Shown in pieces: positions 1 to 49,722 of a DNA stretch of 49,722 nucleotides. Both the position numbers and the translations under genes were made by a program. Numbering within the stretch: the first letter of the stretch is position 1; each line of letters begins with the position of its first letter. This DNA comes from Acholeplasmatales bacterium (lineage in GTDB: Bacteria; Bacillota_I; Bacilli_A; Acholeplasmatales; Anaeroplasmataceae). The DNA lies in the NCBI GenBank assembly GCA_017449215.1, contig JAFSJY010000061.1:1-49722 (forward strand), given 5' to 3'. The notes under the pieces were generated by a model. The model ran no database searches and had not been told where the DNA came from. It saw only the letters and a list, made by a program, of their open reading frames with translations.

Positions 1-537
1 ATGAGCTCCACCATAGCCATAAACTGTTACCTTAGCACCAGCCTTAACAGCTAATGTAATTGAACCATTCTTTACTTGTCCGTTATTTGCATTTGCATTA
101 TTGATTGTTGCAGTATATGTAACACCTTCAATTGAATCAATATTACAATCAGCACCAAATACAATCTCAACATCCTTATCTGTTGAAGGAACAGGATATT
201 CAATCTTAATTGACATTAAGTAGTTGTTACCATCTACTGCAGTGATTACTACGTCACCATCAGCTGCTACTACAACTTCATAGTCCTTATTTTGAGTTTC
301 TGAAGTTGAACCATTAGCAGTTACTGTATATGATGTATAATCACCAGCGTCAGTACCATGAGCTCCACCATAGCCATAAACTGTTACCTTAGCACCAGCC
401 TTAACAGCTAATGTAATTGAACCATTCTTTACTTGTCCGTTATTTGCATTTGCATTATTGATTGTTGCAGTATATGTAACGCCTGTAACTGAATCAATAT
501 TACAGTTAGTACCAAATACAATTTCAACATCCTTATC
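1..537 (-). repeat. Tandem 357-bp (119-residue) repeat in the methylesterase C-terminus
   Basis: The unit at 181-537 is followed in the reading direction by a second unit at 180 and below, cut by the window edge. Positions 1-123 are identical to 358-480, and only eight bases differ over 1-180 versus 358-537. The unit begins DKDVEIVFG and contains KVTVYGYGGAH, resembling a beta-sandwich carbohydrate-binding module. Such high identity between units implies recent duplication or gene conversion. Confidence 0.9.
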
Positions 538-3500
538 TGTTGAATCAGTTACAACAACAGGAACTGTTGGAGTTGAAGTGAAATCTACTTCGAATGCACC
601 AATGTAGCCATTACCTGATGCAGTAATTACTACTTCACCAGCAGCATCGAATGCATATTCATATGCCTTCATATCACCAGTACCTGAAGAAGTTGGTGTA
701 ACAGCTGTACCATTTAATGTTACAACAGCATTGTTATTTCCTTGATAGAAATACATTCTTAAGATACTTGCAGCATTTGTAGTATACTTAATAGTATTTG
801 TATCATTGAACTTTAACCAGTTATCCTTACCATTTGAAGAAACTCCATTGTAAGTTACTAAATCATATGTTGCGTTGTCAGCAGCTGAAGTCATTCTAAT
901 ACCAGCTTCATCATTATTATGATTTACTACTACGGCATCAGTATTAACTGCGTGATAAGAACCACCCTTAAAGTTAACAAATGTATTCTTAGAAATCTTT
1001 GTTGCATATTCACATACTGCATATAAGATTGGGTTATTTTCTGATTGTGTATCACCACGCTCGATATCCCATGTAGCAGCTGTAGGAATAGAATATACAT
1101 AAGTTGTAGTTGTATCAGCATTAACAGTTGTGCTTAATAATTCAGCGTTAGTTGTACCAGCATGTACAATTGGAGTAGCCTTTACTTGACCATTCTCTGT
1201 TACGATAACTACTGTTAATGTAGCATTACCCTTAGTTGTAGAGATAGAAAGCTTACCAGCACTATTAAGCTTTAAGCCCTTATTAGTAGAAATAGTTTCA
1301 CCAGCAATATTTGTGAATGTATATGTCTTACCTAAGCTCTTGTAAGCTGAACTATTTGTATTGAAGTTACCAATTTCAGTAGCTTTACCTGTTACTACAT
1401 GTGTTTCAGCATTTTCTACACCATCTTCTGTCTTAACATCAGTATCTGTTGTATACCACTCAGCCTTAACCCACTTAGGATCAACTGGCTTACAAGTATA
1501 AGTACCAGTTACACCACTACCATCACATGCAGTTGCTGTGAATGTTACTTCACCTGCAGCAACGAATGTTACTCTACCTTCATATGGATCAATTGTAGCT
1601 ACATTTTCATCTGAAGAAGACCACTTAACTGACTTATTAGTTGCTGTCTTATTAGTAATTACTGAAGATAATGTTAGAGGAACACCAACACATTCAGTTG
1701 TTGTACTAGCAGTAACTGTAATTCCAGATGCCTTTTCTTCAGTAACAGATGGATCAGTTGTTACTACAATCTTAGTAATATATGTTGTGCCCTTAGCTGT
1801 TAATACTACAGATCTAGCTGCAGCATCATATACAGCATATGTGTTCATTACTTGAGCACCTGTTGAGTTATTATTGAAGAACATTACAGCTTCACCATCT
1901 TGAGTATCTGCTGTAATTTCAACAGTACCTGAATAGAAACCATATACTTCTACAAAGCTCTTACCAGTAACAGGAACAGTAATTGTTGCACCGTTGCCAC
2001 CTGAATAGCTACCAGAGCTATGAGCTGTAAATCCTTCTACCATTGATGATAAATCTGCTGAACCATCAAATGTATAAACAGTTGTTTCACCAGCTGTATC
2101 TGTTGCTAATACATCAGAAGATGCATCCATATCTACAGCAAAACCATTTTCAAGAATTAGAGCATCAATATCCCAAGCAGTTGATGCATCCTTTTCATAC
2201 TTTTGCTTTTGAGTATTATACATTCTGTTAAGAATTGTTCTACGACCATTGAATTCTGTTGCAACTGTATCAGCAGCTACGATACCTGCAGTACCTGTAT
2301 AATTTAAAGAAGCTGCAGTTGCTGCGTCCATCTTCCAACCGATTGCTGTAGCATCGAACTCTGTTGCTGTTGCAGAACCCTTCCAAATACTTGATTCGAT
2401 ATCTGAACAAGTTGTATTGATATAAGCGATTTGGTTATAATAATCAGTTGTTGAGCTCCATGGATTACGAGCTAAATATGTCTCTTGTCCATTTTCCTTA
2501 GCTTCAGCAGATTCCTTAACAGTTGAGTTATAAATAACTAAACCCTTACCAACCTTTGAAGACTTAGCCATTCTTGGAGCTGTAACATATGATGCATGAG
2601 ATGATGCAGTTGAATCGTAAACAGATACGATTTCGCACTTTTCATATAATGCTACTGAACCAGCTTGCTCCATCCAGATGAAGTCAACGTCACCTTCAAT
2701 GTAGCATCCATAGAACCATGCCTTACCAGCAGTTCTTAATGTATCTTGATGAGATTTAAATGAACAGTTATAAGCTACTGTATTACCCTTTGTATCAGTA
2801 CCTAATACTTCTGCTTGTGTATTAGATGCAAGACCTGCATCAGCAGCACCTGTACGTGTCCAGTCGCTTTCAAGAGTAAGATTTTCAAGAATAATATTAC
2901 CAGTACCTTGGATTTCCATTAAGTTACGAGTCTTTTCCTGAGTCATATTTGAACCATGACCCTTAATGATTACATCAGCACCATACTTAGTATCAGTTGC
3001 ACCTACAATCTTAATTGTAGCTGAACCATTATAATCTAAGCCATTTTCATTATATGTTCCCTTTGGAACAATAATAGTAAATGTATCTGTACTATTTGCT
3101 GGAACAGCAGAAATAGCTTCCTTAATTGTACCATACTCAGTACCATTCATTGTAATCTTTGTAGCTTCAACTAATGTAGAAGTCCACTTAGCGTATAATG
3201 TCACATCTCCTGTAGGAGCTGTATCAAAGCTAAATGCTTGAGTTAAAGCAACGTCAGTATACCATCCTTCAAAAGTATAAGTATTTACTGAACCAGTTCT
3301 TGTTGGATCAGTAGGCTTAGTAGCCTTCTTTCCTTCCTCTACTGTTTGAGATGCTACAGCTGTACCACCATTTGAATAGAAGTTTACTGTGAAATTCTTC
3401 TTAGCTGGTGTTACTGTTCCTCCACCGTTTGTTGTTCCGCTTCCGCTATTGCTTCCACCATCTTCTGTAGTTGTAGGTGTTGTAGGCTCAGCGTCATCAC

Positions 3501-3570
3501 CACATGCAGATAAACTAAAAACTGCTGCGGCAGCTAGGGCTAAACCTAATAAAATCTTTCTTTTTTTCAT
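1..3570 (-). CDS. Pectin methylesterase-like multidomain lipoprotein (3' end beyond window)
   Basis: 1190 residues are visible and the frame is still open at position 1. The start has a lipoprotein signal ending in a lipobox (LSAC, about residue 22), then a Ser/Gly/Thr linker, an InlB/Flg_new-type repeat (FEGWYTD, to about 110), and a carbohydrate esterase family 8 domain. The CE8 motifs are clear: SHQDTLR with Asp276, GDVDFIW with Asp296, and YLARNPW with Arg368, matching the two catalytic Asp and the Arg of pectin methylesterases. After it come a beta-sandwich-like domain, a Big2-like Ig domain (about 612-690), a domain with a TNKGLKLNSAGKLS core (about 700-810), and a 119-residue repeat. 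It probably removes methyl esters from pectin at the cell surface. Nearest neighbour is a two-component system; a promoter with an operator-like palindrome precedes it. The function call rests on motifs, not alignment. Confidence 0.85.
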   Translation of the reverse strand, partial: MKKRKILLGLALAAAAVFSLSACGDDAEPTTPTTTEDGGSNSGSGTTNGGGTVTPAKKNFTVNFYSNGGTAVASQTVEEGKKATKPTDPTRTGSVNTYTFEGWYTDVALTQAFSFDTAPTGDVTLYAKWTSTLVEATKITMNGTEYGTIKEAISAVPANSTDTFTIIVPKGTYNENGLDYNGSATIKIVGATDTKYGADVIIKGHGSNMTQEKTRNLMEIQGTGNIILENLTLESDWTRTGAADAGLASNTQAEVLGTDTKGNTVAYNCSFKSHQDTLRTAGKAWFYGCYIEGDVDFIWMEQAGSVALYEKCEIVSVYDSTASSHASYVTAPRMAKSSKVGKGLVIYNSTVKESAEAKENGQETYLARNPWSSTTDYYNQIAYINTTCSDIESSIWKGSATATEFDATAIGWKMDAATAASLNYTGTAGIVAADTVATEFNGRRTILNRMYNTQKQKYEKDASTAWDIDALILENGFAVDMDASSDVLATDTAGETTVYTFDGSADLSSMVEGFTAHSSGSYSGGNGATITVPVTGKSFVEVYGFYSGTVEITADTQDGEAVMFFNNNSTGAQVMNTYAVYDAAARSVVLTAKGTTYITKIVVTTDPSVTEEKASGITVTASTTTECVGVPLTLSSVITNKTATNKSVKWSSSDENVATIDPYEGRVTFVAAGEVTFTATACDGSGVTGTYTCKPVDPKWVKAEWYTTDTDVKTEDGVENAETHVVTGKATEIGNFNTNSSAYKSLGKTYTFTNIAGETISTNKGLKLNSAGKLSISTTKGNATLTVVIVTENGQVKATPIVHAGTTNAELLSTTVNADTTTTYVYSIPTAATWDIERGDTQSENNPILYAVCEYATKISKNTFVNFKGGSYHAVNTDAVVVNHNNDEAGIRMTSAADNATYDLVTYNGVSSNGKDNWLKFNDTNTIKYTTNAASILRMYFYQGNNNAVVTLNGTAVTPTSSGTGDMKAYEYAFDAAGEVVITASGNGYIGAFEVDFTSTPTVPVVVTDSTDKDVEIVFGTNCNIDSVTGVTYTATINNANANNGQVKNGSITLAVKAGAKVTVYGYGGAHGTDAGDYTSYTVTANGSTSETQNKDYEVVVAADGDVVITAVDGNNYLMSIKIEYPVPSTDKDVEIVFGADCNIDSIEGVTYTATINNANANNGQVKNGSITLAVKAGAKVTVYGYGGAH

Positions 3571-3639
3571 TCTTACATTTCCTCTCTGTTTTTTCTTAAA
3601 AATGTATGATTTTTGCAACCATATCTAGTTTTGTTATAT

Positions 3640-3662
3640 CACACAGAAAGCGCTTTTTCAAT
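3640..3662 (-). promoter_or_regulatory. Sigma-A promoter with embedded LacI/CcpA-like operator
   Basis: On the minus strand TTGAAA and TATAAC are separated by 17 bases. The spacer contains the perfect palindrome AAAGCGCTTT, a close match to the core of catabolite-responsive/LacI-family operators (consensus TGWAANCGNTNWCA, about 11 of 14 matching). A repressor bound there would block RNA polymerase. It lies about 70 bases upstream of the methylesterase start. Confidence 0.7.
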
Positions 3663-3664
3663 AG

Positions 3665-3692
3665 CACTTCGGGTCATGTTATGACACGAGTG
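3665..3692. promoter_or_regulatory. Imperfect inverted repeat upstream of the methylesterase promoter
   Basis: Arms CACTTCGGGTCAT and ATGACACGAGTG flank a 3-base spacer (GTT). It sits immediately upstream of the -35 element, a typical activator position. It could be a binding site for the response regulator encoded next door, or an RNA hairpin; the sequence does not decide. Confidence 0.4.
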
Positions 3693-3776
3693 TATCGTTA
3701 TTTTTAATACCTCAAATTTAGTGCTTTTCGTGGTTGATTTTCAAATTTTTTTCTACTAAAATGTAGTTGGTATATG

Positions 3777-3834
3777 AAGATACTCCCCTTGGTATCTTTC
3801 AACTCACACGAAAGGCCCATTCCCTTGGGTCTTT
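3777..3834 (-). other. Two tandem hairpins between the kinase gene and the methylesterase promoter
   Basis: Read on the minus strand, a 9-bp stem (AAAGACCCA with TGGGCCTTT, one G-U pair; 3811-3834) is followed by a 7-bp stem (AAGATAC with GTATCTT; 3777-3798). Each has CCAAGGG at its apex. Neither is followed by a good T-tract, so they are not ordinary terminators. Function unknown. The rest of the 3571-3893 gap holds the methylesterase promoter, the inverted repeat and a terminator. Confidence 0.4.
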
Positions 3835-3850
3835 TACTTTTACATAACAA

Positions 3851-3887
3851 AAAAATCATGGCCTACATGTTGGAAACCATGATTTTT
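3851..3887 (-). terminator. Intrinsic terminator of the two-component operon
   Basis: An 11-bp perfect stem (AAAAATCATGG with CCATGATTTTT) is followed on the minus strand by a run of T, six bases past the kinase stop codon. Confidence 0.85.
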
Positions 3888-3893
3888 CTTTAT

Positions 3894-5204
3894 TTAGTTA
3901 TTTCTTTTAGATGATTCAATAATGAATGATACGCCTATTGGTTCTTCATTTTGAACACTTAGCTTATAATCAAAGAAATTAACTGTCTTTTGCACTATTG
4001 ACATACCAAGACCAAATTGTCCTTTGCTTCCTTTTTCATAAGGTTTAAATGCATTACCAATGAATTTAGCATCAATATGCTCACCATCATTATAGATTCT
4101 TATTCTATCAGGTCTTAATACTATTTTAATTTCAGATTTAGCATATCTTAGAGCATTTTCTATTATATTACTTAATACAATATCCCAATTCTCATAATAT
4201 CCTTTAAATATTACCTTTTCTAAATCTAAATTGAAATTAATATTTGATTGATGCTTATATTTAATTACAACATCATTAATTAATTCATCCATTTCAATAT
4301 CAATAAATGGATTAGATTTATCAAGATATTCAATACTGTTATATTGTAATAGCTTAATAACCTTCTTCTCTAATAAATTAGATTGTTCAATAATAACATT
4401 TAATGCATCAATAGATTCAACACCATCCTGGATTGCTTCTGCGTATGATTTTATAACAGCTATAGGTGTTTTAAAGTCATGTGATAGATTTTGAAGCATT
4501 TCCTGCTTTGTCTCTTCATTTTGATATATTTGCAATCTCATTTTCTCAATAGAGCATGATAATTGCCCAACCTCATCACAACCACCATCTAAATATTCCT
4601 TTTCATATTTATTATTAGGCATGTTTTCGATATGAAGCTGTAAATATCTAATTCTTCTTACATAAGTATTACTCCACCATGAAATTACTAATATAGATAT
4701 AAATATCATAATAGTAAATACTAATATTGATCTAAATGATATTGTCTTTATCATCTCAAATGCATATGTATCATCTGTAAAAATAATAGTGAAAATATTA
4801 GGATTATCAAATGACTGACAAACATAGTAAATTTCTTTAGATTCTAGCTCAATTTCACCACGAAGTCTAAGCATACTATCAGTATTTTTTACTTCATTAA
4901 TTAACAATTCAACTGATTCATCACTAATCTTAAAATCTAAATCAGAATTTAATTCCCATGTGCCATTATTGTAAATGATATATGCAAATTTCATATCATT
5001 CTTTTCTCTGTCTGGTCTCTTTCTATCATCACCAACATCCATAGTTCTAATAAATGCAGAATATGATGATAATCTAGAATAAACCTCATCATAAGCAATT
5101 GCTCTTACAGATGTAATAGTTATTGCAGAGAAAGCTATTGTTGCTATCAACAATATGCTTGCAAATAAAATGAATAATTGACCAGTAAAGCCTAGTTTTT
5201 TCAT
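3894..5204 (-). CDS. Membrane sensor histidine kinase
   Basis: 436 residues with a classical two-membrane-segment sensor layout: TM1 about 8-31, an extracytoplasmic sensor region about 32-156, TM2 about 157-177, a HAMP region, then a HisKA domain with the phospho-accepting His242 in LSHDFKTP. The ATPase domain shows an N box (NIIENALRYAK), a G1 box (IYNDGEHI) and a G2 box (GLGMSIVQKT), so it should be active. Its start overlaps the response regulator stop by 4 bases (ATGA), which indicates translational coupling and a cognate pair. The ligand is unknown. Because the next gene is a pectin methylesterase, a link to plant cell-wall sugars is possible, but a cell-envelope stress sensor is equally compatible with this architecture. 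Confidence 0.93.
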   Translation of the reverse strand: MKKLGFTGQLFILFASILLIATIAFSAITITSVRAIAYDEVYSRLSSYSAFIRTMDVGDDRKRPDREKNDMKFAYIIYNNGTWELNSDLDFKISDESVELLINEVKNTDSMLRLRGEIELESKEIYYVCQSFDNPNIFTIIFTDDTYAFEMIKTISFRSILVFTIMIFISILVISWWSNTYVRRIRYLQLHIENMPNNKYEKEYLDGGCDEVGQLSCSIEKMRLQIYQNEETKQEMLQNLSHDFKTPIAVIKSYAEAIQDGVESIDALNVIIEQSNLLEKKVIKLLQYNSIEYLDKSNPFIDIEMDELINDVVIKYKHQSNINFNLDLEKVIFKGYYENWDIVLSNIIENALRYAKSEIKIVLRPDRIRIYNDGEHIDAKFIGNAFKPYEKGSKGQFGLGMSIVQKTVNFFDYKLSVQNEEPIGVSFIIESSKRNN

Positions 5205-5866
5205 ACTAATAATCTATATCCAAAGCCATAGATTGTTTCAACATTAAGATTAGGCATTTTTTGTCTTAATCTTCTCATTAAATCATCTACTACTCTATCG
5301 CTTCCGAAATAGTCACTTCCCCAAACATTATCTAGAATTTGATCTCTTGAGAAAGCCTTAGCTTTATTTTCTAATAGGAATAATAATAAATCATATTCCT
5401 TACTTGTTAAATTAATATTCTCGTTATTTTCATATACAATTCTCTTATCAAAATCAATTGTATATCCATTAAATGAAAATACATTATTATTTATAGCATC
5501 ACCATATGATCTATTTAATATATTTTTAACTCTTAATACTAATTCTCTTGGAGAATATGGCTTTGCAATATAATCATCAGAACCAAGCTCAAGACCCATT
5601 ACCTTATCGATATCATGATCTCTAGCAGATGCAAAAATTACAGGCTTTTTAGGATTCTTTTCTCTAATTGCTTTAATTAGATCATAGCCTGTTACCTCAC
5701 CAGGTAGCATTATATCTAATATCCATAAATTAATATCATCACTTATAGCATTTAAAGCATCCTCACCAGTTGTATAGATAACAGTATCATATCCTTCATT
5801 TTTTAAATACTTATCTACTACTGATGCTAAATTCTTCTCATCCTCAACAATTGCAATTTTATACAT
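5201..5866 (-). CDS. OmpR/PhoB-family response regulator
   Basis: 221 residues. The receiver domain (about 1-118) has the acidic pair Glu8-Asp9, the phosphorylation site Asp51 (WILDIMLPG), Ser80 and Lys102. The C-terminal winged helix (about 130-221) has the usual ending, with VVDDLMRRLRQK in the recognition helix region and TIYGFGYRL at the end. It should bind DNA as a dimer after phosphorylation by the kinase encoded directly downstream. A strong SD (GAGAGGGG) precedes the ATG by 7 bases. Family and partner are secure; target genes are not visible, although the inverted repeat at 3665-3692 is a candidate site. Confidence 0.95.
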   Translation of the reverse strand: MYKIAIVEDEKNLASVVDKYLKNEGYDTVIYTTGEDALNAISDDINLWILDIMLPGEVTGYDLIKAIREKNPKKPVIFASARDHDIDKVMGLELGSDDYIAKPYSPRELVLRVKNILNRSYGDAINNNVFSFNGYTIDFDKRIVYENNENINLTSKEYDLLLFLLENKAKAFSRDQILDNVWGSDYFGSDRVVDDLMRRLRQKMPNLNVETIYGFGYRLLV

Positions 5867-5900
5867 ATTATCGCCCCTCTCATATATTCGATTATAACAT
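5867..5900 (-). promoter_or_regulatory. Extended -10 promoter for the two-component operon
   Basis: On the minus strand TGTTATAAT (extended -10) lies about 20 bases upstream of the response regulator start. No good -35 is visible, as is usual for extended -10 promoters. It lies downstream of the rpoE terminator, so the operon can be transcribed on its own. Confidence 0.5.
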
Positions 5901-5910
5901 AAATATTTTT

Positions 5911-5969
5911 AAAAAAGAAAAGAACAGCATTCTGGCTGTTCTTAAATAGCATTATTTTTCAGCCAGAAT
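5911..5969 (-). terminator. rpoE terminator with an overlapping alternative stem
   Basis: On the minus strand AAGAACAGC pairs with GCTGTTCTT (5920-5943), followed by a TTTTCTTTTTT tract: a good intrinsic terminator. A second 9-bp stem, ATTCTGGCT (5961-5969) with AGCCAGAAT (5929-5937), overlaps the 5' arm of the terminator stem, so the two cannot form together. A TATAAT -10 at 5985-5990 could start a short leader just upstream of it. The terminator is clear; attenuator behaviour is inference. Confidence 0.75.
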
Positions 5970-6038
5970 ATTATATTCAGGCCTATTATAGCTTAAAATT
6001 TTAGATAACTTATATGATTAATTTGTGAAAATATGTGA

Positions 6039-6554
6039 TTAGTCTTCGTATAAGTCTTCGTAATCATCCATGTACTTATTGTACTTTTCTTCATCATCAT
6101 TATCATCATATGAATCTTCGTCTTCTTCATCATCTTCAAGATCATCTTCATCCTCATCATCATATGAATCTTCATCATCCTCATCTTCGTCGTCATCGTC
6201 GAAGTCATCTTCCTCTTCTTCATCAGCATCTTCAAGCTCAAGATCAGACTCGTTAAGATCGTCATCTTCCTCTTCAGCATTGTCATAATCATCCTTAGAG
6301 TTGAATGAAGAACCATCCTTATCAAATTGATCTAATGATTGACGAGATTTTAAATCCCACTTGTTTTCACCCATGAAAACAAATTTAGATGATGTTGTAA
6401 TATCTGTATATAATTTAGCTGCATAAGTGCCATCAGTATCAATAACACCCTTTCTAGCTAATGTTTCTTCTATTAAAGTATAAATATCAATTGGCTCTTT
6501 CTTTTCATCCATTATTTCAAGAGCAATTTCAATTAATGACATTTGATTTTCCAT
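6039..6554 (-). CDS. rpoE: DNA-directed RNA polymerase delta subunit
   Basis: 171 residues. The N-terminal part (about 1-85) matches the HARE-HTH fold of the Bacillota delta subunit (SLIEIALEIMDEKKEP, FVFMGENKWDLKSR). The C-terminal half is an almost uninterrupted Asp/Glu tail, also typical. Delta binds core RNA polymerase, helps release it from nucleic acid and increases dependence on the initiating nucleotide. I place the start at 6554 rather than at an in-frame ATG seven codons upstream, because GGAGGA sits 6 bases before 6554 and would lie inside the longer version. It has its own promoter and a terminator downstream. The acidic tail is encoded by a GAT/GAA-rich quasi-repetitive tract that is prone to length change. 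Confidence 0.93.
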   Translation of the reverse strand: MENQMSLIEIALEIMDEKKEPIDIYTLIEETLARKGVIDTDGTYAAKLYTDITTSSKFVFMGENKWDLKSRQSLDQFDKDGSSFNSKDDYDNAEEEDDDLNESDLELEDADEEEEDDFDDDDEDEDDEDSYDDEDEDDLEDDEEDEDSYDDNDDEEKYNKYMDDYEDLYED

Positions 6555-6587
6555 CTTGCTTCCTCCAAGTTGCATAAACGCTATTAT

Positions 6588-6616
6588 ATTTTACTTAAAA
6601 TCTATCTATTTTGCAA
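6588..6616 (-). promoter_or_regulatory. rpoE promoter
   Basis: On the minus strand TTGCAA (6611-6616) and TAAAAT (6588-6593) are separated by exactly 17 bases, about 34 bases upstream of the chosen start. Confidence 0.7.
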
Positions 6617-6645
6617 GTATTTAATATCAATAATTCAAACAGATA

Positions 6646-7005
6646 TTAATTTATTAATATCCATAGTTTATGATGTTGCTTAATATCTTCTACATTTAAA
6701 TCATATTCAATAGTTAGCTTATTAGATTCTATAACTAATTTTGTAGTCAAAACTATCATATCAAATTCAAGCCCAAGCTTATTACTATAATGCCCAATTT
6801 TTCTTTCACCAAGTGATAAAGGTAGTAACATATTAGTATCGCCTATACGACGAAATAATACGCTCATATCATCATTTATTGTGATTTCGATTTGTGTATT
6901 AGGACATGTTTTATCATTAAAGATAATTGTATTATCTTTTCTTGAATAATTTTCACTAAAAATTACCTTATTTCCATCAGAATCAACACTATGAAAAGTA
7001 ATCAT
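6646..7005 (-). CDS. DUF1934/YwiB-like small beta-barrel protein
   Basis: 119 residues without signal peptide or membrane segment. The pattern of alternating hydrophobic strands, a central MSVLFRRIGDTNMLLPLSLGERK and a C-terminal LTIEYDLNVED resembles the YwiB/DUF1934 calycin-like family, which in Bacillus lies beside rpoE. The adjacency to rpoE here supports the assignment. Function is unknown. The ATG follows the recR stop directly, with an SD (GAAGGGAT) inside the recR 3' end, so it is probably translated from the dnaX-ybaB-recR transcript. Confidence 0.6.
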   Translation of the reverse strand: MITFHSVDSDGNKVIFSENYSRKDNTIIFNDKTCPNTQIEITINDDMSVLFRRIGDTNMLLPLSLGERKIGHYSNKLGLEFDMIVLTTKLVIESNKLTIEYDLNVEDIKQHHKLWILIN

Positions 7006-7611
7006 TTAATAATCCCTTCTGCCTTCAAATGCTTTTAACAAAGTAAGCTCATCAATATAAGAAATGTCTCCACCTACAGGTAAACCATGGGCAATTCTAG
7101 TAACCTTTACATCAAATGATTTTAATAATTCCTTTAAATATTTGGCTGTAGTTTCACCCTCTAAGGTTGCGTTAGTGGCTAAAATAATTTCATCTACTTC
7201 TCCATTTTTTACTTTATCTAAAAGAGATGAAATATTTAAATCATCAATTCCTATTCCCTTACTAAAAGATATAGCACCATTTAATACATGATAAATTCCC
7301 TTATATTCATTTACTTTTTCCATAGTAAATAAATCCTTAACAGATTCAACAACTAAAATTTGTCTATGATTTCTTTCATTATCACTACAAATTTTACAAA
7401 TCTTTCCTTCGGAAATATTACCACATGATTCACAAATATGAATATCTGTATGTAAAGAGTTTAATGCATTTGAAAAATCAACAATATCCTCATCCTTCAT
7501 ATGCATAAATACATATAAAGCATATCTTTCAGCAGTTTTTCTTCCAACAGATGGTAGATGCTCAAATGATTCTATTAAATTTTCTAACGCATCTGGATAT
7601 TTATTATTCAT
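7006..7611 (-). CDS. recR: Recombination protein RecR
   Basis: 201 residues, the usual length. Features in order: an N-terminal helix-hairpin-helix region (SFEHLPSVGRKTAERYALY), a four-cysteine zinc motif (CESCGNISEGKICKIC), a Toprim domain with ILVVES and ATNATLEGETTA, and the C-terminal RIAHGLPVGGDISYIDELTL signature. RecR acts with RecO, and with RecF at gaps, to load RecA on SSB-coated DNA. Its start overlaps the ybaB stop (TAATG). recF is in this window on the other side of the origin. Confidence 0.97.
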   Translation of the reverse strand: MNNKYPDALENLIESFEHLPSVGRKTAERYALYVFMHMKDEDIVDFSNALNSLHTDIHICESCGNISEGKICKICSDNERNHRQILVVESVKDLFTMEKVNEYKGIYHVLNGAISFSKGIGIDDLNISSLLDKVKNGEVDEIILATNATLEGETTAKYLKELLKSFDVKVTRIAHGLPVGGDISYIDELTLLKAFEGRRDY

Positions 7612-7907
7612 TAGAATCCAAATCCTAAGCCGCCGCCAAAGCCGCCCATAATCTTAGAAGATTCTTCATCAATCTTCTTCATAGCATCATTTAAAGCAAT
7701 TACAACCATATCTTGAACCATTTCGATATCATCCTTTGCAGCTTCAGGATCGATAGTAACACTTACAACCTCGTGGCTACCCTTTATTTCAACTGATACT
7801 ACTCCACCACCAGCTGTTCCCTTAAATACAGTAGCCTCAAGCTTTGCTTGAGCTTCCTCCATTTGCTTTTGTAACTTTCTAAGTCTCATCATTTGTTGTT
7901 GATTCAT
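7611..7907 (-). CDS. YbaB/EbfC-family nucleoid-associated protein
   Basis: 98 residues. It shows the family hallmark: a Met/Gln-rich N-terminal helix (RLRKLQKQMEEAQAKLEA), the central GTAGGGVVSVEIKGSHEV segment and a Gly/Phe-rich tail. These small dimers bind DNA and are nearly always encoded between dnaX and recR, as here. The SD (GGAGGAATAA) lies within the end of dnaX, so translation is coupled. Confidence 0.95.
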   Translation of the reverse strand: MNQQQMMRLRKLQKQMEEAQAKLEATVFKGTAGGGVVSVEIKGSHEVVSVTIDPEAAKDDIEMVQDMVVIALNDAMKKIDEESSKIMGGFGGGLGFGF

Positions 7908-7911
7908 TTTA

Positions 7912-9786
7912 TTATTCCTCCAATATTTTTAAATCATCGCCAATTAATTCTTTGGCATCATTAACTAACTTTTCCTCTGGACTAACTGTACGCTCAGTAA
8001 CCTGAGGAACTACTCTTCTTTTTACTCCAATTCTAATTGGATTTAAAAGTGGTTTAGGATTTAACGCAGAATACTTAGATTTAAAGTCTTCCTTAACAGT
8101 TGCCCAAATGTGTCTAGGTATACATACGTAATCCTTAATATTTATATTATATTCTGAAAATATTTCAATAACTTTTACAAATGTTTCATATTCCATTAAT
8201 CTATTACAGAATTTAGCATCAGCCAATTCAATTAAAATAGAGTCTTCACTAGCTGCGATAATTTTACCTCTAGTAAGAATTTGAATATAAACATATGAAT
8301 ATTTATTCTCAATATCCTTTAATATATTTTCAACCTGATTTCTCTTATCCCTAGATGAATTATTTAAGATAGCTTCAATATCATGAATATTTATTTCATC
8401 ATCTGGAATAACATTAGGATCTAATGTGTTATTTAAAATCACAGGCTCTACATCAACTGGCTTTGGTGTTACAACAGGTTGTGTTTGTGTATCACGGACA
8501 AACTCTGTTTTTTCAGTATGTAAATTTTGTTGCTCATTTTTAATATTTAGTATTTCCTCTTTTGAAGGAATTTGAGCTTGAAATTGATTAAATCCAAAGC
8601 TATTATTTTGATTATTTTGTCTTTGATTTCTTTCTTGCTTAATAAGGATTTGAACACTATTTTCAAGTGAATCTACTCTTTCAGAAAGTGATGATAAATC
8701 ATTTAATTTTATATCACTCATTTTTAAAATAGCTAACTCTAAATAAGCTCTCTTTTGAGTAGAGAATCTCATATCATTTAATGCTTGATTTAAAATATCA
8801 AGCCAATTATAAATCATACCCTTATTAATGATATCAGCAAGCTTGATAAAATCTGCATTTTTATACATTAGCTTTTCATCTAATACAGCATTATTCTTAA
8901 ACATTAATACATCTCTTAAGAATAATACTAAATCATTAACTATTCTAGGAACTTCCTTACCTTCCTTAATGATATTATCTAATAATGTAATACAATTTGC
9001 TGATTCATTATTAGCACAATTATTTAATAATTCTATCATCTTAATATATGATATATTACCACTAATAGCTAATACATCGTCTAATGATATTTCTTCATTA
9101 ACACTATAGCTAATACATTGATCAAAAATTGATAATGCATCTCTCATTCCACCCTCAGCTGAAATAGCGATTTGGTGTAATGCCTCTTCACTAATCTTAA
9201 TATTCTCATCCTGTGCTACTATTCTAAGTCTCTTTAGAGTATTCTCTAAAGAGATTGATGAGAAATCAAATCTTTGGCATCTAGATAATATAGTTTTTGG
9301 TAATCTATATGGTTCTGTTGTAGCTAATATAAATATAACATGTGCAGGTGGTTCCTCTAATGTCTTTAGTAAGGCATTAAATGCGGCCTGAGATAGCATA
9401 TGAACCTCATCTATAATATATACCTTATATTTACCAACACTTGGTAAAAACTTAACAGTATCTCTTATAGCACGAACATCCTCAACACCATTGTTTGAAG
9501 CAGCATCGATTTCAACTACATCAGATATAATACCCTTTGCAATACCTTGACATACATCACATTCGCAGCAAGGTTCAATAGTTGGACCATGCTCACAATT
9601 CATAGCTTTAGCCATTATTTTGGCAAGAGTTGTTTTTCCTGTACCTCTTGGACCACAAAATAAATAAGCGTGTGCAACTTTATTTAATTTAATAGCATTT
9701 TGTAATGTTTTTATTATATGCTCCTGACCAACTACTTCTGAAAATTTTTGTGGTCGATACGCTCTATAAAGTGCAACATAAGCCAT
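7912..9786 (-). CDS. dnaX: DNA polymerase III subunit gamma/tau
   Basis: 624 residues. The AAA+ clamp-loader domain has a Walker A motif GPRGTGKTT (about 45), the gamma/tau zinc module with four cysteines (CEHGPTIEPCCECDVC), the Walker B-like DEVHMLS and the SRC finger region (TILSRCQRFDF). A Gln/Asn-rich linker (about 390-460) leads to the tau C-terminal part that contacts the replicative polymerase and helicase. It assembles the clamp loader that places DnaN on DNA. The SD AGGGGTGAT is close to the start. It lies 12 bases after the YiiX-like gene and is followed by ybaB and recR. Confidence 0.97.
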   Translation of the reverse strand: MAYVALYRAYRPQKFSEVVGQEHIIKTLQNAIKLNKVAHAYLFCGPRGTGKTTLAKIMAKAMNCEHGPTIEPCCECDVCQGIAKGIISDVVEIDAASNNGVEDVRAIRDTVKFLPSVGKYKVYIIDEVHMLSQAAFNALLKTLEEPPAHVIFILATTEPYRLPKTILSRCQRFDFSSISLENTLKRLRIVAQDENIKISEEALHQIAISAEGGMRDALSIFDQCISYSVNEEISLDDVLAISGNISYIKMIELLNNCANNESANCITLLDNIIKEGKEVPRIVNDLVLFLRDVLMFKNNAVLDEKLMYKNADFIKLADIINKGMIYNWLDILNQALNDMRFSTQKRAYLELAILKMSDIKLNDLSSLSERVDSLENSVQILIKQERNQRQNNQNNSFGFNQFQAQIPSKEEILNIKNEQQNLHTEKTEFVRDTQTQPVVTPKPVDVEPVILNNTLDPNVIPDDEINIHDIEAILNNSSRDKRNQVENILKDIENKYSYVYIQILTRGKIIAASEDSILIELADAKFCNRLMEYETFVKVIEIFSEYNINIKDYVCIPRHIWATVKEDFKSKYSALNPKPLLNPIRIGVKRRVVPQVTERTVSPEEKLVNDAKELIGDDLKILEE

Positions 9787-9798
9787 TTAAAATCACCC

Positions 9799-10557
9799 CT
9801 AACCAACATAATAAATATACTTAATTCCACCCTCAGTATAATGGTAATAAGTTATATATAAATCTGGGCATACCATTACGTCCCAAACAGTTGTCCAATA
9901 ACCATCTCTATTAAGATTAATTCCAACATAATCAAATGTCTTTGAAATTAGATCACTACAGTAAGATTTATTCTTTGTATCAAACGTAAAACTATAATTA
10001 TATGGATCTCTTAGGTGTCCGCTAGCTACGGACAAAGCTTCATCTAGCTTTTCTTCTGATAAATGAGTTCTATAACATACACAGCTATTAAAATAATCTA
10101 AATCATTCCAATAGCTTCTATTTGTTACCTTAGCTACATTTTCATCTAATTCCATGCCAGTTGCTTCAATTGAATCATAAATACTAATAGTACTATCATT
10201 ATCTCTATAATAATCAGTTACTATCGCAACATGACCACCAACATTAAAATTCTTTAAAAATGATAAAAGCTCATTTACAACAAATGTATCACCAGATGCA
10301 ATGATATCACCATAATTACCAGGCATCATGTACGTACCACTCATAGTATAGCCTGGTCTTTCTCCATCCATTGTAACCTTATAATATTTAACTAAATTAG
10401 TTGAAATATCCTCCTGATATACACCTAATTTTTTAAAGGATGAGATTTTTGAATTAATGATAACCTGCTCAGTTCCAGCATTAATTGCAAATCCACTTAA
10501 AATAAATATTAAAATTGAAGATATTATAATTAATACATATTTTAATATTTTTCTCAT
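9799..10557 (-). CDS. Permuted NlpC/P60 (YiiX-like) cysteine hydrolase, secreted or membrane-anchored
   Basis: 252 residues. An N-terminal hydrophobic segment (about 7-26) without lipobox suggests a signal peptide or anchor. His109 in GGHVAIVTDYY precedes Cys200 in SYCSDLISKTFDYVG; this His-before-Cys order is that of the circularly permuted papain-like YiiX/YebB group, whose members include amidases and esterases. The natural substrate cannot be read from sequence; a peptidoglycan or lipid amide is possible. It is inserted between jag and dnaX, an unusual place. No SD is visible, and the likely -10 (TGATAAAAT) ends only 6 bases before the ATG, so the transcript may be leaderless. Confidence 0.7.
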   Translation of the reverse strand: MRKILKYVLIIISSILIFILSGFAINAGTEQVIINSKISSFKKLGVYQEDISTNLVKYYKVTMDGERPGYTMSGTYMMPGNYGDIIASGDTFVVNELLSFLKNFNVGGHVAIVTDYYRDNDSTISIYDSIEATGMELDENVAKVTNRSYWNDLDYFNSCVCYRTHLSEEKLDEALSVASGHLRDPYNYSFTFDTKNKSYCSDLISKTFDYVGINLNRDGYWTTVWDVMVCPDLYITYYHYTEGGIKYIYYVG

Positions 10558-10563
10558 AATAAC

Positions 10564-10572
10564 ATTTTATCA
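10564..10572 (-). promoter_or_regulatory. Extended -10 element immediately upstream of the YiiX-like gene
   Basis: TGATAAAAT on the minus strand, with the hexamer ending at 10564. Initiation 6-7 bases further would coincide with the ATG at 10557. No convincing -35 was found. Confidence 0.45.
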
Positions 10573-10609
10573 TAAATTGTTCATATTTTAAATAATCATT
10601 ATAATTTAA

Positions 10610-10636
10610 AAAGACAGGAAATTTTCCTGCCTCTTT
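10610..10636 (-). terminator. Terminator downstream of jag
   Basis: On the minus strand AGGCAGGAAA pairs with TTTCCTGTCT (one G-U pair), followed by T's. It separates jag from the YiiX-like/dnaX operon. Confidence 0.7.
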
Positions 10637-10646
10637 TATATTTTTT

Positions 10647-10660
10647 GGCTTAACTAAGCC
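10647..10660. repeat. 14-bp palindrome GGCTTA-AC-TAAGCC
   Basis: Perfect 6-bp arms with a 2-base centre, in the jag 3' intergenic region. The same arms occur at 13329-13342 in the origin region. Confidence 0.6.
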
Positions 10661-10670
10661 ATTTTTACAA

Positions 10671-11279
10671 TTAGTCTTTATTTTTTGGCTTAATGACAAT
10701 TGCTCTTTCTTCGCCTTCACCCTCAGATTCAGTATAAACATCTCTCCATTCAGAAAGCTTCTCATGAATAATACGACGCTCAAATGAAGTCATTGGTTGA
10801 AGTTTAACTGCTACCTTAGTCTTTGAAACCTCTTTAGCTGTCTTAGTGGCAAGAATTTCAAGTTGTCTAGCACGATTAGATTTATATCCACCGATATCTA
10901 ATGTTGTAACAATATGATCCTTAGAATAAGTAGATATTAAGTTACGAAGAAGAATTTGTAATGCTTCTAAAGTTCTACCCTTAACACCAATTAATAAAGA
11001 ATTTTCATATGAATCAATTATATAATGAATTTGTTCTTCACCATTAACTGATCTTGCTTCAATTTGATAACCAATATTTAAAGCATTTAAAATACCTTCT
11101 AGATATTTTTTACCTTCAATTGTTAGATTAACATCAACTAAAGCTTCACAATTTAATCCTTCAGGTAATTCACCTAAAACATTAATGAAAATCTTATCAC
11201 TTGATATATGTAGTTTCTTTACTGCTTCAGAAATCGCTTCTTCCTGTGTCTTTGCGATAAATTCTACCTTTTTTTGCAT
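10671..11279 (-). CDS. jag: RNA-binding protein Jag (KhpB)
   Basis: 202 residues with the three canonical parts: an N-terminal Jag_N region (VEFIAKTQEEAISEAVKKL), a KH domain with a GxxG loop (LIGVKGRTLEALQ) and a C-terminal R3H domain (FERRIIHEKLSEW). Jag/KhpB binds RNA, usually with KhpA, and affects cell elongation and division in several Bacillota. It follows yidC by 20 bases, the conserved order rpmH-rnpA-yidC-jag. In Bacillus mnmE and mnmG would come next; they are absent here. Confidence 0.95.
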   Translation of the reverse strand: MQKKVEFIAKTQEEAISEAVKKLHISSDKIFINVLGELPEGLNCEALVDVNLTIEGKKYLEGILNALNIGYQIEARSVNGEEQIHYIIDSYENSLLIGVKGRTLEALQILLRNLISTYSKDHIVTTLDIGGYKSNRARQLEILATKTAKEVSKTKVAVKLQPMTSFERRIIHEKLSEWRDVYTESEGEGEERAIVIKPKNKD

Positions 11280-11299
11280 ATTTTCACCTTTTAGTTTAA

Positions 11300-12283
11300 T
11301 TAAAATACATCTGGACGTGCTTTCATTTTCTCATATTTCTTATTATTGATAATTCTACCAATTTCAGATTGGAAAATTTGGTAAACAGCACCGATTAACC
11401 AGTAAATACCAAGAGTTGTATTAGATAATGCCATAAATCCGAACATTACATTCATGATTATCATTACCCATTTCATTTGATTCTTTTGATTTTTCTTATC
11501 ATTTGGATGAATTCTTTGATATTTTGTAGGTCTTGATGATAATTTTTGTTGAAGAATTTGTAAACCAACGAATGCGATAGCTACAAATGCTGCAAAAACC
11601 TTATCCCAAGCGCTTGATGCGTTGAAGAATGAAGTATTCATTTCGAAGAAATTAAATACCTTAGTATTACTTAACGCAAATTCACCAGTTGAAACCATAG
11701 AAACTGCTCCATTTACAACAGTAGTAGAAGTAGCATTGATTCTTTGTACAACCTCATACATTGCCATGAAGATAGGGAATTGAAGTAACATAGGTCCAAT
11801 ACAACCTAATGGATTAATCTTATACTTCTTATAAAGCTTAGACATTTCCTGTTGCATTTGCTGTTGACTTCTAGGATCCTGTCTACCAGCATACTTTTTC
11901 TGAATTCTATTCATTTCAGGTTGCATTTGTTGCATCTTTAAGCTCATACCATTTGTACGTGCATAAATAGGCCATGCAATTGTTCTTACAATTAAAGTAG
12001 TGAAGAAGATACCCCAGAAGAATGAGTTACCTAAGCCCTTACCAATAGAAGAACATAATAATGCGATTGGCCAAGAAAGAATATTAATAGGCCAACCCCA
12101 TAATGATTGCCAGAATCCAGAACCACCATCCCACATATCTACCCAGTCTTGACCGTATGTAGTATATGGCTTTGCGTACCAAGTAGAAGCACTAGTACGA
12201 CATCCAGACAATGTAATAAGAAGAATCAAACAAACAGCAACTAACAATAGTTTATGTTTATTTCTTATGAAAAAACTTTTCAC
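11300..12283 (-). CDS. yidC: Membrane protein insertase YidC/OxaA, lipoprotein type
   Basis: 327 residues, the Gram-positive short form. A lipoprotein signal (LLITLSGC, Cys about 28) is followed by about five membrane segments, a cytoplasmic Gln-rich loop (KMQQMQPEMNRIQKKYAG) and the motif GPMLLQFPIFMAMYEVV typical of YidC. It inserts membrane proteins with or without SecYEG. The start codon is GTG, preceded by AAGGAG, and overlaps the rnpA stop. Confidence 0.96.
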   Translation of the reverse strand: MKSFFIRNKHKLLLVAVCLILLITLSGCRTSASTWYAKPYTTYGQDWVDMWDGGSGFWQSLWGWPINILSWPIALLCSSIGKGLGNSFFWGIFFTTLIVRTIAWPIYARTNGMSLKMQQMQPEMNRIQKKYAGRQDPRSQQQMQQEMSKLYKKYKINPLGCIGPMLLQFPIFMAMYEVVQRINATSTTVVNGAVSMVSTGEFALSNTKVFNFFEMNTSFFNASSAWDKVFAAFVAIAFVGLQILQQKLSSRPTKYQRIHPNDKKNQKNQMKWVMIIMNVMFGFMALSNTTLGIYWLIGAVYQIFQSEIGRIINNKKYEKMKARPDVF

Positions 12284-12633
12284 TTTTTTTCTCCTTGATT
12301 TAATAAATTTTGTTTTTTAAATAGATACTCTATTTCTTTATAAATCTTATTATAGTCAAGCTCAATTACTTTTGCTCTAGCGATAATAAAAACATCCACA
12401 TTTAAATCTAATTTAATATTCAAATTAGAAACAACAGCACTAATTAATCTTTTATATTTATTACGAGTAACTGCATTTCCAATCTTTTTACCTACACTCA
12501 TCGCATAACGAAAATGGCTGGTTTCTGAATTTACTTTTTTATAAACTGAAAAATACTGAGTAGATCTTGATTGCTTTTCTTTAAGAATAGCCTCAATTTC
12601 AGTATTCTTTTTTACGCGATATTCTTTGTTCAT
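12280..12633 (-). CDS. rnpA: Ribonuclease P protein component
   Basis: 117 residues, normal length. It begins NKEYRVKKNTEIEAIL and contains the RNR signature region VTRNKYKRLI after KKIGNAV, which binds the P RNA and pre-tRNA 5' leader. It lies between rpmH and yidC in the conserved order. A terminator-like hairpin in the gap from rpmH probably lowers its expression relative to the ribosomal protein. Confidence 0.95.
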   Translation of the reverse strand: MNKEYRVKKNTEIEAILKEKQSRSTQYFSVYKKVNSETSHFRYAMSVGKKIGNAVTRNKYKRLISAVVSNLNIKLDLNVDVFIIARAKVIELDYNKIYKEIEYLFKKQNLLNQGEKK

Positions 12634-12654
12634 AGATTAATAACCTTTTATGAC

Positions 12655-12697
12655 AAAAAAATACGACCAAACAAATCTTATAATTGTTCTGGTCGTA
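12655..12697 (-). terminator. Terminator or attenuator between rpmH and rnpA
   Basis: On the minus strand a long stem (TACGACCAGAACAA with TTGTTTGGTCGTA, one mismatch) is followed by TTTTTTT. No promoter is obvious between it and rnpA, so partial read-through is expected. Confidence 0.8.
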
Positions 12698-12725
12698 CTA
12701 GTTATGTCAATTATTAAATATTAAA

Positions 12726-12860
12726 TTAAACAGTTAACTGATGTCTGCCTTTTTTACGTCTAGCAGCTAAAACTTTTCTACCATTCTTAGTTGCCATTCT
12801 AGCGCGGAAACCATGAGTAACTTTTCTTTTTCTTTTATTAGGTTGATAAGTTCTTTTCAT
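12726..12860 (-). CDS. rpmH: 50S ribosomal protein L34
   Basis: 44 residues, highly basic, starting [18 protein letters not shown] and ending GRHQLTV, an unmistakable bL34. The SD GGAGGG lies 8 bases before the ATG. It is the first leftward gene from the origin, as in most Bacillota, and has a strong promoter. Confidence 0.98.
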
Positions 12861-12899
12861 ATCAATTACCCTCCATTCTTTAAGAAACCATGCGCATTT

Positions 12900-12928
12900 A
12901 TTCTATCAAAAAGGTATTTTATTGTCAA
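12900..12928 (-). promoter_or_regulatory. rpmH promoter
   Basis: On the minus strand a consensus TTGACA (12923-12928) and TAGAAT (12900-12905) with a 17-base spacer, among the best promoters in the window. Confidence 0.85.
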
Positions 12929-13112
12929 CAACGAATTTATCATGCATTAATTATTAATATTTTTACATCAAAAATTTCAATCCTATATTTATATATAATA
13001 GGAAGATTTATTCAAATAGACAAAATAAGTTCGATAAAAATCATTGAAGTGATAGAACATAAATTCAGAAAATTAGTAAGAAAATAGACTATTACGCCAT
13101 TTTTTTATAAAA

Positions 13113-13564
13113 TGTGGAAAACTCAAGATAGCTTATTAAGGTTATCCACATTTTTTAAAAATTATTTCTTGACAAATTTAATTCATTATTTTGGCTATTT
13201 TTTATTTATTTTTCGAAAAATATTTTTATGAAAGAAAATGAAAATTTATGAAAGATGTTTTCATTAATAATTTGTGTATTTCTCACATATACACAGTGTT
13301 CGTTTTTTTTAAAATTTTAAAAAATATCGGCTTAGATAAGCCATTATTGTTGTCTTTCATAATGTTTTCATTAAATACAAATGTGAATAAAATTAGTGTA
13401 TATTGAGGAAAAATATTGTATCTATGTGGATAACTTATTAACACAATTTTTAACATGTGAAAATGTGTCCAACTCAAAAAAAGGGCGTAATTAGGTAATT
13501 TTATCAAAAAAGTTATCCACATTTTTTCATAATTATTAATAAATTTACAAAAAAGTTATCCACA
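13113..13564. other. oriC, upstream DnaA-box cluster
   Basis: The 12861-13645 gap between rpmH and dnaA has no credible gene. It holds six 9-mers matching TTWTNCACA: 13113-13121 (minus), 13142-13150 (plus), 13382-13390 (minus), 13425-13433 (minus), 13513-13521 (plus) and 13556-13564 (plus). Four are the perfect TTATCCACA. Between them is very A+T-rich DNA, a 12-bp direct repeat TGTTTTCATTAA (13256-13267 and 13363-13374) and a palindrome at 13329-13342. The divergent genes on either side support the origin position. Confidence 0.9.
13329..13342. repeat. 14-bp palindrome GGCTTA-GA-TAAGCC in the origin region
   Basis: Perfect 6-bp arms identical to those at 10647-10660. It lies between DnaA boxes. 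Protein partner unknown. Confidence 0.6.
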
Positions 13565-13585
13565 TTTTTTGTTGAAAAGTTTTTG

Positions 13586-13614
13586 TTGAAAACCACTTTT
13601 GACTAATGTATCAT
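13586..13614 (+). promoter_or_regulatory. dnaA promoter
   Basis: TTGAAA (13586-13591) and TATCAT (13609-13614) with a 17-base spacer, about 30 bases before the dnaA start. A perfect DnaA box ends at 13564, so autoregulation is likely. Confidence 0.6.
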
Positions 13615-13645
13615 AATTGCGAGAAGAAACAAGGGTGATTATAAA

Positions 13646-14968
13646 ATGTTAAATGGACAGGAAGTTTGGAACACTGTCAGAGACAAATTAAAGAAAAAAT
13701 TAGCACCAGTTACCTTTGAACAATATTTCAAGGATATTGAAAAGATTGAATATGAGGAAAATGGTGTAATTTTTATTGTAGTAGACAGTATTTTCACAAA
13801 GAACAATATTAATAAAGTTCATATTAAAAATATTGAATCAATTTTAGATGAATGTAAATTTGAAAGAAAGTATAAAATTAGATTTATTACTGAGGATGAG
13901 AAGAAGGCAAAGGAAATTAAACCTAGACCTGCAATCACAGTATTAAATAATAATAACTTAAATTTAAATTATACTTTTGAATCATTTGTTACAGGTGAAT
14001 CAAATAGAAATGCCTTTTTAACTGCTAGTAAAGTTGCTGAAACACCTGGTGTTTTCGTAAATCCATTATATATTTTTGGTGGAGTTGGCTTAGGTAAGAC
14101 ACATTTGATGCAAGCTATAGGTAATTACATTTCAGATATGAATGTAAATAATAAGATTGTTTATGTACAAGCTATGGATTTTTTAAAGGATTATACACAA
14201 GCTGTTCAATCTAATAATATGAATTTATTTAATGAAAAATATGATGGAACAGATGTATTATTAATGGATGATATCCAAATGCTTACTGATAAAAAGAGTA
14301 CGCAGCAACAATTCTTCAATCTATTCCAAAATATGATTGATAGAAGTAAACAAATTGTTATTACATCAGATTGTCCACCAAATAAGTTAAATGGTTTTAT
14401 GGACAGACTTACATCTAGATTCCAAATGGGTATTCAAGTTAATATAAATCAGCCAGATTTTCCTCAAAGATTAAGTATTTTGAAGAGAAAAGTAGCAGAA
14501 TTTACACAAAAAGAGGTTCCAGATGATGTATTATCATACATCGCTGAAATATTTACTGATAATGTAAGAGAGCTAGAGGGTGCTTTAACAAGAGTAAGTA
14601 TTTATTCTGATTTTATGGGACAGCCTATTACATTAGATTTTGCTAAAGAGGCATTAGATGTATTAGTTAAGGCAAGAACTACACATGAAAATACATATGA
14701 ATCATGTATTTCAGTAGTAGCTAATTTCTATAATATTAATTCAATTGACATTTTAGGTGCTGGTAGATCAGCAAAAATAGTATTACCTAGACATATTGTA
14801 ATGTATATTTTAAAGAATAAATATAACCTAACATATCAAAAAATAGGTGCCATTTTAAATGGTAAGGATCATACAACAGTAATGAATGGATGTATGAGAA
14901 TTGAAAATGAAATTAAGACAAATGAAGAATTAAAAATGGCTGTTGAAAGTATTATGAAAAAGCTATAA
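13646..14968 (+). CDS. dnaA: Chromosomal replication initiator DnaA
   Basis: 440 residues. Domain I (about 1-80) recruits partners. The AAA+ domain has Walker A GGVGLGKTHL, Walker B VLLMDDIQML and LTSRFQMGI. Domain IV ends with the DnaA-box recognition signature, here KDHTTVMNG instead of the common RDHTTVLHA. ATP-DnaA binds the boxes on both sides of the gene and melts the origin. The SD is AAGGGTGAT. It is the first rightward gene from the origin and has its own terminator, so dnaN is likely transcribed separately. Confidence 0.98.
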   Translation: MLNGQEVWNTVRDKLKKKLAPVTFEQYFKDIEKIEYEENGVIFIVVDSIFTKNNINKVHIKNIESILDECKFERKYKIRFITEDEKKAKEIKPRPAITVLNNNNLNLNYTFESFVTGESNRNAFLTASKVAETPGVFVNPLYIFGGVGLGKTHLMQAIGNYISDMNVNNKIVYVQAMDFLKDYTQAVQSNNMNLFNEKYDGTDVLLMDDIQMLTDKKSTQQQFFNLFQNMIDRSKQIVITSDCPPNKLNGFMDRLTSRFQMGIQVNINQPDFPQRLSILKRKVAEFTQKEVPDDVLSYIAEIFTDNVRELEGALTRVSIYSDFMGQPITLDFAKEALDVLVKARTTHENTYESCISVVANFYNINSIDILGAGRSAKIVLPRHIVMYILKNKYNLTYQKIGAILNGKDHTTVMNGCMRIENEIKTNEELKMAVESIMKKL

Positions 14969-14974
14969 ATTTTG

Positions 14975-15008
14975 AAACTTAAAGACCCAAAAATCTTTAA
15001 GTTTTTTT
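14975..15008 (+). terminator. dnaA terminator
   Basis: An 11-bp stem AAACTTAAAGA with TCTTTAAGTTT, followed by a T-rich tract. Confidence 0.85.
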
Positions 15009-15096
15009 CTTTATTTGATTTTCCAATATAAATAATTATTTATTTTAATTATTTAGTGAAAAAATATAATGTGGATTTTTGTGAAAAAAATGTTCA

Positions 15097-15205
15097 TTTT
15101 CCACATTAATTATGATATAATAAAACGTGTATTTTAAACGGTTTTTACTAGTTATCCACAAATCCACCGTGGCTAATTATTAAAATTATAAAAATTCATT
15201 AATAT
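15097..15205. other. oriC, DnaA-dependent basal unwinding element in the dnaA-dnaN gap
   Basis: A box TTTTCCACA (15097-15105) is followed by a perfect TTATCCACA (15152-15160), a partly overlapping weak box AAATCCACC, a short G+C patch (CCACCGTGG), then CTAATTATTAAAATTAT and A+T-rich DNA. This order of tandem boxes, GC patch, CTA-type trios and unwinding DNA matches the B. subtilis unwinding system, which also lies just upstream of dnaN. The assignment comes from arrangement; the trios are degenerate. Confidence 0.7.
15113..15121 (+). promoter_or_regulatory. Probable dnaN promoter (extended -10)
   Basis: TGATATAAT between two DnaA boxes, about 100 bases upstream of dnaN. No strong -35 is visible. 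Confidence 0.5.
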
Positions 15206-15224
15206 ATCTTTTTAGGAGGGCTTT

Positions 15225-16364
15225 ATGAATATTACAATTGATAGAGAGGTTTTACTCGAAAATTTAAATATCATTTCAAGAGGATTACCATCTAAATCAC
15301 CAATGCCAATTTTAACAGGTATCAAATTTTATGTAACTGAAAATGATTTATTTATGACATCATCTAATACTGATATTTCAGTTGAGGTTACAATTACTGA
15401 TTCATCATTACAAATTACAGAGGCTGGATCAACTGTTGTTCCTGGTAGATTATTTATTGATATCATTAGAAAGATTAATTCTAAAAAGGTAAATTTATTC
15501 TTATCAGATGACAAGATTTTAATTGTTAAGGCTGATAGAGGTGAATATAAGCTTCATATTATGGATCCATTAAATTATCCAAAGATCGACTTTGTACCTC
15601 TTGAAAATCCATTAACATTACATTCAGATGTTTTAAAGTCATTAATTAAGGAAACAGTATTCGCAACAGCACAAACTGAAAAGAAACCAATCTTAGATGG
15701 TGTTAATTTTGTAAATAATAACAATGAATTAATTGTTACAGCTACAGATTCATTTAGATTATCTCAAAAGATTACAAATATTAGAGATTATAAGGATTTC
15801 AATATTACAATCCCTAATAAATCTTTAGATGAAATGTTAAAGGCTTTAGATGTTTATGATGGTGATGTTAATTTATACTTCACACAAAATAGATTATTAG
15901 CTCAATATAGAAATGTATGCTTCCAAACAAGATTATTAGATGGTAATTATCCAGATACATCTAAATTAATTCCTAGCACATTCCCTATTATTGTTAAGTT
16001 TAATAAGGATGAATTAGTTGAAGCAGTAGAAAGAGTATCTTTATTATCACCTCGTGATAAGGAAAGAGATAAGGAAATTGCTTATTCAATTATTAAGCTA
16101 TCTATTAGAAAGGATAGAACAATTGAAATTTCAACTAATAATACTGTATATGGTGATGCTAGAGAAGAGGTTATTCCTACATTTGTAGATGCATCTAATC
16201 CTATTACAATTGGATTTTCATCTAGATATCTTCTAGAAGCATTAAAGAGCTTCATGTCTACTGAAATTTCATTAAATTTAACTGGTGAAATTAGACCATT
16301 CGTAATTCGTGGAGAAAAGGATGTTAATTTAACTCAATTAATCTTACCAGTAAGAATGGATTAA
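15225..16364 (+). CDS. dnaN: DNA polymerase III sliding clamp, beta subunit
   Basis: 379 residues, normal length for three clamp domains. It begins MNITIDREVLLENLNIISRGLPSKSPMPILTG-like, contains ATDSFRLS, and ends with FVIRGE and the typical C-terminal QLILPVR. The ring encircles DNA and tethers the polymerase; DnaX loads it. The SD AGGAGGG is strong. It has its own terminator, so it is separated from the yaaA-recF-gyrBA operon. Confidence 0.98.
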   Translation: MNITIDREVLLENLNIISRGLPSKSPMPILTGIKFYVTENDLFMTSSNTDISVEVTITDSSLQITEAGSTVVPGRLFIDIIRKINSKKVNLFLSDDKILIVKADRGEYKLHIMDPLNYPKIDFVPLENPLTLHSDVLKSLIKETVFATAQTEKKPILDGVNFVNNNNELIVTATDSFRLSQKITNIRDYKDFNITIPNKSLDEMLKALDVYDGDVNLYFTQNRLLAQYRNVCFQTRLLDGNYPDTSKLIPSTFPIIVKFNKDELVEAVERVSLLSPRDKERDKEIAYSIIKLSIRKDRTIEISTNNTVYGDAREEVIPTFVDASNPITIGFSSRYLLEALKSFMSTEISLNLTGEIRPFVIRGEKDVNLTQLILPVRMD

Positions 16365-16375
16365 TTAGATTTATA

Positions 16376-16405
16376 AGGCTTATCAGAAATGGTAAGCTTT
16401 TTTTC
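16376..16405 (+). terminator. dnaN terminator
   Basis: GCTTATCA pairs with TGGTAAGC (one wobble) around a GAAA loop, then seven T's. Confidence 0.85.
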
Positions 16406-16527
16406 TTTGCTTAATTAGTGCTTAAAATTATTTTAAAGCCTTAATTTTATGGTTTTGAATAGAATATGAGTATTTATACATATATTAAAAAAAATTAAAA
16501 AAATGGCTAAAAAATAGGGATATTTAT

Positions 16528-16563
16528 TTGAATTTTTGCTTCTATATGATATAATCATATAGA
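16528..16563 (+). promoter_or_regulatory. Promoter of yaaA-recF-gyrBA with a perfect palindrome over the -10
   Basis: TTGAAT (16528-16533), a 16-base spacer and TATAAT (16550-16555) preceded by TGA (extended -10). A perfect inverted repeat with 10-bp arms, TCTATATGAT and ATCATATAGA around ATA (16541-16563), is centred on the -10. Confidence 0.75.
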
Positions 16564-16575
16564 AAGGGGTTTTCT

Positions 16576-16781
16576 ATGAAGCCATTAAAAATAACTACAC
16601 CTTATATAACATTACAACAGCTTTTAAAGATTGAGGATATCATATCTTCTGGTGGAGAAGCAAAATTCTATTTAGCTGAAAATCCAATTTTAGTAAATGG
16701 AGAATTAGAAAATAGAAGAGGTAGAAAGCTTTATCCAAAGGATGTTATTAAGGTAGATAATCAAGAATTTATAATTGAATA

Positions 16782-16782
<1 letters not shown>
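16576..16782 (+). CDS. yaaA: S4-domain RNA-binding protein YaaA/RlbA
   Basis: 68 residues forming a single S4 domain: TLQQLLKIEDIISSGGEAKFYLAENPILVNGELENRRGRKLYPKDVIK. This matches the small YaaA protein encoded between dnaN and recF in Bacillota, reported to bind large ribosomal subunit precursors. Its stop overlaps the recF ATG by one base, so the two are translationally coupled. Confidence 0.93.
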
Positions 16783-19867
<3,085 letters not shown>

Positions 19868-19881
19868 GAGATTGTTTTGAT

Positions 19882-22470
19882 ATGGCTATGAATGAGAAGG
19901 ACTTAGAGTTTGAAAAGGCTCTAGAAGAAAGAAAAGAAGATTCAGTAGAACAATTAGATGTTAATCATAAAATGAAGACTGCATTCTTAAATTATGCAAT
20001 GTCAGTTATTATAGCAAGAGCTTTACCAGATGCAAGAGATGGTTTAAAGCCTGTTCAAAGAAGAATTCTTTATGGTATGAATGAATTAAAGATATTCTCA
20101 AATGTTCAGCATAAGAAATCAGCTCGTATCGTCGGTGACGTAATGGGTAAGTATCACCCACATGGAGACTCATCTATTTATGAAGCAATGGTACGTATGG
20201 CTCAGGATTTCTCTTATAGATATCCATTAGTTGATGGACATGGTAACTTTGGTAATATTGATGGTGATGGCGCCGCTGCGATGCGTTATACAGAGGCAAG
20301 ATTATCTAAGATAGCAATGGAAATGCTAAGAGATATTGAAAAGGATACTGTTGATTTTATTGAAAACTACGACGCAACAGAAATAGAACCAAACCTATTA
20401 CCATCTAGAATTCCAAACCTTCTAGTTAATGGTACTACAGGTATTGCAGTAGGTATGGCTACTAACATTCCACCACATAATTTAGGAGAGGTAATTGATG
20501 GATGTATCGCATTAATTAAGAATCCTGAATTAACTAGTGAGGAATTAATGGAATATGTTAAGGGTCCAGATTTCCCTACTGGAGGCTTAATTTTAGGTAA
20601 GGAAGGATTAATTTCTGCATATACAACTGGTAATGGTACTATTACTATGAGAAGTAAGGCTCATATTGATAGATTCGATAATGGTAAGGCAGAAATCGTT
20701 GTTACTGAAATACCTTATGGTATTAATAAAAATAGAATTGTACAAAGAATTGCCGAGGTAGCAAAGGATAAGATTATTGATGGTATTGTAGATTTACGTG
20801 ATGAATCTAATATGGATTATGGCGTAAAGATTGTTATTGAATTAAGAAGAGATGTAAATCCAGATGTAGTATTAAATATGCTATATAAGTACACTCCACT
20901 TCAAACAAGCTACGGTATGAACATGGTATGTCTTGTTGATAATAAGCCTATTGCTATTACATTACATGACGCATTAGATGTTTATTTGAAGCATCAAATT
21001 AATGTAATTACTAGAAGAACTGAATTTGATTTAAAGAAGGCTTTAGATAGAATTCATATCTTAGAGGGCTTATTAATTGCTCAGGATAATATTGATGAGG
21101 TAGTTCATATCATCAGAAATACTAAGGATGGAACTGAAAAGGAAAAGCTAATGGAAAGATTTAGCTTAGATGATGTTCAGGCTCAAGCTATCCTAGATAT
21201 GAGATTACAACGTATTTCTGGTTTAAATTATCAAAAGCTTGTTGAGGAAAGAGATAATTTATTAAAGGATGTAGAATATTATAATTCTATCCTAGGCTCT
21301 CAAGAAAAGAAGAATGAGCTATTAATTTCTGAAATGGAAGAAATTAAGGGTAGATATAATGATAAGCGTAAGAGTGAATTAGCATTAAATGTTAATTTAA
21401 ATATCACAAATGAAGATTTAATTGAAAAGGAAGATGTAATCATTACAGTAACAAAGCTTGGATATGTAAAGCGTATGAAGCAGTCTGAATATAGAGCTCA
21501 AAACCGTGGTGGTGTTGGTGTTTCAGGTATGAAGACTCATAAGGATGATGACATTGCATTTGCTATTCCAGTATTTACACATGACCAATTATTATTCTTT
21601 ACAAATAAGGGACGTGTATATATTTCTAAGGGATATAATATTCCAGAAGGTAATAGATTATCAAAGGGTATTCCTCTAATCAATATTATTCCATTCCAAG
21701 AAGGTGAAAAGCTTCAGGCTTTAACTACAATTCCTCAATTTAAGACAGAAGAGGAATATGAAAGTAAGTTCTTATTCTTTGTTACTAGAAATGGTACTGT
21801 TAAGAGAACTAGTCTTTCACAATTTAAGAATATTAGATCATCTGGTATTATAGCCATTACATTAGATGAGGACGATGAATTATATCGTGTTGAATTAACT
21901 GATGGTAATAGAGAAATTGTACTTGCCGCATCTAATGGTAAGGCAATTCATTTCAATGAAAATGATGTACGTGCTATTGGTAGAAATGGTGCCGGTGTAC
22001 GTGGTATGCTAATAGGTCCTAAGGATAAGATTATTGGTGTTGCCATTGTTACAGATGAAAAGCCATACGTATTAGTATTATCATCTAATGGATATGGTAA
22101 GAAAACTGATGTTAATGAATATCGTCTACAGGGTAGAGGTGGTTCTGGTGTTAAGGCCATGAACACTACTACTAAGACTGGTGATTTAGTTGCTTTAGAT
22201 GCTGTTAGTGATAATGATGATATCCTAATTACAACAAGACAGGGTATTGTTGTTAGAACTCATGTTGATGGAATTTCTCAAACATCACGTGCTACACAGG
22301 GTGTTAAGATTATCACATTAAAGGATAATACTGAAATTGCATCAATCGCTGTGGTTGATAAGGAAGAGGATGAAGAGGAAGTAAAGGTTGAAGGAGTAGA
22401 AACAGAAAATACTGAAGCTACAACAGAAGCACCTGCTGCTGAATCTGAAAATACTACAACTGAAGAATAA
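19882..22470 (+). CDS. gyrA: DNA gyrase subunit A
   Basis: 862 residues. The winged-helix core has [10 protein letters not shown], the quinolone region [17 protein letters not shown] and the catalytic Tyr in [10 protein letters not shown]. The C-terminal DNA-wrapping part carries the GyrA-box-like segment [10 protein letters not shown], and a similar [10 protein letters not shown] later, then a Glu/Thr-rich acidic tail. At the positions equal to E. coli Ser83 and Asp87 it has Ser and Glu, the usual unmutated state in Gram-positives, so no classic quinolone-resistance change is seen. It directly follows gyrB in the same operon and ends at a terminator. Confidence 0.97.
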
Positions 22471-22476
22471 GATTAT

Positions 22477-22500
22477 GACCTACTTTTGGTAGGTCTTTTC
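22477..22500 (+). terminator. gyrA terminator
   Basis: A 7-bp stem GACCTAC with GTAGGTC, followed by TTTTC. Confidence 0.85.
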
Positions 22501-22515
22501 TAATATTAAAAACAC

Positions 22516-22544
22516 TTTATTAATTATAAAAATTAATATATAAT
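22516..22544 (+). promoter_or_regulatory. Promoter of the zinc-ribbon gene
   Basis: A consensus TATAAT (22539-22544) lies about 35 bases before the start. The -35 (TTTATT, 17 bases upstream) is weak. Confidence 0.5.
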
Positions 22545-22578
22545 TATTACGGACATAATGTGTTATGGAGGATAGATT

Positions 22579-22971
22579 ATGAAATATTGTAGTCACTGTG
22601 GAGCTGAAGCAAAAGATGATGCTAAGTTCTGTGAATATTGTGGAAATCAATTTACTGTAGTTAATAATAATGTAAATGAAAATACAAATACTCAACAAAG
22701 TAATGTTAACGATAATAATGTATATTATAATGGCACTAATGTTAATGGTGCCCCAAGCAATACACAACCAGAAAGTACCGCTTTAGGTATTTGTGCATTA
22801 ATCTTCTCTTGCTTAGGTGGTTGGTTAGGATTAGTATTAGCTATTATTTGCTTAGCTACTAAGAGAGATAAAATAAATAGAACATATGGTACTATTGCAT
22901 TAGTGATTTCATTAATTTGGATGGTAATTGAAATTACATTAATTTCAACAGGAGTTTGGCCATTTTATTAA
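22579..22971 (+). CDS. Zinc-ribbon membrane protein of unknown function
   Basis: 130 residues. The N-terminus is a compact zinc ribbon with two CxxC pairs (Cys4/Cys7 and Cys18/Cys21). A low-complexity Asn/Thr linker (about 30-65) leads to two membrane helices (about 69-92 and 101-125) separated by a short KRDKINR loop. Proteins of this type are common in Bacillota, often next to stress or envelope genes, but no function is established. An SD (GGAGGA) precedes the ATG. It stands alone between the gyrA terminator and its own terminator. Confidence 0.75.
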   Translation: MKYCSHCGAEAKDDAKFCEYCGNQFTVVNNNVNENTNTQQSNVNDNNVYYNGTNVNGAPSNTQPESTALGICALIFSCLGGWLGLVLAIICLATKRDKINRTYGTIALVISLIWMVIEITLISTGVWPFY

Positions 22972-22976
22972 AATAA

Positions 22977-23000
22977 AAAAGCACGGGTTACCGTGCTTTT
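22977..23000 (+). terminator. Terminator placed directly before the helicase-nuclease gene
   Basis: AAAAGCACGG and CCGTGCTTTT form a 10-bp stem with a 4-base loop, followed by T's. The next start codon is only 16 bases further, leaving no room for a promoter. Confidence 0.85.
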
Positions 23001-23016
23001 AAATTATAGGAGCGTT

Positions 23017-25362
23017 ATGAAAAATATAGCTGTAAGGGATTTGGCTTATTTTACATGTAAGAATGGTGATTTAACCATTGAAACATTTTCTAATAGAGAA
23101 GAAAATGATGGAAAATTAGCCCATAAATATATACAAGCTAAATATGGTGAAGAATCTAAGGCAGAAGTATATATTAAAAGTGAGATAAAAGTTAATAATA
23201 ATGAATATTTACTTCATGGCTATATTGATGGCGTACTAAAGGAAAATGATGAAATATTTATTGAGGAGATTAAATCAACAAACGCTGATTTAGAAATCTT
23301 AGATTTAGATATGCATAAGGAGCATATAGCACAAGCTAAAATCTATGCTTTTTTATACTGCCTAAATAATTCAATGGATGAAATAAATGTAAGACTTACT
23401 TATATTAATTTAGGAACATATGAAACTAAATCATTTAATCAAATTTATAAAATTGATGAGCTTGAGGAATTTGTTTTTAAGGTAATAGAAGAATATGATC
23501 AATTTTTAAATATGGTTAATGAATCTAATATTAATAGACAAAAGACTATTCATGAAATCTCTTTTCCTTTTAAGGAAGAAAGAATTGGTCAAAGAGATTT
23601 AATGAAGACTGTTTATAAGGCCTTAAAGGAAGATGAAATAGTATATGCAATAGCCCCAACAGGAATAGGTAAAACAATGGCTACTATTTTTCCTGCCTTA
23701 AAGACATTAGATAAGATGGATAAGCTATTTTATTTAACAGCTAAGGGTTCTGGAAAAAACGCACCTTTAGATGCGATGAGAATATTAGAGAAGCAAGGAC
23801 TTAAATGTAAAACAATTGATATTACAGCTAAAACTAAGATATGTAATAGAAAAAGTATGCATTGTAATCCAGATGATTGTCCATTCGCGATTGGATATTT
23901 CGATAGATTAAAAAGCACAATGCTAGATATCTACGATAAATATAATATCTTTGATTATAATACTATCCTTGAAGTAACAAATAAGCATAGTGTATGTGCA
24001 TTTGAATTTTCATTATATTTATCATATTTTTGTGATGTTATAATTGCGGATTACAATTATGTATTTGATCCACATGCTCATCTAGTTAGATATTTTGATG
24101 ATGATACATATTCACCAAAGGTATTAGTAGATGAGGCTCATAATTTAATATCTCGTGGTAAGGATATGTATTCAGCTATCATAAGAGAAGATAGCGTTAG
24201 AAGATTAAGAAGATTATCTACTGGTCTTGATGTATCTATTAGAAAGGAATGCAACAAGGTTATAGAAAAGCTTGAGGCATATCATGAAAAGATAAGAGAT
24301 AAGGCTTTTTATGTATCTGATAAATTAGACTTAGATTTAGATAATTCTGTATTAGTATTAACTAATGCCATAGATAATTTAATATCTATGTATAAATCTA
24401 ATAAAAAGAAAATACCTAATATGGATGGAATAATAGAATGCTATTATGAGCTATTAGGCTTCGTTAATATATCAGAATATTTTGGAGAAACACATAGATT
24501 TATTGTAAGAATAGAGGATGAAAATATTATTGCAGAATATATGTGCTTAGATGCAGGTGGATTCTTAAATGAGACAATAGAAAATTCAATTAATGGTATA
24601 GTATTTTTTTCAGCTACCCTTTACCCAATTGAATATCATATGAATTTAATTACTCATAAGAATGGAAAATATATAGAATTAAAATCACCATTTGATCCTT
24701 CTAATTTAGATATTATTATAAACAATAGTGTCTCAACTAAATATAAAAATAGAGAGGCCTCTATTGATGATATAATAGAAGCGATTGAGATTGTTACTAA
24801 ATCAAAATCTGGTAATTATATGGTGTTTTTCCCATCATATAAATATTTAGAAATGGTAAAGGAAAAGCTAGTAGATATTGATTTTGAGCTTATAGCTCAG
24901 GAATCTAATATGACAGATTTAGAAAAGAATGAAATCATATCTAAATTTAAAAATACAACAAATACTAAGGTAGGCTTATTTGTGTTAGGTGGTGCCTTCT
25001 CTGAGGGTGTAGATTTAATTGGAGATGCCTTATCTGGTGTAATTATTGTAGGGGTTGGATTACCTTTATTCTGTGATGAAAATAATATATTAAAGGATTA
25101 TTTTGAAGAAAAATATAATCAAGGATATGATTATGCATATACATATCCAGGATTTACTAAGGTAATTCAGGCTGTAGGTAGAGTTATAAGAGATAAAAAT
25201 GATAGAGGAATAGCTTTACTAATGGATGAAAGATTTACTTATTCAGGATATAGAATGCTATATCCTCCACATTGGAAGAATATAAAGATAATCAATAGTC
25301 CTTATAATTTAAAAAAGGAATTAGAATATTTTAATAAGGGAGAGAATAAAAATGGAAATTAA
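23017..25362 (+). CDS. Rad3/XPD-type helicase fused to a PD-(D/E)XK nuclease
   Basis: 781 residues from the ATG that has AGGAG upstream; a longer reading frame from 22993 would begin inside the terminator. The N-terminal part (about 1-165) is a RecB/Cas4-like nuclease fold: Asp71 (GYIDG), Glu84-x-Lys86 (EEIKS) and Gln106-x3-Tyr110 (QAKIY). The helicase has Walker A APTGIGKT (213-220), four cysteines typical of an XPD/DinG iron-sulphur cluster (within KICNRKSMHCNPDDC and HSVCAFEF), a DEAH box (VLVDEAHNL) and C-terminal QAVGRVIR. It probably unwinds DNA 5' to 3' and may cut one strand, in repair of damaged or branched DNA. The family occurs widely in Bacillota; the exact substrate is unknown. 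The stop overlaps the next gene. Confidence 0.85.
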   Translation: MKNIAVRDLAYFTCKNGDLTIETFSNREENDGKLAHKYIQAKYGEESKAEVYIKSEIKVNNNEYLLHGYIDGVLKENDEIFIEEIKSTNADLEILDLDMHKEHIAQAKIYAFLYCLNNSMDEINVRLTYINLGTYETKSFNQIYKIDELEEFVFKVIEEYDQFLNMVNESNINRQKTIHEISFPFKEERIGQRDLMKTVYKALKEDEIVYAIAPTGIGKTMATIFPALKTLDKMDKLFYLTAKGSGKNAPLDAMRILEKQGLKCKTIDITAKTKICNRKSMHCNPDDCPFAIGYFDRLKSTMLDIYDKYNIFDYNTILEVTNKHSVCAFEFSLYLSYFCDVIIADYNYVFDPHAHLVRYFDDDTYSPKVLVDEAHNLISRGKDMYSAIIREDSVRRLRRLSTGLDVSIRKECNKVIEKLEAYHEKIRDKAFYVSDKLDLDLDNSVLVLTNAIDNLISMYKSNKKKIPNMDGIIECYYELLGFVNISEYFGETHRFIVRIEDENIIAEYMCLDAGGFLNETIENSINGIVFFSATLYPIEYHMNLITHKNGKYIELKSPFDPSNLDIIINNSVSTKYKNREASIDDIIEAIEIVTKSKSGNYMVFFPSYKYLEMVKEKLVDIDFELIAQESNMTDLEKNEIISKFKNTTNTKVGLFVLGGAFSEGVDLIGDALSGVIIVGVGLPLFCDENNILKDYFEEKYNQGYDYAYTYPGFTKVIQAVGRVIRDKNDRGIALLMDERFTYSGYRMLYPPHWKNIKIINSPYNLKKELEYFNKGENKNGN

Positions 25363-25756
25363 AGAATTAATAAATAATTTTTTAAAGAATCAAACAAACG
25401 AGAACTTCTCAGATGTAATAGAAGCATTAATGGATTCTAATGTTATATTAGTTAATTCTAAGCTAACAGGAGATTTAAAAAGATTTGGAGATAATGGTGT
25501 AACACCACTTGTAATGAGTGATTCAGAAAAGAAGAATTACATTCCATTATTCACATCAAATGATGAAATAACAGCTGAAAATATAAAGAATTTAGATAGA
25601 ACAGATTACATATTTAAGGATTTATGCAATGAATCTATTATAGAAAATAATTATATTGAAGGCTTTGTTATTAATCCATTTTCTCAGGGATTAAAGCTAC
25701 CAAAGCCTGTAATTGAAATAGTTTATAATTATAAATTAGAGAATAAGGTAAATTAA
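25352..25756 (+). CDS. SseB-like protein
   Basis: 134 residues, soluble. The pattern SNVILVNSK, PLVMSDSEKKNYIPLFTSNDEI and a final GFVINPFSQGLKLPKPVIEIV is that of the SseB N-terminal domain family, which is common in Bacillota with no settled role. It starts 11 bases before the helicase stop, so it is coupled to it. A function in the same process is only implied by this arrangement. Confidence 0.6.
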   Translation: MEIKELINNFLKNQTNENFSDVIEALMDSNVILVNSKLTGDLKRFGDNGVTPLVMSDSEKKNYIPLFTSNDEITAENIKNLDRTDYIFKDLCNESIIENNYIEGFVINPFSQGLKLPKPVIEIVYNYKLENKVN

Positions 25757-25767
25757 TATATCATATT

Positions 25768-25793
25768 AAAAGACGACTAGTTCGTCTTTTCTT
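25768..25793 (+). terminator. Terminator of the helicase-SseB operon
   Basis: AAAAGACGA pairs with TCGTCTTTT around CTAGT, followed by CTTT. Confidence 0.85.
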
Positions 25794-25832
25794 TATGTAT
25801 TTTTAAAGTAACAGGTAACATGTAATAATTTA

Positions 25833-25860
25833 TTGTTTTATGTTAAATTTTTACTATAAT
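25833..25860 (+). promoter_or_regulatory. Promoter of the lipoprotein pair
   Basis: TTGTTT (25833-25838), a 16-base spacer and TATAAT (25855-25860), 24 bases before the first lipoprotein start. Confidence 0.65.
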
Positions 25861-25884
25861 TAAATTTGGAGGGAAAACTAAATT

Positions 25885-26718
25885 ATGAAAAAAGTGTTAA
25901 ATTTAGCATTAGGTAGTGCCTTAGGTTTAATAGCAATTTGTGCACTGACTGGATGTGGAAGCGTAGACGCAAGTAGAAAGAATATTGATTTTAAAGAATA
26001 TATTAATGTAATAGATGAGGATCAATTTGAAGAAGAATACGAAAAATTAATGGGTACTCTTACTACAACAAATAAGTCATTTACTTATGAAGTATATGAA
26101 TACTATACTGAAAATGAAACATTTAATAACAATGTTTCATCTATTGAAAATTATGAATATTCAACATATAAATTTGATTTCAATAATGAAATTTTATTAA
26201 AGAACGAAGAAGAATATTATAATAGTAAATCAGTAAAAAGAGAAAGAATAGTTGAAACAAGTACAAAAACTCAAACTCAAAAGGATGGCAATAGCTATAT
26301 TCTATTTGATTTAAATAATAAGTATTATACTGAAACATCATATGATTCAATTCCAGATGATTTCTTTAGAAGCAATGGTAATTATTATGGAACTTATGAC
26401 TTTACTTATTTTACTGTAGATAAGTATTATAAAGATGGTGATGTTCTTACAATAACTTATAAGCTAAAGGATTCAAACTCTACCGACACTGTATATAGTG
26501 ATTTAAATGGTAAGGTTCAATTCTATAAAGATGGTGATGCTTATTATGGTGCTTATTCATTATCTTATAAGGAAACAGATAATTATGATAATGCTAAGGA
26601 TGAATTAATATATTTAAATGAAGGATTTGAAAAATTAAATATATGTGATGTTAAACTAAAGAGCTTATCAAAGGACGATTATACTTATGGTGACATAAGT
26701 GGTTTAGTAAGTCATTAA
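25885..26718 (+). CDS. Lipoprotein of unknown function, paralogue 1
   Basis: 277 residues. A lipoprotein signal ends in LTGC (Cys24), so it is probably anchored to the outer face of the membrane. The mature part is rich in Tyr, Asp, Asn and Lys, and begins with IDFKEYINVIDEDQFEEEYEKL, closely echoed in the next gene. The remainder looks beta-rich, with repeated YxxYY-type patches. I recognise no family. An SD (GGAGGG) precedes the start. The pair forms a two-gene unit with one promoter. Confidence 0.7.
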   Translation: MKKVLNLALGSALGLIAICALTGCGSVDASRKNIDFKEYINVIDEDQFEEEYEKLMGTLTTTNKSFTYEVYEYYTENETFNNNVSSIENYEYSTYKFDFNNEILLKNEEEYYNSKSVKRERIVETSTKTQTQKDGNSYILFDLNNKYYTETSYDSIPDDFFRSNGNYYGTYDFTYFTVDKYYKDGDVLTITYKLKDSNSTDTVYSDLNGKVQFYKDGDAYYGAYSLSYKETDNYDNAKDELIYLNEGFEKLNICDVKLKSLSKDDYTYGDISGLVSH

Positions 26719-26730
26719 TAGGAGGCAATC

Positions 26731-27600
26731 ATGAAAAAAATAACTTTATTAGCTCCTGTAGCTTTATTAGGATTAGGATTTACACTAACATCATGTGGAG
26801 ATAAGATATCTCCTGAAAGTATTAGCTTTAACTCATATTCAAAGGAAGTAACACAGGAAGAATTTGTTGAAGAATATAAGAAGCTAACAGTAAAAAGTAT
26901 TGATGCTTATACATTAAATTCATATACATATGATAAGTATGATGCACAATTTGGGGATGTTTCTTCATATATGGTAAGTGAAAAAAAGGAAACAAAAAAA
27001 TTTGATAAGAATGTAAATAAATACTCTTATTCTAGCAATCAATATTCTTTTTCGAAAGAAGCGTATAGCTATATGAAGGGATCTAGCAAAGAGGATTATT
27101 ATTTCGAAATAGAAGAAGATGAAGACAATTATACTTATTCTAGAGTATATGGAAATAAGTATGATAATGTTGAAATGACTTCTGAAGAATATTCATTACG
27201 TGTAAGTGATATAATACCTGAAATAACACCTAAATATATTACTTATTTTAAAACTGAGTTTTTAAGTAATGTTGAAGCAAAATTCTATATTGATGATGAT
27301 TTATATACTATAGTTGCCCAATATAAGAGTGCAAGTGATAACACTAATAAAAAGGATATTACTAATGTACAAGATAGTAGTGATGGATATAAGTATGAAT
27401 ATAAATTCCAAATAAAGATTGGTGAAAAAGAAGTATTTATGAAATATCAATTAACTGATGAAGCAAGTTATGAAACAACAACTGATAATAAAACTACTAA
27501 GTATAAATATAGTAAGGTATCTGTTTATAGCTATGAATATAATCTAGAGGCACCTGTATTTAACGAAATAGATAAGACTAAATATATTAATGTAGATTAA
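26731..27600 (+). CDS. Lipoprotein of unknown function, paralogue 2
   Basis: 289 residues. The lipobox LTSC (Cys22) is followed by ISFNSYSKEVTQEEFVEEYKKL, matching the start of the mature first lipoprotein, and a similar Tyr-rich body. This indicates tandem duplication followed by strong divergence. The SD is AGGAGG; 12 bases separate the two genes. No catalytic motif is visible; a binding or structural surface role is possible but unsupported. Confidence 0.7.
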   Translation: MKKITLLAPVALLGLGFTLTSCGDKISPESISFNSYSKEVTQEEFVEEYKKLTVKSIDAYTLNSYTYDKYDAQFGDVSSYMVSEKKETKKFDKNVNKYSYSSNQYSFSKEAYSYMKGSSKEDYYFEIEEDEDNYTYSRVYGNKYDNVEMTSEEYSLRVSDIIPEITPKYITYFKTEFLSNVEAKFYIDDDLYTIVAQYKSASDNTNKKDITNVQDSSDGYKYEYKFQIKIGEKEVFMKYQLTDEASYETTTDNKTTKYKYSKVSVYSYEYNLEAPVFNEIDKTKYINVD

Positions 27601-27603
27601 GAG

Positions 27604-27638
27604 AAAAAGACTACCGATTAAATTCGATAGTCTTTTTT
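27604..27638. terminator. Bidirectional terminator between convergent genes
   Basis: AAAAAGACTA pairs with TAGTCTTTTT, with flanking A and T runs that serve both strands. It serves the lipoprotein pair (plus) and the pectate lyase gene (minus). Confidence 0.85.
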
Positions 27639-27643
27639 GATTT

Positions 27644-29722
27644 TTAGATAGCTCCTGTAGAATGAGTCTTAAAGTATTTAGTTAATGAACCATTTGTTAA
27701 TAAATCATAAGCTTCAAACTTAAATTGTGCAGGTGGTTCAGTTAAATCTACCTTTTCACCATTAACTTTGAATGAGAATGCATCTGTTGTAATAGAATTC
27801 TTTTGTAATCCTACGAATGGATTTGTTGCGTCAGTAGAAGAGCCTTTTGCATCTCCTAATATAGAATTCTTAATCATATATCCACCATTAACAGTTGGAT
27901 AATTATCATTAGATGAATCATTGTTCTTTAAGTATTCACTAATTCCTTTATATTCAACTGACTCTAAATATACTGATGCGTCTAATCCAGCTATGATACC
28001 TTGAGATACAGCACCTAGCTTATATTTAGAATTTGCAGATTGAACAGCACCTTGAACTGATTTGATTTTACTTACATATGAATAATATTCAGTATTATCT
28101 ACTAATACATTATATACATAAGCGATACCGCCTCTTACCTTTGGTAATCTGTCTTCAATATTTCTTATAGTACAGTTAACTAAGGCAGCCTGTAAATACT
28201 TATTGTATTTATATGAATCGCCACTATCACCCCATAGGAATGCCTTCTTTTGAGGTAATACAATTCCATGCATAATATCATCAAAAGAAAGACCTTTATC
28301 TCTTAATGTGAAATAATATCTACATGATTTATTTGAATATGTATATCCTGCTGTATTAGCTGCGTATACCTGATATTCTTTTTCAATTGTATTCATCATT
28401 TTATAGATATATCCAGCTTCGTCTGAACTACCAGCTCTAAAGTCACAATTAGAAACAATTAAGCTATTTGAACCAGTTCCTTCTAATGGTGCGTTACTAA
28501 TAGTACCCATTGATTGATAATATGGATTTGAATAATCGATTTGACCATCGAATGACTTACCAAATGTACAATGATCAATTGTTATACCTTCACTAAATGA
28601 AACCTTGAAATATGCCCATCCAAACGCGTCATAATCTCCAACCTTAATTGTTGGAGTTGCAGAAGTAGAATCCTCCCACATCCAGATTTCATCCATATCT
28701 AAATTTTTAAATGTAATATCTTTTGAGGCTGATACGGCAAAGCCACAGTGAGTAAGCTTAGCACCATTCTTAGAATAAATTAATAAATCATTTGCTTTAT
28801 TAACCTTTATTTTACTAATACCAGCTGCCTGAATATCAGGATCACAATATACATCTGTTTTTCCTTCTAGTCTCTTACTCTTATCCCAGTTTTCATAAGT
28901 AGAAGAATTAGCTCCTAAATCCTTAATTTTGTTATAACCTAGATCTAAGTCAGCAGCTATTTCAATTACCTTTACTTCTGATCTTGTATTAACTGTTTGA
29001 GTATAATTTAGTGTTGTATATGGAGAATCCTCATAATATGTCATAGAGGCAGTATAATTTGTGTCATCTGGGTCCCATGGTGTATTAGGATCTATTTGTA
29101 CATAATTATCTCCATCTTTTAGATAAAGACCCTTTGTAATCGCATTTACCCAGTTAGATTCATTCTTTCTAACGTTGTTTCTTACTACATATCCATCGTT
29201 TTCTTTAATACCAGTTACATTATTTGTATATACATTTTGTGTTGCATATAATGCATCTAAGAATTCCTTTTCAGTAGTTACCTTAATATAAGAAGTAGTA
29301 TTTTCATATTGCTTATATTCATCAGGTAACATATCTGTACTGATTTTAAATTCAGCTGTAGTTGTTTCTGCATGATAATCTGATGTTTCTTCTGTAGATG
29401 CCTTTACAACATATCTACCAGGTGTTGTAGGGGCAGTAGTAGAGTATTCTGAATCGTCCTCACGTTCTAGCTTATATTCTAATTTTACAGTTTTACCACT
29501 TTTTGCAGTTGCACTTATTGTAGCTGGATTACTATCGTATTCCTTATTAGCTACATTAATTGTGATTGTATCATCTTCCGCAGGTGTAGGTGCTACTATA
29601 GGTCCATTTCCTGAATTATCATCTTCACTAGTTGCTGGCTTTGCATCATCACCACAAGCTACTAAAGTAGTTAAAGAAAGAGCGGCTAATGCTAAACCAA
29701 TTAAATATTTTTTCTTTTTCAT
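27644..29722 (-). CDS. Pectate lyase-like lipoprotein (polysaccharide lyase family 1 type)
   Basis: 692 residues. I place the start at 29722 because AGGAGG precedes it and the lipoprotein signal (VAC, Cys23) begins there; a frame open 25 codons further upstream has no such signal. After a linker there is an Ig/MBG-like module (about 50-135), then a right-handed parallel beta-helix. Motifs match PL1 lyases: ITIDHCTFGKSFDGQIDYSN for the calcium and substrate face, and RLPKVRGG with Arg525-x-Pro527-x-x-Arg530, equal to the RxPxxR motif carrying the catalytic arginine. It should cleave de-esterified pectin by beta-elimination, the step that follows the methylesterase encoded at the window's left end. 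It is the one large gene here read against replication. Confidence 0.8.
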   Translation of the reverse strand: MKKKKYLIGLALAALSLTTLVACGDDAKPATSEDDNSGNGPIVAPTPAEDDTITINVANKEYDSNPATISATAKSGKTVKLEYKLEREDDSEYSTTAPTTPGRYVVKASTEETSDYHAETTTAEFKISTDMLPDEYKQYENTTSYIKVTTEKEFLDALYATQNVYTNNVTGIKENDGYVVRNNVRKNESNWVNAITKGLYLKDGDNYVQIDPNTPWDPDDTNYTASMTYYEDSPYTTLNYTQTVNTRSEVKVIEIAADLDLGYNKIKDLGANSSTYENWDKSKRLEGKTDVYCDPDIQAAGISKIKVNKANDLLIYSKNGAKLTHCGFAVSASKDITFKNLDMDEIWMWEDSTSATPTIKVGDYDAFGWAYFKVSFSEGITIDHCTFGKSFDGQIDYSNPYYQSMGTISNAPLEGTGSNSLIVSNCDFRAGSSDEAGYIYKMMNTIEKEYQVYAANTAGYTYSNKSCRYYFTLRDKGLSFDDIMHGIVLPQKKAFLWGDSGDSYKYNKYLQAALVNCTIRNIEDRLPKVRGGIAYVYNVLVDNTEYYSYVSKIKSVQGAVQSANSKYKLGAVSQGIIAGLDASVYLESVEYKGISEYLKNNDSSNDNYPTVNGGYMIKNSILGDAKGSSTDATNPFVGLQKNSITTDAFSFKVNGEKVDLTEPPAQFKFEAYDLLTNGSLTKYFKTHSTGAI

Positions 29723-29726
29723 ATAT

Positions 29727-29750
29727 ACCTCCTGAAAACGTTTTATCAAC
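29727..29750 (-). promoter_or_regulatory. LacI/CcpA-like operator next to the pectate lyase start
   Basis: On the minus strand TGATAAAACGTTTTCA directly precedes the SD AGGAGG. Its AAAACGTTTT core is a perfect palindrome of the catabolite-responsive/LacI type, placed so that a bound protein would block elongation or initiation. Confidence 0.6.
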
Positions 29751-29851
29751 AGTATCATTTTACCATAAAAGATTAAAGAATTATATAATTCTTTCACATA
29801 AAAAAAATAAAGGATACATATGTAAAAAAAGTGTGTTTTTCTTGCTATTAT

Positions 29852-29859
29852 GATAAAAT
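29852..29859 (+). promoter_or_regulatory. Extended -10 promoter of the nuclease-MutS operon
   Basis: TGATAAAAT (29851-29859), 19 bases before the GTG start, with no good -35. Confidence 0.4.
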
Positions 29860-29878
29860 AATAACTAAGGTGATAACT

Positions 29879-31366
29879 GTGTTTTATTATTCAAAAAGTA
29901 AGTATGTTTTATTTAATAATTGTAATAGAAGATTATGGCTTGAAAAATATAAAAAGGAAGAAATGAAGGAACAAGTAAATCAAGCTAGACTTATAGAAGG
30001 TAATAAGGTTGGAGATTTAGCTATGAATCTTTTTGGTGATTATTATTTAGCTGAAACAGATCCAATTGATATTCCTAAAATGTGTGAAAGAACTATTAAT
30101 GCTATTAATAATGGATATAAGGTAATATGTGAGGCCGCATTCGTTTATGAAAATAATTATTGCGCTGTAGATATATTAAAGGTTATTGATGAAAATACAG
30201 TAGAAATATATGAGGTTAAATCAGTAACTGAAGTTAAAAAATATCATATTATAGATACTTCATATCAATATTATGTTTTAACAGGATTAGGATATAATGT
30301 TAAATCTGTTAATTTAGTAATAATTAATAAGGAATATGTATCTAAGGAAGAATTAGATTTAAATGAATACTTTAAGATTGTTAATATTACAGATGATGTA
30401 ATAGAAGAATCTAAGAATGTTAAAGCTAATTTAGATACATCAGATTCAATATTAAATAATCTTGAATTACCAGACGTTAAATTATCAAAAGCTTGTACTG
30501 AATATGATGGATGTCCATTTCAGGAATATTGCTATAAATTAAAGAATATTCCAAATGAGGGAAGTGTATTAAATCTTTATAGCAATCGCTCTAAATGGAA
30601 ACAAATAGATAGTGGCATTATTACATTTAATGATTTATTAAAGAATAAATGTAAATTAACAGATATCCAAAAAAGACAAATAGATTATTATTTAAATGAT
30701 AGAGAAGAATATGTAGATAAGGAAAAAATAAAGGAATTCCTAGCTGAAATAAAATATCCAATTTATTTTTTCGATTTTGAAACATATCAAGCAACTATCC
30801 CAGATTTAGTAGGAATCCATCCTAATCAACAAATACCATTTCAATATAGCCTACATATATTAGATAAAGATGGTAAATTAGATCATAAGGAATATTTAGG
30901 TGATGGAATCTCTGACCCAAGACCAGATTTAATTAAGCAAATGCTTGATGATTTAGGAAATGAAGGCTCAATTATTGCTTATAACATGTCATTTGAAATA
31001 ACAAGAATAAAGGAATTAGCATATAATTTTAAGGAATATAATAAGGAATTATATAATTTAATTCCTAGATTTATTGATTTATTAATTCCATTCCAGGATG
31101 GATATTATTATAATAAGGCAATTGGTGGTTCATTCTCTATTAAGAGTGTATTGCCAGCTTTATTCCCAGATGATCCAGAGCTAGATTATCATAATTTAGA
31201 GGATGTTCATAAGGGCGATGAGGCAGCGGAAACCTATATTAGCTTTAAGGATATGGAAGAATCTGAATATAAAAGAAAAAGAAAGAATTTATTAAAATAT
31301 TGTTGTCTAGATACCTACGCAATGGTAAAAATATATGAAAAATTAAATGATTTAGTAAAGGAGTAA
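29879..31366 (+). CDS. Cas4-like iron-sulphur nuclease fused to a DUF2779 DEDD-type exonuclease
   Basis: 495 residues from a GTG preceded by AAGGTGAT; an upstream in-frame ATG at 29831 lacks an SD. The N-terminal half has the Cas4/AddB pattern: Cys15 (NNCNRRLWL), an Asp then EVK (VDILKVIDENTVEIYEVKS), and a later cysteine triad (CTEYDGCPFQEYC), which together would hold a 4Fe-4S cluster and a PD-(D/E)XK active site. The C-terminal half matches DUF2779, with DEDD exonuclease-like motifs: YFFDFETYQ, AYNMSFEITRIKEL and YCCLDTYAMV. It probably degrades or trims DNA or RNA. There is no CRISPR array in the window. It heads an operon that ends with two MutS-like ATPases. Confidence 0.75.
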   Translation: MFYYSKSKYVLFNNCNRRLWLEKYKKEEMKEQVNQARLIEGNKVGDLAMNLFGDYYLAETDPIDIPKMCERTINAINNGYKVICEAAFVYENNYCAVDILKVIDENTVEIYEVKSVTEVKKYHIIDTSYQYYVLTGLGYNVKSVNLVIINKEYVSKEELDLNEYFKIVNITDDVIEESKNVKANLDTSDSILNNLELPDVKLSKACTEYDGCPFQEYCYKLKNIPNEGSVLNLYSNRSKWKQIDSGIITFNDLLKNKCKLTDIQKRQIDYYLNDREEYVDKEKIKEFLAEIKYPIYFFDFETYQATIPDLVGIHPNQQIPFQYSLHILDKDGKLDHKEYLGDGISDPRPDLIKQMLDDLGNEGSIIAYNMSFEITRIKELAYNFKEYNKELYNLIPRFIDLLIPFQDGYYYNKAIGGSFSIKSVLPALFPDDPELDYHNLEDVHKGDEAAETYISFKDMEESEYKRKRKNLLKYCCLDTYAMVKIYEKLNDLVKE

Positions 31367-31370
31367 AACT

Positions 31371-32456
31371 ATGAGCAGTTTAAATAAAATGTATGATAAA
31401 TTTAATGCAATAAATAAATATTTATTTAAAAAAGATAAGCTTTCATTAAAGGAAAAATATGTTTTTGAATTAACTGCGTTTGCTATATCTTTAATTTATG
31501 AAAATAAAATTAAAATGAATTTATCTATTACAAAAAGAGAATTATCTAAAAATGTAATAGAAATAATTACATTAATATCTTATTTAGAGGATAATCCAGA
31601 ATTTGAAAAAGAAATTGATTTATATACTAAAAAGACAGAAAAATATCTTTATTTAAAATACAAGAATAAGATAAAGGATAGCTTTTATCATTTTAATGTA
31701 GATGAATCTAAAGAAGTAGATAATAATGCATCAATTAAAATTGATATGAAGGAATTAATAAAGAAGTATCATAATGAGTTATTAAATTATTATGAATTAT
31801 TAATTTATAATAAGGAAATTAATGATTTAACATTAAATACTACATTATTAATGACTATCTATATTATTAGCCAAAAAATGTATCCTAATTTATTAGCTAA
31901 ATATAAGGAAACACTAGAATATGCAGAAAGCTTTTTAATTAATCATCCACTTAGTCAAAGATATATGATATATTTAAGAAGTGAATTTGATTTATTAAAA
32001 AGAATCTTAAATTATAGAGATAAATTTATTGAAATAGGAAATATGCTAATATCATTTTCTATTGATAAATTATATTTAAATTCAGAAACATTTGAATCTA
32101 AATTTACTACATTAATTAATTATTTAAGAGAATTTTATTTTGATATAATAAATTCAGATGATGATTCAGTATATTCATTTATTGATTCAATCGATAATGA
32201 TGAAATCAATAAGGAGTATATTAAATTAATATATGACGAATCAATAAATTTAAATCATAGATTAGGCTATTCAATAACATCTAATATTGATGTATATCAG
32301 GAATATAGTATCGCTATTAGATTTGTTGATTTAGCTATATCTGAATTAATTAAAATAGTAGGAGATGCTGATATTTATAATGATTTTATTAATATCGTAG
32401 ACTCTAAAAATACATTTGATTATGAAAATCAATATCTAGTAGATAAAAAAGAATAG
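31371..32456 (+). CDS. Unknown helical protein
   Basis: 361 residues, predicted soluble and mostly alpha-helical, rich in Ile, Lys, Asn, Tyr and Glu. No signal peptide and no catalytic motif can be seen, and I recognise no family. The central part (about 125-240) looks like several amphipathic helix pairs. It starts 5 bases after the nuclease stop with AAGGAG as SD, so it is co-expressed with the Cas4-like fusion and the MutS-like proteins. A scaffold or adaptor role is conceivable but not shown. Confidence 0.7.
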   Translation: MSSLNKMYDKFNAINKYLFKKDKLSLKEKYVFELTAFAISLIYENKIKMNLSITKRELSKNVIEIITLISYLEDNPEFEKEIDLYTKKTEKYLYLKYKNKIKDSFYHFNVDESKEVDNNASIKIDMKELIKKYHNELLNYYELLIYNKEINDLTLNTTLLMTIYIISQKMYPNLLAKYKETLEYAESFLINHPLSQRYMIYLRSEFDLLKRILNYRDKFIEIGNMLISFSIDKLYLNSETFESKFTTLINYLREFYFDIINSDDDSVYSFIDSIDNDEINKEYIKLIYDESINLNHRLGYSITSNIDVYQEYSIAIRFVDLAISELIKIVGDADIYNDFINIVDSKNTFDYENQYLVDKKE

Positions 32457-32465
32457 GAAAAGAAT

Positions 32466-32861
32466 ATGTATAAGAAAGTAAAGCCAACATGTAAAACAGT
32501 ATTTAAAATTAATATTTCATCTATCGGAGATACTGAGCTTAATGATATAATTGAGACAATTGGTGTTGAACCAGGTATTTCTGATGCTTATTTATTTTAT
32601 GGCTTTATGAAAAGAAATACAGATGATAAATTCTTTTTATTTGAACAGGTTAGTGATACATTAAGTTTAATTGAAAATAAAAAGGAAGAATTAATAAGAA
32701 TAAGAAATATGTATCATGTTTCTTATTGCTTAGAAATAATGTTTTCTGATATAGAGGATGAAATAAAAAGAAATACATCATTTGAGATTGGTAGCTCTAA
32801 ATATTTCATAGAAGAAATAGGTGGATATATTAATCTAAATAATGGATATTTAGAGGATTAG
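32466..32861 (+). CDS. DUF4279-like protein
   Basis: 131 residues, soluble. The order FKINISSIGDTELNDIIETIGVEPG, a central FLFEQVSDTLSLIENKKEELIRI, then VSYCLEIMF and FIEEIGGYINL resembles DUF4279 proteins, small alpha-beta proteins often found near toxin-immunity or mobile genes, with no proven activity. The assignment is from pattern only. It sits in the middle of the nuclease-MutS operon, 9 bases after its neighbour. Confidence 0.55.
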   Translation: MYKKVKPTCKTVFKINISSIGDTELNDIIETIGVEPGISDAYLFYGFMKRNTDDKFFLFEQVSDTLSLIENKKEELIRIRNMYHVSYCLEIMFSDIEDEIKRNTSFEIGSSKYFIEEIGGYINLNNGYLED

Positions 32862-32870
32862 GTGATTAAT

Positions 32871-34385
32871 ATGAAATATAGCATTTTATTTAAAAATGAA
32901 TATGAATTAAATAAAAATATGCCAGATTTCTTTATTAATATTAATGCTGATCAGGTAGTTAATAATATATTAAGAGATGATAATGGTAACTTACCTATTT
33001 TTTATACTCCTTTAAAGAATGAGGAGGATATAAAATATCGTCAGGATATCTTTAAGGATTTAGATAATAGAGATGTATATGTTGAATATAATTCAGCTAT
33101 TTCTAGACTTAAAAAAATATATGATTCATTTAAGGCTAATGAATATGAGGCTAATACATCTTGGGCTGGAAAAAGAACATTACTTAAACAAATAGATGCT
33201 TATTTAAAGACTATTAATAGCTTTAGAGATTTTTTAAGTACATCAGATTTAATTAAAAGTGAAGGCTTAAAGAATTTATGTAAATATTTAGTAGAATTCA
33301 CATCTAAAAATGAATATAAGGAATTAGAAAAGAATTTAGAGACAGTAAAAAATGTTGTTAATGGAATGAGATATACATTAGTATTTAATGGATGTGATAT
33401 CTATGTTTCTAAATATGATGATGATAAGGATTTTACTCCATTCATTTCTGATGCATTAAAGGGATTTAGCTGGGATTCTAAAAGAGAATTTAATTATACT
33501 GTTAATGAAATGGTATCTTCTAGATTAATTGACCATAATGTTTTAAATTGTTTAAGCAAGATTTATAAGGAAGAATTTAAAGCATTACAGGCTTTTTGTC
33601 ATTTATATAAAAGCTTTTATGATTTAGATTTATATAGAATAGTATTAGAGGCTAAATTCTATACATCTGTACATTTCTATTTTGAAAAGCTAGAAGCTAC
33701 TGGACTCGAATTCTGCTATCCAGAATTCACTCCTGATTTTAATGAGGAGAGCATTGATTCATTTGATTTAGCTTTAGCCTATAGATTAATGAATAGAGGA
33801 GAAAAGATAGTCATTAATTCATATTCATTAAATGAAAACGAAAGAGCAATTATCCTATCAGGTCCTAACCAGGGTGGTAAAACTACATTTGCTCGTCAGC
33901 TAGGTGAATTACATTATTTTGCATTACTTGGTATTAAGGTACCTGGTAAATATGCAAGACTTCATTTAATTGATTCATTATATACTATCTTTAAAACAGA
34001 AGAGGCAATGGAAACATTAAATGGTAAGCTTCAAAGTGAGCTTGTTATGGTCCATGATATTATTAATAAGGCAACTAAGGATTCATTCTTAATTTTTAAT
34101 GAAATCTTCGCATCTACTACATCATTAGATGGATATGAATTAACTAAGAAGCTAATTGATTCTATTGAAAAGATTGGATGTATGTGCTTATTCATTACAT
34201 TCATTGACGAGCTATCATCTATATCTAAAATTACAGTTGCGATGCGTAGTAATGTATCAAAGGAAAATCCTATGATTAGAACATATAAGATTACTAAGGA
34301 AGAATCTAATGGTAAGGCCTACGCTAATGCTATATCATTGAAGCATCATTTAGCTTATGATGAAATAAGGAGGCGAATTAAATAA
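32871..34385 (+). CDS. MutS-like ATPase 1
   Basis: 504 residues from the ATG after AGGTGAT; a GTG at 32862 is an alternative. It lacks the N-terminal mismatch-recognition domain (no Phe-x-Glu motif). A helical core (IKYRQDIFKDL, long helices about 60-270) precedes a MutS-type ATPase: Walker A GPNQGGKTT from Gly331, and Walker B LIFNEIFAST with Asn410-Glu411 where MutS has Asp-Glu. It therefore cannot be an ordinary mismatch-repair MutS, but may clamp or remodel nucleic acid. It overlaps the next gene by one base; the two are paralogues that may form a heterodimer. Confidence 0.8.
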   Translation: MKYSILFKNEYELNKNMPDFFININADQVVNNILRDDNGNLPIFYTPLKNEEDIKYRQDIFKDLDNRDVYVEYNSAISRLKKIYDSFKANEYEANTSWAGKRTLLKQIDAYLKTINSFRDFLSTSDLIKSEGLKNLCKYLVEFTSKNEYKELEKNLETVKNVVNGMRYTLVFNGCDIYVSKYDDDKDFTPFISDALKGFSWDSKREFNYTVNEMVSSRLIDHNVLNCLSKIYKEEFKALQAFCHLYKSFYDLDLYRIVLEAKFYTSVHFYFEKLEATGLEFCYPEFTPDFNEESIDSFDLALAYRLMNRGEKIVINSYSLNENERAIILSGPNQGGKTTFARQLGELHYFALLGIKVPGKYARLHLIDSLYTIFKTEEAMETLNGKLQSELVMVHDIINKATKDSFLIFNEIFASTTSLDGYELTKKLIDSIEKIGCMCLFITFIDELSSISKITVAMRSNVSKENPMIRTYKITKEESNGKAYANAISLKHHLAYDEIRRRIK

Positions 34386-35857
34386 TGAAAACAGGATTAT
34401 TATTTAAGGATAAGCCCCTTAGATTAAAGGAATTAAATAGTTTTGATAAAGCATTAATAGATGATTTAGAGCTAGAATTAATTATTAATGAGGCCGCAGA
34501 TAGAAGTAAGATTATAAGAAATGTATTTGAAAATGTATTATTAACTCCTTTAACTGATAAGGAATTAATATTATATAGGCAGGAAATCTTAAAGGATGTA
34601 ATTAATAATAAGGTTCAGGTTGCTAAATTTTATGATTTAATATCTGTCGCTATTTATAACATTAAGGATAAATTCCGCTTTGGTATTATTGATAATTCAC
34701 CATCAGCTGTTGTTAGAACATCAGTTGATATGATGAAATATGCATTTGAGCAAATTGAATACGCAAGAGAATATTTAGTTAATTTTAATAATGTGAAATC
34801 GGAAGGCTTAAATAGCTTTATAGAGGATATGAATAAGGTATTTGATCCTCAAACTATAGCAAAGGCTAGAACTGTTTTAAATGGTATGGATTTTGAAAAT
34901 GGCTATATGGTAAGTGCCGAGCTAGATTCTACAATGACTGAGAATAATTATGTTTTCCACAGATCTACATTTATTGATAAGGATTCTAAAAAGAGATGGA
35001 AGAAGGCCGAGGTCATTGAATTCCCTACAATGAGTGAATCATTAGTAAATGATATTAATAAGAAGCTAGATTTAGCATTTAAGTCAGCTGCCCCTATTAT
35101 GGGTAGAGTAATGAATGATATAATGGATTATTTAGATTGCTTAAGAAATGAGCTTGCTTTCTATGTTGGATGTATTAATTTATATAATTCATTTAATAAA
35201 AATGGAATGGAATTTACATTCCCTTCTATTAGTGATAATAATGATTTTATTTATGAAAATTTATATGATGTTGCTTTATCATTTAGAAATAAGAAAATGG
35301 CTGTTGGTAACAATCATAATATTTTAAATAAGAAAATCATGGTTATTACAGGTGCGAACCAAGGTGGTAAGACTACGTTCTTAAGAAGCTTTGGTCAAGC
35401 AAAGCTAATGTTACAATGTGGTATGTTTGTTGGAGCTAAATCATTAACACTTGGATTAACAAATGGTATCTATACTCATTTTGATAGAGAAGAGGATACT
35501 AATATGGAATCTGGTAAGCTTGATGATGAATTAAAAAGATTAAGCTTAATTGTTGATGATATTAAGCCAGGTGCTACTATTTTATTAAATGAATCCTTCC
35601 AATCAACTAATGAAAGAGAAGGATCTACAATAGGCTTTGAAATAATAAGAGCTTTATTAGATTCTAATATCAATATCATATTAGTAACTCATATGTATGA
35701 GCTTGCGATTGATGTAAAAAATAGCTATGATAAGGATGCTATATTTATGAGAGCTGAAAGAAATGATGACGGCTCAAGAACATTCAAAATTAGTGAAAAT
35801 GAGACATTAAGAACAAGCTTTGCGATGGACTTATACAATAAAATTTTCAGTGAATAA
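34385..35857 (+). CDS. MutS-like ATPase 2
   Basis: 490 residues, same architecture as its neighbour: helical core with LYRQEILKDVI, Walker A GANQGGKTT from Gly323, Walker B ILLNESFQST with Asn402-Glu403, and the C-terminal MutS switch region (NIILVTHMYELA). It too lacks mismatch-binding and clamp domains. The Asp-to-Asn change in Walker B is shared by both, so it is a family trait rather than decay. The SD AGGAGG lies in the end of gene 1. The last gene of its operon; a terminator follows. Confidence 0.8.
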   Translation: MKTGLLFKDKPLRLKELNSFDKALIDDLELELIINEAADRSKIIRNVFENVLLTPLTDKELILYRQEILKDVINNKVQVAKFYDLISVAIYNIKDKFRFGIIDNSPSAVVRTSVDMMKYAFEQIEYAREYLVNFNNVKSEGLNSFIEDMNKVFDPQTIAKARTVLNGMDFENGYMVSAELDSTMTENNYVFHRSTFIDKDSKKRWKKAEVIEFPTMSESLVNDINKKLDLAFKSAAPIMGRVMNDIMDYLDCLRNELAFYVGCINLYNSFNKNGMEFTFPSISDNNDFIYENLYDVALSFRNKKMAVGNNHNILNKKIMVITGANQGGKTTFLRSFGQAKLMLQCGMFVGAKSLTLGLTNGIYTHFDREEDTNMESGKLDDELKRLSLIVDDIKPGATILLNESFQSTNEREGSTIGFEIIRALLDSNINIILVTHMYELAIDVKNSYDKDAIFMRAERNDDGSRTFKISENETLRTSFAMDLYNKIFSE

Positions 35858-35873
35858 AATTTCTAAAACGATT

Positions 35874-35929
35874 AAAAAATACACTTATTTTATTTATTAG
35901 TTTTAAATTAAAAAAAAGTGTATTTTTTT
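35874..35929 (+). terminator. Terminator of the nuclease-MutS operon
   Basis: AAAAATACACTT pairs with AAGTGTATTTTT across a 29-base A+T-rich loop, followed by T's. Confidence 0.7.
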
Positions 35930-35942
35930 CATTTTGGTTTTG

Positions 35943-35971
35943 TTGACTTTAAAAAGTGGTTTTTGTAAAAT
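35943..35971 (+). promoter_or_regulatory. Promoter of the Snf2-giant protein operon
   Basis: TTGACT (35943-35948) and TAAAAT (35966-35971) with a 17-base spacer, giving a leader of about 60 bases. Confidence 0.75.
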
Positions 35972-36038
35972 ATATATATATCACTAACGATTCAGAATAT
36001 AATTTATAATTATATTTCACGAAAGGAGAATATTTTTT

Positions 36039-39000
36039 ATGTTAAAGCAATATTCAGATAATATTAATAATATTTGTGATTTAATTAAACGTATTTTAGG
36101 TGTAAAAAATCCATCTAAAATTACTTTTAATATGCTCAATGATATGTTCGATTTAGATATTGAGGATAGTAAGCTAATAGCTAAGGTATTAGCTGCTGTA
36201 AAGAATGACAAAAGAATGTCTATGCCTGCCATATTGTTGTTAATGTTACAGGATTCATTCGAATATTTCGTGAAATATGAAGATAAATATGAAAGCATAA
36301 AAAATAAATTATTTGTGAATAAAAGTATGGATGAATTGGCCAATATTCTTAAGGAGGATATGTGGCCTTTTTATCCTTTTTTCCAAGAGGCTTTAGCAGT
36401 ATTCGCAACTCTTTTATATCCAGAGATCTTTAGTGGAATTACTGATTTAGATCTTGTTTTTGAGTCATCATTAAGAGAGTTAGTATTTGTTGATTCTGAA
36501 GGATATGTTATTCCTATTACATTTGAAAAATTCTTTAGTCAATGTAATGAATTTATAGAAGATTCTTATGAAAAGGAAATCTTATATTCTAGTAGTGATT
36601 CAAATGTTTCCTTCCACGAAATCACCAATGTTAATGAGCAATTAAATGATGAGTATAGTATTTTTACTTATAATTTTATGGAGCCTTATACGAATTTAAA
36701 GGAATTCGCAGAGGAAAGATATAATGCTGTATTTGGTATTTTAAATGACATATCGGTAAAGGCTATCGCTCCTGAAATTAACGCTACCTATAGATATACA
36801 AAGGATTCTATTAGGGAATTAAAATTTAATATTAGTAATGTTAGAAATCTAGATGTACTAGAGGAAAGAAACCAAGAGGTTAATGATTTAAAGGTTTATT
36901 CAGTAACTAGATTTAATGAATTTACTGATTACATTAACAATAATTCTTTAACTGAATATCCTGAATCTTATAGAAAGCTTGAAAAGCTATTAGTTACAGA
37001 TGAAGAAGGAACATTAGATAATCTATATATCCAAATCGATGAAAAGATTAAGGTACTAGAGGCTAGATATGAAAAGAAAAAGAGGATGCAGCTAGTAAGA
37101 GATTTATCTATTAAGATTAAGAATTTCTCTGAATTCCTAATTGGTTTAAAAACTGAAATTGGTGATATGAATAATATTACTAAAAGACAAATGGGTAATT
37201 TTAAATCTAAGGATCAGGCTGAATTCTTCTTAAATAGATTAAAGCTACAAAAGACATCTTATTTTAAGAATGTAAGAGTATTTGATTATTTATCTATGTC
37301 TATAGATTTAGAATCACATGATTTTAAGATTTATAAGAGAAATGATTTTGATGAAATTAATGATTCTATAAGAACTATGGAAAAGTTCTTAACTAAGGTA
37401 ATTGATAGTATTTTACCTGAGGTTGAAATAAAGGAAGAATCTGATTTTGAAAATGAAGGTAGAAAGGTTGATATTGATGGAAATATGATCAATGTTGCCC
37501 TAATGAATGAGGATTTTTCTGAATTATCATTTGAAAATGATTTAGGTCATACATTTAATATTCATGATTATTCTGCATATCATAATTTAGTTGATTTCGC
37601 AGTAGAGGTTAGAAAGCAGCCAGTATTCCAGGATTATGGTGATATTTCTGAATATCCATATTTTAAGCCTTTTAAATATCAGGTTGATTCAGTAAGAACA
37701 ATGCTTGGTAGATTTGAAGGTAGAGGAGTATTTGGTGATCAGGTAGGTTTAGGTAAGACTTTAGAGGCATTAATGACAGCCGATGTAATGTATAGATGTG
37801 CAACTATTAAAAATGCTGTAATTGTTACTACTAAATCTACCATTAGACAATGGCGTAATGAGGCAATGACTAAATTCCGTCATGAGGATGGAAGTCCTAT
37901 GTTTGAGGTTTATCCTAAGCATGATTCTTATTCATTTAGAGAATTAATGAAGGAATTATTAAAGGATAAGAAGACTAAAAATTCTAATGCATTAAAGATA
38001 TATTTAGTATCTACTGAGCAAATTAAATCAGCTGATACATTAGAATTTATTAAGGAAAGTGGAGAATATTTTGGTATTAAAAATGCTTATAATAATCCAA
38101 CTCCATATATTCCAACTGATGTTAAGGTAATAGATACTGATGTATCTGATATTTATTCTTATAAGCACTTAGATATATTAAGAAAAAGATTATTCCTAGA
38201 ATTAAAAAGAGAAATAAATGAAAGCCTAGAAAAGAATGAGAAGTATAAGAAGATAACTACATTTAATGTATATGGCTTTTTCACATATGAATATGATGAG
38301 GCATCTAAGATATTTGTAAATACAAATCATAGCTTATATGATGAAAAGAATCCAGAGGATTCTGTTGTATTAAATGAAATTAAGATGCTAAAGGATTATA
38401 CTAAGAAGCTTGCTCAAATAGATGAAAGAAGAGCCGCTGTAGAAAATGAATTAGCAGCGTTAAAGGAAAAGTATTCCTACGCTGATAAGAGATTAGTTGA
38501 TTTATTAATTTTTGATGAGGTTCAGGATTTATTATATAACTTCAATCAAAAGGGAAATAAGGAACAGCTATTACAGGAATTTATCGCTAATATTCAAAAG
38601 AAATATTGTATTTTAATTTCTGCAACACCTATCAAGAATGATTTAAATGATATCTTTAATTTACTATATATGGTAGATAAGAATAGATTAGGTGAAACAA
38701 AGGAAAAGGCTGAGGCTAAATTCTATAATGCATATTGTGGTGGTGCTAAATCATTATCTGATATGGCTAAGCAAAGTGATGCCGCCTCACGCTTTAAGAA
38801 GCTAAATGGTCTAATTAATTCAATGTTTACTAGAAAGAGATTATATGACTCAGATGTAATTGAATCTATTAGAAGACATTCCGCAACACAAGAGGAAATC
38901 AATAATGTTAAGGATTTAGGTAGAGATGATTATGGTGGACAAGCATTTATGAAGCTTATGGGTGCCATTAGAAGATCAGCTCAGGTACTAAATACTCAGG

Positions 39001-40469
39001 ATGAGGGCTCATTTATTAATAGATATTTAAGACCTCTATTCCCAAGATATGATTTAAGTGATGAGGTATTAAAGGATGCCTTTATTAAGCTTTCATCATA
39101 TGTTGATAGTGCCGCTAAAATCTGTGTTAGAAGATTAGAATATGAATTAAGAATGGATTTAAGAGACTTTAATGTTTACGATAAATTCGTTGAAAATTAT
39201 CGCTTAATTCTAAAATATGAACAAGATGGAATTAAGAATGATATTTATCAAACAGCTATTAAAACATGTGATTTATTAATTAATTATATTAATAGAGGCT
39301 TGCTAGCATTCTATAGATCTTATCAGGATTATTCTACTGTATTCCTAAGTGATTATATTGACTGGAGAAGACCTAGAAAGCGTGGAGAAAGAATAATAGT
39401 TGAAAAGGATATTGATAAGATTGAAATCTTCAAGGATTTATTAACATTAAATGATTATAAATATGATAAGTATCAAATGAGTCCAAATAATCTTAAGGCA
39501 CTTGAGGGTGGTAAGATATTATTCTTTGAAAAGAAGCCTGAGGTAAGAGCTAATATTTATAAAAATATAAAAGATACATTACCAGAATTTGGTAATAAGA
39601 GAAGAGTATATATGACTCTTTCTACATCAGATGAGCAATTATATGACTTAAATGATTTCATTCATTTCTGTTATTTCCCTAAGGGTAAGCAGAAGGATGA
39701 AATGAAGAAGCTATTAGAATCAATCTCTAATAAAAGTGATTTAACATTTGATGAAAAGAGAATGCTAGATACTTATACATTAAATGGAACATTATTAAGA
39801 AATGAAGTAGAAGAGGATAATGTTAAGGGATTGAATTTTAAGAATTTCACTGAATTCACATTTGAAAATGAGAATTGGAATTCTATCTATTTTATAGATA
39901 AAACAATGCTTGCCGGTACTGACTTTAACGCTGCGAATATATTAGTAATAGGTCAAATAGATAGACCTGATGGAGAATATATGGATCCACTAGAAATGGA
40001 ACAGCTAATAGGTCGTATTTCAAGAATTGGTCAAACTGAGGAATGTATTGTATTTACTTGTCTTTATAATGGTATTAATGATAAATCTAATAATTTAGAA
40101 TTTAATAAGATTTATTATGACATTTTAACAGATGAGGATGGCTTTGATTTATATGGTGTATGTCAAACAGAGGTAGATTTCGTTTTACCTGTTGTTATGG
40201 CAGTTGGTAAAAGATTATTTAGCTATGAATATTCATATTTAGAAATGGATGATAAATTTAAGAATGACAATTCTGATTTTAAGGCTATTTATAAGGATGG
40301 ATATATCGAGTATTTAGGAAATAGATTCCCTGATTTATTAAAATATGCATATAACAATAATGAAAATATAACAGTTTATTATAAGAAAAATGAATATAAG
40401 CCTTTAGATGCTATAAAGGAAATGATTAGATTATATGCTAATATTTTAAGACCTGAAAATAAGAAATAG
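36039..40469 (+). CDS. Large Snf2-type helicase-like ATPase
   Basis: 1476 residues, much longer than typical bacterial Snf2 proteins. The first 540 residues are unrecognised and mainly helical, with coiled-coil-like stretches (about 260-460). The motor follows: FKPFKYQVDSV, Walker A GDQVGLGKT (566-574), IVTTKSTIRQW, a long Lys/Glu-rich insert, the DEAH-type box as FDEVQ (825-829), LISATPIKNDL (motif III) and motif VI QLIGRISRIGQT (1322-1333). All key motor motifs are present, so it should translocate on duplex DNA. No nuclease or methyltransferase motif was found. The SD AGGAG is about 10 bases from the ATG. It leads a three-gene operon. Confidence 0.82.
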   Translation: MLKQYSDNINNICDLIKRILGVKNPSKITFNMLNDMFDLDIEDSKLIAKVLAAVKNDKRMSMPAILLLMLQDSFEYFVKYEDKYESIKNKLFVNKSMDELANILKEDMWPFYPFFQEALAVFATLLYPEIFSGITDLDLVFESSLRELVFVDSEGYVIPITFEKFFSQCNEFIEDSYEKEILYSSSDSNVSFHEITNVNEQLNDEYSIFTYNFMEPYTNLKEFAEERYNAVFGILNDISVKAIAPEINATYRYTKDSIRELKFNISNVRNLDVLEERNQEVNDLKVYSVTRFNEFTDYINNNSLTEYPESYRKLEKLLVTDEEGTLDNLYIQIDEKIKVLEARYEKKKRMQLVRDLSIKIKNFSEFLIGLKTEIGDMNNITKRQMGNFKSKDQAEFFLNRLKLQKTSYFKNVRVFDYLSMSIDLESHDFKIYKRNDFDEINDSIRTMEKFLTKVIDSILPEVEIKEESDFENEGRKVDIDGNMINVALMNEDFSELSFENDLGHTFNIHDYSAYHNLVDFAVEVRKQPVFQDYGDISEYPYFKPFKYQVDSVRTMLGRFEGRGVFGDQVGLGKTLEALMTADVMYRCATIKNAVIVTTKSTIRQWRNEAMTKFRHEDGSPMFEVYPKHDSYSFRELMKELLKDKKTKNSNALKIYLVSTEQIKSADTLEFIKESGEYFGIKNAYNNPTPYIPTDVKVIDTDVSDIYSYKHLDILRKRLFLELKREINESLEKNEKYKKITTFNVYGFFTYEYDEASKIFVNTNHSLYDEKNPEDSVVLNEIKMLKDYTKKLAQIDERRAAVENELAALKEKYSYADKRLVDLLIFDEVQDLLYNFNQKGNKEQLLQEFIANIQKKYCILISATPIKNDLNDIFNLLYMVDKNRLGETKEKAEAKFYNAYCGGAKSLSDMAKQSDAASRFKKLNGLINSMFTRKRLYDSDVIESIRRHSATQEEINNVKDLGRDDYGGQAFMKLMGAIRRSAQVLNTQDEGSFINRYLRPLFPRYDLSDEVLKDAFIKLSSYVDSAAKICVRRLEYELRMDLRDFNVYDKFVENYRLILKYEQDGIKNDIYQTAIKTCDLLINYINRGLLAFYRSYQDYSTVFLSDYIDWRRPRKRGERIIVEKDIDKIEIFKDLLTLNDYKYDKYQMSPNNLKALEGGKILFFEKKPEVRANIYKNIKDTLPEFGNKRRVYMTLSTSDEQLYDLNDFIHFCYFPKGKQKDEMKKLLESISNKSDLTFDEKRMLDTYTLNGTLLRNEVEEDNVKGLNFKNFTEFTFENENWNSIYFIDKTMLAGTDFNAANILVIGQIDRPDGEYMDPLEMEQLIGRISRIGQTEECIVFTCLYNGINDKSNNLEFNKIYYDILTDEDGFDLYGVCQTEVDFVLPVVMAVGKRLFSYEYSYLEMDDKFKNDNSDFKAIYKDGYIEYLGNRFPDLLKYAYNNNENITVYYKKNEYKPLDAIKEMIRLYANILRPENKK

Positions 40470-40480
40470 GAGGTATAAGC

Positions 40481-42607
40481 ATGGAGATTCAAGCATTATG
40501 CTATTTATTATCTTATGCATGTGAGATTGGTTTAATTGAAAATATTAATCCATCACCATTAGATATTAATAACTTAATAGAGAATAAAGAAAAGTTTTCT
40601 TTTGATGTTAGAAATGGCGCTTCTTATGTTTATGACTTTAATGATCCTATTTCAGAGGAAAGTGAGCAATCTGTAAGAGCATTAAGGGATTTATTACCAA
40701 TATGTGGAATCATTGATTTAGTATATGAATCAATAAAGCTTGGTATAGTTACAGATATTAGTAAGGATTATTCATCTCATGAGCTTAAGGAATTTGATGG
40801 AGATTATTCTAAGGTAGTAGAGGTTCCTTGTTTCTATTTCAAGATTAATAGTGAGCTTTTTGATGATACTATCTATAAGATTACATTTGATAAGAAGAGA
40901 CATGATATCAAAAATAAAATAGAATATGCGAGCCGAACATCATTATTCATTGATACATTAATGAAAAGAATAATGGCTAAATATAATATTTTATTAGTAA
41001 GAAAGGCCTCTTGGGAAAACCAAGAGGAGCCTACCCTACCTTTAGATAAAAATGCTAGCTTTGATTTTAGTAGTATATCAGATTCATCATTTGAAACTGA
41101 TATGATAGAAAACCAATTAAAGGTTTTAATTAATTATAGAGATAACTTTAATAACACAACATGTAGTGAAAATGTTATTGATGATATCTTTATTAATTTA
41201 AAGGGTAATGAAATTAATTATGGATTCTTTAATATCGGTCAGGATGCCGATACAGAGCCTTTATATGATGTTATTAATGATGATGTATCAATAGATGATA
41301 TTGACTCATTATTAAGAATTAGAAAGGTAATTAATGATTCATTAGTTAAATTTAATATTTTTGAAACATTAAGAAAGAATCCTAATACTAATCTAGCTAG
41401 ACTTATTGATTTAAGAATAAAGGATTATGATAAGGAAATAAATTCAGATCCTAAGATTGAATTCACTATTACACCACTTTCTATTTATTGTAACCACATC
41501 GTAGAAAAGACTGCGGTATATGAAATAAGAAGTAATAATAAATTATATGAGGAATTTAGTGTAACATATAATGTTACATATAATCCAACAGATGCTAAAT
41601 CAGCTAAATTTATGATTTACGCTGATGGTGAATCAGAAATGCTAGGTAGTGATGATGAATTAGTTATAGCATTTGATGATATTAAGGAGGATAATAAGGA
41701 ATTAAATCCTGAAATATCATCTAAGAAGTACGCAACTATGCTATATGGATTACATAAAAGATATGATAATGATTTATATAAGGATGTATATTTTTTAAAT
41801 GATTCATTAGTTAAATTAGTAAATGGTAATTTAATGCCTTATGATGGTATTCCTGATTCAGATACTTATTTAAAGAGTCAGGTTGTTAAGGGTGAAATTA
41901 CTGGTAATTATTTATATATTAAGGATGCTATATCTATTGATGCTTCTGATATTCTAGGTGTTGATTTATTAGATTTAGATACTAAGAGATATATCTGGAA
42001 GGATTATGCTAGAAAATGTGACATTTGTGGTCATGTTTTTGGTGCTACAAAGGAAGTATGGAATTTATATAAGAATTCTCATTTATTAGTAAATGAATTA
42101 GATAGAAAATCATGCTGCGACAATTGTAAGGGAACAATCCTAGATAATGGTAATGCCATTATTTATTCAGCTGGATATAATGAATATTATTTAGATAATT
42201 TAGATACATTAAAATATACTGAGATTTGTTCTTGCTGCGAAAATCCAGATAATTCATTTATTTATGTTAATCCAATTAATAAGGGAAGAGGCAAATGCAA
42301 GATTTGCTCTAAATATTATTGCTCTAAACATATTAACTTAGAGACAAATATCTGTGTTAATTGTGATCAATCTACTCCAAAGAGAGATCAAATATTAGAT
42401 ACTAAGCTATTAAAGCTAATAAAGAAGAATTTAGATCCACTAGATGCTGTATCTAAGAATTTAACATTTAATTATATGAAGGATGAGAATTCACTTTGGG
42501 TATATTCAAAGAGAAAGAATAAATCCATTACATATTATCTAGTATTAGATGATGATGAGACATTTGCTCATCAATCAGGAAAATATGTGAAAAGAGGTGA
42601 TGAATAA
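40481..42607 (+). CDS. Cysteine-rich zinc-binding protein of unknown function
   Basis: 708 residues, soluble. The first 500 residues are unrecognised, acidic and rich in Asp, Asn and Ile. From about 510 to 640 there are several zinc-ribbon-like clusters: Cys513/Cys516 (CDICG), Cys545-549 (CCDNC), Cys583-586 (CSCC), Cys606/Cys609 (CKIC) followed by YCSKH, and CVNC. This suggests two or three zinc sites, of the nucleic-acid- or protein-binding kind. It begins 11 bases after the Snf2 gene with AGGAGG and overlaps the giant gene by one base. A partner of the Snf2 motor is the simplest idea, but only context supports it. Confidence 0.7.
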   Translation: MEIQALCYLLSYACEIGLIENINPSPLDINNLIENKEKFSFDVRNGASYVYDFNDPISEESEQSVRALRDLLPICGIIDLVYESIKLGIVTDISKDYSSHELKEFDGDYSKVVEVPCFYFKINSELFDDTIYKITFDKKRHDIKNKIEYASRTSLFIDTLMKRIMAKYNILLVRKASWENQEEPTLPLDKNASFDFSSISDSSFETDMIENQLKVLINYRDNFNNTTCSENVIDDIFINLKGNEINYGFFNIGQDADTEPLYDVINDDVSIDDIDSLLRIRKVINDSLVKFNIFETLRKNPNTNLARLIDLRIKDYDKEINSDPKIEFTITPLSIYCNHIVEKTAVYEIRSNNKLYEEFSVTYNVTYNPTDAKSAKFMIYADGESEMLGSDDELVIAFDDIKEDNKELNPEISSKKYATMLYGLHKRYDNDLYKDVYFLNDSLVKLVNGNLMPYDGIPDSDTYLKSQVVKGEITGNYLYIKDAISIDASDILGVDLLDLDTKRYIWKDYARKCDICGHVFGATKEVWNLYKNSHLLVNELDRKSCCDNCKGTILDNGNAIIYSAGYNEYYLDNLDTLKYTEICSCCENPDNSFIYVNPINKGRGKCKICSKYYCSKHINLETNICVNCDQSTPKRDQILDTKLLKLIKKNLDPLDAVSKNLTFNYMKDENSLWVYSKRKNKSITYYLVLDDDETFAHQSGKYVKRGDE

Positions 42608-45600
42608 TGTCATTATCTAGTGAAATAAGAGCTAATAAGAAAAAGAATAATAGTAATGAAACTAAGCAAATTATTAAGAATCATAAGCTTATGAATGTCA
42701 TTAGATTATCATTATTCTTAACTCTTTTAATAGCTGATATATTCTATATTATTAAGGAAAATATTATTGGTATTTCTAATTTTACTAATACATTATTAAT
42801 TATCTCAATTATATTAGAGGGATTAATTTTTGTTGGTTTATTATTCTTAAGATTTAATACTGAAATTAAGTTCTTAAAGGTTACATCTATACTTATTTAT
42901 GCTATTCCTATCATTGCTTATGTGCCTATGATGACATATGGAGATGGATTTAGTATTATATTATTCTTAATAAGAATTGTATTAATTGGTGGCTTATTAT
43001 TTATAGCAACAAGAGAAACACAATCAATTAAGGGTAGTAGATTTATTGCTAAGCAAATTACCTATATCTTTATGGTTGCCTTAATCTTTGTTGTTACATT
43101 TATATTGTTAATTTCATCTCAAACAAGAAGAGTTGTATATTCTTATGATGATGCTAAGGATGGATATATTGTTAAGGATGTTTTAAAGGGATATTCTGAT
43201 GTTGAATTTAAGGATGGAACTATCAAGATATCTGATAATTCCCTTTCAAATGCTGGCGAAATAATTACTATTCCTTCATCAGTAATTGAGGTTAGTGATA
43301 ATGCATTTAAGGATAGTAATGTAAAGGAGATTTATTTAAATTCTTCCAATATTTCTATTATATCTGCGTTAAATAATTCTAGTGTAGAGAAAGTATATGT
43401 TAATGATTCTAATTTAGTAATTAATGATTTACCATTAGCTTCAACTAGAAATAAGTATAAGTTTTATTTAGATAAAAGCTCTGTAGATGAATATAGAGAG
43501 AAATATCGTAAATATGATTATTTATTTGTTCCTAAATGTGATGATGGTGAATTATATGTAGCATATAATAACACATCATTACCTATTGAATACTATAAGG
43601 ATGGAGATTTAGTTAAATCACCTACTGTTTCTTCAACAAATGAGAAGAGATTTAAGGATTGGGGATATACATTTAATGTAGGATTAGATAAGCCTACATT
43701 CCCTATTGAAATTCATAATAGCTTAGACTTATTTGCGACATGGAATAAGGTATATAAAATTACCTTAAATTATAATGGTGGTACTGTTACTGATGATAGT
43801 CCAAGCATTTATGAATCTATGCCAAATGACATTTATGTAATATTTGATGATGGAGATGTTAAGCTTCCGGCATTACAAAAGTCTGGTTATAGATTTGACG
43901 GTTGGTATTATGATGACGAGCAGCTATATGAAAATACTATTAATGTTAACTATATTTCCGATATGACTGTTGAGGCAAGATATAGTAGAATCTTCAAATT
44001 AAAGTATCATGAAAATGGAGGATATATTCCAGATGCCGAAAAGAATCAGGAATATGTTGATGGTGATTATATTAGACCAGCAACACCAGAAAGATTAGGA
44101 TATGAATTTGATGGCTGGTATGATAATGCTGAGCTTCAAGGAAATAGAATAGAAGTAGTAAATAATTATAATATCGATTTATACGCTAAATGGAAGCTTG
44201 TCGCTCCTGTATTAACAGTATCTAATGATATTAATAAGGTTTATGATAATGATCCTATTGCACTTTCTGTAGATATTAATCATCCACTTATTAATGATGA
44301 CGATTTCTCTATTTCTTATAAGTGGTATAAGAATGATGATACTAAGGTTATTAGTACTAAGAGTGCTTATAACGTAATTGAAGCACAAAATAATAAATAT
44401 TATTGTCATATTACAATTAAGCATTTAGGTAATACATATGAATTAGATTCTGATTATATCAATGTTAATATTGAAAAGGCAGAATATGATTTATCAGAAA
44501 TTACATTTGATAATTACACATTTAAATATGAATTTAATGGTAAGCAACAAATGCCTAAGATTGAAGTTCCAATTAAGGGTAAGGATGGTATTGCCGTTGT
44601 TGTTCAATATTCTTATGCTGGTAATTTCATTGATGTTGATGATACAGGTACTGTAACAGCTACATTCACAACAGATTCTAATAACTATATCGCTCCAGCT
44701 TCCATGACTGCTAAGGTAGAAATCATAAGAAAGAAGCTAGAGGTAGTATTTGATTCATTATCATTTGTATATGATGGTAATGCTCATAAGCCTGTTGGTA
44801 CATTAGTAGGAGTAATTGATGGATATCCAGTTGAATTAACATATCCTACAACAGTAACAACAGATGTAAATGATGATTATAAGCTATACTTTAATATTAC
44901 AGATTATGATCACTATAATATTGATGATGAATATGTTGTTTATGAAATAACTAAGGCTGATTATGATTTATCTAATCTAACATTTGATAATACAACATTT
45001 GATTATGATGGAACTACACATTTACCAACACCTACAAATTTAGTATCAGGATTAACATTAGATACAAGTAATTCAATTGGTGCTAAATATGTTAAGGATA
45101 CAAAGGTAACATTATATTTCATTAATTCAAATCCAAATTATAATGATCCAGCTTCAATAGATATTAATGTAATTATTAATCCTAAAACAATTGATATTTC
45201 ATTAAATACGACTGAATTTACTTACAATGGAAATGTATTATTCCCTAATTCAAATGTAGATGGATTGATTGATAATGATGAAGTAGAAGTTATTTCATTA
45301 AATAATTCTATTAATTTTGGTACTTATATATTCGAATTTGAATTACAAGGAAAAGATAAGGATAATTATGTTGTTTCTAATAGCTCATATAATCTTTCTT
45401 ATGTTATTAAGAGAGCAACATATGATTTATCTGATTTAACATTTAATAACCAAGTATTTGATTATGATGGAACTGCACATTTACCAACACCAGTAAATTT
45501 ACCAGAAGGATTAACAATAGATGTTAATAATTCAGTTGGTGCTATAAATGTATCAGATACAAAGGTAACATTACATTTCATTAATACAAATTCAAATTAC

Positions 45601-48600
45601 AATACTCCATCTGATATGAATGTTAATGTAACAATTAATCCAAAGAAGATAATTGTTAATGTAATTGAATCTAATTTAACATATCAAAAGAAGCTATTAG
45701 TTCCTGAATATGTATTAGATGGAAGAATTAATAATGATATCGTTGATATTAATATATTAAATACTGATTCTATAGATGTAGGTAATTACACATTATATCC
45801 AGAATTAACAGGTTCTGATAAGGCTAATTATGTAATTGATGAATTTAATTCAAACTTAGATTATTCAATTGGTAAGGCTGATTTTGATATTCAATATATA
45901 TTCTTAGAAAATACTATTTATGAATATGATGGTTCATATCATCATCCAACATTAGATTTAGTAAATGGCAAGAAGAAATATTATACTACTTACCAGGATG
46001 AGATTACTATTGAATATATTGAAGAATATAAGAATGCTGGTATCTATTCTGTAGAGGTTGAATTTAGTGTTTCTGGAAATAGCTCTAACTATGTTTCAGC
46101 GAAGAGACAATCATATAATTTAACTATTACTAAGAAGGAAGTAACATTAGAATTTGATTCATTATTATTCATGTATTCTGAGGGTACATTACATAAGCCA
46201 GAAGTTTCTAAAATTATTGGTATGGTTACTGGTGATGATATTACTATTTCTGTATCTAATAATGACATTACTGAGGTAGGAGAATATGAATTAAGATTTA
46301 CATATAATGGTTCAGCAAGTGGTAACTATATTGTTAATGAAACATATAAGGCAATAGTTGTTGGTGAACAAAAAACTATTACTGGATTTACTATAAATGA
46401 TTATGTAGGAACATATGATGGTAAGGAACATACAATTACAGTTACTGGTCTTGAAGAAGGCATAACTGCAGTCTTTGACAAGAAGATGAAGGATGTATGC
46501 CAAGATGTAGATGTAAAAATAACATTCGAATCTAGTGATCCAAATGTTGGTATTACAACTGTAGCTTATGGTAAAATCACAATTAATCCAAAGCCTATTA
46601 CTGTTGAATTTGATACTACTACAAATCTAATTTATAACGGTGAAAACCAAATTCCAAACGCTACATTAACAGGTGTAGTTGAGGGAGATATCGTTAATAT
46701 CATTATGAATAACGCTTCTGTAAATGCTGGTATTTATAACGCTATCGCGTCATTAGATAACAGTAATTATACGATTTCTAATTCTAATGAACTAACTTAT
46801 ACAATCGAAAAATGCCATGTTAGCCTAGTATGGGGTCAATTAGATTTAGTTTATTCTAAATCTGCATTAAAGCCAACTGCGAAGGTTAAATATAATGGCG
46901 AAGAATTAGATACAATAGTTAATATCATAGCAGATTCTAACATTAATGTTGGTACATATGCTGTAACAGCAGAGCTTGAGGATAATAATTATATTATTGA
47001 TGGTAGTCCATCAACAACATATAATATCATAGCTAAGCCTGTATCACTTGAATGGTCAAATAAGACATTAATTTATAATGGTAAGTCACAAGCACCTACT
47101 GCGACAGTAACACCTATTATTGGAGATAACTGTACAGTTAATATTTCAGGTGCAGAGGTTATTCCTGGCACTTATACAGCAACTGCTTCATTAAGTAATC
47201 CTAATTATGTTATTGATGGTTCTGATTATACTTCATATACAATTAATAAGGGTGTATTAACTGAAGACGAATGTAATAGTGTTGATTATTTAACAAATGT
47301 TGTTTATGATGGTAACCTTCATGGACCTAATATTGAAATAGCCAATAGATATACAAATGATAAATCTTTAATTATGTATCGCTATAATGGCAAAAAGAAT
47401 GCCGATCAATATTATATAGATGTAGAGTTCTATACTGAAAATGGATATTATGAGCCATTGATAGTATCAGTTGCGTTAGTAATATCTCCACTTGAGCTAA
47501 GCATCGTATTAAATGAAACAGAATTAAGATTTAATAATAATATTGTTGTACCAACATTCACTATTTTAAATAAAGTAGATGGTGATGATATAGAAGTTAC
47601 TATCGCAAATACAAGCTCTACAATTGGAGAATATGTAGCTGACTTTAGTAGAACTGGAGCCGATAAGGATAATTATAAGATTACTAATACATATACTTAT
47701 TCAATTATTAAGGGAATTATTGATATGACTGATGTTACATTTGAAAATACTGATGTAACTTATAATGGAAATCAACAATTACCTACATCAGCTAATTTAC
47801 CAGAAGGTGTATTAATTGATACAGAAAATTCAATTGGTGTAATTAATACAACAGATACAGTAGCGACTGTTAAGTTTACATTATCTGGACAAATCGCTGA
47901 TAATTATGAGGTACCTGCCGATATTAATGTTAATATGACAGTATCTAAGAAGCTATTAGCTATTAGCTGGTTAACTAAAGTATTTGGATATGATGGCAAT
48001 AAGCATAAGCCTACATATGAGTTAGTTGGAGTAGCAGATGGTGATATAGTTGAATTAGTATTTGATTCTGAGGGTGAAACAAACCAAGGTACTTATGCTA
48101 TAACTGCAGCTTCAGTAACAAATAATAATTATTATATTGAAGAAGAAGTATGCGAATATGAAATAACACGTGGTACATATGATATGTCTAATGTGTCTAT
48201 TTCTGATAAGACATTTATATATGATGGTAAATCTCATAATAATGCTATTAGCATTGATCAAAGTGAATTACCTGATGGTGTAACTGCTGAATTTGTATAT
48301 GATACAAATCCAATCTATGTTGGTAAGTATAAGGTAACAATTAAGTTTACTGGTGATTCTTATAATTATGAGCCAATTCCTAATATGGAGGCATATGTAA
48401 TTATTAATCCATTACCAGTAACAGTTGAGTGGTCTAATACATCATTTACTTATAATGGTAGCTTCCAAGCTCCAACAGCTAGCATTACATCTACATTAAT
48501 AGGATCTGATGTATGTGATGTATCTGTAACTGGTGCTAAGAAGGATGCGGGTACTTATACAGCAACCGCTGTATTAACTAATTCAAATTATGTTGCTAGT

Positions 48601-49554
48601 ATAGTAGAACAAGAATATACAATTTCTCCTTATGTATTAAGTGTTACAGTATATTGTGATACTAAGAGTGGAAATGCCGGAACTACATTCAATTATATGT
48701 ATGATGGTTTAGTTCATAATAATTTAACTGCGACATTTGATGAATCTAAGCTAATCGGTGACGATGATTTAGTAATTACTGTAAATACAAGTACATTTAA
48801 GGCTAATGTTGGTACATATTCATATACATTATCATTCTCTAATAATAACTATAGACCTACTACTTATACAGGTGCGGTAGTTATTAAGAAACTAGAATTA
48901 TCTGATAGTAATTTCACTATGTATGTTACTGATGGAGTAATTACAGGTGAATACACATTATCTGATTATAAGTTCTATTCATATATAAACTATAAATCTA
49001 CAGTTTATACAAAGAATATGGATGCTAAGGTAATTTATTATTACATTAAGACTGGTGGTAATAAATGGACTGAAAGTGATTATGTATTATTAGATGGTGA
49101 GCCAACAGTAGCTGGAACATACTATGTTACAATTGAAAGTACAAATACTGATAATATTACAATATCTCATAACAGTATTTGGAGCTTAAGAGAATATACA
49201 TTTGCACCAATTAATACAAAGGAAATTTGGTCAATTGATGGACAGTATAATTCTAATTTATTTACCGCAACAGGTAACCAAACTAAAACTAGTGCGACAT
49301 TCAATATAGATAATGAAACAGTAACATTTACTAGAGGATTAAAGCTTGAAACTAATGGTGGTACTATTACATTCACAATTAGTAGTGAAAAGACTTTAAC
49401 TATCTATTCTATGAATGGACAAACAGTAAAGATCAATGACACAAGCTATAGTGTTACATCAGACTCAGGAACTGAAATAACTCTTGAGGCTGGAACATAT
49501 ACTATTGCTAAGGGTAATGGAGCGACTGTTGTTTACGCATTAACATTAGAATAA
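42607..49554 (+). CDS. Giant multi-pass membrane-anchored surface protein with MBG-like repeats
   Basis: 2315 residues. Five hydrophobic helices lie in the first 170 residues (about 30-49, 57-80, 88-107, 110-130, 147-168). Then come a short BspA-like leucine-rich stretch (about 195-270), two InlB/Listeria-Bacteroides-type repeats (about 383-460 and 463-528; GYRFDGWYYD, GYEFDGWYDN, LYAKWK), an Ig-like segment, and about 19 beta-rich units of 70-80 residues, each with a YDG/YNG-x-x-x-x-P motif (about 620-2090), like MBG domains. The C-terminal 115 residues contain RGLKLETNGGTITFT, resembling a domain in the methylesterase. There is no LPxTG motif or lipobox, so anchoring is by the N-terminal helices. 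Likely an adhesin or polysaccharide-binding stalk. Confidence 0.8.
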   Translation: MSLSSEIRANKKKNNSNETKQIIKNHKLMNVIRLSLFLTLLIADIFYIIKENIIGISNFTNTLLIISIILEGLIFVGLLFLRFNTEIKFLKVTSILIYAIPIIAYVPMMTYGDGFSIILFLIRIVLIGGLLFIATRETQSIKGSRFIAKQITYIFMVALIFVVTFILLISSQTRRVVYSYDDAKDGYIVKDVLKGYSDVEFKDGTIKISDNSLSNAGEIITIPSSVIEVSDNAFKDSNVKEIYLNSSNISIISALNNSSVEKVYVNDSNLVINDLPLASTRNKYKFYLDKSSVDEYREKYRKYDYLFVPKCDDGELYVAYNNTSLPIEYYKDGDLVKSPTVSSTNEKRFKDWGYTFNVGLDKPTFPIEIHNSLDLFATWNKVYKITLNYNGGTVTDDSPSIYESMPNDIYVIFDDGDVKLPALQKSGYRFDGWYYDDEQLYENTINVNYISDMTVEARYSRIFKLKYHENGGYIPDAEKNQEYVDGDYIRPATPERLGYEFDGWYDNAELQGNRIEVVNNYNIDLYAKWKLVAPVLTVSNDINKVYDNDPIALSVDINHPLINDDDFSISYKWYKNDDTKVISTKSAYNVIEAQNNKYYCHITIKHLGNTYELDSDYINVNIEKAEYDLSEITFDNYTFKYEFNGKQQMPKIEVPIKGKDGIAVVVQYSYAGNFIDVDDTGTVTATFTTDSNNYIAPASMTAKVEIIRKKLEVVFDSLSFVYDGNAHKPVGTLVGVIDGYPVELTYPTTVTTDVNDDYKLYFNITDYDHYNIDDEYVVYEITKADYDLSNLTFDNTTFDYDGTTHLPTPTNLVSGLTLDTSNSIGAKYVKDTKVTLYFINSNPNYNDPASIDINVIINPKTIDISLNTTEFTYNGNVLFPNSNVDGLIDNDEVEVISLNNSINFGTYIFEFELQGKDKDNYVVSNSSYNLSYVIKRATYDLSDLTFNNQVFDYDGTAHLPTPVNLPEGLTIDVNNSVGAINVSDTKVTLHFINTNSNYNTPSDMNVNVTINPKKIIVNVIESNLTYQKKLLVPEYVLDGRINNDIVDINILNTDSIDVGNYTLYPELTGSDKANYVIDEFNSNLDYSIGKADFDIQYIFLENTIYEYDGSYHHPTLDLVNGKKKYYTTYQDEITIEYIEEYKNAGIYSVEVEFSVSGNSSNYVSAKRQSYNLTITKKEVTLEFDSLLFMYSEGTLHKPEVSKIIGMVTGDDITISVSNNDITEVGEYELRFTYNGSASGNYIVNETYKAIVVGEQKTITGFTINDYVGTYDGKEHTITVTGLEEGITAVFDKKMKDVCQDVDVKITFESSDPNVGITTVAYGKITINPKPITVEFDTTTNLIYNGENQIPNATLTGVVEGDIVNIIMNNASVNAGIYNAIASLDNSNYTISNSNELTYTIEKCHVSLVWGQLDLVYSKSALKPTAKVKYNGEELDTIVNIIADSNINVGTYAVTAELEDNNYIIDGSPSTTYNIIAKPVSLEWSNKTLIYNGKSQAPTATVTPIIGDNCTVNISGAEVIPGTYTATASLSNPNYVIDGSDYTSYTINKGVLTEDECNSVDYLTNVVYDGNLHGPNIEIANRYTNDKSLIMYRYNGKKNADQYYIDVEFYTENGYYEPLIVSVALVISPLELSIVLNETELRFNNNIVVPTFTILNKVDGDDIEVTIANTSSTIGEYVADFSRTGADKDNYKITNTYTYSIIKGIIDMTDVTFENTDVTYNGNQQLPTSANLPEGVLIDTENSIGVINTTDTVATVKFTLSGQIADNYEVPADINVNMTVSKKLLAISWLTKVFGYDGNKHKPTYELVGVADGDIVELVFDSEGETNQGTYAITAASVTNNNYYIEEEVCEYEITRGTYDMSNVSISDKTFIYDGKSHNNAISIDQSELPDGVTAEFVYDTNPIYVGKYKVTIKFTGDSYNYEPIPNMEAYVIINPLPVTVEWSNTSFTYNGSFQAPTASITSTLIGSDVCDVSVTGAKKDAGTYTATAVLTNSNYVASIVEQEYTISPYVLSVTVYCDTKSGNAGTTFNYMYDGLVHNNLTATFDESKLIGDDDLVITVNTSTFKANVGTYSYTLSFSNNNYRPTTYTGAVVIKKLELSDSNFTMYVTDGVITGEYTLSDYKFYSYINYKSTVYTKNMDAKVIYYYIKTGGNKWTESDYVLLDGEPTVAGTYYVTIESTNTDNITISHNSIWSLREYTFAPINTKEIWSIDGQYNSNLFTATGNQTKTSATFNIDNETVTFTRGLKLETNGGTITFTISSEKTLTIYSMNGQTVKINDTSYSVTSDSGTEITLEAGTYTIAKGNGATVVYALTLE
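44959..45640 (+). repeat. Internal duplication in the giant gene
   Basis: The segments about 44959-45185 and 45419-45645 encode near-parallel units (YDLSxLTFxNxxFDYDGTxHLPTPxNL). They share long identical stretches at DNA level, for example TTTGATTATGATGGAACT and GATACAAAGGTAACATTA. A third, more diverged copy starts near 47725. Type A and type B units alternate, so the repeat was copied as a pair. Confidence 0.75.
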
Positions 49555-49589
49555 TTTAATAGAAAAAATGATGGTTCTTTAAAAAAATC

Positions 49590-49619
49590 GGAGTATGATG
49601 AAAAATTCATACTCCTTTT
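49590..49619. terminator. Terminator after the giant gene, probably bidirectional
   Basis: GGAGTATGA pairs with TCATACTCC, followed by TTTT on the plus strand and, read the other way, by GATTTTTTT. Confidence 0.85.
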
Positions 49620-49660
49620 ATTATTGTTATAAGTTATAAATATACATTGTTCATTAACAC

Positions 49661-49720
49661 CTAAAAGTGGCCTAATGATTTGTTATGCAATGATTCGGTT
49701 ATCTGATTAACTATGTCTAT
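49661..49720 (-). CDS. Possible 3' end of a convergent gene cut by the window edge
   Basis: On the minus strand a frame open at the window edge gives 19 codons ending in NKSLGHF then TAG. The bidirectional terminator just beyond fits a convergent gene, but the stretch is too short to identify and may be chance. Confidence 0.2.
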   Translation of the reverse strand: MDIVNQITESLHNKSLGHF

Positions 49721-49722
49721 AA

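Follow-up and report, generated by a model that had tools for sequence, protein, structure and literature searches.

Background

The type I Zorya system (ZorABCD) encodes together a membrane-embedded sensor, a motor of the helicase type and one more cytoplasmic partner, and ZorAB senses and then recruits the cytoplasmic ZorCD (PMC11890865). DISARM (DrmA-DrmB, DrmD) combines an SF2 motor and a zinc-binding partner that has a gene of its own; DrmB supplies the zinc module, or canopy, of the helicase DrmA in trans, from a separate adjacent gene (PMC12458937). RapA, a bacterial Swi2/Snf2 protein, belongs to the same helicase superfamily. Fibrillar adhesins (PMC8286594) carry a long repeat stalk with an adhesive-type domain at one end.

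We report here a three-gene unit that resembles each of these in one part and differs from all of them as a whole: a Snf2-type motor, a zinc protein and a giant surface protein. It lies in the window, a stretch of 49,722 nucleotides that is one of the 88 contigs of a 2.05 Mb draft genome (G000) of an Acholeplasmatales bacterium, and was singled out in an initial annotation of that sequence as a candidate undescribed system. The comparison covers 27 genomes (species) of the genus; the relatives identified by name are MAGs labelled Acholeplasmatales, Bacillales or Erysipelotrichaceae, which points to an uncultured genus of low GC content, probably close to Acholeplasmatales.

Results and Discussion

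Organisation of the three-gene unit

The three genes are intact open reading frames on the + strand that together encode 4499 residues, with a gap of 11 bases between genes 1 and 2 and an overlap of 1 base between genes 2 and 3. The initial annotation, which had described three genes of about 4500 residues with these same junctions, agrees with the reading frames. The main features are as follows:

35943..35971, + strand: promoter-like site TTGACT-17-TAAAAT, with an equivalent site in 4/4 clade-I copies
36039..40469, + strand: gene 1, Snf2-type motor, 1476 amino acids, motifs conserved in all copies compared
40481..42607, + strand: gene 2, orphan zinc protein, 708 amino acids, no family match
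42607..49554, + strand: gene 3, predicted giant membrane-anchored surface protein, 2315 amino acids
49590..49615, + strand: terminator-like hairpin, bidirectional, starting 36 bases 3' of gene 3

The junctions are tight in all copies of the unit, with gaps of 3-13 bases or overlaps, and each of the three starts is preceded by a good Shine-Dalgarno sequence. The promoter-like site is sigma-70-like, took the top rank in the scan (10 of 12) and ends 68 bases 5' of gene 1. Promoter-like matches overall are no commoner than chance (77 found against 116 expected from shuffles), so the weight rests on the conservation of the site, which has equivalents 5' of gene 1 in three other clade-I genomes, and not on the match itself. 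A short CGATTC element just past the -10 box (35975-36010) recurs in G000, G008 and G017 and is possibly an operator or start-site feature. At the other end, similar hairpins lie 3' of gene 3 in those relatives that were read; in G008, the sequence directly after the terminator, at the contig end (L033:18740-18813), resembles by eye the start of a group II intron. No inverted repeats of the kind that form transposon ends bound the unit, and no tRNA or structured RNA landmarks were found within the window.

The contig also carries a RecF/SMC-like gene followed by gyrB and gyrA and is thus probably near the origin. Several of its other genes deserve mention. A helicase of the DinG/XPD-like type (22993-25362), whose N-terminus gives a PD-(D/E)XK-like match, has kept its place close to gyrA in several species of the genus, and a DUF2779/UU173-like protein with an RNase_H_2-like domain (29831-31366) is separated by unfamiliar genes (31371-32861) from a pair of MutS-domain-V ATPases of 507 and 490 amino acids (32862-35857), which is patchy in the genus. 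The second of these ATPases also scores with the KamC-type reactivase ATPase, at 74 bits, below the cut-off. We considered this upstream pair as a part of the unit and rejected it, since it is independently patchy and placed away from the unit in other genomes.

The motor

36039..37652, + strand: N-terminal region of gene 1 (residues 1-538), mostly helical, no sequence family

The motor contains a Walker A motif GLGKT (K573), DEVQ (826-829), SATP and a motif VI that reads QLIGRISRIGQ. Motifs I, II, III, V and VI are intact and invariant in 9 copies and, because of this conservation, the protein should be an active ATPase. It belongs to the Snf2-class SF2 ATPases, as Pfam PF00176 (SNF2-related) matches with 49 bits against a cut-off of 24.9, and ResIII (Pfam) falls just below its own cut-off. 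The curated families that come closest, DrmD, DpdE, PLD-antiphage and RapA, stay far below their cut-offs; among the PADLOC models BrxH and DpdE lead, and the top score of all, 84.6 bits, comes from phrog_62, a phage helicase family. The RapA equivalog model gives 35 bits against a cut-off of 576 and the motor does not qualify as a RapA: it has a helical N-terminus of 540 residues in place of that of RapA and, with only about 140 residues past motif VI, it is without the long C-terminal part of RapA.

The N-terminal region had been described at the outset as unrecognised over some 540 residues and it has remained so, with no sequence match in Pfam, NCBIfam or the PDB. Structure prediction, which had been suggested for this region, yields long antiparallel helices (mean pLDDT 75), for which Foldseek returned no significant match. 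A spectrin-like likeness (Z up to 11.1, rmsd 10.1, 273 residues aligned) was set aside, as long helices may give such values by chance. The same genome encodes a second giant Snf2 protein of 1450 amino acids (L167:9191-13543; SNF2 match E 3e-64) in an ordinary setting; this and a further Snf2 reading frame of 1022 amino acids were rejected as parallel systems, having ordinary neighbours and no such partners.

The zinc protein

40841..41020, + strand: most conserved block of gene 2 (residues 121-180), 85% mean identity, distant from the zinc sites
42017..42127, + strand: zinc site 1, C513-x2-C516 ... CC546-x2-C549, invariant ligands
42227..42364, + strand: zinc sites 2/3, C583x2C586-x19-C606x2C609-x4-C614x2H617-x7-C625x2C628, FYVE/PHD-like cross-brace spacing

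Gene 2 has no family match in Pfam, NCBIfam or PADLOC, and its first 500 residues, noted from the beginning as unrecognised, also lack any sequence match in the PDB. The zinc-rich character first ascribed to the protein is borne out by 12 cysteines and 1 histidine that are invariant in 10/10 copies; these 13 ligands would make two or three sites. The cross-brace ligands, in the order CxxC-CxxC-x4-CxxH-CxxC, are likewise invariant in 10/10, and FYVE is the commonest weak Pfam match (2/10 members, best E 1.6), in a part where model confidence is low. An HNH nuclease in zinc site 1 is ruled out by the ligand spacing, H534 and N538 being only four apart. Away from the zinc sites, the block of residues 121-180 is a candidate contact surface, to judge from its conservation.

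The predicted structure, also obtained as first suggested, has a mean pLDDT of 72 and a pTM of 0.47 and gave no significant Foldseek match. The model of residues 169-343 aligns with the C-terminal domain of RapA over 134 residues with an rmsd of 5.1 and a Z of 6.9, where values below 8 are background for models of this kind. Four RapA entries nevertheless take the top four structural ranks (Z 6.9 to 5.3), the next, unrelated, entry having a Z of 4.3. Given the neighbouring motor, this likeness is suggestive and may serve as a lead, without support at the level of sequence, as hhalign finds no sequence match between the zinc protein and the RapA C-terminal domain.

The giant surface protein

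42697..43116, + strand: five-helix membrane anchor of gene 3 (residues 31-170), N-in/C-out by charge
43198..44190, + strand: BspA-like LRR stretch (sub-threshold) and two Listeria-Bacteroides (Flg_new) repeats
44464..49116 (approximate limits), + strand: stalk of MBG/YDG-type repeats
49243..49536, + strand: C-terminal CBM77-like tip

The five-helix surface protein of the initial annotation is recovered as five hydrophobic segments within the first 170 residues of gene 3, with a positive-inside pattern in 7/7 aligned copies. With its stalk repeats and adhesive-type domain (MBG, Flg_new and CBM77), gene 3 is predicted to be a surface protein of the fibrillar-adhesin type, oriented C-out by charge; it differs from the described fibrillar adhesins in having five N-terminal helices as its anchor and in being inherited strictly together with the motor and zinc-protein genes. 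The CBM77-like tip is present in 7/8 copies with complete C-termini, that of G009 being the exception; CBM77 is used as a probe for low-esterified homogalacturonan, which it binds (PMC5943554).

The length of the protein varies across copies from 2082 to about 3180 amino acids. In the G009 gene (L034:16453-19421), internal stretches were duplicated recently, with 91-96% identity over 300 nt and a period of 1137 nt, while the window copy has no tandem repeats and its internal repeats are 72-80% identical over 100 nt or more.

Co-occurrence and history

The zinc protein is present in 10/27 genomes of the genus, and exactly these 10 also have the motor and, at E below 1e-89, the gene 3 five-helix anchor. 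Below these, the anchor search gave matches of E 1e-9 or weaker, most of them confined to the LRR-like portion of other surface proteins, and the anchor was found in no other protein of the genus. The remaining 17 genomes have none of the three proteins and there is no partial case. Gene order is identical in every carrier where the contigs permit a view; in G017 and G006 the unit is split by contig ends, which fit together. The possibility raised at first, that the genes would be found apart in related genomes and so form only a local neighbourhood, did not materialise. Neighbours of the unit are common only to the sister pairs G000/G008 and G004/G015, and elsewhere the flanks differ: G009 has a C1-like peptidase and a DUF1295 protein there, G015 a GNAT and a RelA/SpoT protein, G003 a DUF2089 regulator, and G024 a MATE-like transporter and a GNAT. 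The unit is also absent from the gyrA-side stretches readable in G009 (6.7 kb) and G023 (19.5 kb). As the flanking genes differ except between the closest sisters, the unit is self-contained, and the co-inheritance in 10/27 genomes supports the initial view of it as an undescribed system; we regard it as a real and conserved three-gene unit. A few genes from it in G003 (L038:2088-4541), a weak TIR-like domain is fused to twelve Sel1 repeats; proteins of this make-up can be defence-related.

Completeness varies across the set, but among the 12 best genomes of the genus only 4 carry the unit and 8 do not, so its absence from the non-carriers is real. Among the functions proposed at the outset, which ranged from defence or competition and DNA uptake to housekeeping, the last is made unlikely by this distribution, with 17/27 genomes, including 8/12 of the best, lacking the unit. 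No further full-length copy was found with the motor and zinc-protein profiles in 395 genomes of the class, nor with the motor profile in 392 genomes of the phylum, both of which samples include members of the genus. An origin in phages or plasmids was rejected: viral contigs contain no relatives of either protein, phages contain none of the motor, and the plasmid search gave none for the zinc protein and only weak Snf2-core matches for the motor.

On the gyrA tree, six carriers form one clade (100/100) and the distribution of carriers needs three changes. The partner of G000/G008 is G009 in this tree (100/99) and G017 in the Snf2 tree (100/99); because of the conflict, either at least one transfer or an artefact of the gyrA tree, in which the G017 branch is long, must be invoked. 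Between G000 and G008, dS is similar across the unit (0.77-1.03) while dN/dS is 0.14 for the motor, 0.16 for the zinc protein, 0.27 for the anchor and 0.54 for the ectodomain, compared with 0.08 for gyrA. These ratios point to strong purifying selection on the motor and zinc protein and to fast divergence of the ectodomain, whose faster change would reflect either weaker constraint or diversification.

Comparison with the described systems

The unit does not qualify as a Zorya system. ZorA/ZorB (MotA/MotB-like) domains are absent from the three proteins and the upstream genes tested, the ZorD model matches the motor only marginally (E 0.0018 over 77 residues) and no nuclease family does; neither a ZorC nor an Mrr-like nuclease was found, and the membrane protein is a five-helix anchor bearing a giant extracellular fibre. 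Nor does it qualify as DISARM, since DrmD matches the motor core with E 3e-11 but with 42.2 bits against a cut-off of 610. A Pfam search of 10 gene 2 members for DUF1998/MZB, the zinc domain of DrmB, gave nothing up to E 10, and the unit has no methylase or other Drm protein. A search of the literature for the combination of a Snf2 motor, a zinc protein and a surface fibre returned nothing relevant. The parts of the unit are of known classes; their combination is not.

A proposed mechanism and its rivals

We tentatively propose that the giant, fast-evolving fibre is physically coupled, through the five-helix anchor, to the Snf2 motor and its zinc partner, so that ATP-driven work on the DNA inside would be steered by contacts made outside the cell. 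The Snf2 and zinc proteins would form one ATP-driven complex on DNA, to which the zinc protein would contribute in trans an accessory domain missing from the motor; the anchor would dock or recruit this complex to the membrane, and the stalk and tip would report contact or injection from outside, by a phage, another cell or a fibre, upon which the motor would act on DNA at the site of contact. Such operation would be like that of Zorya (membrane sensor and Snf2-type motor) and of DrmA-DrmB, though built from different parts, and these two precedents, the DISARM zinc canopy in a separate gene and the Zorya sensor that recruits ZorCD, make the model a sensible one.

The likeliest purpose of a DNA motor tethered to the membrane and steered by a surface sensor, albeit a doubtful one, would be a first line of defence against DNA entering the cell. 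It is favoured by the co-inheritance in differing surroundings, by the tight junctions, by an anchor specific to the unit, by the conserved ATPase motifs, by the closeness of the motor to DrmD, DpdE, PLD-antiphage, BrxH, RapA and phrog_62, by the contrast in dN/dS between the inner and outer parts, by the structural likeness of zinc-protein residues 169-343 to the RapA C-terminal domain, and by the patchy distribution together with the tree conflict that concerns G009 and G017. Against it, the three proteins showed no nuclease, methylase or toxin domain, the RapA likeness is at background level and lacks support from sequence, and a defence-island setting is unsupported, with ordinary neighbours and a weak PADLOC match for 1/10 nearby genes. 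We know of no defence system with a fibrillar-adhesin-like component, fast divergence of the ectodomain is usual for adhesins, and a carbohydrate-binding tip would fit attachment to fibres at least as well as the sensing of phage.

The tip also invites a reading as outside-in signalling, which we consider unlikely, whereby the fibre would detect a plant polymer or a partner and a RapA-like motor with its zinc partner would remodel RNA polymerase or the nucleoid and so change expression. Two relatives bear 'RUG' isolate codes, which we take to denote rumen MAGs, RapA is among the closest motor families and the zinc protein has its weak structural match to the RapA C-terminal domain, but the motor is equally close to defence helicases and no RapA profile match is given by hhalign for the zinc protein. 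Similarly, a CBM77-like tip in 7/8 complete copies would suit the recognition of low-esterified homogalacturonan (PMC5943554), yet the G009 tip has no CBM77 match and fast change of the ectodomain is odd for a receptor of one constant polymer. That same diversification fits the recognition of partners and, with a DNA motor, a zinc protein and a membrane fibre in one operon, could speak for contact-dependent DNA uptake, transfer or competition, in which the fibre would hold DNA or a neighbouring cell while the motor pulls or processes DNA at the membrane. We find this less probable again, as no match to a known DNA channel family was obtained for the five-helix anchor, the unit contains no pilus, ComEC, relaxase or toxin gene, and the tip has no toxin domain.

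More doubtful still is an adhesin that brings along factors for the upkeep of its own gene: the motor and zinc protein would act on gene 3, through repeat expansion, expression or variation, and so generate antigenic or adhesive diversity. The near-identical internal duplications of the G009 copy and the wide range of lengths of the gene 3 protein would fit such a role; the window copy, however, has no tandem repeats and only diverged internal ones, divergence is mostly through substitution, other giant LRR-bearing surface reading frames of the genus lack the anchor, and the 17 genomes without the unit, whether or not they have such surface reading frames, have neither the motor nor the zinc gene. 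That the genes are functionally unrelated, and together by chance or for the sake of a shared promoter, is very improbable: co-transcription would not prove joint function, but ordered co-occurrence in 10/10 carriers with differing surroundings, and 0 partial cases in the other 17, argues against it.

Conclusion

None of the known systems tested, nor any found in the literature searched, couples a Snf2 DNA motor to a fibrillar surface protein. If the coupling that we propose is real, the unit would connect surface events with DNA in a new way, with defence as the most likely context. An orphan zinc protein and a five-helix anchor that are strictly co-inherited provide a clean and testable target even if the function turns out to be more modest.
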